Below, piece after piece: positions 1 to 64,000 of a stretch of DNA of 64,000 nucleotides (the stretch's first letter is position 1; the number at the start of each line of letters is the position of its first letter). Location of the stretch: the NCBI GenBank assembly GCA_017458065.1, contig JAFTGD010000010.1:1-64000 (forward strand), given 5' to 3'. The notes beneath the pieces are model-generated. The model was not told where the DNA came from, ran no database searches, and was given only the letters and a program-made list of their open reading frames with translations. The position numbers and the translations under genes were made by a program. This DNA comes from Oscillospiraceae bacterium. GTDB lineage: Bacteria > Bacillota > Clostridia > Oscillospirales > Oscillospiraceae.

Positions 1-168
1 ACCAAGGAAGAAACCAAGGAAGAAACCAAGGAAGAAACCAAGGAAGAAACCAAGGAAGAAACCAAGGAAGAAACCGAGGAAGAAACCAAGGAAGAAACCA
101 AGGAAGAAACCAAGGAAGAAACCAAGGAAGAAACCAAGGAAGAAACCAAGGAAGAAACCAAGGAAGAA
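1..168 (+). repeat. 12-bp tandem repeat, 14 copies
   Basis: ACCAAGGAAGAA is repeated head to tail 14 times. One copy has GAG in place of AAG. It encodes the TKEE tract and probably extends left beyond the window. Confidence 0.95.
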
Positions 169-531
169 ACCGTTGCTGCCAACCCCACCGAACAGGCTGC
201 CACTGATGAATCTGCCATGAAGGCCGCTGAGCAGGCTGCCGCCGAAGAAGCCGCCAGAAAGGCTGCTGAACAGGCTGCCGCCGAAGAGGCCGCCAGAAAG
301 GCTGCTGAACAGGCTGCCGCCGAAGAAGCCGCCAGAAAGGCTGCTGAACAGGCTGCCGCCGAAGAAGCCGCCAGAAAAGCTGCTGAGGAAGAAGCCGCAA
401 GAAAAGCTGCCGCTGAGAAGGCCGCCGCTGAGAAGGCCGCTGAACAGGCCAGAACACACTGCCCCATTGAAGGCTGTGACCAGTTCCTGGATGAAAACCA
501 CAATTGCAGCGTCCACGGTCATATTGATTAA
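1..531 (+). CDS. C-terminal part of a low-complexity repeat protein (5' end outside window)
   Basis: The reading frame is open from base 1 and stops at 529-531, so the start lies upstream. The first 56 codons are 14 copies of Thr-Lys-Glu-Glu (one copy reads Thr-Glu-Glu-Glu). A short linker follows, then four near-identical 13-residue units of the type AAEQAAAEEAARK, an Ala/Glu/Lys tail that should be helical, and a small Cys/His-rich end (CPIEGC, then CSVHGH) that could bind zinc. The extreme charge and repetition suggest a filamentous, spacer or surface-associated protein, but no function can be assigned. Tandem DNA repeats underlie the protein repeats, so copy number probably varies between strains. 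A hairpin terminator follows directly. Confidence 0.7.
   Translation, partial: TKEETKEETKEETKEETKEETKEETEEETKEETKEETKEETKEETKEETKEETKEETVAANPTEQAATDESAMKAAEQAAAEEAARKAAEQAAAEEAARKAAEQAAAEEAARKAAEQAAAEEAARKAAEEEAARKAAAEKAAAEKAAEQARTHCPIEGCDQFLDENHNCSVHGHID
223..378 (+). repeat. 39-bp tandem repeat, 4 copies
   Basis: Four consecutive 39-nt units (223-261, 262-300, 301-339, 340-378) encode the 13-residue Ala/Glu-rich motif. Differences between copies are synonymous or near-synonymous, which points to recent tandem duplication. Confidence 0.9.
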
Positions 532-542
532 CACAAGCGTAT

Positions 543-580
543 AAAAGAACTGCTCCGAGAATACTCGGGGCAGTTCTTTT
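543..580. terminator. Bidirectional intrinsic terminator
   Basis: AAAAGAACTG (543-552) pairs with CAGTTCTTTT (571-580), with further G/C pairs inside. T-rich sequence on both sides lets it serve the repeat-protein gene and the convergent gene ending at 591. Confidence 0.85.
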
Positions 581-590
581 ATATATTCCA

Positions 591-1673
591 TTATTCTGAT
601 TTGTGTTTCCGTTCCCAACGCTTGCGCTGACGAACGCGGATGGCTTCTTCTGTTTGATCTTTTAGCTTTGGCAGGATCTCGTCTTCCATCCGGCCTTTCC
701 AGATCTTTCCGTACTGTACAGCCAGCACGGCAAACAAAATGACCAGATAGAGCAGGGCCAACGTCCCGATCAGGCAGCAGAGGCTGGCCCAATCCTCCGT
801 TCGCCTTGCAGCGTTCTCCCAGTAGGGCAGGACCGCGCCAGTCGTCTGTGCGCCGCGGGAGCCAAAGCTGAGTACCTGATCGATCATCTTGCCGTAATCG
901 TAGCGCGTCGTGTTGCAAAGGATCTCACCCTTGCCAATCGGGAACTTCTCTTTCGCTACATTCAGCGCAAAGTTTTTCACCGGATCCGCCATAACAAATT
1001 CATAGCAGTTGATCTTTGCATTTTCGTCCAGCTGCAGAAGCCCGTCATAGCTTATATAAAGATCCAGGCTGTCACTGTTGGCCTTTTTGCTGGCAAAGTC
1101 CGTCTCCTGCTTCACAACACCGGCAACAACAAACGGAACACCATTGAGCTTCATGCTCATCCCTGCAAGATCCGTACCGCCAAAGAGCATCCACGCAACC
1201 TCTTCGCTGAGCAGAATGCGATCCTGCATCAGGTCCGACTGACGAATATAGTCCCCGCTCAAGAGCTGAAGCGGATGAAAGTCGAAGAAGTCGCCGCCCA
1301 CCGCGATGACCGAAGCCTCGCCTCTCCCGTGTTCTCCGGAAGTGTAGAGCTTGGTCGAGGTGCTCCAGGCATCCAGCATCAGCGTCTGGTCGCCGCTGAT
1401 GTCCAGGGATGCCTCCTTCAGCTTCTTCATTGCTTCGCTGCGGAAACCCGCCACTTCAAGCAGACCGATCTGCTCATCAGATGGAAGGAAACATGAGATC
1501 TGGCTGAACGGCAGCTCTCCATCGCCCTGCCAGCGTTTTGCTTCCTGCTGGGAGTCCAGCAACCCGGCAAGCCATCTCCAGGCGCCGAAGCAGAGGACGG
1601 CCAGCACGAGGATACCCCCGCACACCGAAAACAGGATTAGCCGCTGCCGTTTCGGTTTTTTCTTCTTTTGCAT
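591..1673 (-). CDS. MacB-periplasmic-core-like membrane protein
   Basis: This 360-residue protein has a basic N-terminus, a membrane segment at about residues 13-34, a long extracytoplasmic region and a second membrane segment near residues 300-322 with a basic tail. The middle (ILLSEEVAWMLFGG, then GMSMKLNGVPFVVAGVV) resembles the periplasmic core of MacB/FtsX-type ABC permeases. It lacks the three additional FtsX membrane helices, so it is not a complete permease. It begins one base after the stop of the membrane-fusion protein gene with no obvious ribosome site of its own, which suggests translational coupling. It may form an efflux or envelope assembly with that protein; the ATPase is not in the window. 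Confidence 0.6.
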   Translation of the reverse strand: MQKKKKPKRQRLILFSVCGGILVLAVLCFGAWRWLAGLLDSQQEAKRWQGDGELPFSQISCFLPSDEQIGLLEVAGFRSEAMKKLKEASLDISGDQTLMLDAWSTSTKLYTSGEHGRGEASVIAVGGDFFDFHPLQLLSGDYIRQSDLMQDRILLSEEVAWMLFGGTDLAGMSMKLNGVPFVVAGVVKQETDFASKKANSDSLDLYISYDGLLQLDENAKINCYEFVMADPVKNFALNVAKEKFPIGKGEILCNTTRYDYGKMIDQVLSFGSRGAQTTGAVLPYWENAARRTEDWASLCCLIGTLALLYLVILFAVLAVQYGKIWKGRMEDEILPKLKDQTEEAIRVRQRKRWERKHKSE

Positions 1674-1674
1674 G

Positions 1675-4233
1675 TCAGGAATTGGCCAAACGGACCAAGT
1701 CGCCGTTCTTGATCGGGGCGCTGCTGGTCGTGATGACGTAATCGCCGAAACTGAGATCGGCGCTCAGCGCGGAGTTGGAGTCATCGCTGGCCAGAACCTC
1801 CACCGGAACGCGTCTTGCAATATACCGGTTCCCTAGCGGCGAACTCTTCGACTCAACCTTCAGGACGAAGGTGCCGTTCGAGTCTGTACGGACCGCGCTG
1901 CTGGGGATGATAATGTCGTAGTTTGCACTCTTCTGTCCTACTGAGAGCGTCAGCTCCGAACCGGCCGTCACATTGCCGCTGAGGTCAAAGGTCAACAGCT
2001 TATTGGTCTGCGGGTTCTTTTGGTCCACCTTGATGGAGGTCAGCGTTGCGACAATCTCGGTCCCCCAGTAGAAGTTGGATACCGTCGCAGTGTCGCCCGG
2101 GCGCAGGCGGTTGGCCTGATCATTGGTCACCGAGAAGGACAGGCTATAGCCCATGTCAGGTGCTTCGATCGTAGCGATAATGTCGTCTTTCTGCTTGGTG
2201 TCCCCAGGAGCCGCATCAATAGTCTGGATCGTACCGGAGACTCGGGCCAGGATCTGGGCTTCCTCCCCGCCGGTCAGATCGGCCAGTTTCTGTTTGGCTT
2301 TTTCAATCTGCTGCCAGGTATCCGCCAAGTCGATATTGTATCCGGCAATAGTGTTTTGGTTGCTGGATATCTTATCGTTAAGACTCTGCTTTGCGGAAAG
2401 ATATGCCTCTTCAGCATACTCACGATTCGACTTAGCAGTTTTATATGCTTCACTCTGTTGAGTATTACTGTCAAGTGTCAGAACTTCTACTGCTGTCTTC
2501 CATTTTTCAACTTCCCTAACCGCCGCCTCATATGCTTCCCTCGCTTCGGTAAGGGCGGAGTCATACCAAATAGCATCTATAGATGATTGAAGATTCTGAT
2601 AATCATCCAAAGCTGAATTCAGCATCACAAGTTGTGACTTTCTATAGTCTAATTCATCATAAGAAGTACTCGGCGATGGCTCTGGCTTGTTTTCATTCCC
2701 TCCACTGCTTTCACCATCATCCGAAGTAGCACTTCCTATAATTATTGTATTATCATGTATATCATAATAGTTTCCGCCAAAATTATCTTCTTCTCCTTTT
2801 CCTTCTCCAGTTTTCGATAAATCTGGGGAGTTGAACATTAATCCATCCGTATTATCTTGTTCGTTTTTTTCTTTATATTCAGGCTCAAACTCAGTTTGCT
2901 CCTCTTCAGGCTCATCTTCACCCTGAATTATCTCTGCCTTATACACCGCCTGATAATCTGCATCTTCTGTCACAGCTGTAATAGATGGAGACCATCTCTC
3001 AAATGTGTATATGTTTAATCCATCAGATTCTTTGCTTGGTTCATCATGAATAGGCATTTCACCATACTGATAGCTTGTAGAATCAATTTCAATGCCATCT
3101 TCATCCAGCCAAGTAATCGTATATTTTTTTAAACTTTCAGAGAAAACCGCTTGGTATACGGCATCTCCAGTAACATTATTTATGGTTGGATCCCATCTTT
3201 CAAATGAATATTCCTTCCCTTCAGCAGGATATGATTTACTTGGCTCTTCATGCTCTGGAGTTTCTCCATAATATAATGTTTCTTGATCTATGATGCTTCC
3301 ATCATCATTTTTCCATGTAATTGTGAACTTCTGAGGCTCAGTGTTTTGTTCTGTATCTTCTCCTGTTACCGGACTTGTTAATTCATTGATTCTGTGCTGG
3401 ACAAATGTGATCTGTCGATTAATTACATCTTCCCCGCTTAAAAACCCATTCCCATCTTTATAATCATATTTATATAGCTGAGTTGCAATTAGGTTTTTAC
3501 CCTCATATTTCTTTTCTGTCTCAACATATTCTCCATAATGGAAGCCCTCAATATGGTATGGCATACTGTTGCTATAAAGCTCTTCTAAAATACCTTTTTG
3601 TCTCCGTTGTAAATCTTCTAAAGTCTCTTCTGTGTTGGTAGCTTTTGCATTTGACATAGCAACATTATAAGCTTGCCCCGCTGCTGTCTTTGCTTTTTCT
3701 GCAGCTTCTAATGCATCTTTTGCATTTGCAAGTTGCACAGAATTTAGAGCTGCCAGCTGGGCTGCCCTCAAGGCGGCTTCCTCCGCAATCACAGCTTCCC
3801 GATAGGCGTCTTCCAAGTGGCTAAGCCTGTTATAATCCGCTCCATAACTGAATTCCGGCATGGTCGCTGCGGTTCTGTTATAGCTGGTTTGGAGCTGACG
3901 CAGCTTGTCCTCCGCCGCCTCGATGTCTTCGCTGCTGCCTTCGCCGAGGGTGAAGAGCACGTCGCCCGCTTCCACCTGTTCGCCGACCTTGACCAGAACG
4001 CTGCGGATCACACGGGTCTTTTCCATCTTGACCTGAGTGTTGCTGTTGGCGATGACGGTACCGGTACCTCGCACGCGCGCGACAATACTCCCGTCCGTGA
4101 CCCCCTGGGTCGCGACTTCGGGCAGGCTCCGGTTCATGATGGTATTGGAGAAGAAGGTGAGCACCAGAAGCACCACAAGGAAGATGATCGCGGCGTTCTT
4201 AACCCATTCTCTGTTTCTTGGTTTCTCTTGCAT
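1675..4233 (-). CDS. HlyD/RND-type membrane fusion protein with inserted InlB B-repeats
   Basis: This 852-residue periplasmic-adaptor-type protein has an N-terminal anchor (about 13-29) and split biotinyl-lipoyl halves (about 50-100 and 655-690). Two coiled-coil arms (about 103-220 and 535-655) and a C-terminal beta-barrel follow. The tip of the hairpin is replaced by a long insert with two tandem InlB/Listeria-Bacteroides-type repeats (about 302-364 and 370-432; FTITW...FERW...Y.AVF pattern) and an acidic, Ser/Gly-rich linker. The insert and flanking coiled-coil DNA (about 2330-3740) is visibly AT-richer than the two ends, as if acquired separately. The ribosome site AAAGGAG precedes the ATG at 4233. 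It likely couples an inner-membrane transporter to the cell surface; the cargo is unknown. Confidence 0.75.
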   Translation of the reverse strand: MQEKPRNREWVKNAAIIFLVVLLVLTFFSNTIMNRSLPEVATQGVTDGSIVARVRGTGTVIANSNTQVKMEKTRVIRSVLVKVGEQVEAGDVLFTLGEGSSEDIEAAEDKLRQLQTSYNRTAATMPEFSYGADYNRLSHLEDAYREAVIAEEAALRAAQLAALNSVQLANAKDALEAAEKAKTAAGQAYNVAMSNAKATNTEETLEDLQRRQKGILEELYSNSMPYHIEGFHYGEYVETEKKYEGKNLIATQLYKYDYKDGNGFLSGEDVINRQITFVQHRINELTSPVTGEDTEQNTEPQKFTITWKNDDGSIIDQETLYYGETPEHEEPSKSYPAEGKEYSFERWDPTINNVTGDAVYQAVFSESLKKYTITWLDEDGIEIDSTSYQYGEMPIHDEPSKESDGLNIYTFERWSPSITAVTEDADYQAVYKAEIIQGEDEPEEEQTEFEPEYKEKNEQDNTDGLMFNSPDLSKTGEGKGEEDNFGGNYYDIHDNTIIIGSATSDDGESSGGNENKPEPSPSTSYDELDYRKSQLVMLNSALDDYQNLQSSIDAIWYDSALTEAREAYEAAVREVEKWKTAVEVLTLDSNTQQSEAYKTAKSNREYAEEAYLSAKQSLNDKISSNQNTIAGYNIDLADTWQQIEKAKQKLADLTGGEEAQILARVSGTIQTIDAAPGDTKQKDDIIATIEAPDMGYSLSFSVTNDQANRLRPGDTATVSNFYWGTEIVATLTSIKVDQKNPQTNKLLTFDLSGNVTAGSELTLSVGQKSANYDIIIPSSAVRTDSNGTFVLKVESKSSPLGNRYIARRVPVEVLASDDSNSALSADLSFGDYVITTSSAPIKNGDLVRLANS

Positions 4234-4276
4234 TCGAGTATGCTCCTTTGAATATCGGGCTGTACCCGTTACTCGG

Positions 4277-4295
4277 CCGGGAACCTCGTTCCCGG
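4277..4295 (-). other. Intercistronic hairpin
   Basis: An 8-bp GC-rich stem (4277-4284 with 4288-4295) lies between the second permease and the membrane-fusion protein. There is no U-tract, so it may stabilise mRNA or attenuate rather than terminate. Confidence 0.45.
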
Positions 4296-4339
4296 GATTG
4301 ATTGACTTAATGCCCCGTGAGTTATGAGGCTTATATCGT

Positions 4340-5215
4340 TTAACCCTTCACACTGCCGGAATTGGCGATGCCCTCCACCAGATACTCCTCGCCGTGGAGG
4401 AAGAGCAGCAGAGACGGGATCATATACACCGTCGCCATCGCAAAGGCGAGACCGATTTCCCCTTTGTTGATCTGGGAGAGGAACACGGAGAGCGGCTGCG
4501 CATCGGCGTCCTGCAGCAGAATAAGCGGCTGTTCCACCATGTTCCAGTAGTCGATAAACACCAGGATCGCGATGGAATACAGCGCCGAGCGGCATTCCGG
4601 AAGGCAGATCTTTGTGAAAATATCCCACTCGCCCGCGCCGTCCACCTTCGCGGCCTCAATCAGTGAATAGGGGATCCGCCGCATGAACTTGGTCAGCAGA
4701 AAGACCGAGAAGGGCGCGAACATCCCCGGCAGAATGATGCTCCATCTGGTGTTCAGTATACCAAGCCAGCTGCTGACCAGATAGTTTGGTACCAGCGTCA
4801 CCTGATAGGGCATCAGCATCAGGATCACGTAGAAGAAAAAGATGCCACTGCGGATTTTCCCTCTCCAGCGTGTGAAGCTGTAAGCCGCGACCGAAGCCAC
4901 CGCTACCTGTAAAAGCACGATCGGGACCACCAGCAGGATGCTGTTCCAGAGCTTCAGCAAATAGTCCGGCGACTTGATCAGCCCGGTGATATACTGCGAC
5001 AGCGTGACCTTGTCCGGGATGAACTTGAGGTTCACTGTTTTGGAGACATAGCCGCCGGTCGTGGTGTCGAAGATCATGCCGTAGTTTGCCTTGATCTCCG
5101 CTTCCGACATAAAGGAATTGGTGATCGTCAGCACTGTCGGAAGCAGGAAAAGCACCGCAAAAACAAGGCACAGCAGGAACATGACGCCCCGGGAAAAATA
5201 GCGTTTCTTCCTCAT
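4340..5215 (-). CDS. Carbohydrate ABC transporter permease (MalG-like)
   Basis: This 291-residue CUT1-type inner-membrane permease has six predicted membrane helices. The cytoplasmic EAA loop reads SLIEAAKVDGAGEWDIFTKI (about residues 180-200) and would contact the transporter ATPase. The C-terminus (EEYLVEGIANSGSVKG) matches the usual MalG-type ending. Its start overlaps the stop of the upstream permease by four bases (ATGA), so the two are translationally coupled. No solute-binding protein or ATPase gene lies in this operon within the window; a shared MsmK-like ATPase encoded elsewhere is common in such bacteria. The substrate cannot be told from sequence. Confidence 0.85.
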   Translation of the reverse strand: MRKKRYFSRGVMFLLCLVFAVLFLLPTVLTITNSFMSEAEIKANYGMIFDTTTGGYVSKTVNLKFIPDKVTLSQYITGLIKSPDYLLKLWNSILLVVPIVLLQVAVASVAAYSFTRWRGKIRSGIFFFYVILMLMPYQVTLVPNYLVSSWLGILNTRWSIILPGMFAPFSVFLLTKFMRRIPYSLIEAAKVDGAGEWDIFTKICLPECRSALYSIAILVFIDYWNMVEQPLILLQDADAQPLSVFLSQINKGEIGLAFAMATVYMIPSLLLFLHGEEYLVEGIANSGSVKG

Positions 5216-6141
5216 CCCTCCACGTCCTTTCCGAACCAGTCTTCCACCTTGAAGAGCAGTGCGATCAGTACCACCATCACGACGGCCATCACGACAGCCG
5301 CGGCGGAAAGCTTCTGGTAATCGAGCGAGCGGAAGGTGTTGTTCATGAAGTGCTGCAGCATGTAGAGCTTCTCATAGGGATAGTCGCCGGAGAGGAGATA
5401 GACCTCCCGGAAAACCTTGAAGGAATTGATCAGCGACAGGATCGTCACAAACAGCACCGTCGGGGAGAGATAACGCAATTTGATTTCAAAAAACTTATAA
5501 GTCTCGGACGCGCCTTCCACATCCGCCACTTCCAGCAATTCCTTCGGGATGTTGGCAAGGCCTGCCATGAACAGGATCATGTTGTAGCCAAGGTTTTTCC
5601 ACAGGAAGAGGATCATAACCACCCACTGGCAGTAATCGCTCTGCAGCCAGTCGATCTTGTCCGTGCCAAACAGCATCAAAAACTCGTTTATGGTGCCGTT
5701 GTAGTTGAACAGCACCTGCCAGATCAGCACAACAGAAGCCACCGGCACCATCATCGGGCTCAGGAAAAAAGTCCGAAACTGGCTCTTCATCGGGATCCGT
5801 GCCTCCAGCATCAGCGCCAGCACGATCGCCAGTACCACCGCGAGCGGCACCGCAATCACCGAAAAATGCAGCGTGTTCCGCGCTGCCATCAGAAAAGCGG
5901 AGTTTTGAAACAGCCTGACAAAATTCTGGATCCCGATAAAGTTTTTGGATCCGACTCCGTCAATCAGAGAATAGTAAACCACAACGCCGAAAGGAATGAT
6001 GAAGAATACGCCCACGCCCAGCAGGCTCGGCGAGAGGAAGCAGAGGCTCTGCGCAAAGTCCTGCCGGCGCATCCGCCGCCGTTCCCTTCTGCGCTGCGCA
6101 TCTATCTGCGCGCTCTGGTTTTGCTTCCTTTTTTTCATCAA
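5212..6141 (-). CDS. Carbohydrate ABC transporter permease (MalF-like)
   Basis: This 309-residue CUT1 permease has an Arg/Lys-rich N-terminal tail, a first membrane helix near residues 35-55 and five more helices. The EAA-type loop reads ELLEVADVEGASE. Two adjacent ATG codons (6141 and 6138) follow an AAGGAAA ribosome site; the first is used here. It heads a four-gene leftward unit: permease, permease, membrane-fusion protein, MacB-core-like protein. A sigma-A-type promoter with an embedded inverted repeat lies upstream. Pairing sugar permeases with an adaptor protein suggests import and surface processing are linked, but that is inference. Confidence 0.85.
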   Translation of the reverse strand: MMKKRKQNQSAQIDAQRRRERRRMRRQDFAQSLCFLSPSLLGVGVFFIIPFGVVVYYSLIDGVGSKNFIGIQNFVRLFQNSAFLMAARNTLHFSVIAVPLAVVLAIVLALMLEARIPMKSQFRTFFLSPMMVPVASVVLIWQVLFNYNGTINEFLMLFGTDKIDWLQSDYCQWVVMILFLWKNLGYNMILFMAGLANIPKELLEVADVEGASETYKFFEIKLRYLSPTVLFVTILSLINSFKVFREVYLLSGDYPYEKLYMLQHFMNNTFRSLDYQKLSAAAVVMAVVMVVLIALLFKVEDWFGKDVEG

Positions 6142-6202
6142 TTGTTTCCTTTTTGCCGGTATTCTGACGATTTTCGTAACTTTTATCCCGTTTTCTTACG
6201 AC

Positions 6203-6241
6203 AGTATACACCACACCGCGCCTGAAAACAAGCGCGGTGTG
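6203..6241 (-). promoter_or_regulatory. Promoter with overlapping operator-like inverted repeat
   Basis: On the minus strand TTGTTT (6226-6231) and TATACT (6203-6208) are 17 bp apart. An inverted repeat CACACCGCGC / GCGCGGTGTG (6212-6221 and 6232-6241) covers the -35 element and spacer, a typical repressor position. It could also act as a terminator for the gene ending at 6301, but there is no U-tract. Confidence 0.6.
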
Positions 6242-6300
6242 TGAAAGTTAAGAAATATTTCAGTCGCTGCAGTTTGAGGAATCGGGCATTCGTTCCCGCT

Positions 6301-7608
6301 TCACCCGCTCATGCGCTCGCAGTAGGCCTTGTACTCTTTTTTGGTCATGGCAGGCTTGTATCCCGCGATGTATTCTTTTGCGCCCTTGGCCCCGTCCTTC
6401 AGCAGACGGTAAGCGAGCAGCGCCATCATCTTCGCGGGTACAATGTGCGCAACGACCGGGTCGGTGACGGCGTAATCCACCGAATGGAGCGCCCCTGTGC
6501 TGCCGCCGAAGGTGAAGTTCATCACCGGCATGACCGAGCAGAGATCGCCCACATCCGTGCTGGCTGTGTTGCAGACTCCTGCAGGGATGCTTTTCACATT
6601 CAGCCCCTCTCCGAGGAGCGCCGCGGTCTCCTCCATCAGCGTGTTGGGCAGTATCTCCGGGCAAGGCATGTAGCCCTGGGCGTTCTGGATCTCACAGGTG
6701 CAGCCGATGGCCAGCGCTCCGCCCTGGAAGCAGCGGTCCACCTTTTCGCTGACCTCTTCGATCACCTTCTGGGTGTTCGCCCGGACCATCATATCCACGA
6801 TGACCTCGCTGGGCACCACGTTGATCGCCTGTCCGCCCTCCCGGATGTACGGATGCACACGGATGCAGTCCTTCTCCCGGAAGGTCTCGCGGATCATCCC
6901 CAGCGCGGACATGCCGAGGCAGGCCGCGTTCAGGGCGTTTGCTCCCTCGTGCGGCGCGGCAGCAGCGTGGGCCGCCTTCCCGTGCATAATCACCGTCTTG
7001 CCGATAAAGCCGGTGCAGGAGCTGTTGCCGAGCATGAGGTCCGCTCCGCCCTCCCGGTCGACCATCAGGGAGTGGGTCGTGACGGCCATGTCGATATCGT
7101 CCATATCACCCCGGCGCAGCAGCTCGCACTTTCCGCCGCCGCAGTGGACATCGTGCTCCCGTCGCACTTCTTCCCGCACCGACGCAGCCTGGAACTCTTC
7201 CGCCGGAACCGCATAGAAGGTCGCCGTCCCGTCGAGCGCCGCCGCGACCTCCGGGTCCGTGAGGGCCAGCGCCGCCCCCAGCATGCACACCATCTGCGCA
7301 TAATGGCCGCAGGAGTGGGCATAGCCTTTGTTCGCCGCCGGGTGGTCCGGGCAGGCCAGTCCGTCCAGCTCGCCGATCAGTGCGACGTTCGGTCCCTGCC
7401 CATTACCGACAGAGGCTCTCAGTCCCGTTATGGCAAGCCCCGTCTTCGGTTCCAGCCCAAGCTTTTTCAGATACTTTGCCGCGATGTCCGCGGTGCGGTA
7501 CTCGTGGTATCCCTGCTCGGCGTGATGGAAGATGTCCTCCGCCATGGCCTGCAGTTCATCCGCGTGGGTGTCAATAATCTCTATGATTCTTTTTTCAATC
7601 TGATCCAT
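6301..7608 (-). CDS. M20 family amidohydrolase (AbgB-like)
   Basis: This 435-residue zinc metallopeptidase of the M20D amidohydrolase group has IGELDGL and AHSCGHYAQM in place of the more usual RADIDALP and HACGHDxH. In this it is closer to p-aminobenzoyl-glutamate hydrolase subunit B than to its two neighbours. The central lid domain (MLGNSSCTGFIGKTVIMHGKA...) is typical of the family. It is last in an operon headed by an AbgT transporter, so it may hydrolyse an imported N-acyl or p-aminobenzoyl amino acid. The substrate remains unproven. Confidence 0.8.
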   Translation of the reverse strand: MDQIEKRIIEIIDTHADELQAMAEDIFHHAEQGYHEYRTADIAAKYLKKLGLEPKTGLAITGLRASVGNGQGPNVALIGELDGLACPDHPAANKGYAHSCGHYAQMVCMLGAALALTDPEVAAALDGTATFYAVPAEEFQAASVREEVRREHDVHCGGGKCELLRRGDMDDIDMAVTTHSLMVDREGGADLMLGNSSCTGFIGKTVIMHGKAAHAAAAPHEGANALNAACLGMSALGMIRETFREKDCIRVHPYIREGGQAINVVPSEVIVDMMVRANTQKVIEEVSEKVDRCFQGGALAIGCTCEIQNAQGYMPCPEILPNTLMEETAALLGEGLNVKSIPAGVCNTASTDVGDLCSVMPVMNFTFGGSTGALHSVDYAVTDPVVAHIVPAKMMALLAYRLLKDGAKGAKEYIAGYKPAMTKKEYKAYCERMSG

Positions 7609-7631
7609 TGATTTTACCGTTTCCTTTTCTC

Positions 7632-8165
7632 TTACATCATGGCCTCGGTGATCAGCGACAGGAACTTGGCGATCAGCCAGGTTGCCGCTGTCCCGAGGAC
7701 GATGATCTTCAGGATATCCACAGTCTCAAACCGCCGGTGTCCGGAGAACTTGGGCCCCGCGATCCAGACGCAGAAGATCAGCGCCAGCATGCCCATTGTC
7801 GCCATCGGGCTGAGGCTCACGTCTCCCGCGCGCAGGGCCACGATCTCCGCCACCACCAGCATTACCAGCATCAGCAGTGTCAGCTGCAGCTCCACGATCC
7901 GCTGGACACGTCCCGGCGTCTCTCTGCCGCGCCGCTCGCCCAGACACAGCAGCGCTCCCGCAAGGATGCAGCAGGAGCTGACGCCCGAGAGCACCGCCGC
8001 GACGGAAGCGAGCTGCTCCCCTTTACCCAGCGCACCCAGCAGGCCGCCCAGGCCCCAGAGGACGGTCGAACCCACCGTGACATAGAGCCAGAACGCCGCC
8101 TGATTCTTCGGCTTCTTCAGCCGGAATGTTCCCTTTTCACCGGGGGACTTATTCTGCGTGCTCAT
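7632..8165 (-). CDS. Small multi-pass membrane protein of unknown function
   Basis: This 177-residue protein has a Lys-rich N-terminus and about four hydrophobic helices (about 27-47, 55-75, 90-113 and 150-175). No family was recognised. Its start overlaps the end of the upstream amidohydrolase by 17 bases, and a second amidohydrolase begins 24 bases after its stop, so it is embedded in the abgT operon. It could assist the transporter or anchor the hydrolases; both ideas are inference. Confidence 0.65.
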   Translation of the reverse strand: MSTQNKSPGEKGTFRLKKPKNQAAFWLYVTVGSTVLWGLGGLLGALGKGEQLASVAAVLSGVSSCCILAGALLCLGERRGRETPGRVQRIVELQLTLLMLVMLVVAEIVALRAGDVSLSPMATMGMLALIFCVWIAGPKFSGHRRFETVDILKIIVLGTAATWLIAKFLSLITEAMM

Positions 8166-9327
8166 TCAGATAATTCTGTGCGAAGCGGACATAGATCTCC
8201 GCTCCTTTCACCAGTACGTCCTCATCCACCAGAAAAGCCGGATGATGGTTGATGCAGTCGATGCCCTTGGAGGGGTTACGGATCCCGAGGTAGCCGTAGA
8301 CGCCGGGCACGTGCTCCATGAACACGCTGAAGTCCTCCGCACCGGTGACCTTGGGCGTGGCACGGTAGGCGTCCTTTCCCATGACCTGTTCGGCCGCAGC
8401 CCGGGAGATGCGCACAAGGTCCTCGTCGTCGTTGATCAGCGGGCTCGGCCCAAAGTAATAGTCGCACTCAGCGGTGCAGCCATAGCTCCTGACGGTGTTC
8501 TCCACCACATTGCGGATGCGCTCCGGCATGGAGCTGCGAAACTCGCGGTTAAAGGCCCGTACCGTACCGACCAGCTCGACGGCGTCCGCCAGGATGTTCT
8601 GCTTGGTACCGCCGTTCATCATGCCGACGGTCACCACGAGGGAATCCAGGGGGTTATTCTGCCGGCTCGGGATGGTCTGCAGCGCCATGACGGCCGCCGC
8701 CGCGGCCACGATGGCGTCGTGTCCGAGATGCGGGGCCGAACCATGTGCCGCCGTTCCGTGGATCCGGATCGTGAAGCGGTCGGAGCAGGCCATCCGCTCC
8801 CCCGCCTCAAAATTAAAGGTTCCGGTTTCCATGGAAGGCCAGACATGCATGCCGAAGATGGCGTCCACACCCTCCAGCGCGCCGCGCTTGACATACTCCT
8901 CCGACTTGCGCCCCAGTTCCTCGCCCATCTGGAAGATGAGCTTTACCGTGCCGGGCAGGCTCTCGCGGATCTCCCAGAGCACCCGGGCGGCCCCCAGCAG
9001 CATGGCGGTGTGGCAGTCGTGGCCGCAGGCGTGCATCACACCGGCGTTCTCGCTTGTGAAGGGGACGCCGCTGTTTTCTGTGATCGGCAGCGCGTCGATG
9101 TCCGCGCGCAGCATCACGGTCGCGCCTTTTTTCCCGCCCTCGATCACCGCGATGCAGCCGGTGATGTCGTCATAGGTAATCACCGGGATCCCGATCGAAC
9201 GCAGCTCAGACAGGATATAAGCGGTGGTCTCCCGTTCTTCACAGCCGAGCTCGGGGTGCTGATGCAGATGGCGGCGCATCTCGATGATGTGCCGTTCCTG
9301 TGCCGCGATGGATTCGTGTACGCTCAT
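8149..9327 (-). CDS. M20 family amidohydrolase (hippurate/N-acyl-amino-acid hydrolase type)
   Basis: This 392-residue enzyme has the metal-site motifs MLRADIDALPI and HACGHDCHTAMLLG, the catalytic Glu in QMGEELGR, and a dimerisation lid in the middle. These are the marks of the M20D aminoacylase/amidohydrolase group that releases amino acids from N-acyl or amide conjugates. The ATG at 9327 overlaps the stop of the preceding amidohydrolase (ATGA). It is similar in layout to the gene at 9324-10514, so the two are probably diverged duplicates. Confidence 0.88.
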   Translation of the reverse strand: MSVHESIAAQERHIIEMRRHLHQHPELGCEERETTAYILSELRSIGIPVITYDDITGCIAVIEGGKKGATVMLRADIDALPITENSGVPFTSENAGVMHACGHDCHTAMLLGAARVLWEIRESLPGTVKLIFQMGEELGRKSEEYVKRGALEGVDAIFGMHVWPSMETGTFNFEAGERMACSDRFTIRIHGTAAHGSAPHLGHDAIVAAAAAVMALQTIPSRQNNPLDSLVVTVGMMNGGTKQNILADAVELVGTVRAFNREFRSSMPERIRNVVENTVRSYGCTAECDYYFGPSPLINDDEDLVRISRAAAEQVMGKDAYRATPKVTGAEDFSVFMEHVPGVYGYLGIRNPSKGIDCINHHPAFLVDEDVLVKGAEIYVRFAQNYLNEHAE

Positions 9328-10514
9328 TCCGCTTCGCCCCCGTTCTGATCCAGATAGTCCCAGGCAAACTGCGCATACTCCGCCGCGCCGACAGGGAGAA
9401 TATCCTCATTGATTTTAAAATGCTCATTATGTACCGGATAGATGCAGCCGTTCTCCTCATCCCGGCAGCCGAGGAAGACAAACAGGGAGGAGGGGATCTT
9501 CTCCATCAGGTAGGAGAAGTCCTCGCTGCCCGTCGCCCGGTCGGTGGTACGGAGAATGTCCTCCCCGTAGAGCGTCACGGCGGACTTGCGCGCGATGTCA
9601 TTCAGCGCCGTGTCGGCGTTGCACACACAGGGCTCGATCCGGTCGTAGTCGAGCTCCGCCGTGCAGCCGGACATGGCCGCTGCAAGATCGACGATCTTCC
9701 GGATTGCGTTTTCCGCCACATCTTTGGTCTCCGAGGCATAGGTGCGGACCGTCCCCTCCATCACCGCCGTATCCGCGATGATGTTGAACTGCGTCCCAGA
9801 CCGGATGGACCCGATGGTCACCACCAGCGGGTTCAGAGGGGTGTTCAGCCGGCTGACCACGGTCTGGAGGTTTGTGATGATGCTGCAGGCCGCCACGATG
9901 GCGTCACAGCCCTCCTCCGGGCGCGAGCCGTGCGCCGCTTTCCCATGTACCGTGAGACGGAAGTTGTCACAGCCCGCCATCAGGTACCCGTCCTGGATGG
10001 CGAGATGGCCGGACTCCACCGTTGGCCAGACGTGCATGCCCATCGCGGCGTCCACATCGCTGAGGTAGCCCTGATCCCAATAGTATCTGGCCCCGTAAAA
10101 GGCCTCCTCCCCCGCCTGGAAGAGGAGCTTGACCGTGCCGCGGATCGTCTCGCGCGCCTCCTGCAGCATCTGGGCCGCGCCAAGCAGCATCGACGCGTGG
10201 CAGTCGTGCCCGCAGGCATGCATCACGCCCGCGTTCTCACTCTCAAAGTCCACACCGCTGTTCTCGGTGATGGGCAGCGCGTCGATGTCCGCGCGCAGCA
10301 TCACAGTCTTCCCCGGCAGGTCGCCGCGTACCGTCGCGATACAGCCGGTGTAGTCCGGAAAGGTCTGCACTTCCAGCCCGAGTTCCTTCAGTCTTGAAAC
10401 CAGATAGGCTGTCGTCTCATACTCCTGATACGACAGCTCCGCGTGCCGGTGCAGATAATGCCGATGCTCCCGGATGGTCTCCTTCAGTTCGGCAGCCCGG
10501 TTTGAAAAGTTCAT
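9324..10514 (-). CDS. M20 family amidohydrolase (hippurate/N-acyl-amino-acid hydrolase type)
   Basis: This 396-residue enzyme has VMLRADIDALPI, HACGHDCHASMLLG and FQAGEEAFYG in the expected order for zinc-dependent M20D amidohydrolases. The start is placed at the ATG at 10514 because AAGGAG lies 8 bases before it; a longer frame from 10562 would read through an intergenic hairpin. It is the first hydrolase after abgT. With the 8149 and 6301 enzymes it gives three amidohydrolases for one transporter, against two (AbgA, AbgB) in E. coli. Confidence 0.88.
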   Translation of the reverse strand: MNFSNRAAELKETIREHRHYLHRHAELSYQEYETTAYLVSRLKELGLEVQTFPDYTGCIATVRGDLPGKTVMLRADIDALPITENSGVDFESENAGVMHACGHDCHASMLLGAAQMLQEARETIRGTVKLLFQAGEEAFYGARYYWDQGYLSDVDAAMGMHVWPTVESGHLAIQDGYLMAGCDNFRLTVHGKAAHGSRPEEGCDAIVAACSIITNLQTVVSRLNTPLNPLVVTIGSIRSGTQFNIIADTAVMEGTVRTYASETKDVAENAIRKIVDLAAAMSGCTAELDYDRIEPCVCNADTALNDIARKSAVTLYGEDILRTTDRATGSEDFSYLMEKIPSSLFVFLGCRDEENGCIYPVHNEHFKINEDILPVGAAEYAQFAWDYLDQNGGEAE

Positions 10515-10540
10515 AAAACAGTTCTCCTTGTCACATGGAC

Positions 10541-10573
10541 ACGGCCCGAATTTGCAAACCAAATTCGGGCCGT
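10541..10573 (-). other. Perfect 13-bp-stem hairpin between abgT and the first amidohydrolase gene
   Basis: ACGGCCCGAATTT (10541-10553) is perfectly complementary to 10561-10573 with a 7-nt loop. No T-run follows on the minus strand. It probably acts as an mRNA processing or stability element, or a weak attenuator that separates expression of transporter and hydrolases. Confidence 0.65.
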
Positions 10574-10610
10574 TGCAGTAGATTCAATACAGCGTTCGCT
10601 GTCCGCCGGC

Positions 10611-12152
10611 TCAGAGATAGATACCGCCGCCGGGTCCGAGAGGAAGGTTCAGTGCGACCCAGATAATGACCTGGATGATCCACAGGATCATGAAGGTAAC
10701 GGAGAAGGGCAGCATGTTGGCAATGATCGTACCCAGACCGACCTTCTCGTCATACTTGCGGGCGAAGCCCAGTACGACCGGCATGTAGGTGAACAGCGGA
10801 GACAGCGGGTTGGTGATGGAGTCGCCGATACGGTACACCACCTGAGTGATGGCCGGGTCGTAGCCCATCAGCATCATCATCGGGACAAAGACCGGCGCGA
10901 GGATCGCCCACTTGGCGGACGCGGAGCCGATGAAGATATTGACAATGCAGGAGACGAGGATCAGCCCGATCATCAGAGGTACGCCGGTGAAGCCGATGGC
11001 CTTGAGGCCGTTTGCGCCGGCAATGGCCAGGATGGTACCGAGCTTGGAAACGGAGAAGAAGTTGGTGAAGATGGAGATGAAGAAGCACATGAAGACGTAG
11101 TTGCCCATCTCGGCAAAGCCCTGGGAGATGTCCGCCCAGACGTCCTTATCGCTCTTGTACTTGCCGATCGCAACACCGTAGCACACGCCGGGCACAAACA
11201 GCGCCAGCGTGACCGTCCACACGATGCCCTTGGTGAAGGGGGCGGCGGAGTTGGTGAGAGAACCGGTCTCATCGGCGAGCACGCCCGTGAAGCAAAGCAC
11301 CAGGATCACAGCCAGGAAAACCAGGAAGCCGATACCCGCTGCGCGCAGGCCCTTCTTCTGGGTCGGGGTGATGTTGGCGGCGTTCTCGTCAAAGTCGTGC
11401 TTGGCAAGCTCTTCCCTGGTGATGGGGAAGCGGTGGACCATGACCTTCTCGACCAGGATGGTACCGCCGATCGTCAGGACAATGCAGGAGACGATCAGGA
11501 AGTACCAGTTGATGGCGATGGACTGGCTGTAGTTCGGGTCGATCATCTTGGCGGCGTTCTCCGTAAAGCCGTAGGCCAGGGCATCCGAAAGGCCCAGCAG
11601 AACGTTGGCGCAGAAGCCGGCCGCCACAGAGGCAAAGCCCGTGTACACGCCCAGCAGCGGGTGACGGCCGATGGACATGAACAGGATGGCTGCCAGCGGG
11701 GGCAGAACGATGAAGCCCGCGTCGCCGGCGATGTTCAGGTTGATGCCGAGGAAGATGACCACCATGGTGACCACCCAGCCCTTGGACTTGCCGAGGAAGC
11801 GCTCCATCAGCGCCACCAGGAAGCCGCTCTTCTCAGCGGCGGTGGAACCGATAACGGCAACCAGAACCATGCCAAGAGGGGCAAAGCCTGAGAAGTTGGT
11901 GATCACGTTGGACCACAGATACTGGATACCGAAGACAGAGAACAGGTTGACCGGTTCAACCGCTTCGTTGTTCGCAGGGTTGATGACACTGACATGCAGC
12001 GCGCTGCACAGCCAGGAAATCAGCACCACGATCACCGCAAGGTACAGGAACAGTGTAATCGGATCGGGCAGCTTGTTGCCGGCGCGCTCAATCGAGTCGA
12101 GCATCCGGTCAAGGCGGCTCTTCTTAACAGCTCCCTCTTGCTGTTTTGCCAT
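10611..12152 (-). CDS. abgT: AbgT family transporter
   Basis: This protein of about 513 residues has 11-12 hydrophobic helices and matches the AbgT/MtrF family in length and sequence style (N-terminal SRLDRMLDSIERAGNKLPDP, GDAGFIVLPPLAA, later NIFIGSASAKWAILAPVFVP). AbgT imports p-aminobenzoyl-glutamate in E. coli; relatives export sulfonamides. Co-location with three M20 amidohydrolases favours import of an amide-linked substrate followed by cytoplasmic cleavage. The start at 12152 follows GGGAGGA; an upstream in-frame codon at 12200 has no ribosome site. Confidence 0.88.
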   Translation of the reverse strand: MAKQQEGAVKKSRLDRMLDSIERAGNKLPDPITLFLYLAVIVVLISWLCSALHVSVINPANNEAVEPVNLFSVFGIQYLWSNVITNFSGFAPLGMVLVAVIGSTAAEKSGFLVALMERFLGKSKGWVVTMVVIFLGINLNIAGDAGFIVLPPLAAILFMSIGRHPLLGVYTGFASVAAGFCANVLLGLSDALAYGFTENAAKMIDPNYSQSIAINWYFLIVSCIVLTIGGTILVEKVMVHRFPITREELAKHDFDENAANITPTQKKGLRAAGIGFLVFLAVILVLCFTGVLADETGSLTNSAAPFTKGIVWTVTLALFVPGVCYGVAIGKYKSDKDVWADISQGFAEMGNYVFMCFFISIFTNFFSVSKLGTILAIAGANGLKAIGFTGVPLMIGLILVSCIVNIFIGSASAKWAILAPVFVPMMMLMGYDPAITQVVYRIGDSITNPLSPLFTYMPVVLGFARKYDEKVGLGTIIANMLPFSVTFMILWIIQVIIWVALNLPLGPGGGIYL

Positions 12153-12248
12153 AGAAATTCCTCCCTTTTCTGTTTTGGCGCCGCAGCGAATCCCCGGCAC
12201 GGCACCCCTTCATGCTTTCATTCTTTAAATGAATAAAAACATGGATGT

Positions 12249-12277
12249 ATATTACTACAGCCACGCGTAAAATGCAA
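12249..12277 (-). promoter_or_regulatory. Predicted promoter of the abgT operon
   Basis: TTGCAT (12272-12277) and TAATAT (12249-12254) on the minus strand are separated by 17 bp, inside an AT-rich 200-bp gap. The leader to the abgT start is about 90 nt. Confidence 0.55.
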
Positions 12278-12352
12278 GATATTTTTAATACATTATGAAT
12301 ATAATATGAATATTTTTCAGAAATGTAAATTTCTTTCCGTTTTTCGGCGTTG

Positions 12353-13387
12353 TCACGGATAGAGGAACATTTTGCCCGGAGCGCCGCTGCGCATCTTTGC
12401 AAAGCCCTCTTCAAAATCCTCCAGGGCAAATTTTCCGCCGATGACCCGATCCATGTCGTAGATGGGATCCTTCATCACCGTGGTAAAGTCGTCCCAGGTC
12501 TCCCAGATCCTTCTTCCGCAGATACCGGAAAGCCGGATCTGCCGGTAAAACAGATCCTCCGTCATGTCCATTGTCACCGGCTCGCCGGGGAGGCCGACGG
12601 AGACCAGCCGTCCGCCCGCCATCACGCTCTTGAGAGAGGCGTTCAGCGAGGCGGGACTCCCGGTGACGTCGATGGCCGCCTCCACGCCAAGGCCGTCGGT
12701 GAGCTTCAGAACCGTGGAGACCAGATCCTGCTTTTTGCTGTTGACAACGATATCCGCCCCCATCTCTTTGGCGACGGCCAGCTTCTCGTCGAACAGATCG
12801 CAGGCGATGATCTGTCTGGCGCCAAACACGCGGCAGGCCGCCACTACAGTAAGACCGATGGCCCCGCAGCCCGCGACCAGGACCGTCTTTCCGGCCACCT
12901 CCGCCTCCTCCACGCCATGCACGCCGGAACCCATCGGTTCAAAGATGCAGCCCTGCTCGTCGCTCAGCGCCTCATCCAGCACATAGGTTGCGTCCGCCCG
13001 GACCTTGGAGTATTCCGCAAAAGCCCCGTCCGTCTGGATGCCGTAGAGCGTCATATGCTGGCAGATGTGCCGGTTCCCCGCTCTGCAGTGCGGGCACGTT
13101 CCGTCCCAGATATGCGTCTCCACCGAGACTCTCTGTCCGACGAAGCGGTCCTTCACATTTTTGCCCACCTCGACAATCTCCCCGGTGGTCTCATGGCCGA
13201 TGGTCCGCGGAAAAACCTTCATCCTCTTCTGTGCCCAGGAGCCCCAGTCATAGATGCCGAGGTCCGTTCCGCAGATCGACGCGCACCGGATTTTCATCAG
13301 CACCTCATCGTCTCCCGGGACAGGCACCGGCAGGTCCGTGCGATACTCCAGGCCCTTTCCTGCCGCCGCTTTTACAATTCCTCGCAT
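12353..13387 (-). CDS. Zinc-dependent medium-chain alcohol dehydrogenase (threonine 3-dehydrogenase/butanediol dehydrogenase-like)
   Basis: This 344-residue MDR enzyme has a catalytic zinc site in CASICGTDLGIYDW and GHETTGE, and an NAD site (VAGCGAIGLTVVAACR). The signature around GTDLGIYDWGSWAQK resembles L-threonine 3-dehydrogenase. In the structural-zinc lobe only three of the four usual Cys are present (CPHCRAGNRHIC); the first is Asp. It is the last gene of the Aco-type block, 69 bases after the E3 gene. Possible roles are oxidation of 2,3-butanediol to acetoin, or of another hydroxy substrate feeding the E1 enzyme. The substrate is not settled by sequence. Confidence 0.8.
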   Translation of the reverse strand: MRGIVKAAAGKGLEYRTDLPVPVPGDDEVLMKIRCASICGTDLGIYDWGSWAQKRMKVFPRTIGHETTGEIVEVGKNVKDRFVGQRVSVETHIWDGTCPHCRAGNRHICQHMTLYGIQTDGAFAEYSKVRADATYVLDEALSDEQGCIFEPMGSGVHGVEEAEVAGKTVLVAGCGAIGLTVVAACRVFGARQIIACDLFDEKLAVAKEMGADIVVNSKKQDLVSTVLKLTDGLGVEAAIDVTGSPASLNASLKSVMAGGRLVSVGLPGEPVTMDMTEDLFYRQIRLSGICGRRIWETWDDFTTVMKDPIYDMDRVIGGKFALEDFEEGFAKMRSGAPGKMFLYP

Positions 13388-13456
13388 ATGCTTCCCCTTT
13401 CTGTTGAAAATTCCCCGGAAGAAACAGAACTTCCGGGGAATCCGTCTGCCGTTTGT

Positions 13457-15163
13457 TTACTTGCGGTTCGGGATATGGATGGCCTTCTTGTCGACGGCCA
13501 GGGCCGTTTCGCGCACCGCTTCCGCCACGGTCGGGTGGCAGTGGATGGTCTGTGTAAACTCTTCCAGGGTCGCCTCCAGCTTGATGGCAAGAGTCGCCTC
13601 TTCGATAAGCTCGGTCGCGCTGGGCGCCAGGATGTGCACGCCGAGAATTTCGCCGTACTGTTCGCCCGCCAGGATCTTGATCATCCCGTCGGTGTGTCCC
13701 GCCACCAGGCTGCGCCCGTTGCCGCTGGTCGGGAATCTGCCGACCTTGTAGGCGATACCGAGTTCCTTTGCCTTCTCTTCCGTATAGCCGACACCTGCGA
13801 ATTCCGGTCCCACATAGGCGCAGGACGGGCTCTCCTCGGGGTAGAAGCTGCGGTCGCCGCCCATGGCGTTCTCCGCGGCCACCTCGCCCATGGCCATGGC
13901 GCCGTGGGCCAGCATCAGCTTGCCGGTGCAGTCGCCGATGGCATAGACGCCGGCGACATCGGTCTCCATCTTCTCATTGGTCTGGATGAAGCCCTTTTCC
14001 ACTTTGACGCCGGTCTTCTCCAGGCCGAGTCCGTCGGTCTCGGGCCCGCGGCCCACAGCCAGCAGGACCTTCTCCGCTTCAAAGACCTTCTCGCCGTCCG
14101 GGCACTTGACCGTGACTTTTGCGCCGCGCTCGGTGTCTTCCACCTTCTGGACGGCGGATTCCGTCAGGATCTCCATTCCCTGACCGGCAAGCTTTGCCTG
14201 CAGGAGCGCGGTGAGTTCACCGTCCATGCCGGGCAGCAGCTTCGGCATCATCTCGACCACGGTGACCTTCGCGCCATAGCGCAGATACACGCTGCCCAGC
14301 TCCAGACCGATTACGCCGCCGCCGATGATCAGCAGGCTCTCGGGAACATGGTCCAGCTCCAGGCAGGCGGTGGAATCGATCACCGCTTTGCTCTCCTTCA
14401 CGCCGGGGATGCCCGGGATAATGGGATGAGAGCCGGCCGCAATGATGACCTTTTCCGCTGTGTAGCTGTCGCCGCCCACAGATACGGTCTTCGGACCGGT
14501 GAACACCGCTTCGCCCATGACGACCTTGACCTTGTTGGCTTTGCAGAGCGCCTTGACGCCGGAGGTCAGCTTCTCCACGACGGAAGCGCGGAACGCCTGG
14601 ACTTTTTCCCAGTCGACCCGGACATCGGCGCCGATGATGCCGATCTCTGCGCTGTGAGTGGCAGCGTCATAGATCTCAGAGGTGTGGAGCATGGCCTTTG
14701 TCGGCATACAGCCGCGGTTCAGGCAGGTGCCGCCGACCTTATCCTTCTCGATAAGGGTCACCTTTGCCCCCAGCTGGGCGGCCCGGATCGCCGCGACATA
14801 TCCGCCGGGGCCGCCGCCTACCACAAGGACGCTGCCCGCCTCGCCGACAGCGGGGGCTGCCGCCGGGGCAGCTGCCGGCGCCGCGGCAGGGGCCGCAGCA
14901 GGCGCTGCATCCGGGACGGTCTCTCCGGCTGCGCCGATCCAGCCGACCGGCGTCTTGCAGGGGACGGTCTCCCCGGCCGGGACCAGGATCTTAAGCAGAA
15001 CGCCGTCGGTATCCGCTTCCACATCGTTTGTCAGCTTGTCCGTCGCGACGGAATAGATGATCTCACCCTTCTGGATCGTATCGCCGACATTCTTTTTCCA
15101 TTCGTCAATTGTGCCCTCGGTCATCGTCAGGCCGAGCTTCGGCATCAGCAGTTCAGTTGCCAT
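13457..15163 (-). CDS. acoL: Dihydrolipoyl dehydrogenase (E3) with N-terminal lipoyl domain
   Basis: This 568-residue FAD/NAD enzyme reoxidises dihydrolipoamide. Residues 1-80 are a lipoyl domain (lysine in ATDKLTNDVEA) followed by an Ala/Pro-rich linker. The E3 core then has VLVVGGGPGGY, the redox disulfide GGTCLNRGCMPTK, a second nucleotide fold (LLIIGGGVIGLELG) and the C-terminal HCHPTVAEAV with its catalytic His. E3 proteins with a lipoyl domain are frequent in acetoin dehydrogenase systems. It follows E2 with a 16-base gap. Its lipoyl-domain DNA is strikingly similar to that of the neighbouring E2 gene. Confidence 0.9.
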   Translation of the reverse strand: MATELLMPKLGLTMTEGTIDEWKKNVGDTIQKGEIIYSVATDKLTNDVEADTDGVLLKILVPAGETVPCKTPVGWIGAAGETVPDAAPAAAPAAAPAAAPAAAPAVGEAGSVLVVGGGPGGYVAAIRAAQLGAKVTLIEKDKVGGTCLNRGCMPTKAMLHTSEIYDAATHSAEIGIIGADVRVDWEKVQAFRASVVEKLTSGVKALCKANKVKVVMGEAVFTGPKTVSVGGDSYTAEKVIIAAGSHPIIPGIPGVKESKAVIDSTACLELDHVPESLLIIGGGVIGLELGSVYLRYGAKVTVVEMMPKLLPGMDGELTALLQAKLAGQGMEILTESAVQKVEDTERGAKVTVKCPDGEKVFEAEKVLLAVGRGPETDGLGLEKTGVKVEKGFIQTNEKMETDVAGVYAIGDCTGKLMLAHGAMAMGEVAAENAMGGDRSFYPEESPSCAYVGPEFAGVGYTEEKAKELGIAYKVGRFPTSGNGRSLVAGHTDGMIKILAGEQYGEILGVHILAPSATELIEEATLAIKLEATLEEFTQTIHCHPTVAEAVRETALAVDKKAIHIPNRK

Positions 15164-15179
15164 TGTTCTTGCCGCCTCC

Positions 15180-16517
15180 TTATGCCAGGATCAGGGCCGG
15201 ATTCTCCATCAGGCTCTTCACTCTCTGCAGGAACTGCGCCGCCACGGAGCCGTCCACAACGCGGTGGTCAGCCGTGAGGCTCAGGTTCATGATCGGACGG
15301 ATGCAAATTTCGCCGTTGCGGACGACGACCTTGTCCTCCATGGTGTTGACACCGAGGATCGCAACCTCGGGCTGGTTGATGATCGGAGAGAAGCTCTCGA
15401 TGCCGTACATGCCGAGATTGGTGATCGTGAAGGTTCCGCCGCTCAGCTTCTCAGGCGGCAGCTTGCCCTCGCGCGCCAGTTTTGCCAGTTCCTTGACCTC
15501 GGCGGAAATTTCCGTCAGGCTCTTCTTGTCCGCGTCAGTGATGTTCGGGACCACGAGGCCGTTGTCCAGCGCGACCGCGACGCCCATGTTCACATAGTGC
15601 TTATAGATGATCTTGTTGTCCTCGACCGAGCAGTTGAGCAGCGGGAACTCCGTCAGCGCCTTGGCGACAAACTTGACCAGCAGGTCGGTATAACTGACCT
15701 TGATCTCCTTCGCCTTAAGCTGCTCGCGGTAGCGCTTCATCTCGGTCATGTCGATACCCAGGTTGAAGGTGACGGTCGGCGAGGTCATGTGGGAATTCAG
15801 CATATTCTTCGCGATCGCCTTGCGCATGCCGCTCATGGGCTTGACTTCCTCGCGCTCTGCAGCATCCGCGCCGGCTTCCGCTTTCTCGCGGGTCTCGGAG
15901 ATATACCGCAGGAGGTCTTCCGCCAGGATGCGTCCGTGAGCTGCCTTGACCTCCTTCAGGTCAATGCCCAGGTCCGCGGCCACCTTCGCCGCCAGCGGGC
16001 TCGCCTTGACCGCCTCTGCCGCAGTAGAAGCCGCAGACGGCACAAAGCCTTCCACATCGCGGGCGACAACAACGCCCTTATATCCGGTTGCGGGGATCCG
16101 GGCCAGGTCAAAGCCCTTCTCCTTTGCCAGCTTCTTGGCATAAGGCGTAGCCAGAACGTATTCGCCCTCTGCCCGCGCCGCGGGTGCAGCCGCTGCCGGA
16201 GCGGGTGCGGAAGCCGCTGCCGCCGGGGTTTCCGGCGCTGCCGCAGGAGCCGGCGCGCCGGCATCGGGAACCGCTTCGCCTGCCGCGCCGATCCAGCCGA
16301 TGACGGTCTTGCAGGGCACGGTCTCCCCTTCCGGAACCAGGATTTTGAGCAGCACGCCGTCGGTATCGGCTTCCACATCGTTGGTCAGCTTGTCCGTTTC
16401 AACGGAGAGGATGATCTCACCCTTCTGTACCGTATCGCCGACATTCTTCTTCCACGAATCGATGGTGCCTTCGGTCATGGTAAGGCCAAGCTTCGGCATA
16501 AAAATTTCAGTTGCCAT
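15180..16517 (-). CDS. acoC: Dihydrolipoamide acyltransferase (E2) of a 2-oxo-acid/acetoin dehydrogenase complex
   Basis: This 445-residue E2 has a single lipoyl domain (residues 1-80, lysine in VETDKLTNDVEA), an Ala/Pro linker, a peripheral-subunit-binding domain (ATPYAKKLAKEKG...) and a catalytic domain. The latter ends with the active-site motif LTADHRVVDG. It would transfer the acyl group from lipoamide to CoA and form the core of the complex. It lies between E1 beta and E3 in a tight operon. Confidence 0.9.
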   Translation of the reverse strand: MATEIFMPKLGLTMTEGTIDSWKKNVGDTVQKGEIILSVETDKLTNDVEADTDGVLLKILVPEGETVPCKTVIGWIGAAGEAVPDAGAPAPAAAPETPAAAASAPAPAAAAPAARAEGEYVLATPYAKKLAKEKGFDLARIPATGYKGVVVARDVEGFVPSAASTAAEAVKASPLAAKVAADLGIDLKEVKAAHGRILAEDLLRYISETREKAEAGADAAEREEVKPMSGMRKAIAKNMLNSHMTSPTVTFNLGIDMTEMKRYREQLKAKEIKVSYTDLLVKFVAKALTEFPLLNCSVEDNKIIYKHYVNMGVAVALDNGLVVPNITDADKKSLTEISAEVKELAKLAREGKLPPEKLSGGTFTITNLGMYGIESFSPIINQPEVAILGVNTMEDKVVVRNGEICIRPIMNLSLTADHRVVDGSVAAQFLQRVKSLMENPALILA

Positions 16518-16542
16518 ATCTCATTCTCCTTACCGGGCTGCC

Positions 16543-17517
16543 TTACAGGATGCCCTTGATGCCTTTGACCAGATCTTCGGGATAGACTCTGTACAGCTTC
16601 TCCAGCGTGGGGGCGAAGGGGATCGGCGTAAACGGAGCGCCGTAGCGCAGGATCGGCGCATCCAGATACTCCAGCGCCTCTTCCGCTACCGTTGCGGCCA
16701 CTTCCGCCATTGCGCCGCCCTGCTTGACGCATTCGGAAACAAGGCAGAGCCGGTGTGTCTTCCTGACGGAATTCAGGACTGTCTCCTTGTCCCAGGGAGA
16801 CAGTGTGATCAGGTCGATCACTTCTGCCGAGACGCCGTCCTTTGCCAGCGCATCGGCCGCCGCGCGGGCGTTCTTCATACCGATGGAGTAGGAGATGATG
16901 GTGACGTCCTTGCCTTCCCGCTCGACACGGGCCTTGCCGATCTCATAGGGGACCTCGTCCTCCTTTTCGGGGACTTCGGCGGCTTCCTTATACAGGACCT
17001 TGTTCTCAAAATACAGGACCGGGTCGTCGCACTCGATGGCAGCCTTCAGGACCATCTTGGCGTCATAGGGGTTGGAAGGCGCCACGACCTTGATGCCCGG
17101 GATGTGGATGAAGAAGCTCTCCACGCTCTGGGAATGCTGGGCAGCGCCGCCGCCGGCCAGTCCGTCAGGGGCACGCAGCACCAGAGGGATCTTCGCCTGG
17201 CCGCCGAACATGTAGCGGACCTTGGCCATCTGGTTGAGCACTTCGTCCATGCAGACACCGATAAAGTCGGCAAAGTGCATATCCACCACCGGACGCGCCC
17301 CGCCCAGTGCCGCGCCGACGCCGCCGCCGACGATGAAGGTCTCAGAAATCGGGGTGTCGATGACTCTGCCGGGGAACTCGGCCGGCAGGCCTTTGAACTG
17401 GCCGAAAATGCCGCCCTGACGTGCGAGATCTTCGCCCATGACAAACACTTCCGGATATTTTTCCATTTCCTCCGCCATTGCTTCGCGGGTTGCTTCAGAG
17501 AAAGTAATTTTACGCAT
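16543..17517 (-). CDS. acoB: E1 beta subunit of TPP-dependent acetoin/2-oxo-acid dehydrogenase
   Basis: This 324-residue transketolase-like subunit starts MRKITFSEATREAMAEEMEK and contains VMGEDLARQGG, typical of AcoB and PDH E1 beta. It pairs with the alpha subunit encoded immediately upstream to form the TPP site. Residues such as DTPISE and the YSIGM/LITLSPWD region follow the family order. It sits 15 bases after the E1 alpha gene. Confidence 0.9.
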   Translation of the reverse strand: MRKITFSEATREAMAEEMEKYPEVFVMGEDLARQGGIFGQFKGLPAEFPGRVIDTPISETFIVGGGVGAALGGARPVVDMHFADFIGVCMDEVLNQMAKVRYMFGGQAKIPLVLRAPDGLAGGGAAQHSQSVESFFIHIPGIKVVAPSNPYDAKMVLKAAIECDDPVLYFENKVLYKEAAEVPEKEDEVPYEIGKARVEREGKDVTIISYSIGMKNARAAADALAKDGVSAEVIDLITLSPWDKETVLNSVRKTHRLCLVSECVKQGGAMAEVAATVAEEALEYLDAPILRYGAPFTPIPFAPTLEKLYRVYPEDLVKGIKGIL

Positions 17518-17532
17518 GTTCTCGCACCTCCC

Positions 17533-18513
17533 TTAATCCACGTACACGTCTTTGTAGAATTCGGACTCGTCCGGATACTCGCAGCTTACAGCGTATTCCT
17601 TCGCGGCGGCGACCTTGGCGCGCGCGGCGGTCAGGATGCCGTCCAGCTCTTCCTGTGTAAACTCGATGCCCTCGGGGCACTGATCCTTGAAGAGCTTCAG
17701 CGGGTCGGTCCGATGGAAGATCTCCATGGTCTCTTCCTTCTTGCGGTAGAGTTCGGGGTCGCCGACAAAGTGGCCTTCAATGCGGTAGGTCTTGGCCTCG
17801 ATGAAGGTCGGGCCCTCGCCGCGGCGGGCTCTCTCGACGGCTTCCTTCGCAGCGGCATAGACTTCAAAGACGTTCTGGCCGTCGACGATGACGCCGGGCA
17901 TGTTGTAGCCGTGGGCGCGATCGGAGATGTTCTCCACAGCGGTGGTGGTGCGGTACGGGGTGGTGGAAGCCCAGCAGTTCATTTCGTTGACGAAGATGAG
18001 CGGCAGCTTCCAGGCCGCCGCAACGTTGGCCGCCTCGTGGAAGGTGCCGCGGTTGGAGGCGCCGTCGCCGAAGAAGACGACCGAGACGTTGTCGTTCTTC
18101 AGGATCATCTTGCTGGCCAGCGCCGCGCCGGTTGCCAGGTTATACCCGCCGCCGACAACGCCGTTCGCGCCCAGCATACCGACGGAGAAGTCCGCAATGT
18201 GCATGCTGCCGCCCTTGCCCTTGCAGAGGCCGTCCTTCTTTCCGAAGATCTCGGCCATCATTCTATTGACATCCGCGCCCTTGGCGATGCAGTGGCCGTG
18301 GCCGCGGTGGGTGCTCTCGATGAAATCCGTCGTCCGCAGCGCGCCGCAGATGCCGGTTCCGATGGCTTCTTCACCGATATACAGGTGGACAAAGCCGGGG
18401 ATTTCGCCGTTGAGGAAGTCTTTCTTGACCGATTCCTCAAAGCAGCGGATGGTGCACATGGTTTCGTAGAACTTTCTTGCTTGCTCTTTTGTTACTTCAG
18501 GCAATGTTCTCAC
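17533..18513 (-). CDS. acoA: E1 alpha subunit of TPP-dependent acetoin/2-oxo-acid dehydrogenase
   Basis: This 326-residue TPP enzyme subunit has the binding motif GDGASNRGTFHEAAN...N (about residues 148-178). It also has the THRGHGHCIAKGADV and KGKGGSMHIADFSVGMLGANG blocks that are particularly characteristic of acetoin dehydrogenase AcoA. It would decarboxylate or cleave the substrate to a TPP-bound acyl group passed to lipoamide. The start shown is a GTG at 18513 with a short-spaced AAAGGT; a TTG at 18504 is an alternative. Whether acetoin, another diketone precursor or a 2-oxo acid is the substrate is inference. Confidence 0.88.
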   Translation of the reverse strand: MRTLPEVTKEQARKFYETMCTIRCFEESVKKDFLNGEIPGFVHLYIGEEAIGTGICGALRTTDFIESTHRGHGHCIAKGADVNRMMAEIFGKKDGLCKGKGGSMHIADFSVGMLGANGVVGGGYNLATGAALASKMILKNDNVSVVFFGDGASNRGTFHEAANVAAAWKLPLIFVNEMNCWASTTPYRTTTAVENISDRAHGYNMPGVIVDGQNVFEVYAAAKEAVERARRGEGPTFIEAKTYRIEGHFVGDPELYRKKEETMEIFHRTDPLKLFKDQCPEGIEFTQEELDGILTAARAKVAAAKEYAVSCEYPDESEFYKDVYVD

Positions 18514-18527
18514 ACCTTTCTGATAAT

Positions 18528-19004
18528 TTAAATTTGACGCGGGGAGAGGAGGTACACGTCCATGTCCTCGTTATACTCCCGCAGCATGGATATCCCTTCT
18601 ATTTCACCGAGGACAATGTCCGCGGTCATGAGGACCTCTGTTCCTTCCACAAGGTGTCCTCCGTATGCTTTTCCGTTTTTGTCGCTCATGCTGATATGGA
18701 TGTGGAGGTTGATGCTGCCCTCCGCATCGCTGCAGATCACGCCGCCCGCACCGGTGAGCTCGATGGTCTCATCCAGCGCCAGGATCCTTCCGTAGCCGTA
18801 TCCGCATTTTTTCTCCGGCAGCGCTTCCACGTCGCAGAAGCGCACGCGCTTCAGGCTGCCAATGGCACTGATCACCACGCCGTTATGGATCTGATACCGC
18901 TCGCAGGCTTTCTGGATTCCCTCCAGCAGGTCGGTCCCGGGCGCGAGGCGTATCACAACAACGCGTCCGAGTCTCCCTTCCGCCGCATTCAACTGTTCAC
19001 TCAT
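18528..19004 (-). CDS. PPC/DUF296 domain protein
   Basis: This protein of about 158 residues matches the PPC (plant and prokaryote conserved, DUF296) fold: RLAPGTDLLEGIQKACE, VVISAIGSLKRV, a short G-rich strand, then HIHIS and GGHL, which form a possible metal or ligand site. Bacterial members are trimeric and of unclear function, often annotated as DNA-binding by analogy with plant AT-hook proteins. The start at 19004 follows AGGAGA; the longer frame to 19091 would run through the operator and a hairpin. It is the first gene after the second TTGGTCCTACCAA site, directly before E1 alpha, so it may be a small-molecule-binding or enzymatic partner of the pathway. Confidence 0.82.
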   Translation of the reverse strand: MSEQLNAAEGRLGRVVVIRLAPGTDLLEGIQKACERYQIHNGVVISAIGSLKRVRFCDVEALPEKKCGYGYGRILALDETIELTGAGGVICSDAEGSINLHIHISMSDKNGKAYGGHLVEGTEVLMTADIVLGEIEGISMLREYNEDMDVYLLSPRQI

Positions 19005-19030
19005 GGCAGTTCTCCTGATCATCTGGTCTG

Positions 19031-19043
19031 TTGGTCCTACCAA
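19031..19043. promoter_or_regulatory. FadR/PdhR-type operator palindrome upstream of the PPC-aco unit
   Basis: TTGGT-CCT-ACCAA is a perfect palindrome and fits the TGGTnnnACCA consensus of FadR-subfamily GntR repressors (for example PdhR, ATTGGTnnnACCAAT). It lies 27-39 bp before the PPC start codon. The same 13 bp occurs at 22112-22124. Confidence 0.75.
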
Positions 19044-19054
19044 AGCGTCTGGGA

Positions 19055-19088
19055 AATATGCCCTGCAGAGGAATCCGCAGGGCATATT
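19055..19088 (-). terminator. Strong hairpin after dctP
   Basis: Arms of 12 bp (19055-19066 and 19077-19088) pair perfectly around a 10-nt loop, just after the dctP stop. Only a short TT follows on the minus strand. It could partly terminate or protect the abundant solute-binding-protein mRNA. Confidence 0.6.
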
Positions 19089-19109
19089 CATGGCTTAATC
19101 GCTCACCAA

Positions 19110-20153
19110 TCAGTCGGCAGTGAAGACGCTGATGAGTTCGCTCATCTGATCCTCGGTGAAGCCGTAATCTTTCACGCAGGTGGCTGCCCACTCGTCGGCG
19201 ACGTTCGCGGAAGCATCCTGGAACTCCTTGACCTGCTCATCGGTGAGGTAGGTGAAGGTCACGCCTTCGCTGGTCCACTTGTCGATGACCTGCTGGTCAC
19301 CCTCACGCTCGAGCTGGCGCTGCTGGGCTGCGGCCCATGCACCGGCCTCGTCAACGAGAGCCTGGAGCTCGGGAGACAGGGAGTCATACAGATCCTGGTT
19401 CATGCAGAAGAAGATGCAGTCATAAACACCGGTCCAGTAGGTGCAGTACTTGTTGACGTCGCTGATGGAGCCGCCGTCTGCGGTGGGCAGGGGGTTCTCC
19501 TGGCCGTCATAGGTGCCCTGCTGCAGAGCAGTGTAGACTTCGGACCAGTTGGCGATCTGCCAGTTGGCACCCCAGTCGCCGTAGGCATAGGTCAGGACGG
19601 CGGTGTTCGGGATGCGGATCTTCATGCCGGCCATATCGGCGGGGCTGGCGATCTCTTTCTTGCTGTTGGTGACATGACGGAAGCCGTTTTCGGCAACACC
19701 CAGGAGGTGCAGGCCGAGGTTCTCAACGATGGGGGCGAGGGCTTCATAGCCGGCGCCGTCGACACCCAGAAGCGCGTCGACATCATCAGTGGACTCGAAG
19801 ATGAACGGCAGAGAGACAACATTCAGTCTCTGGTCAAAGCCGGACATGATCAGGTTGGAGTGTGCGCAGAGGTCGGTGGAGCCGTCCATAACGGCCTGGA
19901 TGCCTTCCTGCTGGTTGCCGGAGGTCAGGGCGTCGGAGGCATAGACGGTGACGTTGATCTTACCGTCGGTGCGGTCGGACAGATACTGGCCGAACTGACG
20001 GCCCATGTCTGCCCAGCAGGTGTTGTCCGATGCGGAGCAGGCGAAGGACCACTCCATCGGCTTGTCGACTGCAACGACATCATCGGCAAAGGCAGTGCTG
20101 CCCAGAGCGATGACCATCACGAGTGCGAGGACGATTGCTAAGAACTTTTTCAT
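19110..20153 (-). CDS. dctP: TRAP transporter substrate-binding protein (DctP family)
   Basis: This 347-residue exported protein has a clear signal peptide (MKKFLAIVLALVMVIALGST, cleavage near AFA-DD). The DctP fold includes the conserved Arg in MKIRIPNTAV that binds the carboxylate of TRAP ligands, so the substrate is probably an organic acid. It delivers the ligand to the DctQM membrane subunits encoded upstream. The gene order Q-M-P is less common than P-Q-M. A strong hairpin follows it and separates it from the enzyme genes. Confidence 0.92.
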   Translation of the reverse strand: MKKFLAIVLALVMVIALGSTAFADDVVAVDKPMEWSFACSASDNTCWADMGRQFGQYLSDRTDGKINVTVYASDALTSGNQQEGIQAVMDGSTDLCAHSNLIMSGFDQRLNVVSLPFIFESTDDVDALLGVDGAGYEALAPIVENLGLHLLGVAENGFRHVTNSKKEIASPADMAGMKIRIPNTAVLTYAYGDWGANWQIANWSEVYTALQQGTYDGQENPLPTADGGSISDVNKYCTYWTGVYDCIFFCMNQDLYDSLSPELQALVDEAGAWAAAQQRQLEREGDQQVIDKWTSEGVTFTYLTDEQVKEFQDASANVADEWAATCVKDYGFTEDQMSELISVFTAD

Positions 20154-20226
20154 GATTTTCCTCCTGTAATTTTTATATCTGAATCACACGGCGTGTGAAA
20201 TCAGCAGATTGAGTACCTGTCCCGTG

Positions 20227-21531
20227 TTATCTGACCAGAACCATGCTGAACCAAGGGACATAGGTGATAAGCAGCAGCGCAACGACGCAGGACAGGATCA
20301 TCGGCCATACCGCGCTGGACATACTGGCGATGGTGACGCGCGTCTTGTCCTTCAGGTCGTTCATCTTGGCTGCAAGACCGATGGCGACAAAGAGGTTGAC
20401 GCCGACCGGCGGCGTAACCTGGCCGATGGCAAGGTTCACCGTCGCAATGATGCCGAAGTGCACCAGGTTGATCCCCAGCTGCTGGGCGACAGGCGCCATG
20501 ATCGGGATAAAGATGTACATGGCGGAGTTTGCGTCCACAAAGCAGCCCGCGATCAGGAAGATAACATTGACAATGATCAGGAACACATACTTGTTGCCGG
20601 AAACGCGGAGCAGCAGATCCTGTGCCGCTTTCGAGATGCCGCAGCGCATGCAGACATAGGAGAATACCGCCGCGGTACCGATGATGAGCATGATGGAGCC
20701 TGTGGTCTTGCCGGAATCCACCATGATCTTGACAAAGTTCTTGAGCTTGATCTCACGATAAATGAAGATACCGACAATCAGCGCATAGACCACGGAAACT
20801 GCCGCCGCTTCCGTCGGGGTGAAGATGCCGCCGTAGATGCCGCCCAGGATAATCACCGGGACCAGGAAGCCCCACAGCGCCTGCAGGAAGGTCTTGCCGC
20901 GGTGGGCCCAGGAAGAGCGCTCGCGGCTTCTGGTGATGCCGCGCTTTCTGACCTCGATCCAGACAATCACGATCAGGGCGAGGCCCATCATGATGCCGGG
21001 GATGATGCCGCCCATGAACATATCGCCGACCGAAACACCCGCGATGGAAGCATATACAACAAAGGCGATGGAGGGCGGTATGACGATGGCAATGGAGGAC
21101 GCCGCTGCCATCAGCGCCGATGCAAAGGGCGCCGTAAAGCCGCCGCTGTTCACCATGGCGGGGATCAGGATAATGCCCAGGGCTGCCACCGTCGCCGGGC
21201 CGGAGCCGGAGATGGCGCCGAAGAACATGGCCACAATGACGCAGACGATCGCGATACCGCCCTTCTGGTGGCCGACACAGTCGTCAATAAAAGCGACCAG
21301 ACGCTTGGAGATGCCGGCCTCGGCCATCACGTTGCCCGAGATGACGAAGAACGGGATTGCCAGCAGCAGGAACTTGGCCATGCCGTTATACACGTTGGTC
21401 GGGATGATGGAGAACTTCAGCTTCGGATCATACAGGATCGCGAGGATCGCCGAGAGACCGAGACTGCCCGCGATGGGGACATTGAGCAGAAGCAGCACAA
21501 AGAAGCTTCCGAACAGGATCAGGTTAATCAT
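20227..21531 (-). CDS. dctM: TRAP transporter large permease (DctM family)
   Basis: This 434-residue, roughly 12-helix permease has typical DctM blocks: LAIPFFVISGNVMAEAGI, ISGSGPATVAALG, IPPSIAFVVYASIAGVSVGDMFMGGIIPG and the C-terminal GQVTPPVGVNLFVA. It forms the ion-driven translocation channel with DctQ. Its ATG overlaps the DctQ stop by four bases. Between it and dctP is a 73-bp gap with a short inverted repeat (TCACACGGCGTGTGA near 20186-20200). Confidence 0.93.
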   Translation of the reverse strand: MINLILFGSFFVLLLLNVPIAGSLGLSAILAILYDPKLKFSIIPTNVYNGMAKFLLLAIPFFVISGNVMAEAGISKRLVAFIDDCVGHQKGGIAIVCVIVAMFFGAISGSGPATVAALGIILIPAMVNSGGFTAPFASALMAAASSIAIVIPPSIAFVVYASIAGVSVGDMFMGGIIPGIMMGLALIVIVWIEVRKRGITRSRERSSWAHRGKTFLQALWGFLVPVIILGGIYGGIFTPTEAAAVSVVYALIVGIFIYREIKLKNFVKIMVDSGKTTGSIMLIIGTAAVFSYVCMRCGISKAAQDLLLRVSGNKYVFLIIVNVIFLIAGCFVDANSAMYIFIPIMAPVAQQLGINLVHFGIIATVNLAIGQVTPPVGVNLFVAIGLAAKMNDLKDKTRVTIASMSSAVWPMILSCVVALLLITYVPWFSMVLVR

Positions 21532-22046
21532 TCTGCCGCCTCCTCATTCAGTGCCTTCATGTCGGCGGTCTGTTCTGACAGGATGTCGATCAGATGCTCA
21601 ATCGTGTGCAGGATCAGCAGAATGCCGCCAAGAGGCAGCGCCGCCATGAACCACCCTTCCGGAATCAGCAGAGACGCGGTCAGCTTATGCTGCTGCAGGA
21701 GCTGGGCCGTTTTCTCCCAGCCGGTATACACGATCACCGCGTAAAAAGCAATGCTGAAGATGGTGAAAATCCACGCCAGGATCTTCTTGCCTTTCTTGCC
21801 GACCGAATCATACACCAGCGACAGGCTGATAAGGCTGCCTTCACGTGCGCACAGCGCACAGCCGCACATGATCATCAGGACAAAGATATTCACGGTGAGC
21901 TCTTCCGTGTATGCCAGCTGTCCGTTGGAGAGATAACGCACACAGACATTGGCAAACGCAATCACCGTGATCACGATACCGATGATGACCTGAATGGCTG
22001 ATTCGACATATCCGAGGATATCCATGATCTTCTTATATGCCTTCAT
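21528..22046 (-). CDS. dctQ: TRAP transporter small permease (DctQ family)
   Basis: This protein of about 172 residues has four membrane helices. The DctQ signature is seen in VIAFANVCVRYLSNGQLAYTEEL and the FTIFSIAFYAVIVYTGW region. The ATG at 22046 is chosen over the frame start at 22166 because it is preceded by GAAGGGAA. The extra 40 residues would also be translated from the operator region and do not look like a DctQ N-terminus. It is the first gene of the TRAP unit, 65 bp downstream of the palindromic operator. Confidence 0.88.
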   Translation of the reverse strand: MKAYKKIMDILGYVESAIQVIIGIVITVIAFANVCVRYLSNGQLAYTEELTVNIFVLMIMCGCALCAREGSLISLSLVYDSVGKKGKKILAWIFTIFSIAFYAVIVYTGWEKTAQLLQQHKLTASLLIPEGWFMAALPLGGILLILHTIEHLIDILSEQTADMKALNEEAAE

Positions 22047-22110
22047 TCCATCATTCCCTTCCGGAGCATCCTCCCGGATCCGAAACCAGACCCCGATGCT
22101 CAAATGGTAT

Positions 22111-22125
22111 GTTGGTCCTACCAAC
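22111..22125. promoter_or_regulatory. FadR/PdhR-type operator palindrome upstream of dctQ
   Basis: GTTGGT-CCT-ACCAAC is a perfect 15-bp palindrome. It shares 13 identical bases with the site at 19031-19043. Its position in the dctQ leader/promoter region and the GntR/FadR-family gene nearby suggest control of TRAP uptake by that regulator. Confidence 0.78.
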
Positions 22126-22281
22126 TTGGATGTGCTTATTTTACAACTTTCATCCGGGTTCTTCAAGCATTATCCGTTCGGCAAAAAGGCGAAAAATGAG
22201 GTCCATTTTTGTGAAAATGCAACAAAAATCATGTGATTTATTTGTCATTCCGTTTCGTTTCTGTAAATTTCGACAATTCGC

Positions 22282-22310
22282 TTTACTTTCCGCCGGCTTC
22301 GTCTTATAAT
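22282..22310 (+). promoter_or_regulatory. Promoter placing transcription start at or next to the start codon
   Basis: TTTACT (22282-22287) and a perfect TATAAT (22305-22310) are 17 bp apart. Transcription would start near 22317-22318, where the ATG of the next gene lies, and there is no Shine-Dalgarno sequence. This implies a leaderless mRNA. Confidence 0.6.
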
Positions 22311-22317
22311 CGTGCGC

Positions 22318-23037
22318 ATGAAAAAACAGGCTCAAAACAACACATACAGGCTCACTCCCGATGTGGAGCGTGAAGCCAGCAGGTTCTTCGGCAAACATGT
22401 GACCGGCCCTAAGGCCGCCGTCACGCTGGTTTTCTCCCTGCTGACCGCAGCGGCGCCGATGCTGCTCGGCATGCGTCTCTGGAATCTGATCCCCGCCATT
22501 GTCGAGACAGGTCTGGTTGACCCCAGCGGGAAAGACGATTCTTTGCCTCGCGCCGTGCTGGTTTTCGGTCTCCCCGGTCTTATGTGCGTACTGACCCTGA
22601 TCTGTCACGGACAGCTCTGGCTGCATCAGAAGGCGGGCAAGATTCCGCCGACTCCGGTTCGGGTGTGCGGGCGCTGGTCCATCCCGGTGATCTCGGTGCT
22701 GCTCTGCTCCTACTGGATGATGAAGGCCGCCGGACAGGCGGTTGAGATGGCCTTCTTCCTTCCCTGCCTGCTTGCTCTCCTGCTGATCCTGCTGGGCGTG
22801 CACTTCTTCGACTGCAAGAGGGAATCCAGGGCGGCGTTTCATTTCCGCTCCATCGAGCACTGGGAAGCATCCTGGCGCAGAACTCATCGTCTCGCCGGCG
22901 TCTGCTGGATGCTGGCCGGCCTGCAGATCCTGGTGTTCTATTTTGCCATGGGCAGTCTCCCCTGGTATTCCTTCGCGCTTGCCCTCGTCCTGCTTCTTTC
23001 GGAGTTTCCCGCCGCGCACTATTATTCCCGATCATAG
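22318..23037 (+). CDS. SdpI-like multi-pass membrane protein
   Basis: This 239-residue protein (two residues longer if the GTG at 22312 is used) has about six hydrophobic helices. A segment near residue 185 (SIEHWEASWRRTHRLAGVCWMLAG) resembles the conserved 'W-R-x-T-H-R-x-A-G' element of the SdpI/YhfL immunity-type family. SdpI protects Bacillus from the SdpC toxin and also relays a signal. Here no toxin gene is adjacent, so the role is unknown. It is convergent with the GntR regulator and divergent from the TRAP operon, with an apparently leaderless promoter. Confidence 0.6.
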   Translation: MKKQAQNNTYRLTPDVEREASRFFGKHVTGPKAAVTLVFSLLTAAAPMLLGMRLWNLIPAIVETGLVDPSGKDDSLPRAVLVFGLPGLMCVLTLICHGQLWLHQKAGKIPPTPVRVCGRWSIPVISVLLCSYWMMKAAGQAVEMAFFLPCLLALLLILLGVHFFDCKRESRAAFHFRSIEHWEASWRRTHRLAGVCWMLAGLQILVFYFAMGSLPWYSFALALVLLLSEFPAAHYYSRS

Positions 23038-23084
23038 TCCGGCTCTTGCTCCGATCTGTCATCGGCTGACAAAAGAATTGATAT

Positions 23085-23134
23085 AAAAATACCTCTGTCC
23101 GGGTGATTTCATTCCTATGACAGAGGTTATTTTT
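23085..23134. terminator. Bidirectional terminator
   Basis: ACCTCTGTC (23091-23099) pairs with 23119-23127, flanked by A-rich and T-rich runs on both sides. It serves the convergent SdpI-like and GntR genes. Confidence 0.85.
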
Positions 23135-23136
23135 AT

Positions 23137-23820
23137 TTATCTCTCGGCGCCCTCGTAATTTTCAATGATTTTCAGGTGTCTGCCCATCTCATAGACTGCC
23201 AGCTCCTCATCCCGGGCCAGGACAGCCTCATAGATTCTGCGGTGCGCCTCCGCAGTCTTGCCGTGGTATTCTTCCAGTTCAAAAAAGCGCATGCGCAGCT
23301 CCAGAATCAGACTGTTGACAAAATTCAGGACCGTGGCAAAGATCGTATTGTGGCTGGCATAAGCCAGATTGACATGGAACTCCACGTCCGCCTCGTAGTC
23401 TGTGGCGTCCGCCTCCAGCCGTTCCACCGAGCTGCGCAGCTTCTGCAGATCCTCTTCCGTCGCACGGCGGCACGCCAGCCGCGCGATCTCCCTCTCGATG
23501 GTCCGGCGGAATTCCATAAAGTCTTCAAACGTGTCCTGGGAATAGGACAGCTCAATCAATGAGCGCGCCTTGCGGAAACGGTCCGCGTTCTTCACAAGGA
23601 TCTTTCTGTTGCCGCGGTTTTCCACAATGCCCATGAAGCTCATGATCGACAGACATTCCCGCAGCGAGTTGCGGGAAATGCCCAGCGCTTCCGCCAGATC
23701 GCGTTCCGGCGGCAGTTCCTCTCCCACTTTGATGGTCCCTTCCTCCATCGCTTTCAGGAGGCTGTCCATCACAAGCTCCGGAACCTTGGGTCCGTTGTTC
23801 TGGATTTTCTCAAACTGCAT
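23137..23820 (-). CDS. GntR family transcriptional regulator, FadR subfamily
   Basis: This 227-residue repressor-type protein has an N-terminal winged helix (PELVMDSLLKAMEEGTIKVGEELPPERDLAEALGISRNSLREC, about residues 14-57) and an all-helical FCD ligand domain with the metal/ligand residues D and H expected in this group. Members bind TGGTnnnACCA palindromes and respond to carboxylic acids or acyl-CoA. Two perfect sites of that type lie in the neighbouring TRAP/aco block, so it is the likely local regulator. It lies 48 bases after an SGNH hydrolase gene and is probably co-transcribed with it. Confidence 0.88.
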   Translation of the reverse strand: MQFEKIQNNGPKVPELVMDSLLKAMEEGTIKVGEELPPERDLAEALGISRNSLRECLSIMSFMGIVENRGNRKILVKNADRFRKARSLIELSYSQDTFEDFMEFRRTIEREIARLACRRATEEDLQKLRSSVERLEADATDYEADVEFHVNLAYASHNTIFATVLNFVNSLILELRMRFFELEEYHGKTAEAHRRIYEAVLARDEELAVYEMGRHLKIIENYEGAER

Positions 23821-23868
23821 TGCTGTTCACACTCCTTGCCGGGTTTCACAGACGTGCCGTCGTATTCT

Positions 23869-24480
23869 TCATGGATTCATGGTCTCCCGGTCCATCACCG
23901 CAAGCACCTTTGCCACCCGCTCCGCCATCACACGATGACCTTCCGGGTTGAGGTGCAGACCGTCCAGATAATACTCCGTCCGCGGCATGCCTGCCCGGTC
24001 TCTGAAATCCCTTCGGAAGTCGATCATCCGCACGCCGAAGCTGCTGCAGAAGCGCTCCAGCCATTCATAATAACGGGCGATCTCCTCCGCAGCCTCCGGG
24101 AAGTCCACCAGGTCGGACCACATGGACGGGTAAGCCCCCTTTGCAATCCCCGGGCCGACGGCGATCAGCGGCATCTCGCCTTCCGCAAAGAGCTGGTGGG
24201 CCATCGCGGCCATGTTCTCCCTGGCGCCGGTACTGCTGCCCGAGAAGAAGATATCATTGCAGCCCCCCATCAGGAGAAAGCACCGTTCATCCCGGCTGCC
24301 GGTCTCTTCCCGCAGGGTCTCGCGCATCCGCGCCAGCATCCCGCCGGTGGTATCGCCGCAGACGCCGCAGTTAACCAGCGTCCAGCCGCTCATCTCAGCC
24401 GCGAGCTCTGTCCAGCACTGGGACCTGCGCACTCCGTAGCCGTAGGTCAGGCTGTCCCCGATGCAGATCATTTTCCCCAT
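23869..24480 (-). CDS. SGNH/GDSL-family hydrolase
   Basis: This protein of about 203 residues has the four SGNH blocks. Block I is ICIGDSLTYGYG with the nucleophile Ser, block II a Gly in NCGVCGDTTG, block III GGCND, and block V DGLHLN with Asp and His of the triad. It is probably a cytoplasmic esterase or lipase-like enzyme, with no signal peptide. The ATG at 24480 follows GGAGAGG and puts block I near residue 5, as usual; a TTG at 24549 would add 23 residues. It precedes the FadR-type regulator gene, and a degenerate operator lies upstream near 24579-24591. Confidence 0.82.
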   Translation of the reverse strand: MGKMICIGDSLTYGYGVRRSQCWTELAAEMSGWTLVNCGVCGDTTGGMLARMRETLREETGSRDERCFLLMGGCNDIFFSGSSTGARENMAAMAHQLFAEGEMPLIAVGPGIAKGAYPSMWSDLVDFPEAAEEIARYYEWLERFCSSFGVRMIDFRRDFRDRAGMPRTEYYLDGLHLNPEGHRVMAERVAKVLAVMDRETMNP

Positions 24481-24600
24481 GCCGCTTTTCCTCTCCGCGG
24501 GAAGCTCGTCTCCCGCAAGGTTTTTTATCCTGATTTCAACCGGCTTCAATTATAGCCAATTCTTTCCGCTTTGGCAAGACCGTCCTACCAAAATACTTCC

Positions 24601-25635
24601 TCAAAAGAACTGCTCCTGCACATATGCATCGAAGAGCGGGAGAGAAAAGGTCAGCTTCCCGCGTTCCGATGTATCGACAATTCCCTTCCGGATCAAGCGC
24701 TTCCGATACGGAGAGAATTCCTGCTGGGAAAACCCGGCTTTTTCCATCACCTCACGGATTTCCCCGGTTTCCGCCAGCGCCACACCTTTTGCCAATTCCC
24801 GGTCTTTGGCAGAGAGCTCCGACCAGATCTTGTCGTAGACAAAATCCTCCAGATACTGCCGGTAAGTTGGCAGGACGGTACGAAAGGACTCTCCGCTCTG
24901 CCAGGTCAGATAGCCGAGCGCCTGAAAAGCAAAGGGATATCCTTTTGTCATTCCGGCCATCTCCGCCGCCTCGCCCCTCTCCAGATGAAAGAGGCTCCGG
25001 TATCTTGACGCAATGGCGTTCAGATTCAGGGAAGGCAGCATGATCTTAGGCGCCCGGTAGAGGAAAGTCAGGCTCTTCTCATTTTGAAGATCTTCGATGT
25101 TTTCATAGAGGCCTGTCATAAGCAGAAAAACAGGCAGCTCCTGACGAATGAAGATCTGGAAGGCGGAAACAAAAATACGCATACTCTCGGTGTTTGTGAC
25201 TTCATCAATGGCCACGAGCACGCGTTTCTCTCTCTTCTTCAGGCTTTCAAGCATACGTCCAACAGTTGTTTCCAGATCGGCAACCGAGGCGCTTTCGCCC
25301 AGTTCCACCCCGACCCCCAGGAAAGACAGCGTGATTTTTGCTTTCTTGAAGATATCTGCGCACACTTCATTTCGTGCCAGTTTGGTTGCCAGCCCCTGCA
25401 GCAGGTCAGACGCCGGGTTCAGCTCAACAACAATCCAGTCGTCCTCATTCCGCAGCCTGTTTGAGATATCGGTCAGCAGCACGGTTTTTCCCGAACCTCG
25501 TACGCCCGTGATGATATAGATCTGTTGGTTGATCGGTTCTGCCGTAAAGGCCTCTACAATTTCGGACGTCTGCACCGGACGGGCGATTTCCTCCAGCGGC
25601 TTTTTCCCAAAAGAGAGTGTAAACGGATTTCCCAT
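24601..25635 (-). CDS. Orphan AAA-type ATPase with C-terminal winged-helix-like region
   Basis: This 344-residue protein has a P-loop GVRGSGKT at residues 44-51 and a Walker B motif VLVAIDEV near residue 145. Its lid and C-terminal region (FSPYRKRLIRKGIVDTSERGKLTFSLPLFDAYV) reads like a winged helix ending in a beta hairpin. This layout matches the archaeal-type/STAND-like ATPase group, often found as single-gene mobile elements in bacteria. The start at 25635 follows AGGAGAAG. An unusual A/T-rich repeat array forms its upstream region. No partner gene is obvious; function is unknown. Confidence 0.75.
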   Translation of the reverse strand: MGNPFTLSFGKKPLEEIARPVQTSEIVEAFTAEPINQQIYIITGVRGSGKTVLLTDISNRLRNEDDWIVVELNPASDLLQGLATKLARNEVCADIFKKAKITLSFLGVGVELGESASVADLETTVGRMLESLKKREKRVLVAIDEVTNTESMRIFVSAFQIFIRQELPVFLLMTGLYENIEDLQNEKSLTFLYRAPKIMLPSLNLNAIASRYRSLFHLERGEAAEMAGMTKGYPFAFQALGYLTWQSGESFRTVLPTYRQYLEDFVYDKIWSELSAKDRELAKGVALAETGEIREVMEKAGFSQQEFSPYRKRLIRKGIVDTSERGKLTFSLPLFDAYVQEQFF

Positions 25636-25647
25636 GGCTTCTCCTCT

Positions 25648-25734
25648 TTTATGTTTCTTTATGTTCTTTTATGTTTTGTCAATGTTTTTATTTTCTTTTA
25701 TGTTCTTTTACTATTTTTTATTTTTCTTTATGTT
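25648..25734. repeat. Phased TTTATGTT repeats upstream of the AAA ATPase gene
   Basis: Exact TTTATGTT copies begin at 25648, 25658, 25668, 25697 and 25727, with a partial AATGTT at 25682. The first three are exactly 10 bp apart, one helical turn. The reverse complement (AACATAAA) reads toward the ATPase start. It may be bent DNA or a multi-site operator. Confidence 0.7.
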
Positions 25735-25818
25735 ATCATATGTCGGTCTTTCCGTCAAGTGAAAGAAAAGAGAAGAAGTGCAGGAAAAGCTTGAATCGCT
25801 TTTTCTTCCCACATTTGA

Positions 25819-25854
25819 CAGTATGCCGCACCCGATATCGGGTGCGGCATACTG
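25819..25854. repeat. Perfect 36-bp palindrome with no spacer
   Basis: The 18-bp half at 25819-25836 (starting CAGTATGCCGCACCCGAT) is an exact inverted copy of 25837-25854. No T-run follows on either strand, so it is a poor terminator. It lies in a 351-bp gap between the AAA ATPase start and a convergent small gene. It may be an operator, a cruciform site or a mobile-element end. Confidence 0.9.
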
Positions 25855-25943
25855 CAAAAGAAAGGAACCAATGAAAAAGTCAGTTTACGGAATGATCAAA
25901 ATCGAATGTTTTTTGAGCGAACAACACACGAGCCCACGGGCCC

Positions 25944-25982
25944 AAAGAAAAGCTCCTGCACCTTCATTAGGATGCAGGAGCA
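25944..25982 (-). terminator. Intrinsic terminator of the 74-residue gene
   Basis: GCTCCTGCA (25953-25961) pairs with TGCAGGAGC (25974-25982); on the minus strand it is followed by TTTTCTTT. Confidence 0.85.
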
Positions 25983-25986
25983 TGTA

Positions 25987-26211
25987 TCACAGTTGTTCAG
26001 CTGGTCCGGAATAGGGGTGAGCTTTCGCATACTCCAGTGCATTACGATGAAATCCCCCCTGTGGTATCTCATCAAAAAACTGACGCTGCCACTTCGTATA
26101 ATCAAATCTTTCCCGGATAATAATAGAGATAAACTGTTCTGCTTCTACAACACCGAGTCCTTCTGTTAGACAAGCCATGCCGCGAGTCATAACATCAAGA
26201 GTATTGGTCAT
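25987..26211 (-). CDS. Small hypothetical protein (74 aa)
   Basis: The start at the second of two adjacent ATG codons (26211; the other is 26214) follows GGGGGAAG. The protein is hydrophilic and mostly helical, with LGVVEAEQFISIIIRERFDYTKW in the middle and a C-terminal segment rich in His, Tyr and Pro. It has its own strong terminator, which supports a real gene. Proteins of this size and style sometimes accompany toxin-antitoxin loci, but no partner is seen here and no function can be assigned. Confidence 0.65.
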   Translation of the reverse strand: MTNTLDVMTRGMACLTEGLGVVEAEQFISIIIRERFDYTKWQRQFFDEIPQGGFHRNALEYAKAHPYSGPAEQL

Positions 26212-26326
26212 CATTCTTCCCCCTCTGTTTCTGTAACAAATTCGATTGGAGTACATAAGCGGATTCCGGTTTGTTCCGAAATCCGCGGCCTTTTTATCCG
26301 TCTCCGGCTTATTCTGTTTTTCCCGT

Positions 26327-27826
26327 TTATCCGTTCACCGTGTGCAGGAATCTCCGGAAGGCCTCGCGGCCTGCGGCATCGCGCTTGAAGACGCCGGCAT
26401 CCTCCAGCACCTTCTCAAATACCGCTCCGACCTCCTCCTGCAGGACCTGCTCGGCGTTCTCTTCGGTGAAGGCTCTCCTGGCGAGGATCCCCTCCGCCCA
26501 GTCGGCGTGGGAGGCTGTTCTCTCGTCCGCCCGCAGATCGGCGCTGCTCAGCATCGCCTGCTTCAGCGCGGCAAGCTCGCTCAGGAGGCGGGCCGGGAGC
26601 ACTGCGAGACCCATGACCTCGATGAGGCCGATGTTCTCCTTCTTGATGTGGTGCAGCTCCTGATGGGGATGGTAGACGCCCAGAGGGAACTCCTCGGTCG
26701 TGATGTTGTTGCGCAGGACCAGATCCACTTCATAGTCCTCTCCGCGCCGTCTGGCAATGGGCGTAATGGTGTTGTGGGGCGTGCCCTCCGTCTCCGCAAA
26801 GACGAAAACCGACTCGTCGCTGTAGCCGCGCCAGCAGTTCAGCACCCGCTCGGCCAGGTCGATCACCCGCTTCGGGTCCGCGCCGCGCAGCCGCAGCACC
26901 GACATGGGCCAGCGGACGATCCCCGCCTTCACATCCGGATAGTCGCGGAAGCTGTATGCTTCCTCCACCTCCGCTCTCGCCATGGCGAACTCGTAGTGCC
27001 CGCCCTGGAAGTGGTCATGGCTGAGGATCGAGCCGCCCACGATGGGCAGGTCGGCATTGGACCCGACAAAGTAGTGCGGGAACTGGCTGAGGAAGCTGAA
27101 CAGCTTCTCAAACGCCGCGCGGTCGATCTTCATGGGCGTGTGTCTGCTGTTGAAGACGATGCAGTGCTCGTTATAGTAGACATAGGGCGAATACTGGAAG
27201 AACCAGTCCTCCCCCGCGATCTGCAGCGGCACCAGCCGGTGGTTGGAGCGCCCCGGGTGATTCAGTCTGCCGGCGTAACCCTCGTTCTCGGCGCAGAGCT
27301 GGCACTTGGGATAGTCCGTCTGGGGCAGCAGCTTTGCCGCGGCGATGGCCCGCGGGTCCTTCTCAGGCTTGGAGAGGTTGATGGTGATGTCCAGCGCGCC
27401 GTAGGGTCCGTTATAGACCCACTTGCGGTCCCGCTTGATGCGGTCGCGGCGGATGTAGTTGGTGTTGCAGCTGAAGGCGTAAAACCAGTCCGTCGCGGCA
27501 AGGGCGCTCTCTTTGCGTTTTTCGGCAAAGGTCCTGCGCACCTCGTGCGGGAGAGGCGTCACCGCCTCCATCAGAAGGCTGTCAAAAAGGTCCCTCGTCA
27601 CAACGCCGTCCGCGATCAGCCCGCGCTCCACGGCCGAGTCCGTCAGGATCCCAAGCAGCTCCGGCAGGGGCGCGTCCAGCGCCTCTTCCCCTTCGTCCGG
27701 GGCGTCCATCTGCAGCATCTGCAGCAGGCGGTTATGGCAGTATGTGCGGTCGCAGGCCTCGATCAGGCCCTTCTCTTCCGCATAGTCCAGCAGGCCCAGC
27801 AGGGCCGGGTTGACCTTGACGCTCAT
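26327..27826 (-). CDS. galT: UDP-glucose--hexose-1-phosphate uridylyltransferase, class II
   Basis: This 499-residue enzyme of the Firmicutes-type GalT family (class II, near 500 residues against about 350 for the E. coli type) exchanges uridylyl between UDP-glucose and galactose-1-phosphate in the Leloir pathway. Blocks such as NPNITINLSKPEKDP-like VYNGPYGALDITINLSKPEK and GGSILSHDHFQGGHYEFA with the active-site His residues are present. The ATG at 27826 follows GGAGG and shares one base with the galK stop (TGATG); a GTG at 27829 is also possible. A modest hairpin (26259-26286) lies downstream. Confidence 0.93.
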   Translation of the reverse strand: MSVKVNPALLGLLDYAEEKGLIEACDRTYCHNRLLQMLQMDAPDEGEEALDAPLPELLGILTDSAVERGLIADGVVTRDLFDSLLMEAVTPLPHEVRRTFAEKRKESALAATDWFYAFSCNTNYIRRDRIKRDRKWVYNGPYGALDITINLSKPEKDPRAIAAAKLLPQTDYPKCQLCAENEGYAGRLNHPGRSNHRLVPLQIAGEDWFFQYSPYVYYNEHCIVFNSRHTPMKIDRAAFEKLFSFLSQFPHYFVGSNADLPIVGGSILSHDHFQGGHYEFAMARAEVEEAYSFRDYPDVKAGIVRWPMSVLRLRGADPKRVIDLAERVLNCWRGYSDESVFVFAETEGTPHNTITPIARRRGEDYEVDLVLRNNITTEEFPLGVYHPHQELHHIKKENIGLIEVMGLAVLPARLLSELAALKQAMLSSADLRADERTASHADWAEGILARRAFTEENAEQVLQEEVGAVFEKVLEDAGVFKRDAAGREAFRRFLHTVNG

Positions 27827-29004
27827 CACAGCACCTCCAGCAGCACGCCGCCCACCGGGCGGATCGAGAGTCTGTGGCAGCTCTTCGCATCCAGAAGACG
27901 GTCCATCTCCTCACAGAAGGCGTCCACGCGGTCCAGCGGCACGATCGCCTGGAGCGTTCCGGCAAAGCCGCCGCCGTGGACGCGGCAGGCGCCCTCGCCG
28001 TCCAGCAGGCGCTCGGCGCAGGCCAGCGCATAGCTCAGCGCCTGGGTGTTCCCCCCGCCCTCCGGGACGATGTTCTGGAGCAGCAGCTGGGACGAGCGGC
28101 CCGATTCCCGCACCTGGCGCAGATAGGTCTCCATGTCCCCGCTCTTCAGCGCGGCGCGGGCCAGCAGCACGCGCCTGTTCTCGTCGTAGATATGCATCGC
28201 GCGCAGTACCGCGCGGTCCCCGGCGGCCTTCCGCACGGCGGGGAGCTTTGCATAAAACTCGTCCTCGTCGACCTCGCGCAGGACTTTCTTCCCGAAGAAG
28301 GCGCATACCTGACCCAGTTCACCCGGGATGGCGGCATAGTCCTCCGTGAGTCCGGCATGGTCGGCGCCGCTGTCGATGACGACCAGCGCGTAACCGAAGT
28401 CTTCAAACTTGACATCGATGGTCTCGGACGCGGTCTCCTTCCCCGGGGCAAAGTCCATAAACACGATGCCGCCGGAAGCCGCGGCCGCCTGATCCAGCAG
28501 CCCGCAGGGCTTGCCGAAAAAGCGGTTCTCCGCCGCCTGACCGATCCTGGCCAGGTCCATGGCGCTGAGGCCGGCGCCCGTCAGGTTGTTCTCGATGGTG
28601 CCCAGCAGGATCTCAAACGCCGCCGAGGACGAAAGGCCGCTGCCCGCCAGGACGTTGGAGCAGACGCAGGCGTCGAAGCCCGCCGGGGCAAAGCCCTTCG
28701 CCGCGAAGCCCGCCGCCACGCCGCGGATCAGCGCCGCAGTGCTCTCCTTCTCTTCCTCGACCGGTTCGAGAACGCTCAGGTCCACATTGCACATGGGATA
28801 GCCCTCCGACAGAAGCCGGATCTTCGCATCCTCTCTGGGGCGGACAGCCGCGACCGTCTCCAGATTGATGGACGCGGCGAGAATCATGCCGCACTGGTGG
28901 TCCGTGTGGTTGCCGCAGAGCTCCGCGCGGCCGGGGGCGGAGAAAAGCAGCGTCGGCGCCTCGCCGAACACGCTGCCGAACTGTTCTTTCAAAGCTTCAT
29001 ACAT
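27826..29004 (-). CDS. galK: Galactokinase
   Basis: This 392-residue GHMP kinase phosphorylates galactose at C1. The N-terminal galactokinase signature reads GRAELCGNHTDHQCG (usual GRVNLIGEHTDYN). The phosphate-binding motif 2 is AGSGLSSSAAFE and motif 3 is RVHGGGFAGTLQA. It is coupled to galT by a one-base overlap. galM and galE are not in the window. It is divergent from hflK across a 141-bp gap. Confidence 0.93.
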   Translation of the reverse strand: MYEALKEQFGSVFGEAPTLLFSAPGRAELCGNHTDHQCGMILAASINLETVAAVRPREDAKIRLLSEGYPMCNVDLSVLEPVEEEKESTAALIRGVAAGFAAKGFAPAGFDACVCSNVLAGSGLSSSAAFEILLGTIENNLTGAGLSAMDLARIGQAAENRFFGKPCGLLDQAAAASGGIVFMDFAPGKETASETIDVKFEDFGYALVVIDSGADHAGLTEDYAAIPGELGQVCAFFGKKVLREVDEDEFYAKLPAVRKAAGDRAVLRAMHIYDENRRVLLARAALKSGDMETYLRQVRESGRSSQLLLQNIVPEGGGNTQALSYALACAERLLDGEGACRVHGGGFAGTLQAIVPLDRVDAFCEEMDRLLDAKSCHRLSIRPVGGVLLEVL

Positions 29005-29083
29005 GGCTGCATCTCCGTTTTCTGTTTGTTTCAGAATACCGGGAAAAGAATATCACAGTCCCCCTCTCCGGTCAAGCAGGTTC

Positions 29084-29112
29084 TTGTGTTTCCCCTGCCG
29101 TTATGGTAGAAT
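29084..29112 (+). promoter_or_regulatory. Promoter of hflKC
   Basis: TTGTGT (29084-29089) and TAGAAT (29107-29112) are 17 bp apart, with the predicted start about 27 nt before the hflK ATG. Confidence 0.6.
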
Positions 29113-29145
29113 AGCGCCATTCCAAAAGAAAGAGGAGGGCTGTAT

Positions 29146-30180
29146 ATGTCTGATTTCAGACCCTTTCAGGGCCGCGAATTCCGGGACGGCCAGTTCCGGG
29201 ATGTAGGCGGCGCACCGCAGGGCGGCGCCACGCCTCCGCCGCGGCGGAACAAGCCTGATGTCAAAGCCATTGTAAAACGCGTTGTGATCGTCATTGCGGC
29301 GCTGCTGGTGCTGGGCACGCTGCTCGGCTCGTATTACAACGTCAGCGAGCAGGAGAACGCCGTCGTCACCATGTTCGGCAAGGTGGTCCGCACGGACACC
29401 GCCGGTCTCTACTTCAAGATCCCCTATCTGCAGCAGGTCCACATGGTGGATATCACCACCCACGGCACCGGCATCGGATACTCCGTCGGATCGGGCGGCC
29501 AGAACATCACAAACTCCTTTGACGGCATCATGATCACGAAGGACTTTAACCTAATCAACATCGACTTTTATATGGAGTACAAGGTCAGTGATCCCGTCGC
29601 CTATCTCTTCAACTCCCACTCGCCGGAGCTGATCCTCCACAACATCGCCCTGGCCAGCATCCGCAGCACCGTCATCAACTATACCGTCGACGAGGCCATG
29701 ACCACCGGCAAAAGCGCCATCCAGTCCGATGTCAAGGAGAAGATCGTCAAGGAACTGCAGGAGCAGGACATCGGCATCCAGATCGTGAACATCACCATCC
29801 AGGACGCGGAGCCGCCCACACAGGAGATCGTCGCCGCCTTCAAGGAGGTCGAGACCGCCAAGCAGTCCGCCGAGACGAAGATCAACCAGGCCCGCAAGTA
29901 CGAGAACGAGCAGATCCCCGCGGCCGAGGCCCAGGCCGACCGCATCATCCAGACCGCCGAGGCCCAGAAAGCCGCCCGTATCGCGGAGGCCGAAGGCCAG
30001 GTCGCCCGCTTCAACGCCATGTATGAGCAGTACGCCCAGAACCCGCTGATCACCAAGCAGCGCATGTTCTATGAGGCGCTGGAGAGCATCCTGCCCGATC
30101 TGAAGGTCATCATCACCGACGGCAGCACCCAGACCATGCTCCCGGTCGACAGCTTTGTCACCGAAGCCCCTGCTGACTGA
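29146..30180 (+). CDS. hflK: FtsH protease modulator HflK (SPFH/prohibitin family)
   Basis: This 344-residue protein has a Pro/Arg/Gly-rich cytoplasmic N-terminus and a single membrane helix (about 43-62). A band-7/SPFH domain follows (ENAVVTMFGKVVRTDTAGLYFKIP), then a long Ala/Glu-rich coiled coil (QAEARIIQTAEAQKA-like region, about 230-300). With HflC it forms a cage around FtsH in the membrane and limits its access to substrates. The ribosome site GAGGAGG precedes the ATG at 29146. HflC begins 14 bases after its stop. Confidence 0.92.
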   Translation: MSDFRPFQGREFRDGQFRDVGGAPQGGATPPPRRNKPDVKAIVKRVVIVIAALLVLGTLLGSYYNVSEQENAVVTMFGKVVRTDTAGLYFKIPYLQQVHMVDITTHGTGIGYSVGSGGQNITNSFDGIMITKDFNLINIDFYMEYKVSDPVAYLFNSHSPELILHNIALASIRSTVINYTVDEAMTTGKSAIQSDVKEKIVKELQEQDIGIQIVNITIQDAEPPTQEIVAAFKEVETAKQSAETKINQARKYENEQIPAAEAQADRIIQTAEAQKAARIAEAEGQVARFNAMYEQYAQNPLITKQRMFYEALESILPDLKVIITDGSTQTMLPVDSFVTEAPAD

Positions 30181-30194
30181 GAGGAGGAACCGAC

Positions 30195-31082
30195 ATGAAT
30201 AAGAAACCGACAAGAATCATCGCTCTGGTCCTCGCGGTCCTGCTGGTCGCGGTGCTCTACAATTCCCTTTACACCGTGCAGCCGAAGCAGTATGTCGCCG
30301 TCCGCCAGTTTGGGCGGATCGTGAACGTGGTCGACACCCCGGGCCTTAAGATGAAGGTCCCCTTCATCCAGACCATCCAGCGTATCTCCGCCGCCACGAT
30401 CCTCTATGACATCCCCGCCTCCGACGTCATCACCAAGGACAAAAAGTCCATGATCTCCGACAACTATGTGCTTTGGCGCGTGACGAACCCGACGCTCTAT
30501 ATCCAGACCCTGAACGCCATCGAGGCCCGCGCCGCCGAGCGCATCGAGGCCGCGGTCTACAACAGCCTCAAGAAGATCATCTCTGGGATGACCCAGGACG
30601 AGATCATCGCCGCCCGCGGCGAGCGCCTCACTCAGCTCATCACCGACGACGCCAACGCCGACATCCAGGTCTACGGCATTGAGATTGTCCAGTCCCAGAT
30701 CAAGGCGCTGGATCTCCCCGAGGACAACAAGGCCGCTGTCTTCACGCGCATGATCTCCGAGCGCGAGAACATCGCCGCCGGCTACACCGCCGAGGGCGCT
30801 GCCGAGGCCCAGAAGATCCGCAACGAGACCGATCGCAAGGTCACCGTCATGAAGGCCGAGGCCGAGAAGGAGGCCGCCACCATCCTCGCCGAGGGCGAGA
30901 GCGAGTACATGCGCATCCTGCAGGACGCCTACAACAACGAGTCGAAAGCGGAGTTCTACAACTACACCCGCTCCCTCGACGCGCTGAAAGCCTCCCTCGC
31001 CGGCGACAACAAGACCATCATGCTGGACAAGGATTCGGAACTGGCCAGGATCCTCTACGGCAGCTTTGAAGATGAAAACTGA
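30195..31082 (+). CDS. hflC: FtsH protease modulator HflC (SPFH/prohibitin family)
   Basis: This 295-residue partner of HflK has an N-terminal membrane helix (about 7-24), an SPFH domain (QYVAVRQFGRIVNVVDTPGLKMKVPF) and the C-terminal coiled coil with the typical SEREN-IAAGYTAEGAAEAQKIR stretch. It ends SLDALKASLAGDNKTIMLDKDSELARIL, as in HflC. Co-transcribed with hflK from the promoter at 29084-29112. Confidence 0.92.
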   Translation: MNKKPTRIIALVLAVLLVAVLYNSLYTVQPKQYVAVRQFGRIVNVVDTPGLKMKVPFIQTIQRISAATILYDIPASDVITKDKKSMISDNYVLWRVTNPTLYIQTLNAIEARAAERIEAAVYNSLKKIISGMTQDEIIAARGERLTQLITDDANADIQVYGIEIVQSQIKALDLPEDNKAAVFTRMISERENIAAGYTAEGAAEAQKIRNETDRKVTVMKAEAEKEAATILAEGESEYMRILQDAYNNESKAEFYNYTRSLDALKASLAGDNKTIMLDKDSELARILYGSFEDEN

Positions 31083-31101
31083 TTCTCCGCAACTTGTCAA
31101 T

Positions 31102-31131
31102 TTGACTTTTTTATGTTATCATGAATATAGA
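31102..31131 (+). promoter_or_regulatory. Promoter of the 46-codon gene
   Basis: TTGACT (31102-31107) and TATAGA (31126-31131) with an 18-bp spacer lie directly upstream of an AAGGAGG ribosome site. Confidence 0.55.
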
Positions 31132-31151
31132 ATAAAAAAGGAGGCGATGCT

Positions 31152-31292
31152 GTGAATATGCAGGAAAACGCGAGACTGATCCTTGGTTTGCGTGCAAAGG
31201 GATGGACCGATACAGAAATTGCAGACTTTCTCCTGTACATCGAATCTGGTGATGAACAGTATAAGCCTGCACCGAACAAGGAAGAGTCTTGA
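31152..31292 (+). CDS. Small conserved-looking protein (46 aa)
   Basis: A GTG at 31152 is preceded by a perfect AAGGAGG (31138-31144) at 7-base spacing; an ATG two codons later is an alternative. The product starts VNMQENARLILGLRAKGW and continues TDTEIADFLLYIESGDEQY before a Lys/Pro tail. It is an amphipathic helical mini-protein without a membrane segment or Cys motif. Own promoter, strong ribosome site and a dedicated terminator (31301-31329) support expression. Function unknown. Confidence 0.75.
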   Translation: MNMQENARLILGLRAKGWTDTEIADFLLYIESGDEQYKPAPNKEES

Positions 31293-31300
31293 ACATGTTT

Positions 31301-31329
31301 CACCCCGCCGGTTTCCCGGCGGGGTGTTT
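31301..31329. terminator. Intrinsic terminator
   Basis: CACCCCGCCGG (31301-31311) pairs with CCGGCGGGGTG (31316-31326), followed by TTT. It sits between convergent genes. Confidence 0.85.
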
Positions 31330-31330
31330 C

Positions 31331-32212
31331 TCAAATTGCCTCCGCGTCCTCGGTGATGGCGGCGTAGTCGCCGCTGTGGTTGAGGTACCGCTCCAGGTCC
31401 GCGGTGTTCCTCGACACCGCGCCGTCGATGCTTGTCACCGCGCCGAGGCCGAAGGCCAGGACCGGCGTCCCTGCAGCGGCCTTTGTCCAGAAGAGGTCCT
31501 CCGAGCCCTCCTTCGCCCAGCGCTGTGGCAGGTACTCGTGATACCCAGCCGCGGTCAGCAACTCGGCCGCCTCTCGAAGCTGTGCTGCACATTCCTCCTC
31601 GCCCAGCAGGTCCGTCCCGCCGCATTTTTGCAGCAGCACATGACTCACCGGACGCCGGGTGGTCTCCAGCACCGAGTGCCGGAAGCCCCACTTGGAGACG
31701 GTCTTTTTCCCGTACAGCAGCACAAAGCCCATCACCGGCCGCTGGGAAGCGCGGAGAAAGCCGGAGGAGATATAGGGCAGCTGCTCCATATAGTTCAGAT
31801 AATCCAGATGGATATAGTCCTGCGGCTCCAGCGAATAGAGTTCCAGATCATACCGGGTCACATGATTCCGGTTATAAAACGGCTGGTTAGCCCCGTTGAT
31901 GTCCGCCGGGGAGCAGCGCATCGAAAAGCCCGCGCCTTCCGCCACGTCGTAGCGTTCCCGGATCAGGCGGCAGAGCTGGTCAAAATCGGTCCCGCTCATG
32001 ATGGACGCGGTCCCGCCTCCGAGGCGGATGGCCTCGATGCGGCAGTCGGAAAACTCCTCCGCGTTGGCGGCGAGTTCCTGCGCCAGGGCAAGGACATAGC
32101 GGTGGACCAGGTCTGTCCTTCCGGTCTCGATCAGATCCCTGCCGATAAAGGACGGCTTCCTGGTGCAGAAGGGCACGTTCAGCTTCATCACAACAGACTG
32201 CTTTTCAGACAT
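31331..32212 (-). CDS. HemW/HemN-like protein lacking the radical-SAM cysteine cluster
   Basis: This protein of about 293 residues follows the HemW/coproporphyrinogen-oxidase-like pattern: IEAIRLGGGTASIMSGTDFDQL (usual GGGTPS block), then a Y-rich middle, LLTAAGYHEYLPQRWAKEG and LAFGLGAVTSIDG near the C-terminus. The canonical N-terminal CxxxCxYC reads CTRKPSFIG, so only the first Cys remains and no 4Fe-4S/SAM site can form. It is therefore probably a non-catalytic paralogue, perhaps in heme or tetrapyrrole handling. The start at 32212 follows GGAGGAAGAG. Confidence 0.7.
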   Translation of the reverse strand: MSEKQSVVMKLNVPFCTRKPSFIGRDLIETGRTDLVHRYVLALAQELAANAEEFSDCRIEAIRLGGGTASIMSGTDFDQLCRLIRERYDVAEGAGFSMRCSPADINGANQPFYNRNHVTRYDLELYSLEPQDYIHLDYLNYMEQLPYISSGFLRASQRPVMGFVLLYGKKTVSKWGFRHSVLETTRRPVSHVLLQKCGGTDLLGEEECAAQLREAAELLTAAGYHEYLPQRWAKEGSEDLFWTKAAAGTPVLAFGLGAVTSIDGAVSRNTADLERYLNHSGDYAAITEDAEAI

Positions 32213-32285
32213 CTCTTCCTCCTCCGGGCCCGCTCCGCGCACTCGCATCAGGATGCAGCCCCTTAATGATCAGACTCTTTTTTAA

Positions 32286-32312
32286 GAAACCACCGGCAAA
32301 GCCGGTGGTTTC
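32286..32312 (-). terminator. Hairpin terminator after the flavoprotein gene
   Basis: GAAACCACCGGC (32286-32297) pairs perfectly with 32301-32312 around an AAA loop; the stem ends in TTTC on the minus strand. Confidence 0.75.
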
Positions 32313-32345
32313 CTGTTGTTATGCTTTGCTGCGGCGATTATACCA

Positions 32346-34649
32346 TCAGGCTGTCGCCTCTGCAAGGATATCCGCAAAGGCATCGATGACGCCCTGGCGG
32401 GAGAAGGACAGCGTCGCGGAGGTGACGGCGTCCACATCGGTGGTGCCGGCTTCCTTGATAGCCTCGGCCATGGCGTCCTTCAGGCTCTGGGGCATGAGGT
32501 CCTGATCGCCGGAGGACTTGATCTTGACATCCAGGATCTCATCCTCGGAGAAGGTGGCCTCTACAGTCACCGTGCTGTAGCCGGTGTTCTTGGAGGAGGT
32601 GTAGGTGCCGGCATAGTACTTGCCGTTTGTGGTGCGCTCGGCAGCCTCTTCGGCCGCGGCGGGAGCCTCAATGCCGTTGTCGAGGTCGACCTTCAGATAC
32701 TCGGCCGCGAGGAAGCCCGTGGTAAACGCGCTGCCGCAGCTGTTGCCGGCGGTCGGGGTGTGATACTGTACGCCGTAGCGCTGTCCGCAGCAGTTGCCGA
32801 CTGCATACAGGCCGGGGATCGGGCTCTTGTCGGCCTTCAGGACGCGGTACTCGCCGTCCGTGCAGACCGCAGCGTGCTGGCAGAGGCCGCCGGAGGGCTT
32901 GCCGCCGGTGACGGAGGAGGCGGCGAAGAACGGCGCCTTCTCGATCTTGAAGTGCATGAGGCTCTTGTCAGCGCCCCAGTCGCTGTCGTAACCGGCGTCG
33001 CACATCTCGTTCCAGTGCTTGATCTCATCCAGGAAGCCCTGCTTGGCATCTCCCTCATAGCCCATGATGTCGGCCAGCTCTTCCAGCGTCTCGGCGGCAT
33101 ACAGGGTGGTGGGGTCGTTGCCGTAGCGGGCGAAGGCCTGCACCGAGAAGCCGTCCGGACCGGTCACGTAGTTGGCCATGTCCTTGCGGACCTTCTCGAT
33201 CATGTAGTCATTGCTGCGGTCCATGGCCTGGTGGTCATAGGCCTGATACTCGCAGTACTCATCCCAGTTGGCGTCGGTCACGCAGACCATCTTGAGGCCT
33301 TCCGGCATCATGTCGAGATAGCCGACAGAGCCGTGGCGGGTGATGGTCTCATTGAAGAAACGCTTACCGTCGTTGCCGAAGATGGGCCACACGCCGCCGA
33401 AGGGGAAGCTCGGGCGGTTGTTGATGCCGGCAGCCTGTCCGGCACGGGGGCCCGCCTCCATCGTGGCGCCCGCCCACAGCATCATGCGGATGCCGGAGCC
33501 GTCACGGCCCATGGAGCTGACGTTGTTGACATCCGTGCGGTCGAGGCCGTAGGACCAGGCCAGGTTGCGCAGCTGGTCGCAGAGGTCGAGGCGCATGTCC
33601 GGGTTGCCGCCGAAGTCGCCCGCCGCAACGACGACCGCCTTGGCGTTGACCTGGAAGTAGTTGCCGTCCACATCGGTGAAGATGGCGCCGGTGACCTGTC
33701 CGTTCTTATGGACCAGCGTCAGCCCCTGTGCACCGTAGATATACTCCGCGCCGAGCTCCTGCGCCTTCTGCTGGAGCAGACGGACGGTGTAGGGCCACAT
33801 ATTGTTGTTGGTGTTGCTGTCGGTGCCGGTGTCGCGCCACTGCGTCATGCCGACAAAGTATCTGCTGCCGCTGCAGACGCCGTCAAACTCCTTGTTGCCC
33901 TTGTAGTTGCAGGCGTGGGCGTACTTGGCGACGTAGTCCTCGGGCAGATAGGCCAGCATCCAGTCCAGCGCCTCGCCGGAGCGCTTGGCATAGTCCATGA
34001 CGATCTTCTGGTTGGCGTGGCCCAGGGCCTTGTTCATATACTCGGTGAAGATGTCGTTGGGATCGTACTTCTCAGCGCCCTTGTCCAGGAAGAACCTGGA
34101 GTTGTAGGTGGTGAGGTCGCAGGCGTAGTTGTCGTACTCTTCCCAGGTCTGCACTTCGCAGCAGATGACCTTCAGGCCCTGATCCGTGCAGTGCAGCGTG
34201 GCGGAAGTGCCCGCCTGGCCGGAGCCGATGACGAGAACGTCGCAGTCCTTGGTGTAAGAGACCTTGCCGGAGAGATCCGGCTCGTCGCCCAGCCATGCCG
34301 GCTTGTTGTTCATGAACTTGTCCTCGGTGATGCCGAGGGCGCCGACCATGCCGACCATCATGGAGCCCAGGATGTCGCCGTTGCCCTTCTGGACAATGTA
34401 CTCCTCCGGAGTCTCAGGGGCCTTGGCGTCGGGGTTGGAGCGGCGGTTTGCCTGGGAATAGCTGGTGGCGAAGATGTCATCCCAGGTGATGTTGGGATTG
34501 GGGGCAACTTCGGCCGCCCCGCCCGGGCCTCCGGGACCCTCTGCCTTTGCCTGGACAGACGCGCCGCCCAGCAGGCTGGTTGCTGCAAGACCCAGCGCAC
34601 CTGCTGCGGTGCCCTTCAGGAACTCACGACGGGAAATGAATTTTGCCAT
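32346..34649 (-). CDS. Tat-exported FAD-dependent reductase with FMN-binding domain
   Basis: This protein of about 767 residues has a Tat signal (SRREFLKGTAAGALGLAATS, arginines 7-8) and then an FAD-binding fumarate-reductase/urocanate-reductase-like core with VLVIGSGQAGTSA at about 138-150. A C-terminal FMN-binding domain (about 672-767) carries DAVTSATLS, a match to the ApbE flavinylation motif with the acceptor Ser/Thr. Proteins of this kind are extracytoplasmic terminal reductases fed by a membrane electron-transfer chain. The start at 34649 follows AGGAGG. It is divergent from a LysR regulator that probably controls it. The acceptor is unknown. Confidence 0.85.
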   Translation of the reverse strand: MAKFISRREFLKGTAAGALGLAATSLLGGASVQAKAEGPGGPGGAAEVAPNPNITWDDIFATSYSQANRRSNPDAKAPETPEEYIVQKGNGDILGSMMVGMVGALGITEDKFMNNKPAWLGDEPDLSGKVSYTKDCDVLVIGSGQAGTSATLHCTDQGLKVICCEVQTWEEYDNYACDLTTYNSRFFLDKGAEKYDPNDIFTEYMNKALGHANQKIVMDYAKRSGEALDWMLAYLPEDYVAKYAHACNYKGNKEFDGVCSGSRYFVGMTQWRDTGTDSNTNNNMWPYTVRLLQQKAQELGAEYIYGAQGLTLVHKNGQVTGAIFTDVDGNYFQVNAKAVVVAAGDFGGNPDMRLDLCDQLRNLAWSYGLDRTDVNNVSSMGRDGSGIRMMLWAGATMEAGPRAGQAAGINNRPSFPFGGVWPIFGNDGKRFFNETITRHGSVGYLDMMPEGLKMVCVTDANWDEYCEYQAYDHQAMDRSNDYMIEKVRKDMANYVTGPDGFSVQAFARYGNDPTTLYAAETLEELADIMGYEGDAKQGFLDEIKHWNEMCDAGYDSDWGADKSLMHFKIEKAPFFAASSVTGGKPSGGLCQHAAVCTDGEYRVLKADKSPIPGLYAVGNCCGQRYGVQYHTPTAGNSCGSAFTTGFLAAEYLKVDLDNGIEAPAAAEEAAERTTNGKYYAGTYTSSKNTGYSTVTVEATFSEDEILDVKIKSSGDQDLMPQSLKDAMAEAIKEAGTTDVDAVTSATLSFSRQGVIDAFADILAEATA

Positions 34650-34691
34650 TTTGTATCCTCCTTTTAAAATCAAATTGAGGTTTCTGCCTGT

Positions 34692-34739
34692 ATTATAACC
34701 TGATTACACCTTGCATTTGAATACCAGATCTTTTATAAT
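34692..34739. promoter_or_regulatory. Overlapping divergent promoters (flavoprotein and LysR)
   Basis: Toward lysR, TTGCAT (34711-34716) and TATAAT (34734-34739) are 17 bp apart. Toward the flavoprotein gene, TATAAT on the minus strand (34692-34697) lacks a good -35, as expected for an activator-dependent promoter. The two -35 regions overlap. Confidence 0.6.
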
Positions 34740-34817
34740 AGCATTAAACATCTTTAAATGCCCGGTTGAATTCTGCGCAAGCATTCGGCCTGTTTTGATC
34801 TCTTTGGAGGGTTGCCT

Positions 34818-35708
34818 GTGTATAATCAGCAGTTAAAAACATTTCTGACCGTCTGCAGCTGCGGCAGCTTCTCCAAGGCCGCGTCGCTGCTGTTCATGAC
34901 GCCCAGCGCCGTCCTGCATCAGATCCGCATGCTGGAGAAGGATCTGGATACCGAGCTCTTCCTGCGCACCAGCAAGGGCGTCTCCCTCACCCCCTCCGGC
35001 CTCTATCTTGAGCAGCACGCCCTGCTCTTTGTCCAGATGGGGGACGAGATCCGGCGCGGGCTGAAGGACATCACCTCCAAGGAGCACAGCATCTGCATCG
35101 GGACCTCCATGCTGGAAAAGTGCCGCCTGCTCTATGATCTGTGGGTCCTTTTCTCAGCGGAGGAGCCGGACTGCCAGATCCAGATGTCCAATATCGACAC
35201 AGAGCACAACATCCCGGAGAACACAGACCTGATCGAGAGCTTCAACAGCCAGGCCCCGTGGATGCACGGGTGGGAATTCCTCGAGATCTGCCGAGTCCCC
35301 TTCGGCTTCGCCGTCGTGAGCGACCATCCGCTTGCAAAAAAACAGGTCCTCACCCTGGATGATCTGAAAGGAGAAACCGTCCTCACCATCAACGACGGCA
35401 GCTGCGAAACCATTGCCTCGCTCCTCCGCCTGCTGCGGGAAAACGGCATCAACGTTGTATACAACTACGGAAGCGGAATGAACATGTTCTGGGAATCCGC
35501 CTTTCGCCGGGATGTCCAGCTGGTCCCTTTCTGCTTCAAGGATATCCTGATCAACATGACCGTCGTCCCCTTTGACCGGGAATTTCTCCTCCCCTACGGG
35601 ATATTCTACCGGCCCAATCCCCATCCCGCCGTACAGCGCTTCCTGGATTTTGTCCGGCTGACCTATTCCTCCGGCAACGCCAGCGGCATTGTCCCGGTGC
35701 TGGAGTAA
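34818..35708 (+). CDS. LysR family transcriptional regulator
   Basis: This protein of about 296 residues has an N-terminal helix-turn-helix (QQLKTFLTVCSCGSFSKAASLLFMTPSAVLHQIRMLEKDL) and a periplasmic-binding-fold effector domain. The GTG at 34818 is favoured because GGAGG ends 7 bases before it; a TTG at 34812 has no room for a ribosome site. Divergent orientation to the Tat-exported flavoprotein gene is the classic arrangement for a LysR activator and its target. A hairpin terminator follows at 35749-35783. Confidence 0.88.
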   Translation: MYNQQLKTFLTVCSCGSFSKAASLLFMTPSAVLHQIRMLEKDLDTELFLRTSKGVSLTPSGLYLEQHALLFVQMGDEIRRGLKDITSKEHSICIGTSMLEKCRLLYDLWVLFSAEEPDCQIQMSNIDTEHNIPENTDLIESFNSQAPWMHGWEFLEICRVPFGFAVVSDHPLAKKQVLTLDDLKGETVLTINDGSCETIASLLRLLRENGINVVYNYGSGMNMFWESAFRRDVQLVPFCFKDILINMTVVPFDREFLLPYGIFYRPNPHPAVQRFLDFVRLTYSSGNASGIVPVLE

Positions 35709-35748
35709 GCTTCTCCCGGCAGCGCCGTCCACACCGGCGGTTACACAG

Positions 35749-35783
35749 AGCATCGGCGTCCCGGTCGCCGATGCTTAATTTTT
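35749..35783 (+). terminator. Intrinsic terminator of the LysR gene
   Basis: AGCATCGGCG (35749-35758) pairs with CGCCGATGCT (35766-35775), followed by TAATTTTT. Confidence 0.85.
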
Positions 35784-35873
35784 GCAAAAAAGCCTTTTCT
35801 GTCTTGCTTTTCCAGCCCGGATAGGGTACAATCCCTTCAGAAATTTGTATCTTTATTTCAGGAGGGCAAGAGG

Positions 35874-36776
35874 ATGGCAGAACAGAAGTACAAACGGCGC
35901 TGGGGCGACCGCCGGGACGGCCGATGGGTCCGGGACGTGCCGGGGCTGCAGACCATCATGGGGCATATCCTTCCCAACCGCACGGACTGCGAGTGCTTCA
36001 TGAAAGACAGCTTTGACGTCACGGAACTGCTTCCCTACCTGGAAAAGAAAAACGCGGAGCACCCGGATTACAAGACGACGGTCTTTCACGCGCTGGTCAT
36101 GAGCGTTGCGCGCATGGTGCGTGAGCGGCCGAAGATGAACCGCTTCATCCAGGGCCGCCGCATGTACGAGCGCTACGACATCAGTCTCAGCTTTGTCTGC
36201 AAACGCCGTTTTCAGGACGACGGGGAAGAGGCGCTCATGTTCCTTGTCCCCAAAGAGGATGAGACTCTCGACAGCCTGAGCCTGCGCATCGTCGGCGACG
36301 TGCGGGAGACCCGCAAGAGCGAGTCCTCCACCGGCGGCATCGACGCCGTCATCGACGGCTTTGCCAAAATCCCCCGCCTGCTGCTGATGCCGATCCTGCG
36401 GATCGTCCGCTGGCTGGACTTCTGGGGCCTGAACCCGAAGGCGCTGACCGACGGCGACCCGAACTACTCCACCGTCTTCCTCTCGAACCTGGGCAGTATC
36501 CAGGCGCCCGCCGTTTACCATCACCTGAACAACTACGGCACCAACAGTCTTTTCGTGACCATCGGCACCATCCACAAGGAAGAGCGGATCATGCCCGACG
36601 GCTCCAAACAGATTCGCGACGTGGTGGATATCGGCGCTATCCTGGACGAGCGGATTGCGGACGGCTTCTACTTTGCCCGCAGCCTGAAGCTGGTGAAATA
36701 CATTTTCGCCCATCCGGAGCTGCTGGACCGGCCGCTGAGCGAACCCAGCAACTTTGACTTTAACAGCAAGCTGTAA
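35874..36776 (+). CDS. Stand-alone E2-acyltransferase-fold protein lacking the catalytic histidine
   Basis: This 300-residue protein has the CoA-dependent acyltransferase fold of 2-oxo-acid dehydrogenase E2 but no lipoyl or subunit-binding domain. Matching blocks are TVFHALVMSVARMVRERPKMN, FLSNLGSIQAPAVYHHLNN and, at the active site, DERIADGFYFAR where E2 has DHRxxDG. The catalytic His is therefore Glu. It precedes an acyl-CoA synthetase gene by 72 bases and is probably co-transcribed. A role as a CoA/acyl binding partner or altered acyltransferase is inference. The ribosome site GGAGG lies 8 bases before the ATG. Confidence 0.7.
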   Translation: MAEQKYKRRWGDRRDGRWVRDVPGLQTIMGHILPNRTDCECFMKDSFDVTELLPYLEKKNAEHPDYKTTVFHALVMSVARMVRERPKMNRFIQGRRMYERYDISLSFVCKRRFQDDGEEALMFLVPKEDETLDSLSLRIVGDVRETRKSESSTGGIDAVIDGFAKIPRLLLMPILRIVRWLDFWGLNPKALTDGDPNYSTVFLSNLGSIQAPAVYHHLNNYGTNSLFVTIGTIHKEERIMPDGSKQIRDVVDIGAILDERIADGFYFARSLKLVKYIFAHPELLDRPLSEPSNFDFNSKL

Positions 36777-36782
36777 AAGATC

Positions 36783-36808
36783 TGTTCCCGCCCTCAGGGG
36801 CGGGAACA
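36783..36808 (+). other. Intercistronic hairpin
   Basis: TGTTCCCGCCC (36783-36793) pairs with 36798-36808 around TCAG. It lies between the E2-like and acyl-CoA synthetase genes and lacks a U-tract. Confidence 0.65.
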
Positions 36809-36848
36809 CGCACACTTCTCAATATACATCAACAGGAGACTGAAAGAT

Positions 36849-38591
36849 ATGGAAACCATCACCGCCAAAACCCCGTGGGAAAGCGCCATGGACCAGATCC
36901 CCATGCACCTGGATTACTTTGAGGGCTCCATGGTCGACAAGGTCATGGACATCGCGTCCCGGTATCCGAACAACGTCGCGTTCGACTTTATGGGCAAGTC
37001 CACCACCTACCGCCAGATGGCCCGCGAGATCGAAAACTGCGCCAAAGCGCTCAAGACCATCGGCATCCGTGAGAACGACAAAGTCACCATCGCCATGCCC
37101 AACTGCCCCCAGGCCATCTATATGTTCTATGCCGTGAACATGGTCGGCGCCATCGCCAACATGATCCATCCGCTCTCGGCCGAGAAGGAGATCGAGTTCT
37201 ATCTCAACGAGTCCGAGTCCATCACAGCCATCACCCTGGACCAGTTCTATCACAAGTTCGAGCACATCCGCGAGAACACCAAGGTCGTCAACATCATCAT
37301 CGCCTCGGTCAAGGACGCGCTCTCCAAGCCGGTCCGGGCAGGCTATATGCTCACCGAAGGGCGCAAAATCAAGAAGATCCCCAAGGACGCCCCCGTCATC
37401 CGCTGGAAGGAGTTCATGCATCTCTCCCAGCACTGCTTCTATAACTACAAGGTCAGCCGCGCCTCCGACGACCCGGCGGTCATCCTCTATTCCGGCGGCA
37501 CCACCGGCACCACCAAGGGCATTGTCCTGACCAACCGGAACTTCAACGCCCTGTCCCAGCAGATCGTCGCAACCAACCCCATGTTCAAGCCCGGCGACAA
37601 GATGCTGTCCGCCATGCCGCTCTTCCACGGCTTCGGCCTGGGCGTCTGCATCCACTCGATGCTGGCCCAGGGCGGGCGCTGCATTCTGGTGCCCCGCTTC
37701 ACGGCCCAGAGCTATGCCAAGCTCATCACCAAGTATAAGTGCAACTTCATCGCGGGTGTCCCCACGCTCTATGAGGCGCTGCTCCGCCTGCCCAGCATGG
37801 ACGGCGCGGACCTCAGCTGCCTGAAGGGCGTCTTCTCCGGCGGCGACAGCCTCTCCATCGAGCTGAAGAAGAAGTTCGACAAGTTCCTCTACGAGCACAA
37901 CGCCGTCATCCAGGTCCGCGAGGGCTACGGCACCACCGAGACCGTCACGGCCTGCTGCCTCACGCCCCCCAACCGCTATAAGGAGGGCAGCATCGGCATC
38001 CCCTTCCCCGATACTTATATCAAAATCGTGGAACCGGGCACCGACCGCGAGCTGCCCTACGGCGAAGAGGGCGAGATCCTGCTGGCCGGCCCCACCGTCA
38101 TGAAGGAATACATGAAGCATCCCGACGAGACCGCCCAGACTCTGCGCCGTCACGCCGACGGCCTCACCTGGGTCTATACCGGGGACCTGGGCACCCAGGA
38201 CGACGAGGGCTTCATCTACTTCAAGGGCAGGGCCAAACGCATGATCATCTCGTCCGGATACAACGTCTATCCCGGCCAGCTGGAAAACATTCTGGACGCC
38301 CACGAAAAGGTCCAGATGAGCTGTGTCATCGGGGTCCCCGATCCCTACAAGATGCAGAAGGTCAAGGCCTTTGTCAAGCTGGTCCCCGGCACGCCTCAGA
38401 ACGACGCCACCAAGGAAGAGCTGCTGGCCTACTGCCGCAAGCACATCGCCAAGTATGCCATGCCCTATGACATCGAGTTCAAGGACGACATGCCCAAGAC
38501 CCTGGTCGGCAAGGTCGCCTACCGCGTCCTCGAAGAGGAGGAGCTGGCAAAAATCGCCGCCGCGGAAGGAAACGCGGAAGCGAAGGGCTGA
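36849..38591 (+). CDS. AMP-binding acyl-CoA synthetase
   Basis: This 580-residue ANL-superfamily enzyme activates a carboxylic acid as acyl-AMP and then acyl-CoA. Motifs in order are the phosphate loop SGGTTGTTKGIVLTN (about 216-230), GYGTTETV, YTGDLGTQDDEGFIYFKGR and the hinge region with KRMIISSGYNVYPGQLE. The C-terminal catalytic Lys lies in PKTLVGKVAYR. No membrane segment is seen. The chain length of its substrate cannot be told. The E2-like gene upstream and a strong terminator downstream define a two-gene unit. Confidence 0.88.
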   Translation: METITAKTPWESAMDQIPMHLDYFEGSMVDKVMDIASRYPNNVAFDFMGKSTTYRQMAREIENCAKALKTIGIRENDKVTIAMPNCPQAIYMFYAVNMVGAIANMIHPLSAEKEIEFYLNESESITAITLDQFYHKFEHIRENTKVVNIIIASVKDALSKPVRAGYMLTEGRKIKKIPKDAPVIRWKEFMHLSQHCFYNYKVSRASDDPAVILYSGGTTGTTKGIVLTNRNFNALSQQIVATNPMFKPGDKMLSAMPLFHGFGLGVCIHSMLAQGGRCILVPRFTAQSYAKLITKYKCNFIAGVPTLYEALLRLPSMDGADLSCLKGVFSGGDSLSIELKKKFDKFLYEHNAVIQVREGYGTTETVTACCLTPPNRYKEGSIGIPFPDTYIKIVEPGTDRELPYGEEGEILLAGPTVMKEYMKHPDETAQTLRRHADGLTWVYTGDLGTQDDEGFIYFKGRAKRMIISSGYNVYPGQLENILDAHEKVQMSCVIGVPDPYKMQKVKAFVKLVPGTPQNDATKEELLAYCRKHIAKYAMPYDIEFKDDMPKTLVGKVAYRVLEEEELAKIAAAEGNAEAKG

Positions 38592-38655
38592 CACTCTATG
38601 CCTGGCTAATTGCGTTCATTCCCTTTTGGTCGAAACATAATTTGATAAATAATCC

Positions 38656-38702
38656 AATACCCTGGCGGAATAAATCATAGTTCGCCAGGGTATTATTTTC
38701 TC
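38656..38702 (+). terminator. Intrinsic terminator of the acyl-CoA synthetase unit
   Basis: AATACCCTGGCG (38656-38667) pairs perfectly with 38683-38694, followed by ATTTTCT. The rest of the 38592-38887 gap shows no gene; it marks the border of the AT-richer island. Confidence 0.85.
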
Positions 38703-38887
38703 TTGATAAGCGCTTCTGCAGTACGCTCCCATCACAGAGACTGTTACAGAAGTCAACAATCATTAGGGGATCAACAATCTTCAACAGCTTAACATAATGG
38801 CTCTATGTCAGATACAGCTTCCGCACTAACTTTTCCAAATACAAAAATCGTAGAACACCGGGGTGCGGTCAGCAGGATAAACAGCTA

Positions 38888-39904
38888 TCACGCTGCGGCA
38901 ACCGCTGCCTTAACTTGCTCCTGGACATAACTATCAACTTTTCTCTCAAAATCATCATACTTTTCTTTGTTTTTAAGTACTCGGACAAGATCAAGCTCAT
39001 CTTCGACTTGTACCCGCCCATTAACTCCAAGAAGTGACTGCGCGTTTAAGATATCCACAACATCAAGATTGCTCAATTTCTTCGTTAACATGTAATAGTC
39101 AAAGAGATTCTGCCGGAAATGCGCTTCTTCCAGTTCATCATATACTTTTAGGAACAATTCATAATTTGCTGGAACGTTCTGCTTCTGGAAATAATACGTC
39201 TTGACAAATTCACACAAAAGGGATGTGTATGCGGGAACCAAAGTATAGACAATTTCAAGAAGTATTTCTTCCTGTAATGCTTTGTCATTCAAGTTCAAAA
39301 TCATTTCTGACAGGAAAGCTCTGATCTCAATTATCAACTTCTCTAGTTCATCAAGCTCGATTTTTGCGTTCTCCTGAAGCTTTGTTGACATCTGGTTGAA
39401 AAGCATCGTCAGTTTCTGAAAACGGGCAATGATGTTATTCTTCTGGATATTTGCAATCTGGTTAACACGAACTGATATTTTTTGAATCTCAGAGCTGAGC
39501 GTATTAAGTTTTGTTGAGATCATAGCAAATCCCGCTATATTAACGCCAAGATTTACGAGGCCCAGCCCTGCGTTAAGGTATGCAAGATTCTGAACGGATC
39601 CAACTAGCTTATAGATTTGATCAACCTGCACTGACATATTTTTGCAAGTTGTTGACAGTGTATGAAGATTCTTCCTCATAGAATTCACTGTCCCTCTGAC
39701 ATCTTCGAGACCATACCCGCCCAGCAGTTTTTCAGCTACTTGTTCTGCCTTCTGTGCGTCACTTCCAATAACAGCATCAATGAAAGGTTTATATTTTTTC
39801 TTTGCGGTTCTCGTAACGATTTCAATAGCCCTTCCAGGCGGCTGTAGATTCGCGAGCTGTTCTCTTGCTATCATTACAGGAACTGAAACAAATTCTTCCA
39901 TCAC
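38888..39904 (-). CDS. Coiled-coil protein with central hydrophobic segment, unknown
   Basis: This 338-residue protein was not recognised. Residues 75-105 and 130-215 are long heptad-like helices. Between them lies a hydrophobic stretch (about 106-129, LAYLNAGLGLVNLGVNIAGF) rich in Gly, Asn and Ala. The N-terminal 70 residues are basic and the C-terminal third is helical and charged. A hydrophobic head between amphipathic helices recalls alpha-helical pore-forming toxins; a helix-breaking membrane segment also resembles rhomboid substrates. Both are inference. Its ATG overlaps the stop of the 228-residue gene (ATGA), so the two are translated as a pair. The DNA is AT-richer than the surroundings. 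Confidence 0.65.
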   Translation of the reverse strand: MMEEFVSVPVMIAREQLANLQPPGRAIEIVTRTAKKKYKPFIDAVIGSDAQKAEQVAEKLLGGYGLEDVRGTVNSMRKNLHTLSTTCKNMSVQVDQIYKLVGSVQNLAYLNAGLGLVNLGVNIAGFAMISTKLNTLSSEIQKISVRVNQIANIQKNNIIARFQKLTMLFNQMSTKLQENAKIELDELEKLIIEIRAFLSEMILNLNDKALQEEILLEIVYTLVPAYTSLLCEFVKTYYFQKQNVPANYELFLKVYDELEEAHFRQNLFDYYMLTKKLSNLDVVDILNAQSLLGVNGRVQVEDELDLVRVLKNKEKYDDFERKVDSYVQEQVKAAVAAA

Positions 39905-40587
39905 ACTACCTCCACACCTAGTAATCCGCGCTGCTTTAACACATGGCAGTACAGAATCTCGCTGACGATGAAAAGATATAGAGCCTTGTTTTTATCGTTT
40001 TCTATAATGGTCTTCTTCCGCGAAGAACGTAGTTTACGTCTTCGGTTCTCATCTTCTCCATTAGCGTTCAAGAACACCTCATCAAAGATAGTGATGTCAT
40101 CAATTCCATTACTAAAGTCAACATCAGAAATGAGGGCTTCCTTGCCAATGTCACTTTGTTTGCGTACTTCCTTCATGAGACAGACGAATATCAGAACAGC
40201 ATCTTCCAGATCATTGATAGATGGAGGTAACGTCTTGTAAGTGACCAGCAATTCCAGCGTCCTGAGATAATATTTTTCAGCCCGCGAGGTTTTTGCACAT
40301 TCTATTTTCGCCTTTACGGAGCTTTGCAAATATTGAGCATACATCAGCAAGCTCCCCTTCTCTTTCTCTTCATCGTTCAAGAGAAACAATTCCTCAAATC
40401 GGCAGAGCTGCTCTTTCAAATCCACTGGACGAATATCTGTTTCTTGCAGCACCCTATACCCAAATAAGGGGTAAAGCTGAGATACACAAAGTTTAAACGC
40501 ATCTGCATTAAAGTCATCCACGATTGCCATAAGGTTTAAAGATACTGGTTCTTGTTTTATTGGCTCAGGCTTTTTTCCTCTAGCCAT
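39901..40587 (-). CDS. Hypothetical protein paired with the coiled-coil protein
   Basis: This 228-residue soluble, mostly helical protein has a Lys/Pro-rich N-terminus and a basic patch RRRKLRSSRKK near residue 187, possibly for nucleic acid or phosphate binding. No family was recognised. AAGGAGAGAG precedes the ATG. It is coupled by a four-base overlap to the downstream coiled-coil gene and lies 66 bases after the rhomboid gene, giving a three-gene leftward cassette. It could be an immunity, sensor or chaperone partner; that is inference. Confidence 0.65.
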   Translation of the reverse strand: MARGKKPEPIKQEPVSLNLMAIVDDFNADAFKLCVSQLYPLFGYRVLQETDIRPVDLKEQLCRFEELFLLNDEEKEKGSLLMYAQYLQSSVKAKIECAKTSRAEKYYLRTLELLVTYKTLPPSINDLEDAVLIFVCLMKEVRKQSDIGKEALISDVDFSNGIDDITIFDEVFLNANGEDENRRRKLRSSRKKTIIENDKNKALYLFIVSEILYCHVLKQRGLLGVEVV

Positions 40588-40653
40588 AATCTCTCTCCTT
40601 TATTCCACTATAAGATATGGTTGCCAAATTAATAAATCGTTAAAACCTCGCTT

Positions 40654-41253
40654 TCACTTATCACCATAATTGCTGGCTTTCCTTCGGATGTTCACCTTGT
40701 AGCCAATAATGGCCCCTACCGCACCACCTATGATATGTGACAGATTAGAGATACTATCAATTTCTGTAAAACCGCTTACGATTTCCCGTCCAATCCATAT
40801 AACAGCAACGATGATCACAGTTACCGGGATCTCGCCTTCTTTGAAACTTGTAAATGAGGTAAGCATTACGAAAGCAAATACAATACCACTTGCACCGCAC
40901 AGAATTGTGTAGGGGAAGAGGAAGTAATTGACCAAGCCGGAAACAAGCGCAGTTATGACGATGATCTCGAGGATTTTATCTCTCCCATATTTTTCTTCCA
41001 ACATCGGTCCAAGGAGCAGAAACAGCGTCATGTTGCTGATATAATGATTCCAGTCAGAATGACCAAGTACATGCGTGAAAAAGCGAAGACCTGTCAGGAT
41101 TGATCCCGGTGTATTATGACCTTCAGAAAACATTAGGATAGTGGATTCGCCATCAGTAATATAGCCAAGTATCAATGCGGCGAAACTAATAACTGCAAAC
41201 CACACAATAGTCGGTGCGTTATTTGTAATCCTGAATTTTCTCAGACTATTCAT
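40654..41253 (-). CDS. Rhomboid family intramembrane serine protease
   Basis: This protein of about 199 residues has six predicted membrane helices. The catalytic Ser lies in CGASGIVFAF (Ser122) and the catalytic His in SNLSHIIGGAVGAIIG (His173). The HYISN element (His70, Asn74) matches the oxyanion site of GlpG-type rhomboids. It cleaves transmembrane helices with helix-breaking residues. The start at 41253 follows AAGGAGAG at 5 bases; the frame could extend to 41283 without a ribosome site. Divergence in base composition from the core genes and the two unknown genes downstream suggest a mobile cassette. Confidence 0.82.
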   Translation of the reverse strand: MNSLRKFRITNNAPTIVWFAVISFAALILGYITDGESTILMFSEGHNTPGSILTGLRFFTHVLGHSDWNHYISNMTLFLLLGPMLEEKYGRDKILEIIVITALVSGLVNYFLFPYTILCGASGIVFAFVMLTSFTSFKEGEIPVTVIIVAVIWIGREIVSGFTEIDSISNLSHIIGGAVGAIIGYKVNIRRKASNYGDK

Positions 41254-41487
41254 ATCTCTCCTTCTTTGTCCTGTCTTAACCACTTATTCCCTCACCATCT
41301 GCTACCGATACATTCTCTGACACAGAGGCAGAGCGTAATAGTGGATTTAGTATAAGGAAAGTTCCATCGAAACACCAACCTTTAATAAAGCTCGATGTAA
41401 TGACTCCAGCTCATAAAGCTTCCTCATATTATACACATTAGCCCACCGGAACCCCTGCCCGTACAAGTCTGTCAGATCTCTGAATAG

Positions 41488-41814
41488 TCAATTCACAGTT
41501 TCTTCAAGCTGTGCGCTGATGTCACGTCCGCCATATATGATCCGTGCAATAGAAACCGTTTCTGTTTCGTGTCTCACAGTATAGAAAACGAGATAGCTCT
41601 TGACAGGGAAAAACCGTACTCCCTGACTATGCCACGGCTCATCTTTATAAACAGGATAGCTCTCAGGGAATTCTTCCAAAGAGCGTATATCTGCCATGAT
41701 CTTCTCTGTAAGAGATTTCGCCGTGCCTGGTACAAGGAGTGTAAAAGCGATATAATCATAAATCTCCCGAAGATCTTGCCGAGCTGTATGGGTATAAACA
41801 ATTTTCATGCTCAT
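41488..41814 (-). CDS. Type II toxin, RelE/ParE family
   Basis: This 108-residue protein has the compact RelE/ParE fold: YTHTARQDLREIYDYI, a helical hairpin, then the beta-sheet end VKSYLVFYTV, VSIARIIYGGRD. RelE-type members cut mRNA on ribosomes and ParE-type members poison gyrase; the sequence does not decide. The ATG overlaps the antitoxin stop by four bases (ATGA), as usual for such modules. Confidence 0.88.
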   Translation of the reverse strand: MSMKIVYTHTARQDLREIYDYIAFTLLVPGTAKSLTEKIMADIRSLEEFPESYPVYKDEPWHSQGVRFFPVKSYLVFYTVRHETETVSIARIIYGGRDISAQLEETVN

Positions 41815-42128
41815 ACGCCATATATACTCCTCATCTCTGCTTCAACTGCATCCGCGGAAATAACACGGCCATCGGCAATATCGTCCATGCCCTTCTGCAA
41901 TTCCAGATCGAATTGTTCCCTGGTCATGCTTCCGATAGCTGGCGGAACGGCGGCAGGGAGTTTCATATCGAAAGGAATCCCTCGCTGCATAACAATCTGT
42001 TTCAGAAACATACCGATTGCATTGGACATAGGGATGCCAAGTTGATTCAAGATTGCCTCTGCCTGTTCTTTCGTCTCAGGATCAACACGAGTGAAGACAT
42101 TTGCCGTCCTTGTTGCTGCTCTTGCCAT
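41811..42128 (-). CDS. Type II antitoxin, RelB/DinJ family
   Basis: This 105-residue protein has an N-terminal ribbon-helix-helix (NVFTRVDPETKEQAEAIL, LGIPMSNAIGMFLKQIV) of the RelB/DinJ type and a C-terminal toxin-wrapping tail rich in acidic residues. It should dimerise on its own promoter, where a perfect inverted repeat covers the -35 element. It lies directly before the RelE/ParE gene. Confidence 0.9.
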   Translation of the reverse strand: MARAATRTANVFTRVDPETKEQAEAILNQLGIPMSNAIGMFLKQIVMQRGIPFDMKLPAAVPPAIGSMTREQFDLELQKGMDDIADGRVISADAVEAEMRSIYGV

Positions 42129-42154
42129 TATTGCACCTCACGTTTTTTTATTAG

Positions 42155-42189
42155 AGTATATCACATAAGATTGCTAAAAGCAATCTTAT
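42155..42189 (-). promoter_or_regulatory. Toxin-antitoxin promoter with autoregulatory operator
   Basis: On the minus strand TTGCTT (42178-42183) and TATACT (42155-42160) are 17 bp apart. ATAAGATTGC (42165-42174) is inverted perfectly at 42180-42189 and covers the -35 and most of the spacer, as expected for an RHH antitoxin operator. Confidence 0.8.
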
Positions 42190-42235
42190 AGCAATTTGAA
42201 CAATCATTTCCCCGCCGTAATCGCTCCTCGGCCTT

Positions 42236-42344
42236 TCAGGCACCTAAACCTTGCTTCTTTTTATAGTCGAGAGCGATAGAATAAATCTCGGTGCAAAGAA
42301 AGGCCAGTGAAGAATAGATGATGTAGAAATCATCCGGCTTTCAC
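42236..42344 (-). pseudogene. Frameshifted small membrane peptide gene (35 aa if repaired)
   Basis: After AAAGGAG a GTG at 42344 opens a frame that stops after four codons. Removing one A from the following AAA run gives a continuous 35-residue peptide. It starts VKPDDFYIIYSSLAFLCTEI and ends with a Lys-rich tail, so it has a single membrane helix and a basic end, like small membrane toxins or holin-like peptides. The interval is 109 nt, exactly one base more than a whole number of codons. The gene may be a decayed type I-like element or a sequencing error. Confidence 0.35.
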
Positions 42345-42371
42345 CGCTCCTTTTCTATGCCGTCCAGGATG

Positions 42372-42965
42372 TTATATTTTTATGAGCGTTGCCCTGCAGG
42401 GCGAGCCATCTGCTCCGCCGAGGTTCAGAGGCGCTGCGTGGAGAAGATAGACGCCTTCCGGCACCGCCTCGAGCCGGATCCCCTCGAGCAGGACGATCTC
42501 CGCGCCAAGCATGATCAGATGGATTTCCATCGGGGCGTTCTCCGGCCCCACGGTCTGGGACTCATTCCCAAACAGCTTGATCCCCTCCGCTGCAAACACT
42601 TCTGCGGCCGCCCTCGTGAGGGTGGCCTTTCCTTTTATCAGAATCCGTTCCGCAGGCCGGGGGTCTGCTTCTTTGGCTGCGCGCATGATATCTCTCGCAT
42701 CGTTCTCCGTAATGTCACCGTCATGCTCCGCCACATACGCATATCCGATGAACCGGTCCAGCTCGACCTGGTCGATCGTCTTCCCGTCGTTGTAGAAATG
42801 ATACGGCGCATCCACATGTGTTCCGTTATGTGCGCACATGTCAAACGCGGTCAGGTTGCACGCCGCTCCCTCCGCGATACTGGACAGCGTTTCCCGATGT
42901 GGACCGGGGTCCCCCGGGAAGATGTCGCAGCCGAACACTTCCTGCGAAATATCATAAATCTCCAT
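42372..42965 (-). CDS. Cyclase family protein (kynurenine formamidase-like)
   Basis: This 197-residue metal-dependent hydrolase of the cyclase/KynB family has the metal motif HNGTHVDAPYHF (about residues 46-57) and the later conserved Asp/His/Glu positions. Members open amide or lactam bonds, for example N-formylkynurenine or isatin. There are no pathway neighbours, so the substrate is open. Two copies of TTTTGGTTTTTTCG lie in the upstream region around a predicted -35 (TTGCGA, then TACTCT at 17 bp). Confidence 0.85.
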   Translation of the reverse strand: MEIYDISQEVFGCDIFPGDPGPHRETLSSIAEGAACNLTAFDMCAHNGTHVDAPYHFYNDGKTIDQVELDRFIGYAYVAEHDGDITENDARDIMRAAKEADPRPAERILIKGKATLTRAAAEVFAAEGIKLFGNESQTVGPENAPMEIHLIMLGAEIVLLEGIRLEAVPEGVYLLHAAPLNLGGADGSPCRATLIKI

Positions 42966-43015
42966 GCTGTCTCGCCCCTCCTTGCCGTTTCTGCTCTGAT
43001 GCCAGAGTACGCCTG

Positions 43016-43052
43016 TTTTGGTTTTTTCGCAAGTTTTATTTTGGTTTTTTCG
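43016..43052. promoter_or_regulatory. Direct repeats in the cyclase promoter
   Basis: TTTTGGTTTTTTCG occurs at 43016-43029 and 43039-43052, a 23-bp spacing. The minus-strand -35-like TTGCGA falls at the inner edge of one copy. They may be tandem regulator sites. Confidence 0.45.
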
Positions 43053-43135
43053 TTTTTATCAAGGCGGATTTAAAAAATATCCGCAAAACAGCAGAAATTG
43101 CGGATACTTTTTAGCGTGTTTAGCCTATGTGCGTG

Positions 43136-43172
43136 AAAAAACGCCTGTGAGATTTTCCTCACAAGCGTTTTT
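43136..43172 (-). terminator. Intrinsic terminator of the exonuclease gene
   Basis: AAAAACGC and GCGTTTTT arms with an inner TGTGAG/CTCACA stem; a T-run follows on the minus strand. Confidence 0.88.
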
Positions 43173-43190
43173 CATCTGTTTCTCGCAGCT

Positions 43191-43976
43191 TTACCGCAGG
43201 GTCCGGCCGCTCTGCAGGTCATAGGTCCGGATGAAGCGGTCCGCTTCGATCCCCTCGTCCAGGTAGCGCCGCAGAATCTCCCCGCAGGCGTGGCTGTCGC
43301 TGCCCGCGTGGTGGTGGTCCAGCTCGATGCCCAGGCAGTCGCACATGGTGTTGAGGCGGTGGTTCTCGGTCTCGGGGTGCATCTGCCGGCTCATACGCAC
43401 CGTACAGGCATATCTGACTCTTGTCTGCCAGGGGATCCGGTAGGCCCGCAGGCACTTGGCCAGAACGCCGAGATCGAAGGTCGCGTTGTGCGCCACCAGA
43501 ACGCCGCTGGACAGGATCGGCCCAATTTTCTCCCAGAGCTCCGGAAAAGTCGGCTCGGTCTCCACCGCCTCCGGGCTGATCCCGGTGAGCTGCACATTGA
43601 AGGCGTCGAACCAGGTCTCGGGATTCACCAGCGAGTAGAACTCCTCGGCAATCTCCCCGTCCTCAATGACGGTGATGCCGATGGCGCTCATGCGGTCGTT
43701 GCGCGCATTGGGCGTCTCGACGTCGAAGGCGACATAGCGCCCCTTCGGGCTGACCCTGGTAAAGCGCCGGAATACGGCTCCGTCCCGCTCCACCTTCTCC
43801 AGCCACATCTCCGCCGGGCGCACCCAGACGCCATGGCTCCCGTACAGGGCGCGGTAGACGACCATCGGTTCCTCGGTCTCCGAATGCCGAGCGATGTCCA
43901 GCACCTCGTACTCGTTCCCTTTGAAGTGCCGGTAGCGCCCCGGCGGGATCAGTTGTTTTGCTTCTTCGTAGGTCAT
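43191..43976 (-). CDS. DUF1653-DEDDh exonuclease fusion
   Basis: This 261-residue protein joins two modules. Residues 10-65 are a DUF1653 domain (PPGRYRHFKGNEYEVLDIA...YGSHGVWVRPAEMW). Residues 78-245 are a DNA-polymerase-III-epsilon-like 3'-5' exonuclease with motif I AFDVETPN, motif II VAHNATFDLGVL and motif III HAGSDSHACGEIL. All acidic residues and the DEDDh His are present, so it should be active. The usual form of either module is separate. It may be a nucleic-acid repair or RNA-trimming enzyme with a small sensor domain. Confidence 0.85.
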   Translation of the reverse strand: MTYEEAKQLIPPGRYRHFKGNEYEVLDIARHSETEEPMVVYRALYGSHGVWVRPAEMWLEKVERDGAVFRRFTRVSPKGRYVAFDVETPNARNDRMSAIGITVIEDGEIAEEFYSLVNPETWFDAFNVQLTGISPEAVETEPTFPELWEKIGPILSSGVLVAHNATFDLGVLAKCLRAYRIPWQTRVRYACTVRMSRQMHPETENHRLNTMCDCLGIELDHHHAGSDSHACGEILRRYLDEGIEADRFIRTYDLQSGRTLR

Positions 43977-43985
43977 GTCTGTTTC

Positions 43986-44471
43986 CTATGCCCCGTCCGT
44001 AACCAGATCCGCCTCGGTGAGCGAAGCCGCCCGGATCAGGTCCTGCGGCTTCAGCTCCACCTGGGCGCCGACCTTGCCCGCGCTGACACAGACCGTGTCA
44101 AAGAGCTCCGCCGTCTCGTCGATGAAGGACGGAAACGGCTTCTTCATGCCGATGGGCGAACAGCCGCCGTGGATATAGCCGGTAAGCGGCAGCAGCTCCT
44201 TCTGCTTGATCATGACGATCGCTTTCTCGCCGGAGGCCTTCGCGGCCTTCTTTAGGTCCAGCTCTTCCTTCACCGGGATGACAAAGACGTAATACTGGCC
44301 GCTCTTCCCCTGGGTCACCAGAGTCTTGAACACCTGGTCGATGTCCTCGCCCAGAAGCCGGGCCACTTCCACGCCGCTGAGGCCGGCGTCTTCCTCATAG
44401 AAGTGAGCGGTATACTCGATGCCCAGGCTGTCCAGCACACGCATCACATTGGTTTTTCCCGTGTTCTTCAT
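43986..44471 (-). CDS. ybaK: Cys-tRNA(Pro) deacylase, YbaK/EbsC family
   Basis: This protein of about 161 residues hydrolyses mischarged Cys-tRNA(Pro). The family pattern TNVMRVLDSLGIEYTAHFYEED, VFKTLVTQGKSGQYYVFVIPV and LLPLTGYIHGGCSPIGMKK is complete. The catalytic Lys lies in VFKTLV. The start at 44471 follows AAAGGAG; the frame extends upstream to 44525 without support. It ends 10 bases before the exonuclease gene starts and may share its transcript. Confidence 0.92.
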   Translation of the reverse strand: MKNTGKTNVMRVLDSLGIEYTAHFYEEDAGLSGVEVARLLGEDIDQVFKTLVTQGKSGQYYVFVIPVKEELDLKKAAKASGEKAIVMIKQKELLPLTGYIHGGCSPIGMKKPFPSFIDETAELFDTVCVSAGKVGAQVELKPQDLIRAASLTEADLVTDGA

Positions 44472-44562
44472 ACCGCTCTCCTTTCTCCCCGGTCTGCCGC
44501 CGGTCCTCTCTTGCGGCTCCGGCACTGGGGTGTCATGGCGCCGCGCGGCGCTTCTGGCGGGG

Positions 44563-47500
44563 TCAAACGCCTGCCAGCCTCTTGTATTTTGCGTAGCGGC
44601 GGTTTGTAAAGTCTTCCGCCTCGGCGAAAAGGATCTCCGCGCGGTCCGGGAAGGTGCGGGTCAGCGAGGCGAAGCGGTTCTCGCCCATCATGTACTCCCG
44701 CAGCTTGCCGTTGGGCTCGCCGGAATCCAGCTGGAACGGGTTCTTGCCCTCTTCCTCCAGCGCCGGGTTGTAGCGCCACAGCGGCCAGAAGCCGCACTCG
44801 ACCGCTGCCTTGCCCTCGTCGATGGATTTGCCCATGCCCTTGGAGAGGCCGTGGTTGATGCAGGGCGCGTAGGCGATGACAATGGAAGGTCCGTCATAGG
44901 CGGCCGCTTCCTTCAGGCTCTTGATGAGGTGCTCGGGGTTGCCGCCGATGGACACCTGGGCCACATAGATGTAGCCGTAGGTGGAGAGGATCATGCCGAG
45001 GTCCTTCTTCGGCGTGCCCTTGCCGGCTGCCGCGAACTGGACCGAAGCGCCCGTCGGAGTCGCCTTGGAGGCCTGTCCGCCGGTATTGGCGTAGAGCTCG
45101 TTGTCCATGACGAGAACATTGAGGTTCCGGCCTGTCGCAAGGACGTGGTCCAGACCGCCGTAACCGATGTCGTAAGCCCAGCCGTCGCCGCCGACCATCC
45201 AAACCGCTTTCTTCGTCAGGGCATCCTGCCGCTCACGGATGAAGGCGATATCCGCGTTCTCTTCCGTCGTCTGTTTCAGCGCGTCGCGTACCGCGTCGGA
45301 GAGCTCCACCGTGCGGTCCATGTCGTCCCCGTCGGCAAGCCACGCCGTCAGCGCCGCCTTCAGCGCTGCGTCTTCCGTGGCCTCGGCCAGGGCGGAAGCG
45401 TGCATCTTGACCTGATCGCGCATCTGCTCGGCCGAGATGCTGATGCCGAGGGCAAATTCTGCGTTGTTCTCAAACAGCGAGTTCGAGAACGCCGGGCCGA
45501 AACCGCGCTTGGTCACGGTCTGCGGATAGCTGGGGGTATAGAAGCCATAGGCCTGCGAGCAGCCTGTTGCGTTGGCCACATACAGCCTGTCGCCGAAGAG
45601 CTGGGTCAGCAGCTTGATGTAGGGCGTCTCGCCGCAGCCGGGGCAGGCGCCGGAGAACTCGTACAGGGGCTGTTCGTACTGGCTGCCCTTGGCGGAGAAG
45701 CGGGTCATCGGGTTTGCCTTCTCGCTCAGCGTCAGGCAGTGATCCCAATTCTTCTGCTCGTCCAGCACGTCGTCCAGCGGGACCATCTTCAGGGCCTTCT
45801 CCTTGGCCGGGCAGACATTGGCGCAGCTGCCGCAGCCCTGGCAGTCGAGCACGTCGACCTGGATGCGGTAACGCAGGCCCTCAAAGCCCTTGCCGACCGC
45901 CTTCTTGGTGACGCAGGTCTCGGGCGCCGCGGCGGCCTCTTCTTCCGTGAACAGGAAGGGGCGGATGGCAGCGTGCGGGCAGACCAGCGAGCAGCGGTTG
46001 CAGCCGATGCACTTGTCGGCGTCCCAGACGGGGACATTATCCGCCACGCCGCGCTTCTCGAAGCGGGCCGTATCCGTGGGCATGATGCCGTCGGAATACT
46101 TCTGGAAGGCGCTCACCGGCAGCAGGTCGCCTTCCGCCCGGTTCATCGGGATGAGGATCTCGCGCACGAACTCGGGCAGGCTCTCGTCCACGGGACGCAC
46201 GTCGTCCTTCAGGTCGGCCCACTCGGCCGGGATCTCGATCTTGACCGCGTCGGTCAGGCCGCGCTCAATGGCGGCAAGGTTCATGCTGACGATCTTCTCG
46301 CCCTTCTTGGAGAAGGTCTTGATGGCAGCGTCCTTCATGTACTGCTCGGCCTCATCGATGGGCAGCACGCCGGACAGCTTGAAGAAGGCCGCCTGCAGCA
46401 CGGTGCTGGTGCGGTTGCCGAGGCCGATCTCGGCCGCGATGTCGGTGGCGTCGATGACATAGAAGTTAATGTTCCGCTCCGCCATCAGGCGCTTGGCCCG
46501 GTTCGGCAGGTTCTGGAACAGCTGCTCGCCCTTCCAGCGGGTGTTCAGCAGGAAGATGCCGCCGGGCTTGACCTCATTCACGATGTCATAGGTGTGCATA
46601 TAGCTCTGCTTGTGGCAGGCCACGAAGTCCGCCATCGTGACGTAATAGGTGGAGAGGATCGGCTCATGCCCGAAGCGCAGGTGGCTTCTTGTGAGGCCGC
46701 CGGACTTCTTGCTGTCATACTGGAAGTAGGCCTGGACGTACTGGTCGGTGTTGTCGCCGATGATCTTGCAGCTGTTCTTGTTGGCGCCCACCGTGCCGTC
46801 TGAGCCGAGGCCCCAGAACTTGCAGGAGATGATCGACTTGCCGCTGGTCACGATGTTCTCGCCCACGGGTAGCGAATGGAAGGTCACGTCGTCGACGATG
46901 CCGACGGTGAAGTGGTTCTTCTGCTCGCCGGCCATGTTGTCGAACACGGCCTTGATCTGGGCCGGGGTGGTGTCCTTCGAGCTCAGGCCGCAGCGTCCGC
47001 CCAGCACCGGCAGGTGGATCCCCGCCTCCATCAGCGCGGTCGAGACATCCTCAAAGAGCGGCTCGCCCAGGGCGCCGGGTTCCTTGGTGCGGTCGAGGAC
47101 GGTGAGGATCTTGCAGCTCTCGGGGATCGCCGCCGTGAAGTGCTTCAGCGAGAAGGGCCTGTACAGATGGACCTGGATAAAGCCGACCTTTTCGCCTTTC
47201 GCGGTCAGGTAGTCCACGACCTCGCGCACCGTGTCGCTGACCGAGCCCATGGCCACGATGACCCGCTCGGCATCCGGGGCGCCGAAGTAGTTGAAGAGCT
47301 TGTACTCTCTGCCCGTGAGGGCCGAGATTTTCTCCATATACTCCTCCACCACATCCGGGAAGGCCGCATACGCGGTGTTGACCGTCTCGCGGTGCTGGAA
47401 GAAGGTGTCGTCATTCTCGCCGGTGTTGCGGATGGTGGGGTGCTCGGGGTTCAGCGCATGATCGCGGAACTTCTTGAGCTCGGCATAGTCCACCAGCTTC

Positions 47501-48081
47501 GCCATGTCGTCAAAGTCCAGGACCTCGATCTTCTGGATCTCGTGGCTGGTGCGGAAGCCGTCGAAGAAATGCTGCACCGGCAGATGCCCCTTGATGGCGC
47601 TGAGGTGCGCCACCGCGCCGATATCCATACACTCCTGCACGCTGGACGAGGCCATCTGTGCCCAGCCGGTCTGCCGACATGCCATGACGTCGGAATGGTC
47701 GCCGAAGATGGAGATGGAATGCGTGCCGACGGAACGCGCCGCCACGTGCATCACGCCGGGCAGCTGCAGACCGGCAATGCGGTACATCGGCGGGATCATC
47801 AGCATCAGGCCCTGGGACGAGGTATAGGTGGTCGCCAGAGACCCCGCCTCCAGCATGCCCTGCAGGGCGCCGCAGGCGCCGGCCTCGGCCTGCATCTCGA
47901 CGATATGGACCTGGGTGCCGAAGATGTTCTTCAGGCCGTTGGCCGCCCACTCGTCCACGTGGGTCGCCATGGGGCTGGACGGCGTGATGGGAAAGATCGC
48001 CGCAGTCTCGGTAAACGCATAGGAGATATACGAGGCGGCTTCGTTGCCGTCCATGGATTTAAAAACTTTTTTGTCCGACAT
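44563..48081 (-). CDS. nifJ: Pyruvate:ferredoxin (flavodoxin) oxidoreductase
   Basis: This single-chain PFOR of about 1172 residues converts pyruvate to acetyl-CoA, CO2 and reduced ferredoxin. In order it has the pyrimidine-binding domain (FPITPSSPM), the transketolase C-terminal-like domain, and an inserted 2x4Fe-4S ferredoxin domain (CIGCNRCSLVCP and CQGCGSCANVCP). The TPP domain has CPGCGETPYIK and GDGWAYDIGYGGLDHVL. The start at 48081 follows AAAGGAGC; 13 more in-frame codons upstream lack a ribosome site. It is a hallmark of anaerobic metabolism and feeds the acetyl-CoA that AdhE reduces. Confidence 0.96.
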   Translation of the reverse strand: MSDKKVFKSMDGNEAASYISYAFTETAAIFPITPSSPMATHVDEWAANGLKNIFGTQVHIVEMQAEAGACGALQGMLEAGSLATTYTSSQGLMLMIPPMYRIAGLQLPGVMHVAARSVGTHSISIFGDHSDVMACRQTGWAQMASSSVQECMDIGAVAHLSAIKGHLPVQHFFDGFRTSHEIQKIEVLDFDDMAKLVDYAELKKFRDHALNPEHPTIRNTGENDDTFFQHRETVNTAYAAFPDVVEEYMEKISALTGREYKLFNYFGAPDAERVIVAMGSVSDTVREVVDYLTAKGEKVGFIQVHLYRPFSLKHFTAAIPESCKILTVLDRTKEPGALGEPLFEDVSTALMEAGIHLPVLGGRCGLSSKDTTPAQIKAVFDNMAGEQKNHFTVGIVDDVTFHSLPVGENIVTSGKSIISCKFWGLGSDGTVGANKNSCKIIGDNTDQYVQAYFQYDSKKSGGLTRSHLRFGHEPILSTYYVTMADFVACHKQSYMHTYDIVNEVKPGGIFLLNTRWKGEQLFQNLPNRAKRLMAERNINFYVIDATDIAAEIGLGNRTSTVLQAAFFKLSGVLPIDEAEQYMKDAAIKTFSKKGEKIVSMNLAAIERGLTDAVKIEIPAEWADLKDDVRPVDESLPEFVREILIPMNRAEGDLLPVSAFQKYSDGIMPTDTARFEKRGVADNVPVWDADKCIGCNRCSLVCPHAAIRPFLFTEEEAAAAPETCVTKKAVGKGFEGLRYRIQVDVLDCQGCGSCANVCPAKEKALKMVPLDDVLDEQKNWDHCLTLSEKANPMTRFSAKGSQYEQPLYEFSGACPGCGETPYIKLLTQLFGDRLYVANATGCSQAYGFYTPSYPQTVTKRGFGPAFSNSLFENNAEFALGISISAEQMRDQVKMHASALAEATEDAALKAALTAWLADGDDMDRTVELSDAVRDALKQTTEENADIAFIRERQDALTKKAVWMVGGDGWAYDIGYGGLDHVLATGRNLNVLVMDNELYANTGGQASKATPTGASVQFAAAGKGTPKKDLGMILSTYGYIYVAQVSIGGNPEHLIKSLKEAAAYDGPSIVIAYAPCINHGLSKGMGKSIDEGKAAVECGFWPLWRYNPALEEEGKNPFQLDSGEPNGKLREYMMGENRFASLTRTFPDRAEILFAEAEDFTNRRYAKYKRLAGV

Positions 48082-48126
48082 ATTGTCTTGCTCCTTTGCA
48101 GTTTTATTTTTGTTTTGCACACTGTT

Positions 48127-48174
48127 ATTTTAATCGTTCCGAGCGGAATTGTCCATGCCAAATATTGAAATATT
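48127..48174 (-). promoter_or_regulatory. Promoter of nifJ with upstream palindrome
   Basis: TGGACA (48150-48155) and TAAAAT (48127-48132) on the minus strand are 17 bp apart. AATATTGAAATATT (48161-48174), an inverted repeat, lies just upstream of the -35. Confidence 0.55.
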
Positions 48175-48276
48175 CTCTGTTTTTGCCGCGGGCCTTTTCC
48201 CCTTGCGGGAATCGCCAAAGCGTTGTATGATGGAGAACACTATAACTCAGCACTGTCTGGAAGGAGGCTGGATCCC

Positions 48277-48885
48277 ATGTCGCGTATGAGCCCGGATATT
48301 ACCGGGGCGCTTCTTTCGCTTCTGCACCCGGGCGAGACCGTCCTGGATGTGGGCAGCGGAGACGCGTCTCTGCTGCAGGCGCTCTCCGGGAGAGGACTGA
48401 CGCTTTGCGGCATCGACCCCTCTTACCGGGACGGACAGTGTCCAGCGCTTCCCCCGGATGTCAGCCTGCAGGCAGGAAGCGGCGAGGCTCTGCCCTTCCG
48501 GGACAGCGTCTTCGATGCCGTTGTCCTCCAGTGCGTGTTCTCCCTGTGCAAGCCGGAGGAGACCGTGCGGGAGATCCTCCGTGTGCTGAAGCCGGGCGGC
48601 CGTCTGATCCTCTCGGATCTGTTCACGGATTCTCCGGCTGCGGAGACCGTCTTTACCGGCAGCCCGCTCCTCTCCCGGCTTTATCTGAGGCAGCATCTGG
48701 AGCGCTTTTTCTCTTCCGGATTCCGGCCCGTCTCCTTTCAGGACATGACGGACGCCCTCCGGGAACTGATCATCGAGGTCATCTGGGACGGAGAGGACTG
48801 CGCCTCCTGCGGCGATCTCGCCGCGCTCCGCGGGGCCAAAGCCCGCTACGGGCTTTGGGTCTGGCAAAAATCAGATTCTCTTTAA
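48277..48885 (+). CDS. Class I SAM-dependent methyltransferase
   Basis: This protein of about 202 residues has motif I VLDVGSGDASLLQAL, post-I CGIDPSY, motif II DAVVLQCVFS and a motif III-like LKPGGRLILSDLF. The C-terminal third ends with CASCGDLAALRGAKARYGLW, a Cys-containing extension not needed for the fold. The ATG at 48277 has AAGGAGG nine bases upstream. An in-frame TTG at 48223 would add 18 residues that do look protein-like (YNSALSGRR) but has no ribosome site. Substrate unknown. Confidence 0.82.
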   Translation: MSRMSPDITGALLSLLHPGETVLDVGSGDASLLQALSGRGLTLCGIDPSYRDGQCPALPPDVSLQAGSGEALPFRDSVFDAVVLQCVFSLCKPEETVREILRVLKPGGRLILSDLFTDSPAAETVFTGSPLLSRLYLRQHLERFFSSGFRPVSFQDMTDALRELIIEVIWDGEDCASCGDLAALRGAKARYGLWVWQKSDSL

Positions 48886-48891
48886 AAACTT

Positions 48892-48935
48892 ACGCATCCC
48901 CTGAACCGGTCGGCCGGTCCGGGGGATGCGTTTGT
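48892..48935. terminator. Intrinsic terminator between convergent genes
   Basis: ACGCATCCCC (48892-48901) pairs with GGGGATGCGT (48922-48931), with an inner CCGG stem; TTGTT follows. Confidence 0.8.
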
Positions 48936-48957
48936 TAGGTCTTATTTTGCGTGGGGA

Positions 48958-50325
48958 TTACTTCTCCGTCTTCAGCTCCTCAATGCGGGTAAGGATCATC
49001 TTCTCATTGTAGAGGAAGAAGAGGCAGGCGCCGATCAGGCAGGTGACAGTCGCCACCACCGCGGTGCTGCGGTAGCTGGCAGGGGTCTTGGCCACCGTCA
49101 TGGAGGTGAACACCACCATGGCGAGGGCCTGGCCCATCTTGAAGGCGAAGGTGCGCGCGGCAAAGAACATGCCGCTGCGGTCCTCGCCGGTCTCCAGACG
49201 GCTGAGCTCCGCCACGTCGGCCACGCAGGCCTGGGGCAGGATGCCCAGGATGGCCATAGGCACCGAGGCGCAGACTGCCACGATGAAGCCCCAGTAGAGG
49301 CCCTTTCCGCAGACGGAGGTGATCAGAAAGACCAGCGCGTAGGCGAAGAAGCCCGTGATGATCAGCTTCTTTTTGCCGAGCTTCGGCGCCAGCTTGTTCA
49401 CGATCGGATATTGCAGCACGCTGAGGAAGGTCATCGTCGCCGTCAGGACAAAGGTCCAGGTGTCCTCAATCTCCATGAGCTTGGTCTCATAGAAGGCCAG
49501 GCCGGTCTGGAACAGGGTCAGCGCGAAGAAATAGATCACGTCGCTGTAGACAAAGCGGCGGAACTGCCCGTTGGAGAAGGTCTTGAGCAGCGAGCGGAAG
49601 GCCTTGGTCTCGCTGGGCTTCGAGTCGATATAGTCCCGCTCTTTGATATAGAAGGACGGGATCAGCATTGCGATGCAGGCAATGGCCGACATGATCGCCA
49701 CGGCGAGCCGGATGGACCCGGCCTGCCCGGCAGCGCCCTCCAGGAACCCTGCCACGTTCGGCAGCATGAAGGAGATGCTCTGGCCGGCGATGAAGGTAAA
49801 GGAGATATAGGTGGAGACGTTGATGCGGTGCTCCTGGGTGTCGCCCAGCTCGGCGATCAGGGCGTTGTACGGCGTGCAGAAGATGGTCATCACCAGGTAG
49901 AACATCAGCAGCAGCACAAACAGCATCGCGTCGTTGGCCGCGATGCTTGCGGTCTGCGGCACGGTGAAGAGGCCGATGGTCACCAGCGCAAAGGGAACCG
50001 CAATCGCCCGCATGAAGGGGATGCGGCGTCCGCCCTTGTAATTGCTGCGGTCTGACCAGCCCGCGATCAGCGGGTCGGTGATGGCGTCAAAGATACGCCC
50101 CACCGCCAGCACAAGGCCGAACAGCGTGAGCTTAAAGAGAATCGGGTTCTGGGTGATGCCGGAGGCAAAGATGCCGGTGTTGGGGTTCTGTGCATCCGGG
50201 CTGCCGGTGTAGTAATACACCATCCAGTTGGTGACAATGCCGGACAGCAGGCTCCAGCCAAACTGCCCGACGGCGAAGATCCAGAGCAGCTTGTTGGTGA
50301 TCGGTTTCAGCTTTCTTGTGTTCAT
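48958..50325 (-). CDS. GPH family sugar:cation symporter (melibiose-carrier-like MFS protein)
   Basis: This 455-residue protein has 12 predicted helices. The GPH signature is in FDAITDPLIAGWSDRSNYKGGRRIPFM (about residues 79-105), and MTIFCTPYNALIAELGDTQEHRINVS is the second conserved block. Such carriers move galactosides, glucuronides or pentosides with Na+ or H+. No glycosidase gene is adjacent, so the substrate is open. GGGAGAG precedes the ATG. Confidence 0.87.
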   Translation of the reverse strand: MNTRKLKPITNKLLWIFAVGQFGWSLLSGIVTNWMVYYYTGSPDAQNPNTGIFASGITQNPILFKLTLFGLVLAVGRIFDAITDPLIAGWSDRSNYKGGRRIPFMRAIAVPFALVTIGLFTVPQTASIAANDAMLFVLLLMFYLVMTIFCTPYNALIAELGDTQEHRINVSTYISFTFIAGQSISFMLPNVAGFLEGAAGQAGSIRLAVAIMSAIACIAMLIPSFYIKERDYIDSKPSETKAFRSLLKTFSNGQFRRFVYSDVIYFFALTLFQTGLAFYETKLMEIEDTWTFVLTATMTFLSVLQYPIVNKLAPKLGKKKLIITGFFAYALVFLITSVCGKGLYWGFIVAVCASVPMAILGILPQACVADVAELSRLETGEDRSGMFFAARTFAFKMGQALAMVVFTSMTVAKTPASYRSTAVVATVTCLIGACLFFLYNEKMILTRIEELKTEK

Positions 50326-50512
50326 GGCGAGGCTCTCCCTTTCCTGATTTGTCGCGCAGAATTTGTTGCACAGTACTCACCGACTCATTGTAACGGTCCG
50401 CCATGAAAAAGTCAATGCGCTTTTCAGTTCTTTCAGTGTACCTATTCAGGATGATTTTTGTTTTTGCTCGGGCATCCGTTTCTTCTCTTTCCGCCGGCGG
50501 GTGCAGCGGTCC

Positions 50513-51262
50513 TTATTCGTAGTCGGCCACGTTGGTCCATCTGAGCAGGAAGTCCCGCTCCTCCAGATTTCCCTTGACGGACTGGGACGCCGCCACGATG
50601 GGCATCCATTTCTGGACATAGCGCTTGTCCGTCCCGCTCTTTTCACAGAAGAGATTCAGATACTTTTCCGCGGTCGCCGCATCCCCCGACAGATGGAAGG
50701 TCAGATAAGTACGGGCGACATCCGCGGATGCGTTGCCCTGGGTCGCATGGGCCCAGTCGATGATGAAGGGCTTTCCGTCCGGCGTCAGCAGCACATTCGA
50801 CGGGCAGAAGTCGCCGTGGCAGAGCTTGTCATGCGTGGGCAGCCCCTCCAGACGGATCAGCAGTTCGTAGCGCGTTACCGGGTCCAGGTCTGCGGAGAGG
50901 ATCTTCCGGTTCATCTTATCCTTCAGACGGCTCAGAAGCGGGCTGTGCTTGGAGTGGATCTGCATCTGGGTCTCCACCAGCAGGTCCAGATATTCGTCCT
51001 TCTTTTCCGGGTTGTCACGCATCAGATGGCTCAGCGTGGTCCCCTCAATGTACTCGGACACGATGGCCCACTTGCCGTCAATGGTGGTGACTTCCAGGAT
51101 CTTCGGCACATACAGGCCCACATCCTCTACGCGGGCGTTATTCAGCGCCTCGTTCAGGATGTCCGCCTTGGAGTAGGTGCTGTTGAAGACCTTGATGCAG
51201 CAGTCTCCGTCGCGATAGATGGTTTTTGTCTTTCTTTCCGCAATCACATTATCCAGTTTCAT
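50513..51262 (-). CDS. APH/choline-kinase-like phosphotransferase
   Basis: This 249-residue kinase-fold protein has the catalytic loop LCHGDFCPSNVLL (about 162-174) and the metal-binding IIDWAHA. The N-lobe has CCIKVFN with the ATP Lys and SEYIEGTTLSHLM. The family covers aminoglycoside, choline, sugar and protein kinases. The start lies four bases after the adhE stop with its ribosome site (GGAGAGGAG) inside the adhE end, so it is probably co-transcribed with adhE. Resistance function is not implied. Confidence 0.82.
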   Translation of the reverse strand: MKLDNVIAERKTKTIYRDGDCCIKVFNSTYSKADILNEALNNARVEDVGLYVPKILEVTTIDGKWAIVSEYIEGTTLSHLMRDNPEKKDEYLDLLVETQMQIHSKHSPLLSRLKDKMNRKILSADLDPVTRYELLIRLEGLPTHDKLCHGDFCPSNVLLTPDGKPFIIDWAHATQGNASADVARTYLTFHLSGDAATAEKYLNLFCEKSGTDKRYVQKWMPIVAASQSVKGNLEERDFLLRWTNVADYE

Positions 51263-51266
51263 ATAC

Positions 51267-53915
51267 TCAGCTCCTCTCCAACTGCGTGGTATCTGGGGTT
51301 TTCCTCTCTTCGAAGGTGTTCCCGTAATAGGCGTTCAGATACATCTGACGGATTTCGCTCATCAGCGGATACCGGGGATTTGCTCCGGTGCACTGATCGT
51401 CAAAGGCCTGTTCCGTCATCTCGTCCAGCGTCGCAAGGAATGCCTCCTCATCCGGCACATAATCACGGATGGTGGGCTTGATGCCGATCTGCCGCTTGAG
51501 CTCGTCGATTTTTTCGATCAGCGCAGCGACCAGTTCCTCATCGCTCGCCCCTCTGCAGCCCAGCCAGGCGGCGATCTCCGCATACCTGGCCATGGTGTGC
51601 GGGTGGTCATACTGTGGGAAGCTCCCCATCTTGGTCGGCACCTCGGCCGAGTTGAAGCGGATTACCTCATCCATCATCAGGGCGTTGGCCAGACCGTGAG
51701 CGATGTGATGGAAGGCGCCCAGCTTGTGCGCCATGGAGTGCATCACGCCGAGGAAGGCGTTGGCGAAGGCCATACCGGCCATCGTGGCGGCATTGGCGAC
51801 CTTCTCTCTGGCCTCGAGATCCGTCTGACCGTTCTCATAGGCACGGGGCAGATAGGTGAACAGGGTCTTCAACGCTTTCAGCGCCAGCGCGTCGGTATAA
51901 TCGGTGGCCATCACCGAGGCATAGGCTTCCAGCGCGTGGGACACCGCGTCGATGCCGGAGGCCGCCGTGAGTCCCTTGGGTGCGCTCATGTGAAGGTCGG
52001 TGTCTACGATCGCCATGTTCGGCATCAGCTCATAGTCCGCCAGCGGATACTTGATGCCGCTGGTCTCGTCCGTGATGACGGCGAAAGGCGTGGCCTCGCT
52101 GCCGGTTCCGGCGGAGGTAGGAATCGCGACAAAGTATGCCTTCTCTCCCATCTTCGGGAACTTGTAGATTCTCTTCCGGATATCCGAGAAGCGCATCGCC
52201 ATGTCGGCGAAGTCCGCCTCCGGATGCTCATACAGCACCCACATGATCTTGGCCGCGTCCATAGGGGACCCGCCGCCCAGGGCGAGGATGACGTCGGGCT
52301 TGAAGCTCAGCATCTGGGCCGCGCCGCGTCTGGCGCATTCCAGCGTGGGGTCGTTCGGCACGTCGAAGAAGCAGGTGTACTGGATGCCCATTTTCTCCAG
52401 CTGCTCGAAGATCGGCGCGGCCGCGCCGGACTTGTACAGATGCGGACCGGTAACCACGAAGGCACGGGTCTTTCCCATCTCGCCAAGTTCAGCCAGAGCG
52501 GTCGGCAGGCAGCCCCGTTTGGTATAGATCTTTTCAGGTGCGCGGAACCACAGCATGTTCTCCCTTCTTTCCACGACGGTTTTGATGTTCAGCAGGTGCT
52601 TGACCCCGACGTTCTCGGAGACGGAGTTTCCGCCCCAGGAGCCGCAGCCCAGCGTCAGGGACGGCGTCAGTGCAAAGTTGTACAGATCGCCCAGACCGCC
52701 GTGAGACGAGGGGGTGTTCACCACGATGCGGCAGGTCTTCATCCGGTCCTGGAACTCCGCCAGCTTTTCCTGTCCGGTGACCGTATCCAGATAGATGGAG
52801 GAGGTATGGCCGCGGCCGCCGTCCTCGATCAGGCGCTCAGCCTTGCTGAAGGCGTCCTGCAGGTCCGCCGCGCGGTACATCGCCAGCACCGGCGAGAGTT
52901 TTTCGTGCGCAAATTCCTCGCTCAGATCCACCGAATCGACCTCGCCGATCAGGATCTTGCTCCCTTCCGGAACGGTCACGCCGGCCAGCGCCGCGATGGT
53001 TGCCGCCGGCTGTCCGACGATCTTCGCGTTCAGAGAACCGTTGATGAGGATCGTCTTGCGGACCTTGTCCAGCTCGTCTTCCTTTAGGAAGTAGCAGCCC
53101 CTTGCCGCAAACTCCCGCCGCACCGCGTCATAGACGTTTGTATGCACGATGACCGACTGCTCCGAGGCGCAGATCATGCCGTTGTCGAAGGTCTTGGAGT
53201 GGATGATGGAGTTAACGGCCAGCAGAATATCCGCTGTCTCGTCGATAATCGCCGGGGTGTTCCCTGCGCCGACGCCCAGCGCCGGGGTGCCGGAGGAGTA
53301 AGCCGCGTTGACCATATTCGGTCCGCCGGTAGCGAGGATGATGTCCGACTTCTTCATCAGCAGTCCCGTCATATCGCGGGAGGGCATATCGATCCAGCCG
53401 ATGATGTCTTCCGGGGCGCCGGCCGCTACCGCCGCTTCCAGGACGACCTTCGCCGCCTCCACCGTGCAGGCCTTTGCCCGGTGATGCGGGCTGATGATAA
53501 TGCCGTTGCGGGTCTTCAGCGCCAGAAGCGTCTTGAAGACGGCCGTAGAGGTTGGGTTCGTCGTCGGGATGATGGCGCAGACCAGTCCCAGCGGCTCCGC
53601 GATCTTCCGCATGCCGTATTCTTTGTTTTCTTCAATCACGCCGCAGGTTCTGGTGTTCCGATAGGCATTGTAGATATATTCGGAAGCAAAGTGATTCTTG
53701 ATCACCTTGTCCTCCACGATCCCCATCCCGGTCTCGGCCACGGCAGCCTTGGCCAGGGGAATACGTGCCTTGTTGGCCGCAGTCGCTGCGGCCAGGAAAA
53801 TTCTGTCCACCTGCTCCTGTGAGAAGTGCGCATAGATCGCCTGGGCCTTTTTGACCCGCTGGATCTCCTGTTCCAGCTTCTCAACAGAATCGATGAATTC
53901 ATACTCTTTGCTCAT
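51267..53915 (-). CDS. adhE: Bifunctional acetaldehyde-CoA/alcohol dehydrogenase
   Basis: This 882-residue fermentative enzyme reduces acetyl-CoA to ethanol. The N-terminal ALDH half (1-440) has the catalytic Cys in FDNGMICASEQSV. The C-terminal iron ADH half (about 455-870) has GGGSPMDAAKIM and the iron-site His residues in MHSMAHKLGAFHHIAHG. Spirosome-forming AdhE has this size. The promoter upstream carries a Rex-type operator, so NADH excess should derepress it. GGAGG lies in the leader just before the ATG. Confidence 0.96.
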   Translation of the reverse strand: MSKEYEFIDSVEKLEQEIQRVKKAQAIYAHFSQEQVDRIFLAAATAANKARIPLAKAAVAETGMGIVEDKVIKNHFASEYIYNAYRNTRTCGVIEENKEYGMRKIAEPLGLVCAIIPTTNPTSTAVFKTLLALKTRNGIIISPHHRAKACTVEAAKVVLEAAVAAGAPEDIIGWIDMPSRDMTGLLMKKSDIILATGGPNMVNAAYSSGTPALGVGAGNTPAIIDETADILLAVNSIIHSKTFDNGMICASEQSVIVHTNVYDAVRREFAARGCYFLKEDELDKVRKTILINGSLNAKIVGQPAATIAALAGVTVPEGSKILIGEVDSVDLSEEFAHEKLSPVLAMYRAADLQDAFSKAERLIEDGGRGHTSSIYLDTVTGQEKLAEFQDRMKTCRIVVNTPSSHGGLGDLYNFALTPSLTLGCGSWGGNSVSENVGVKHLLNIKTVVERRENMLWFRAPEKIYTKRGCLPTALAELGEMGKTRAFVVTGPHLYKSGAAAPIFEQLEKMGIQYTCFFDVPNDPTLECARRGAAQMLSFKPDVILALGGGSPMDAAKIMWVLYEHPEADFADMAMRFSDIRKRIYKFPKMGEKAYFVAIPTSAGTGSEATPFAVITDETSGIKYPLADYELMPNMAIVDTDLHMSAPKGLTAASGIDAVSHALEAYASVMATDYTDALALKALKTLFTYLPRAYENGQTDLEAREKVANAATMAGMAFANAFLGVMHSMAHKLGAFHHIAHGLANALMMDEVIRFNSAEVPTKMGSFPQYDHPHTMARYAEIAAWLGCRGASDEELVAALIEKIDELKRQIGIKPTIRDYVPDEEAFLATLDEMTEQAFDDQCTGANPRYPLMSEIRQMYLNAYYGNTFEERKTPDTTQLERS

Positions 53916-53941
53916 GTTGATCGCCTCCTTATATCGTCAAC

Positions 53942-53981
53942 AAAATAACAAATTTCGAATACTTTGTCAATAGGTTAACAA
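53942..53981 (-). promoter_or_regulatory. adhE promoter with Rex-type operator
   Basis: TTGACA (53965-53970, minus strand) and TATTTT (53942-53947) are 17 bp apart. The plus-strand sequence TTGTCAA-TAGG-TTAACAA (53964-53981) matches the Rex consensus TTGTTAAnnnnTTAACAA at 17 of 18 positions counting the spacer, and overlaps the -35. The remaining 53982-54242 shows no gene. Confidence 0.82.
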
Positions 53982-54242
53982 ACTTTCGGATACATGCATA
54001 ATTTTGTCGGTCCGCTGAATTCTAGCCCTTCCATGTTTTGGTTAAGCTGCACAATTAACTTTGCTCATTTTCATACAGTTTACACAGTTTTCCAGCTTCA
54101 TTCCGTTCTTTCCTGCTTTTCCCACAGATATCTCTCCCCGCTGTCGGGGCGACTCTCCTCTCCCGAATCACTCTGTCGTTATCACCTCTCCAGGTGCTTT
54201 TTCTGCTCCGCATAACTCGGGCGATTGTTCATTGAATCTTCA

Positions 54243-54271
54243 TTGCAACACTCTGGCTTTTCTGTTAAGAT
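54243..54271 (+). promoter_or_regulatory. Promoter of the monooxygenase-lipoprotein unit
   Basis: TTGCAA (54243-54248) and TAAGAT (54266-54271) with 17-bp spacing, about 25 nt before the GGGAGG ribosome site region. Confidence 0.55.
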
Positions 54272-54301
54272 GAAGGCAACGAATCAACGGGAGGTTTTAC
54301 C

Positions 54302-54592
54302 ATGATCAAAATCATCGCCAAACGCCTTGTCCGCGAAGAGTGTCTGGAGGACTATATCCGCCTCACGGAAGAGCTGGTCGCCGCCTCGCAGGCGGAGCCG
54401 GGCTGTGTCACCTATACGCTGAACCGCTGCACTGAGAATCCCCGGCTTTTCTCCTTCATTGAGATCTGGAAGGATCAGGCGGCCATCGACGCGCACAACG
54501 CCAGCGAGCACTTTACCCGCATTGTGCCTCAGCTTGGCAAACTGCTGGAAATCAATTATCCTGTTGAACATTACACGGAGGTATGGGGATGA
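54302..54592 (+). CDS. Antibiotic-biosynthesis-monooxygenase (ABM) family protein
   Basis: This 96-residue dimeric ferredoxin-like protein of the YgiN/ABM group has IKIIAKRLVREECLEDYI, EPGCVTYTLNRC and FIEIWKDQAAIDAHNASEHF, in which the conserved His and Trp are present. Members act as quinol monooxygenases or as small-molecule binders. Its stop overlaps the start of the lipoprotein gene (ATGA at 54589-54592). Confidence 0.87.
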   Translation: MIKIIAKRLVREECLEDYIRLTEELVAASQAEPGCVTYTLNRCTENPRLFSFIEIWKDQAAIDAHNASEHFTRIVPQLGKLLEINYPVEHYTEVWG

Positions 54593-55518
54593 AAACAGCT
54601 AAAAAAATTCTTTCTGTCCTGCTGGTCCTTGTCATCGTGCTGAGCCTCAGCGGCTGCAGCCCGATCACGATCACAAAGGCCGCCAAGAAAATGTCCGATT
54701 TGAAGAGTCTGCGGGCGGACCTGGATCTCGATCTCGATCTCAGCATGAATATGATGGACGAGGCGTCCGACCTCGACGTCAAGGTAACCGGTCCCTTCGA
54801 CATCGACCTTGCCGGCGGGAAGGGCAAAGGCGAGCTCAGCGTCAACATGATGGGCGAAGTGCTCCCGATCCTCTTCTACTATGAGGATACGGAGGACAGC
54901 TATCACTTCTACGTCTCGCCGGACGGCGGCGCCACCTGGACCAAGAACGATGCCCCCAAGAGCGAGGACAGCCAGACCAAGAGCAGCGGCTCGACGCTCA
55001 AGTCCATTGTGGAGCTGACCAAGTTTGCAGCCTCCTTTGAGGAGGCCGGCACCGAGACCGTAAAGGGTACCGAGGCCGTCCTCTACACCGGCCGGCTGCA
55101 GTGGTCGGAGCTGATCGGGGATGCGGACCTCTCCGGGGCGCTTGCATCCGCCGGGAGCGCGGCCGGCACGGATCTGGACCTCAGCGGGCTGGACCTCAGC
55201 AACCTCGGCAGCATCCCCGTCACCATCGGCTTTGACGAGGCCAACAGCAGGGTCGTGAAGGCCTCGATGGATCTCACAGAGACCGTCAACACCCTTGTCC
55301 CCATGGTGATGAAAGCCGTCATGAAGTCCGTCCTGGAAGAGAGCGGCATGAGTCCGGAAGAGATGGGCGAATTTGACCTCAGCATGCTTGGCATTGAGCT
55401 GGATGTTCACACGCTGACTCTCGCGGCGGAGCTCTATGACTTTGACGCCGTCGGCGAGATCGTGATCCCGCAGGAAGCCCTTAACGCCGAGGCAATGCCT
55501 GTCGGCGCGGCGGCCTGA
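54589..55518 (+). CDS. Secreted lipoprotein of unknown function
   Basis: This protein of about 309 residues has a lipoprotein signal (KKILSVLLVLVIVLSLSGC, Cys near residue 22). The mature part has runs of Asp/Leu (DLDLDLDLS, DLDLSGLDLSNL), an amphipathic beta-rich fold like LolA/DUF6612-type lipoproteins, and no enzyme motif. The ATG at 54589 has GGAGG at 7 bases; the ATG at 54583 is too close to it. Likely an envelope lipid- or ligand-binding protein. Co-transcribed with the ABM gene. Confidence 0.75.
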   Translation: MKTAKKILSVLLVLVIVLSLSGCSPITITKAAKKMSDLKSLRADLDLDLDLSMNMMDEASDLDVKVTGPFDIDLAGGKGKGELSVNMMGEVLPILFYYEDTEDSYHFYVSPDGGATWTKNDAPKSEDSQTKSSGSTLKSIVELTKFAASFEEAGTETVKGTEAVLYTGRLQWSELIGDADLSGALASAGSAAGTDLDLSGLDLSNLGSIPVTIGFDEANSRVVKASMDLTETVNTLVPMVMKAVMKSVLEESGMSPEEMGEFDLSMLGIELDVHTLTLAAELYDFDAVGEIVIPQEALNAEAMPVGAAA

Positions 55519-55564
55519 TTTCACTTTTCTGTCCGCGCTGCGGATGCAGAAGGGAGGCGGCCGC

Positions 55565-56344
55565 ATGAGTGCCGTTTCACAAAAACCAAAACTGACCGCG
55601 GTGAGCATCCTCCACTACATTCGCCTGGTCTATCGCGCGCTGCTGTTCCTCGGCTTTCTCGGCCTGTACATCTACAGCCGGCTGCGCAGCACGCCGGATA
55701 TCGCCGCTATTCTGGAGAGCCGGCCTTTGATTCTCTCGCTCATCTGGATCGTCTTTACCGTTGAGATGGTCTTTCGCTTCTTCCCTTCCCGGCTGGAGAG
55801 CCCCGGCTGCCAGAAGCAGTTTGCCCGCAACTATGTCAAGACCGGCAAAACGAACATCGACATTCAGGACAACAACGGCGTCGTCCTGGTCGCCCTGATC
55901 TGGATCGCCTTTAACGGGGTGTTCGGCGCGCTGCACATGTCCGGCATCCTGGACGACGGCATCATGATTCTGCTGTGCCTCGCGTATTCGGTCTGCGACA
56001 TGATCTGCATTCTGTTCTTCTGTCCCTTCCAGTCCTGGTTTCTGAAGAACAAATGCTGCTGCACCTGCCGGATCTACAACTGGGACTACGCCATGATGTT
56101 CACGCCGCTGTTTTTTGTGCGCAAGTCCTATACCTGGAGTCTGCTGGTGCTGTCCGTGGCCCTGCTGGCCCGGTGGGAGATCACCTTCTACAAGTACCCG
56201 GAGCGCTTCTCCGAGGCCACCAACGGCTATCTCGGATGTAAAAACTGCTCCGAAAAGCTCTGTGCCCACAAGAACCAGCTGAACCGCCTCTGGGCCCAGA
56301 TCGCAGCCTTCACCGAACAGCGCCTGCGCAGGCTTCGGGGTTAA
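55565..56344 (+). CDS. Cys-rich multi-pass membrane protein, unknown
   Basis: This protein of about 259 residues has five or six hydrophobic helices. Two Cys clusters stand out: KNKCCCTCRIYNWDYAMMF in a loop near residue 155 and GCKNCSEKLCAHKNQL near the C-terminus. They could bind metal or an Fe-S cluster, and the RIYNWDYAMM stretch suggests a conserved family, but none was recognised. GGGAGG precedes the ATG at 55565; an upstream ATG at 55544 lacks support. A strong terminator follows. Confidence 0.7.
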   Translation: MSAVSQKPKLTAVSILHYIRLVYRALLFLGFLGLYIYSRLRSTPDIAAILESRPLILSLIWIVFTVEMVFRFFPSRLESPGCQKQFARNYVKTGKTNIDIQDNNGVVLVALIWIAFNGVFGALHMSGILDDGIMILLCLAYSVCDMICILFFCPFQSWFLKNKCCCTCRIYNWDYAMMFTPLFFVRKSYTWSLLVLSVALLARWEITFYKYPERFSEATNGYLGCKNCSEKLCAHKNQLNRLWAQIAAFTEQRLRRLRG

Positions 56345-56399
56345 AAAAAGAATCGACAGAAGTCATCCCGGAAACGGGCGCTTCTGTCGGTTCTTTTTT
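56343..56399. terminator. Bidirectional terminator
   Basis: CGACAGAAG (56354-56362) pairs with CTTCTGTCG (56381-56389), flanked by A7 and T6-7 runs. Confidence 0.9.
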
Positions 56400-56417
56400 A
56401 TATCCTGTCAGGGGTTC

Positions 56418-59400
56418 TCACGGCTCCGGGGTCGGCGGGACAGTCTGGACGTATCCGCTGCTCCGCCCTGGCCAGAGCGGCCCATCGGCCGAGATGCAGG
56501 TGACAAAGAGGTTTTCTTCCGTCACCTGGGTGCCATAACATGAGAAGGCGATGCGGTGGTCGCAGAAGGTCTCGCCAAAGACACAGTCGCCGAATTCCGC
56601 GAGGTCCGCCTGGGCAACCGTTGTCCGGAAAGCCTCACTGAAGGTGGTGTTCATAAACTCCTCATCCATCGAGAGGATCAGGAACTGTTCCCTGCTTGGA
56701 ATGGTAAAACCCCGTCCTTTGGCAAAGACCGGCAAGGGATAGCTCAATTTGTCAGCCAGGGCTTCCCAGTCGCCGTCGGCAATGGCCTGCTGAACCGCGG
56801 CGGCGAAAACCGCCTGCGGGAAGCCTGCCTGGTAGTGGTGTGTGGGTTCATCCGCGAAGGGGTTGACCAAGTCTTCCACCGAGCCGAGGAATTCCCTCTC
56901 CTCTGTCTCCGCTTCATACACGAAGGGTACCAGGGTTCCGTCCGCGCCCACGTCATACTCGCTCTCCCAGCCCGTGACCGGCTCGCCGTTCCAGGTCTTG
57001 TCGCCGCACTGGGTAAAGCGGAAGGCCGGCGAGGGCACATCGTGCACGTCGCATTCGACAAAGCGGATGCCGTCCGTCTGGAAGAACTGGCCTGCGCCCT
57101 GGCTGCATTCATAGATCTCGGTCCGCAGCACCGAGAGCCCGCTGCCGTACGAGCTCTGGATCCCCAGAATGCCGCAGCCGTAGAGCCGCATGCTGTCCAG
57201 CGTGATATTGTTGCAGGACTGCAGGTTCAGCACGCCGCCGGAGCAGGCGCCGGGCTCTTTGGTGTGGCCGGCCGTGAAGCCAATCAGCGTCACGTTTTCA
57301 CAGTCGCGCAGGTTGAGCACATTTGCGTAGCGCGGGATGGCGGCCAGGGTGACCGCTTCGGGCGCCTCCGCTTTCCCGGCAACGGTGAGCCCGGACACAT
57401 CATGGATCACCAGCTCCGGTCCGTCGTTGCTCTGATGCCAGAAGTAATATTCACCGCCGACGCTGCCGTAATCCGCCGCTGTCGAGAGGTCAAAGACTTC
57501 ACCGTCCAGCACGATGGTGCGGTCCGGCCCGATGGCCGAGAGGAATTCATCCACGGTCTTTACCGGTACCGTCGCGCCGCTCTCCACCGCCATGGCCGGC
57601 GCCGCCGCGGTCGGCTCGGCGAAGGCCGAGAGGTCCAGAAGCTCCGGCGTCATGCTCGCGAGGGCGTTTCCGTCCAGCAGGTTCCCGTCTTTGTCGTTGG
57701 CAAAAATCCCCGTTCCCAGGTACCAGCTGCCCTCATGCATGCTGTTGTCCGTAAAGCTGCAGCCGTCCACGGTCGCGCCGTACTGCTGGAAGCCAAACAC
57801 ATAGGCCGCGACAGCATTGCCGCTCACGTCGTTGGACAGGAAGCTTACGCCTTTGGTGTAATCGCAGTTTAAGATGTACTGGACGTTGTTGTCGTGGATC
57901 CGGCTGCGGTACACCGTGAAGCCCTCGGAATACGAGGCGCTGAGCAAGCTCATGGCGCTGCCCTGACCGGCCTTCACGCCGTGGTCCCGGATATCACAGT
58001 CCTCCACCAGCACCTCGCGGCAGGAGCGGACCTCCACCGCGCTGTAGCTACATTCGTAGATGTCGCTGCCCCGCACCATGAGACCGATGCAGTCCCTCGC
58101 CTGGACCCCGACGGTGCCGCAGCCGTACAGGCCGCAGGCGTCCACCATGATATCCCGGCAGACGTCAAACAGCAGCACGCCCCCGGAGCAGAAGCCGGGT
58201 TCCTGCGTGTGCCCCGCTGTCAGGTCCGACACCGTCACGCCCTCACAGCCGGAGAACTTCATGACGTTTGCATACCGGGGCACCGCGGCGATGACGGTCT
58301 CCCCCATTCCCGCGCCGCGGATGGTCAGGTTCTCCAGATTCTGCAGCACCAGCTCCGCCTGAACGGATCTGTCTTCCTCAAAAACCCTGTTCCAGACATA
58401 ATAGGGGCTCTCCGTCGTCCCGCCGTAGCCTTCGGCCGTCGACAGGTCATAGGTCCCCGCCGCAAGCTCGATCACCCGGTTGGGGCCGATCGCGTCCAGA
58501 AACTCATCCACCGTCGAAACACGGATCACATCCCTATTCTCCGTCTCGTCGGTCATCACAACTTCCGCCCTGTCTCCGTACGCCGCCGCGCGGATCCCCG
58601 CGCCCGCCGGCCCGGCGGTGACTCCGCATGCCAGCAGGAGCACCAGCGTCAGCACAGCGGCCAGGATCCGGGTCCTGCTCTTCCGGTAATGCATGATCTG
58701 TTCCAGCCGCTCCTTCAGGTTTTTCTTCTCGGTGGAGAAGCTGGTCGCAACCACGCCGGCCGGGAGGGCGGAACTCGCTACCATGTTCAGAAGGGTATTG
58801 CCGTAGGACTGTTTCTCAGCCCGGGTCATGGAGCGCAGCAGCATCTCGTCACAACTCAGTTCGCAGGCGCGGTTGATCTCCCTCCGGGCAAGCCATGCAA
58901 TGGGATTGAACCAGTGGAGTGAGAGCACCGCAACCGACACCCACTTATACAGCGTGTCCCCGCGCCGATAGTGCGTCAGCTCGTGCCGCAGGATGTTCGT
59001 GAGAAGCTCCTCGTCGTAATCCCGGACCGGCAGGATGATGCGGGGATGCATCAGGCCGCACATAAGCGGCGTCTTGAGATAGCGGCACCCGTATAATTTG
59101 GGCTTTCTCCCCGGGATGTCCTCATACACGCCGCGTGCAGAGGGATCCGCCTCCTGCAGGTTCTGTCCAAGCTTCCGCGTAAAGCGCAGGTACGACGCCA
59201 CCGTGTATCCGAAGCAGACCACAGCCCCGGCGGCCCAGACCGTAAGCCAGAGCGCGGGCGACCTCCAGTGGAAGGTTCCGCTCTGCCGGCCGGCCGGTTC
59301 CGCCGCCCCGCTCTGCTCCGTCAGAGCGCTGTCCGCATCCTGTTCCGTGATGCCGCCCGCTTCCTGTACCGGTAAACCGCTTGGAAGCCGCGGGCTAAGG

Positions 59401-59654
59401 TCAGTGCCCGTCCCGCGGGTATCCTGCACCGCAGGCACGCTGTAGGCGGCTGGCGCCGGCGCGGAGGCCGGTTCCGTCCCGCCGAACAAAGCAGGGACAA
59501 AGCCGGGCAGCGGCAGCGCAAAGCGCAGCAGCACCAGCAGCCAGGCGTAATAATAGACCGTGCTCGGCATCTTCTTCAGAATCAGATACCGCAGGGCCAG
59601 AAGCAGCAGCGCAAGCGCGCTGCCGCTGAGGGTAAGAGTGAATACCGTCGTCAT
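56418..59654 (-). CDS. BlaR1/M56-type metalloprotease sensor fused to two parallel beta-helix modules
   Basis: This 1078-residue protein has several N-terminal membrane helices, a zinc site HELTH at 224-228 with the third ligand in NRACELSCDE (about 262-270), and another membrane helix at about 329-344. These are the BlaR1/MecR1 protease features. The extracytoplasmic region has no penicillin-binding domain. Instead residues 378-665 and 698-885 form two right-handed beta-helix modules, each opening with STVDEFLDAIGPNR or KTVDEFLSAIGPDR and sharing IPRYANV...AGHT.EPG.CSGGVL. A separate globular domain occupies about 930-1065. The start lies three bases after the BlaI-type gene stop. The protein should sense an envelope or glycan ligand and trigger cleavage of the repressor. 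Confidence 0.85.
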   Translation of the reverse strand: MTTVFTLTLSGSALALLLLALRYLILKKMPSTVYYYAWLLVLLRFALPLPGFVPALFGGTEPASAPAPAAYSVPAVQDTRGTGTDLSPRLPSGLPVQEAGGITEQDADSALTEQSGAAEPAGRQSGTFHWRSPALWLTVWAAGAVVCFGYTVASYLRFTRKLGQNLQEADPSARGVYEDIPGRKPKLYGCRYLKTPLMCGLMHPRIILPVRDYDEELLTNILRHELTHYRRGDTLYKWVSVAVLSLHWFNPIAWLARREINRACELSCDEMLLRSMTRAEKQSYGNTLLNMVASSALPAGVVATSFSTEKKNLKERLEQIMHYRKSRTRILAAVLTLVLLLACGVTAGPAGAGIRAAAYGDRAEVVMTDETENRDVIRVSTVDEFLDAIGPNRVIELAAGTYDLSTAEGYGGTTESPYYVWNRVFEEDRSVQAELVLQNLENLTIRGAGMGETVIAAVPRYANVMKFSGCEGVTVSDLTAGHTQEPGFCSGGVLLFDVCRDIMVDACGLYGCGTVGVQARDCIGLMVRGSDIYECSYSAVEVRSCREVLVEDCDIRDHGVKAGQGSAMSLLSASYSEGFTVYRSRIHDNNVQYILNCDYTKGVSFLSNDVSGNAVAAYVFGFQQYGATVDGCSFTDNSMHEGSWYLGTGIFANDKDGNLLDGNALASMTPELLDLSAFAEPTAAAPAMAVESGATVPVKTVDEFLSAIGPDRTIVLDGEVFDLSTAADYGSVGGEYYFWHQSNDGPELVIHDVSGLTVAGKAEAPEAVTLAAIPRYANVLNLRDCENVTLIGFTAGHTKEPGACSGGVLNLQSCNNITLDSMRLYGCGILGIQSSYGSGLSVLRTEIYECSQGAGQFFQTDGIRFVECDVHDVPSPAFRFTQCGDKTWNGEPVTGWESEYDVGADGTLVPFVYEAETEEREFLGSVEDLVNPFADEPTHHYQAGFPQAVFAAAVQQAIADGDWEALADKLSYPLPVFAKGRGFTIPSREQFLILSMDEEFMNTTFSEAFRTTVAQADLAEFGDCVFGETFCDHRIAFSCYGTQVTEENLFVTCISADGPLWPGRSSGYVQTVPPTPEP

Positions 59655-59657
59655 CCG

Positions 59658-60035
59658 TCATTCCTCCACCCGGAACATCTCGCGCAGCTCCTCGATGTCG
59701 TCCTTCGTCAGGCCGTCAGACCGGACCAGCGCTGCCACCAGATTCCGCGCGCTGCCGTTATACAGACGGCTGATCAGGTGTTCTGTCGCCCACGCGTGAT
59801 ACTGCTCCTCATCGACAAGGGGAGAATAGTAGTAAACCTTCCGTTTTTCCTGAAGCACAACGCCCTTGGACACCAGCCGCGCGATCAGCGTCTTGATCGT
59901 GGCAGGCTCCCAGCCGATGGACTCCTGCAGGCTCTCGCGGATCACCATGACCGGCAGCGCTTCCCCTGCCTGCCAGAGCAGCTTCATGATCTCTAATTCG
60001 GAATCGGAGATTTTTCCGCACAGTTCGTTGTTCAT
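59658..60035 (-). CDS. BlaI/MecI/CopY family repressor
   Basis: This 125-residue protein has a winged-helix N-terminal half (LCGKISDSELEIMKLLWQAG, GWEPATIKTLIARLVSKGVV, KVYYYSPLV) and a helical dimerisation/cleavage end. BlaI-type repressors bind TACAnnTGTA; such sites are present in its own promoter. It is the first gene of the unit with the M56 sensor, so the pair forms a proteolysis-controlled switch. Confidence 0.93.
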   Translation of the reverse strand: MNNELCGKISDSELEIMKLLWQAGEALPVMVIRESLQESIGWEPATIKTLIARLVSKGVVLQEKRKVYYYSPLVDEEQYHAWATEHLISRLYNGSARNLVAALVRSDGLTKDDIEELREMFRVEE

Positions 60036-60058
60036 GGATACTCCTCCTCTTTGGAGTT

Positions 60059-60115
60059 TACAATTGTAGCTCGAGCACTGTCAATATAACACCTCAGTCT
60101 ACAGTTGTCAACTGT
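60059..60115 (-). promoter_or_regulatory. Promoter with two BlaI-type operators
   Basis: TTGACA (60106-60111) and TATATT (60083-60088) on the minus strand are 17 bp apart. TACAATTGTA (60059-60068) is a perfect palindrome just after the expected transcription start. A second palindrome, ACAGTTG-T-CAACTGT (60101-60115), covers the -35 element. Confidence 0.82.
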
Positions 60116-60180
60116 GCAATTCTTAATTTATTTTCAGCAATGGTTCCGCAGCACTGCACTGTGCTGCCCCAGAGAAGTGG

Positions 60181-60228
60181 AAAACCCGACAGCGGCCGTC
60201 TCGGAAAGACGGTTTCTGTCGGGTTTTT
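60181..60228. terminator. Intrinsic terminator
   Basis: AAAACCCGACAG (60181-60192) pairs with CTGTCGGGTTTT (60216-60227) with an inner stem; placed after the carboxylesterase gene. Confidence 0.87.
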
Positions 60229-60251
60229 GTATCTTGCTCTTTGCTTTGCTG

Positions 60252-62045
60252 TCAGCCTTCCCAGCCGTAGAAGCGGTCGAAGATCTCATGCAGCGGCAGG
60301 TATTTGTCCGCTGTCATGCCCTGTACCGCGCCGAGTTCCATCACTTCGGCGCCGGTCTCGCTCGGGCTCCACTTTGGGAGCCCCTCTCCGTTGGGATCTC
60401 CGGTACGGATAAAGTTGACAAAATAGTCTGAGAACAGGTCCGCCAGTTCCCGGTCGCTCTCGTCATAGAGCCCGGAATCCGCCGGGATGTTGTTGTAGCA
60501 GTAGATCTCTTCCCCGCTGTGCCAGGTGCCGAGGCGGCCGTTCTCCTTGGTGAAGAAATATTCATACGCCGGGAAGCCGTTTGCAACCGCCTGCCTGCTC
60601 CAGCAGTAATGCCCATAGGTGAAGAAGACGCCGCTGTAGATATCCGTCCACATGGTCCTGGCCTCCGCATCCGTGGCCGCGGGGTAGAGCGCCAGGACCT
60701 CATCGGCGTAATCGCCGAAATAGGCCCTCACCTTCTGTTCATAATTCTTCATGTTTGCCTGGGCAAAGAGGATAAAGGGCGTCCCCTCCTCGGCGTTGAA
60801 GCCCTGCAGGCAGGCCTCTTCGTTGTGGATGCCTTTCCGGTACGAGTCATACGGCAGCTCTTCCAGCACGTATCCGTCCACGGTGATGTGGTGGTTGACA
60901 TCGGTGGCGGCCACCAGGGTCCCGGCATCCACCTTGCGGAGCTCGTCAATGCCGGCGGCGCCGAAGCGCTGCAGGGTCTCATCCCCCACGGCAAAGGCCT
61001 CATCCAGCAGGCGGAAGGAGTGGGTCGGCGCGGGCGCCGAGACTGTGGAGCTCTCCCCGATGGCACGGCGGAACAGCCCCTTTGCCAGCGGCGAGGTGCA
61101 TAGCGCGCTCACACAGGCGGAACCGGCGGACTCGCCCGCAATCGTCACGTTGTCCGGGTCACCGCCAAAGGCCTCGATGTTCTCCTGCACCCACTGCAGC
61201 GCCTTGATCTGATCGAGCAGGCCGTAATTGCCCGTGGTCCCGCTGGGGGATTCCGCCGCCAGCTCCTGCGTTGCGAGAAAGCCGAACACGCCGAGGCGGT
61301 AGCCCATGTTCACCACCAGCACGCCCTTGCGCGCGAGGCCCTCGCCGCTGTAATCGGCGTACCAGGGCTGCCCAGTCTGCAGAGCGCCGCCGTGGATGTA
61401 TACCAGCACGGGCAGCTTCTCCTGCTCACCGGCCGGCTTCCAGATATTCAGATACAGCGCGTCTTCGGAGTTGGCCTCCCGATAATTGTCGCTCAGGGAG
61501 ATTTTATAATCGTGGTATCCGACGATCTGCGCCAGCGAGTTGTAGATCACAGAGTTCTGGGGCTGCATCGACATCGGGGCGAAGCTGTCCGCTGCGAGCA
61601 CGCCCTCCCAGGGGGCCGGGTCCTGAGGCTCACGCCAGCGCAGCTCCCCCACGGGCGGCGCTGCATAGGGGATGCCGGCATAGACTTCCACCGCCTTGTC
61701 TGCGGTGTAAACGCCGGTGAGATCCCCGTCCTTCACGGTGACGACATCTGTGGTGCCGCCGTTTTTGCCCTCCACCGCCGGGTGCAGCTTGGTGGGGCCG
61801 ACGGTGCCGAACAGCACCCCTGCAAGCGCTGCCAGCAGCACCGCAAACAGGAGAAACCGAAGGATGCCCTTTTGCTTTAGAAGCAGCCTTTTCCTCAATA
61901 CGGCATACAGTACCAGCAGCACCAGCGCTGCGCACCAGCCGATCAGGGTGTTCTTGTTCAGCTCCAGCAGCGCCAGATACAGCAGGCTGAATATCGTGAA
62001 AAAGATCCGGAATCCGATCCCCTTTTTCTTCGTTTTCTGCTCCAT
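60252..62045 (-). CDS. Membrane-anchored type B carboxylesterase
   Basis: This protein of about 597 residues starts with a basic tail and three hydrophobic helices (about 10-30, 36-52 and 62-82), then an alpha/beta-hydrolase of the para-nitrobenzyl esterase/cholinesterase type. EDALYLNIWKP, the oxyanion-hole VYIHGGALQTGQ and the nucleophile elbow TIAGESAGS (Ser in GESAG) are present. A late HSGEEI-type His completes the triad region (GTWHSGEEIYCY). The catalytic domain should face outside. The start at 62045 follows GGAGGCGAG; the frame extends to 62120 but has no better ribosome site. Confidence 0.85.
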   Translation of the reverse strand: MEQKTKKKGIGFRIFFTIFSLLYLALLELNKNTLIGWCAALVLLVLYAVLRKRLLLKQKGILRFLLFAVLLAALAGVLFGTVGPTKLHPAVEGKNGGTTDVVTVKDGDLTGVYTADKAVEVYAGIPYAAPPVGELRWREPQDPAPWEGVLAADSFAPMSMQPQNSVIYNSLAQIVGYHDYKISLSDNYREANSEDALYLNIWKPAGEQEKLPVLVYIHGGALQTGQPWYADYSGEGLARKGVLVVNMGYRLGVFGFLATQELAAESPSGTTGNYGLLDQIKALQWVQENIEAFGGDPDNVTIAGESAGSACVSALCTSPLAKGLFRRAIGESSTVSAPAPTHSFRLLDEAFAVGDETLQRFGAAGIDELRKVDAGTLVAATDVNHHITVDGYVLEELPYDSYRKGIHNEEACLQGFNAEEGTPFILFAQANMKNYEQKVRAYFGDYADEVLALYPAATDAEARTMWTDIYSGVFFTYGHYCWSRQAVANGFPAYEYFFTKENGRLGTWHSGEEIYCYNNIPADSGLYDESDRELADLFSDYFVNFIRTGDPNGEGLPKWSPSETGAEVMELGAVQGMTADKYLPLHEIFDRFYGWEG

Positions 62046-62104
62046 TTGTCTCGCCTCCGTCTCACGGGTTCTGCACCGGATCATACCAAAGAGAGCAAGC
62101 CCTG

Positions 62105-62932
62105 TCAACCGTCCCGGCAATCACGCCTGAAGAACGGAGGATATTTTCGCATCTGTTCCAGCACAATGCGTTCAACATGGTCCAATATTTCTGCTGAGTA
62201 ATAATCCCTCAATTCTGCGAGAATACCAGCAAGATCTTTCCTGGTAAAATGCAGTTTCAGCTGCGGATGGTACAGCTGCTCAGCTGCTTCCGCCTGTTCA
62301 TCAAAGTTCCTGTCGAACGGCTTTGCCTGTACTCTTGAAATAGACTGATAGATATCCTGATCTATCGGATAGTCGTTCCAGTCTGACAGCAGAGAAAGCC
62401 CGTTATCGTAGACGGGACATAGCCGAAACTGCTGCGTTTTCTCATTCCTGATTACGGCAATATTATTTGTATGCCGATCCTCATTCAAAAAAAGGCTGTC
62501 CAGTTCCAGAATTATCGTCAGGTATGCGCCAAAGTTTTTCAGATCAGTTGTTTTTTCCACAAAATCCACCGTATAACTTATCTTGTTCGGCAACTCCATT
62601 CTTGCAATCTGTTGTGCCAAACCTCGTCCGCAATAGGCTCGGTGTAAACGTTCAATCGGTATCAGAATCTCGTCCTGTGTTTTGAAATTATCGCTACAGC
62701 ATCCCGGCACTCTTTTCCCGTCGAACTCAATCAGAACAGGCTCATACTCCACATATTCCGGTACATTCGACTTCCTCAGCAGTTTGGAGATCAGTACTTC
62801 TGCCAAGCCTTCGTAACCCATGTGATCTGCTTTATACCACTTTCCAGCCGAGAGCCATTTCGGCTGGTTTCCTTTTGACGAATGCCCTTCTGTCTCTTCT
62901 CTTCCGGTTTCGTTAAAGCTAACTCGCTGCAC
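62105..62932 (-). CDS. HipA-like kinase-fold protein
   Basis: This 275-residue protein (GTG start at 62932) has LNEDRHTNNIAVIRNEKT and CPVYDNGLSLLSD, matching the catalytic loop and metal-binding Asp-Asn of HipA/CtkA-type kinases. The ATP Lys lies in the early GKWYKADHMGYEGLAE-type segment. It lacks the HipA N-terminal subdomain 1. Its start overlaps the HTH partner gene by 14 bases, and AGGAGCAGGAAC precedes the GTG. Candidate toxin of a HipBA-like module; the partner is not HipB-like. Confidence 0.72.
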   Translation of the reverse strand: MQRVSFNETGREETEGHSSKGNQPKWLSAGKWYKADHMGYEGLAEVLISKLLRKSNVPEYVEYEPVLIEFDGKRVPGCCSDNFKTQDEILIPIERLHRAYCGRGLAQQIARMELPNKISYTVDFVEKTTDLKNFGAYLTIILELDSLFLNEDRHTNNIAVIRNEKTQQFRLCPVYDNGLSLLSDWNDYPIDQDIYQSISRVQAKPFDRNFDEQAEAAEQLYHPQLKLHFTRKDLAGILAELRDYYSAEILDHVERIVLEQMRKYPPFFRRDCRDG

Positions 62933-63518
62933 GTTCCTGCTCCTCTCTGTTCAGGTACCTGATTTTGAGCCAAAGATCATCCTCGGCCATGCGCCCCTGT
63001 GTCTTTTCAACAATCTGCAGCGGATCATAGTCGTTGAGTCCAAGCTGTTTCAGGATACTTTTACAGTTCCCTCTCATTCGAGGAAAACACCTGTCCTCCA
63101 AAAAGTACTCAAAATCTGCCCATGTCGGATTCTCGACTATGCCGAAAGCCCGGTGAAGAAGGTCCTTCGTTTTATTCTGAATATAGATTTTCCGTTTCAA
63201 GAAGTCCACGTCGATTACCGTACAGGGGTGCTGGCGGTACATATAGATCATCCTCATCGTGCAGCCCTCCGGTGGTTGCTCCGTAAGCCAACGGCTGACC
63301 ATCTGTCTGGAAGTGCCATAGTTTTCCGCGATTTTCTCCAGTGGCATTCCAGCGTCCCGCAACCTCTCCATCTCATGAATATCCGAATCGCTGAACCTTC
63401 TTTTTCTCCCCGCTTTCCGGGGATTGCGCTCATTCACTTTCCTGGCTATCTCTTGCAATTTCTCTACATCGTCCGTCCCAAAGAGCTCCAGGCAAAGCGC
63501 CCGATAATCTGTGCTCAT
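62919..63518 (-). CDS. Helix-turn-helix protein paired with HipA-like kinase
   Basis: This 199-residue protein has a Hin-like HTH at about residues 39-78 (GRKRRFSDSDIHEMERLRDAG and EKIAENYGTSRQMVSRWLTE) and a C-terminal domain of about 100 residues (MIYMYRQHPCTVIDVDFLKR, FEYFLEDRCFPRMR) not recognised. It heads the two-gene unit and has a perfect consensus promoter. Probable DNA-binding antitoxin or regulator of the kinase-fold protein. Confidence 0.75.
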   Translation of the reverse strand: MSTDYRALCLELFGTDDVEKLQEIARKVNERNPRKAGRKRRFSDSDIHEMERLRDAGMPLEKIAENYGTSRQMVSRWLTEQPPEGCTMRMIYMYRQHPCTVIDVDFLKRKIYIQNKTKDLLHRAFGIVENPTWADFEYFLEDRCFPRMRGNCKSILKQLGLNDYDPLQIVEKTQGRMAEDDLWLKIRYLNREEQERAAS

Positions 63519-63562
63519 CTCACAGCTCCTTCCATTAATAGCAATTTATTTAATTTAGTTGC

Positions 63563-63591
63563 ATTATATCAAAGTACCTGTAAGTTGTCAA
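63563..63591 (-). promoter_or_regulatory. Consensus promoter of the HTH-HipA-like unit
   Basis: TTGACA (63586-63591) and TATAAT (63563-63568) on the minus strand are exactly 17 bp apart, a full sigma-A consensus. About 45 nt of leader follow. Confidence 0.88.
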
Positions 63592-63626
63592 TCGATTTGG
63601 TGTAACCTTTCTCATCTGCCATGAAC

Positions 63627-63674
63627 TTAAAAAGAGCAATCGGCGATGCACGTCAAATGCAGTCCGATTGCTCT
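63627..63674 (-). terminator. Intrinsic terminator of the amidohydrolase gene
   Basis: AGAGCAATCGG (63633-63643) pairs with CCGATTGCTCT (63664-63674); TTTTT follows on the minus strand. Confidence 0.85.
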
Positions 63675-63714
63675 CTTTCATGCGGTTTTGTCTTTTTTGC
63701 CCTGCGCCCTCTTC

Positions 63715-64000
63715 TCAGCGGGACTTCAACACAACCTCGCCCGCGGTGCCGCCGAGGTAGCTGCCGTTTTCCAGCACGGGAGTGCCGTTGACATAGACAT
63801 GGACGATGCCGCCCGGCTTGGCGTCGGGCTTCTTTTCGTTGACGGAAATACTCTCCAGATCAATGACCGTGAGATCCGCCTTGTATCCGGGGCGGAGATA
63901 GCCGCGCTCCTTGATCCCGAAGCGGTCGACGGTCGCGCCGGTCATCTTGCGGACGATCTTCTCGACCGGGATGCGATAGCGCTTGGACAGCTCAAAGAAC
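63715..64000 (-). CDS. C-terminal fragment of an amidohydrolase (N-acyl-D-amino-acid deacylase-like)
   Basis: The frame runs off the right edge, so only about 95 C-terminal residues are seen. KMTGATVDRFGIKERGYLRPG, KADLTVIDL and GIVHVYVNGTPVLENG are typical of the C-terminal beta-sandwich of D-aminoacylase and dihydroorotase-type amidohydrolases. The zinc-site residues lie outside the window, so the call is limited to the family. Confidence 0.75.
   Translation of the reverse strand, partial: FFELSKRYRIPVEKIVRKMTGATVDRFGIKERGYLRPGYKADLTVIDLESISVNEKKPDAKPGGIVHVYVNGTPVLENGSYLGGTAGEVVLKSR

Follow-up and report, generated by a model that had tools for sequence, protein, structure and literature searches.

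BlaR1 is mainly known as an antibiotic sensor, and the locus described here raises the question what a membrane protease of the same kind perceives when its outer part is a doubled beta-helix. The locus lies within the window, i.e. the whole stretch of 64,000 nucleotides that was analysed. The reading that we favour, at a probability of roughly 0.6, is that of a stand-alone cassette that regulates itself and encodes a transmembrane proteolytic receptor, which senses via the doubled beta-helix. The earlier note had placed both genes correctly, and the features are as follows.

56350..56401, no strand: inverted repeat between A and T runs, read by eye, likely a two-way terminator for the operon and the convergent gene (the terminator scanner, with a loop limit of 8, did not report it)
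56418..59654, minus strand: M56-type sensor protease of 1078 aa with predicted beta-helix modules, encoded by a single ORF
56421..56918, minus strand: C-terminal domain, residues 913-1078
56919..57575, minus strand: predicted beta-helix module 2, residues 694-912 (homology to module 1, period); R775, H797 and C804/C827/C850 conserved
57576..58544, minus strand: predicted beta-helix module 1, residues 371-693 (PF13229, homology, period); R460, H482 and C489/C512/C535 conserved
58626..58670, minus strand: TM4, residues 329-343, with a lipobox-like LLLAC at its end (Cys343; by a PS51257-like pattern)
58695..59648, minus strand: M56 domain, residues 3-320 (PF05569), three TM helices and a cytosolic zinc protease, the topology presumably as in BlaR1 (PMC9834060)
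58737..58742, minus strand: S305-F306, equivalent in position to the autocleavage bond S283-F284 of BlaR1 (alignment to 8exp; F306 invariant)
58848..58862, minus strand: ELSCD, the ExxxD gluzincin motif, residues 265-269 (E265 and D269 invariant, aligned with BlaR1 E242 and D246)
58971..58985, minus strand: HELTH zinc motif, residues 224-228 (H224, E225 and H228 invariant in 13/13)
59658..60035, minus strand: blaI, 125-aa BlaI/MecI/CopY-type repressor (Pfam PF03965, alignment to MecI/BlaI in the PDB)
60059..60068, no strand: operator 2, TACAATTGTA, downstream of the -10 box and 41 bp from operator 1
60083..60111, minus strand: sigma-70-type promoter TTGACA-17-TATATT, 11/12 matches, its -10 box preceded by TG
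60100..60109, minus strand: operator 1, GACAACTGTA on the minus strand (TACAGTTGTC on the plus strand), over the -35 box

Only three bases separate the end of blaI from the start of the M56 gene, and the two products are the sole PF03965 match and the sole M56 match in their own genome. The M56 protein starts with an M56 domain whose catalytic set is complete; TM4 comes next, then the two beta-helix modules, which are homologous to each other, and finally a C-terminal domain. That the zinc site is intact and the protease BlaR1-like, as had been noticed earlier, is borne out by the Peptidase_M56 profile PF05569 (residues 3-320, E 3e-47, 161.7 bits against a curated cut-off of 31) and by an alignment of 13 proteins, namely the window's M56 protein and 12 relatives with a helix part from named records; the M56-beta-helix fusions that the earlier note proposed to look for in related genomes thus do occur. 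The catalytic and structural residues of BlaR1 (8exp), as named in PMC9834060, map to H224, E225, H228, D233, E265, D269, Y284 and R316, and all nine mapped residues (these eight and F306 of the autocleavage site) are invariant in 13/13. The S305-F306 pair fits the BlaR1/MecR1 type of autocleavage bond with a bulky hydrophobic P1' residue, which makes it a putative cleavage site. In the TM2-TM3 loop no residue between P54 and S132 is invariant among the 13 proteins, so that the coupling probably differs from that in BlaR1 or is looser. An internal start at M321 was considered as well: a GGAG-type sequence lies upstream in 22/40 fusions versus 61/704 other internal Met codons (the window carries GGAA), an enrichment that is largely explained by the Leu-Glu encoded there and was kept as a lead only.

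The outer part was said to consist of duplicated beta-helix modules, and this is supported at several levels. The Beta_helix profile PF13229 matches two stretches (E 1.1e-15, 58.1 bits against a cut-off of 25.9) and finds 13/13 members at E 0.1 or better; the two modules align with a Smith-Waterman score of 369, where the best of 200 shuffles reached 51; and the hydrophobicity has a period of 23 residues with a value of 0.23 across both modules, which 0/2000 shuffles attained. The same holds for module 2 alone (0/2000), while the period in module 1 alone is not significant (p 0.08). Taken together, the Pfam match, the period and the homology predict a right-handed beta-helix for residues 371-912. 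At the sequence level, no solved structure was matched by the profile of the helix or by that of the C-terminal part. The C-terminal domain is missing in 4/13 aligned proteins and a fifth protein ends at a contig edge; its Pfam matches are weak (SnoaL_3 at E 0.18 and DUF1843 at E 0.28, each in 1/8), and the Ig-like ends suspected by eye in L003-L005 yielded no Ig family in a Pfam search.

The repressor partner and its operators were likewise found intact, as had been claimed: BlaI matches Penicillinase_R PF03965 at E 3.9e-30 (105 bits against a cut-off of 22.6). In the alignment, the BlaI/MecI cleavage site falls on A102-L103, with Leu at P1' in 13/13. A genome search for TACAnnTGTA sites had been suggested as a way to define the regulon. 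The single operator TACANNTGTA has 18 sites in the own genome versus 53 for the reversed pattern and therefore gives no signal; of the 15 sites that were read (out of 18), 12 lie inside ORFs of 120 aa or more, and none but the blaI site is paired with a second one. The paired operator, by comparison, gave 42 matches in 38/101 genomes of the genus (reversed control: 0), with an M56 gene downstream in 41/42; among the script-checked loci blaI was present in 30/30 and M56 in 29/30. In a separate script-based survey of loci, M56 was not recognised in L105-L107 and BlaI was not found in L084 and L088. None was found away from such cassettes among the 101 genomes with this strict pattern, which leaves single, degenerate or differently spaced operators uncounted and misses some cassettes (e.g. 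L002/L089). Because the pair almost always comes with a downstream M56 gene, the cassette is apparently self-regulating, and because the paired operator was found nowhere else, what the cassette mainly yields seems to be further copies of its own receptor. The 13 loci (the flanks of the 12 relatives cover about 4 kb or less) share no neighbour other than blaI beside M56, and no beta-lactamase or PBP gene is shared beside the cassette as a target. The cassette occurs in many genomes of one genus of gut bacteria, in a further genus belonging to the same family, and once among 391 genomes sampled from the class.

The following mechanism can be envisaged. BlaI would shut the blaI-M56 promoter by binding both operators, i.e. 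over the -35 box and just after the -10 box, while the M56 protein would sit in the membrane as BlaR1 does, with the zinc protease inside and the doubled beta-helix outside. Once a ligand engages the beta-helix, the likeliest candidate being an extracellular polymer, for instance a glycan, the TM helices would shift and the active site would become free; by analogy with BlaR1, the freed protease would cut BlaI, probably at A102-L103, and the operon would be induced. The beta-helix would then be sensor and induced surface product alike. A glycan or other envelope polymer had already been proposed as the ligand; it stands here as a candidate, and none of the findings points to a particular ligand. 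The gene pair of this gut bacterium is, in short, probably self-controlled, and its doubled beta-helix probably detects something at the cell surface.

The evolutionary behaviour of the outer part bears directly on this reading. The helix was fused to an M56 protease on no fewer than two occasions (AU p 0.0055), the independent second fusion being L260, which lies behind a BlaI-like gene (seen by eye), and on a quick sensor tree the helix region changed eight times between the fused and the free state. Free two-module helix proteins, often lipoprotein-like and with signal peptides seen by eye, indeed exist (e.g. L134, L136, L237 and, in the own genome, the paralogue L124 at 6194-8083) and have the same modules and the same His/Cys columns; helix modules are also joined to SLH or Cu_amine_oxidN1 domains. 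The signal peptides of the free proteins and the eight changes together show the helix region to be exported and separable as a unit. Neighbouring genes that recur beside the free proteins, in groups of up to 8 loci, gave no functional hint, and no TACAnnTGTA site was found upstream of 35 free helix genes in the surveyed loci. Conversely, the L331 cassette retains the same BlaI, operator and M56 clade but has RCC1 repeats outside, which points to a swappable sensor slot. Of 60 M56 proteins that were sampled from the same bacterial family, none matches a penicillin-binding domain (E 0.001), from which it follows that other sensors are the usual case in this family; some of the 60 have LRR, CBM9, WG, FG-GAP, M23, Ig-like or DUF outer parts, and none matches Pfam Beta_helix or the helix profile. 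The penicillin-binding domain is missing, as stated earlier; the suggestion that it was replaced, in the sense of a derived BlaR1, has to be corrected accordingly.

A further step concerns TM4, whose sequence resembles the signal peptide of a lipoprotein. In most members, signal peptidase II may thus release the sensor from TM4 in a lipid-anchored form. The lipobox pattern is found at the TM4 junction in 31/39 different fusion sequences, a count that includes close relatives; of the other eight, seven lack the Cys and L081 has its Cys after Leu, and L260 and L331 also lack the pattern (by eye), so that lipidation cannot be essential. Beyond the junction the pattern occurs in 19/39 fusions, mostly in the Cys-rich helix, which restricts the evidence to the contrast with the M56 part (1/39), and a looser pattern fits 28/64 other M56 ORFs, in some cases in mid-helix, so that the trait is not confined to helix fusions. 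The lipobox at Cys343 is internal to a polytopic protein. We consider it a tentative possibility, distinctly less probable than the receptor reading itself, that TM4 doubles as a signal peptide cut at the conserved Cys, such that the helix can serve as a sensor on its tether or as a surface protein held by a lipid anchor alone, that genes could thereby switch repeatedly between receptor and free lipoprotein, and that the cassette, with one operator pair controlling only itself, is self-inducing, has its own sensor as product and carries an exchangeable outer part.

Some of the same observations could be accounted for if the beta-helix were mainly an effector, i.e. a surface enzyme or adhesin, and the M56-BlaI pair gave feedback on its own display or folding without an external ligand. 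The restriction of the paired operator to the cassette fits such an arrangement, as does the occurrence of the modules as free signal-peptide proteins or with SLH or Cu_amine_oxidN1 domains, like ordinary surface proteins. The exchange for RCC1 repeats with BlaI, operators and M56 kept, and the joining of the helix to a second M56 lineage, are nevertheless more like a sensor slot, and the only enzyme family found among the 13 members is a weak GH28 match (E 0.087, in 1/13); we regard an effector as rather unlikely, at about one chance in four.

Less probable still is a thiol or metal sensor, in which the stacked cysteines 489/512/535 and 804/827/850 together with H482/H797 would act as metal ligands or as targets of oxidants. 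Near-invariant His and Cys columns at a 23-residue spacing speak for it, as does NosD, a beta-helix family of periplasmic copper-binding proteins, which weakly matches 10/13 members (best E 2.1e-6). The columns are, however, equally conserved in fused receptors and free proteins and hence mark the module rather than signalling, and the Cys spacing equals the coil length, as expected of an inward-facing structural ladder. CopY copper repressors have a Cys-rich C-terminal metal motif; the window's BlaI is related to CopY but scores below the equivalog cut-off (83.7 versus 121.95 bits), has a single Cys and lacks a CopY-type metal motif, and no further gene is conserved beside the cassette. A hidden sensor of beta-lactams or other cell-wall antibiotics, despite M56, BlaI and operators of the BlaR1 kind, is already strongly disfavoured and very improbable: there is no SxxK or K[TS]G motif after residue 352 (the check on a hidden serine motif set beforehand), Pfam yields no transpeptidase at E up to 1, blaI is the only conserved neighbour, and NCBIfam blaR1_generic, whose cut-off is 400 bits, gives a score of 103, with residues 137-339 as the best stretch.

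The closest known systems are the staphylococcal BlaR1/BlaI and MecR1/MecI pairs (PMC9834060 and PMC7593790). BlaR1 and the window's protein have in common the M56 fold, the catalytic set, the position of the autocleavage Ser-Phe and an outer C-terminal part after TM4, and both cassettes have a BlaI-family repressor with operators over the promoter. They differ in that the outer part of BlaR1 is a penicillin-binding domain rather than a doubled beta-helix, that loop 1 between TM2 and TM3 plugs the sensor of BlaR1 whereas it is not conserved in the helix family, and that the junction of TM4 and sensor in BlaR1 carries a type I signal peptidase site cut by SpsB where the window's protein has the lipobox-like sequence; a cut by signal peptidase II would be a parallel at the same junction. 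Phe is almost invariant at P1' of the BlaI/MecI cleavage site (PMC9834060), whereas the helix cassettes have Leu. The window's BlaI matches the profile and has TACAnnTGTA-type operators. BlaR1 is further defined by a domain-swapped dimer and by control of a beta-lactamase or PBP, and no target gene external to the cassette was found in the helix cassettes. The window's M56 protein, in other words, presumably works like BlaR1 yet falls outside the BlaR1/MecR1 family.

The M. tuberculosis BlaR1 homologue is similar in combining M56 and BlaI without a penicillin-binding domain and differs in having no equivalent sensor domain (PMC9834060). The other M56 proteins of the family (60 sampled) are alike in their large variable outer parts and differ in lacking a beta-helix, while the free helix proteins of the genus share the two modules and have no M56 domain. 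A literature search with most subscription papers and all preprints outside its scope found no paper on M56-beta-helix fusions or on a lipobox with BlaR1 nor, among the matches listed, on varied M56 sensors. The cassette is a case for BlaR1-type signalling by sensors without acylation chemistry or a conserved loop plug, and for receptors turning into free surface proteins: compared with BlaR1, it is the same kind of protease and repressor with an outer part that was acquired more than once.

The two genes of the cassette (the operators, blaI and the M56 gene) lie on the minus strand with a gap of three bases, and the unit comprises the following features.

60111-60083, minus strand: promoter, 11/12 consensus matches
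59658-60035, minus strand: blaI, repressor gene, Penicillinase_R (Pfam, E 3.9e-30)
56418-59654, minus strand: M56 sensor protease gene, 1078 aa, Peptidase_M56 and Beta_helix (Pfam)
56350-56401: inverted repeat, putative shared terminator, found by eye and not listed by the hairpin scanner

Peptidase_M56 covers residues 3-320 of the protein (Pfam, E 3e-47) and Beta_helix matches it in two stretches (Pfam, E 1.1e-15); together with the Penicillinase_R match and the invariance of the catalytic residues in 13/13 aligned proteins, this confirms the earlier note's description of a BlaR1-type protease that carries helix modules and has a BlaI partner. Its claim that the penicillin-binding domain is missing holds as well, as a search beyond residue 352 for a hidden serine motif returned zero SxxK and zero K[TS]G. 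The own genome (96% complete) yields one M56 match and one Penicillinase_R match, i.e. the window pair.

The operator pair sits at the blaI promoter, one operator over the -35 and the other past the -10, 41 bp apart. The paired pattern gave 42 matches in 38 of the 101 genus genomes (once in the own genome), the reversed pattern none. A script check of 30 matches found blaI directly downstream in 30/30 and the M56 gene in 29/30, the 30th lying at a contig edge; the other 12, compared by eye, each immediately precede an M56 gene, which brings the pairs followed by M56 to 41/42. The comparison by eye shows the helix part behind 38 of the 42 operator pairs; in two (G096, G010) the contig cuts it off, in one (G019) it is replaced and in one (G079:C49) it is not seen. 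The 13 loci (window protein plus 12 relatives) have blaI and the M56 gene alone in common, any other neighbour group being found in at most three (ORFs >=120 aa compared by BLAST at E 1e-15; for the relatives, the flanks covered reach up to about 4 kb). That the cassette controls only itself is the simplest reading rather than proof, because the pattern is strict and misses some cassettes (e.g. L002/L089, where operator 1 differs), and looser or single operators may lie elsewhere. The product of the cassette may be its own sensor.

The window neighbours, a carboxylesterase (60252-62120, minus), an AdhE-type alcohol/aldehyde dehydrogenase (51267-53915, minus), an ABM monooxygenase (54302-54592, plus) and a DUF6612 protein (54583-55518, plus), do not recur next to the cassette in any of the 12 relatives. 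At 62105-63518 (minus), the gene for a HipA-like protein, recognised by PADLOC PDC-M03A (E 2.3e-12) and below the cut-off by PF07804 (E 0.003), overlaps one whose product has a resolvase-type HTH (PF02796 E 1.9e-7); the two genes may form a defence system or a pair of the toxin-antitoxin type.

Module 1 (residues 371-693) and module 2 (694-912) are mutually homologous (score 369 versus 51 for the best of 200 shuffles), and the averaged hydrophobicity of the helix part has a 23-residue period, module 1 alone reaching only p 0.08. The conserved columns (R460, H482, C489, C512, C535 and R775, H797, C804, C827, C850) are equally conserved in segments fused to M56 (51) and in free ones without it (56), near-copies included: H482 is kept in 50/50 fused and 46/46 free, R460 in 49/50 and 43/46. 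Sequence profiles of the helix part (E 0.01) and of the C-terminal part (E 1) had zero matches among solved chains. In the 13-protein alignment the C-terminal domain is absent from L007, L008, L009 and L011; the sequence of L013 is truncated by the end of its contig.

The position of the helix appears to be an exchangeable one. G019 has this operator pair and BlaI in front of an M56 protein of the fusion-clade kind (L331, 811-3519, minus; 425 bits with the profile of that clade) which bears RCC1 repeats (E 4.3e-41) where the helix would be, a natural sensor swap. L260 combines the helix with a distantly related M56 lineage, a BlaI-like gene lying before it (by eye). An M56 tree with 99 domains, 40 of them helix-bearing and 59 helix-free (the latter from 60 stretches in the upper part of the family match list plus L142), groups 39 of the helix fusions in one clade (support 100/99) and places L260 far off; a single clade of all helix fusions is rejected (p-AU 0.0055; a quick tree, in which the long L260 branch calls for caution). 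The family list matched 109 of 150 genomes, and the 60 stretches were drawn from among the top matches listed. The 60 M56 proteins scanned contain zero penicillin-binding and zero Beta_helix domains (Pfam, E 0.001) and zero matches to the helix profile; the outside parts found by Pfam are M23 and Big_14 (two each) and LRR, CBM9_2, WG, FG-GAP, DUF4825, DUF4829 and DUF5780 (one each). In L142 (1436-7043), an M56 of another lineage with its BlaI is divergent from a free, lipoprotein-like helix gene, with which it could share a control region.

Of 39 distinct fusion sequences, close relatives included, 31 have a lipobox-like Cys (by a PS51257-like pattern) after TM4, the last transmembrane helix, against 1/39 with such a pattern in the M56 part; of the eight failing, seven lack the Cys and L081 has it after Leu. 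By eye, the free helix proteins have an N-terminal signal peptide, which in many of them contains a lipobox. In L135 a stretch aligning with the M56 end (E 0.001) directly precedes the signal peptide, as if a former fusion had lost its protease. When 76 helix regions, 41 from fusions and 35 from free proteins, are placed on a tree (quick, without bootstrap, rows <400 columns or >97% identity left out, including L260), at least eight changes of state are needed, seven forced by starred branches. In two genomes (L143, L234) a free helix gene directly precedes the cassette. BlaR1 is cut by the signal peptidase SpsB between its last transmembrane helix and the sensor, according to PMC9834060. We infer that a lipoprotein site is present and used at the TM4-sensor junction of the helix fusions; TM4 might then serve both as transmembrane helix and as lipoprotein signal. 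A conserved internal ATG at M321 (window 58692-58694), before TM4, is possibly an internal start yielding a free lipoprotein, with a GGAG-type sequence upstream in 22/40 fusions and only GGAA in the window. The own genome also holds a two-module helix paralogue without M56 or BlaI (G000:C57:44127-46055; L124 6194-8083, plus), upstream of which a faint KER..QIM-like stretch (E 0.33) is not significant. As helix modules are also joined to Cu_amine_oxidN1 (L261, L262) or SLH (L267) domains, the module seems to be a general surface building block.

Among 76 relatives in named records, 12 (L002-L013) have the helix part; the titles of seven give the gut of a goat, sheep, roe deer or water buffalo as the sample source, and the other five are 'RUG' isolates, from the rumen. 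The window protein is matched in 98/101 genus genomes, many of the matches listed being helix parts without M56, and the helix profile in 35/250 family, 10/245 order and 39/391 class genomes (overlapping samples). Among the loci read from the profile searches, M56 fusions beyond the genus are L256 and L260 (other genera) and L312 (other family, same class). The L312 cassette (23-3135, plus) is 65-69% identical to L007, L008, L009 and L011, whereas its identity to the remaining nine of the 13 aligned proteins is 50-54%, which makes it likely that the cassette moved horizontally as a unit.

By alignment to a solved BlaR1 structure (8exp), the window protein retains the zinc ligands, the general base, the Asp, Tyr and Arg that support them and, at the autocleavage bond, the Phe. 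All of them are invariant in the window protein and its 12 relatives, and the roles of these residues are known from BlaR1 (PMC9834060). Two differences stand out against what PMC9834060 describes: the TM2-TM3 loop has zero invariant residues between P54 and S132 in the 13 proteins, unlike the role of loop 1 in BlaR1, and the residue after the BlaI cut (the staphylococcal bond aligns with A102-L103 of the window BlaI) is Leu in 13/13, whereas Phe is almost invariant there. By homology, a BlaR1-like mechanism of the M56-BlaI pair is well grounded. The glycan or other envelope polymer that the earlier note proposed as the signal is a hypothetical ligand. Tested for sensor, score cut-off and target gene, the window protein falls outside the BlaR1 family in the strict sense on each; despite this, it most likely works like BlaR1.
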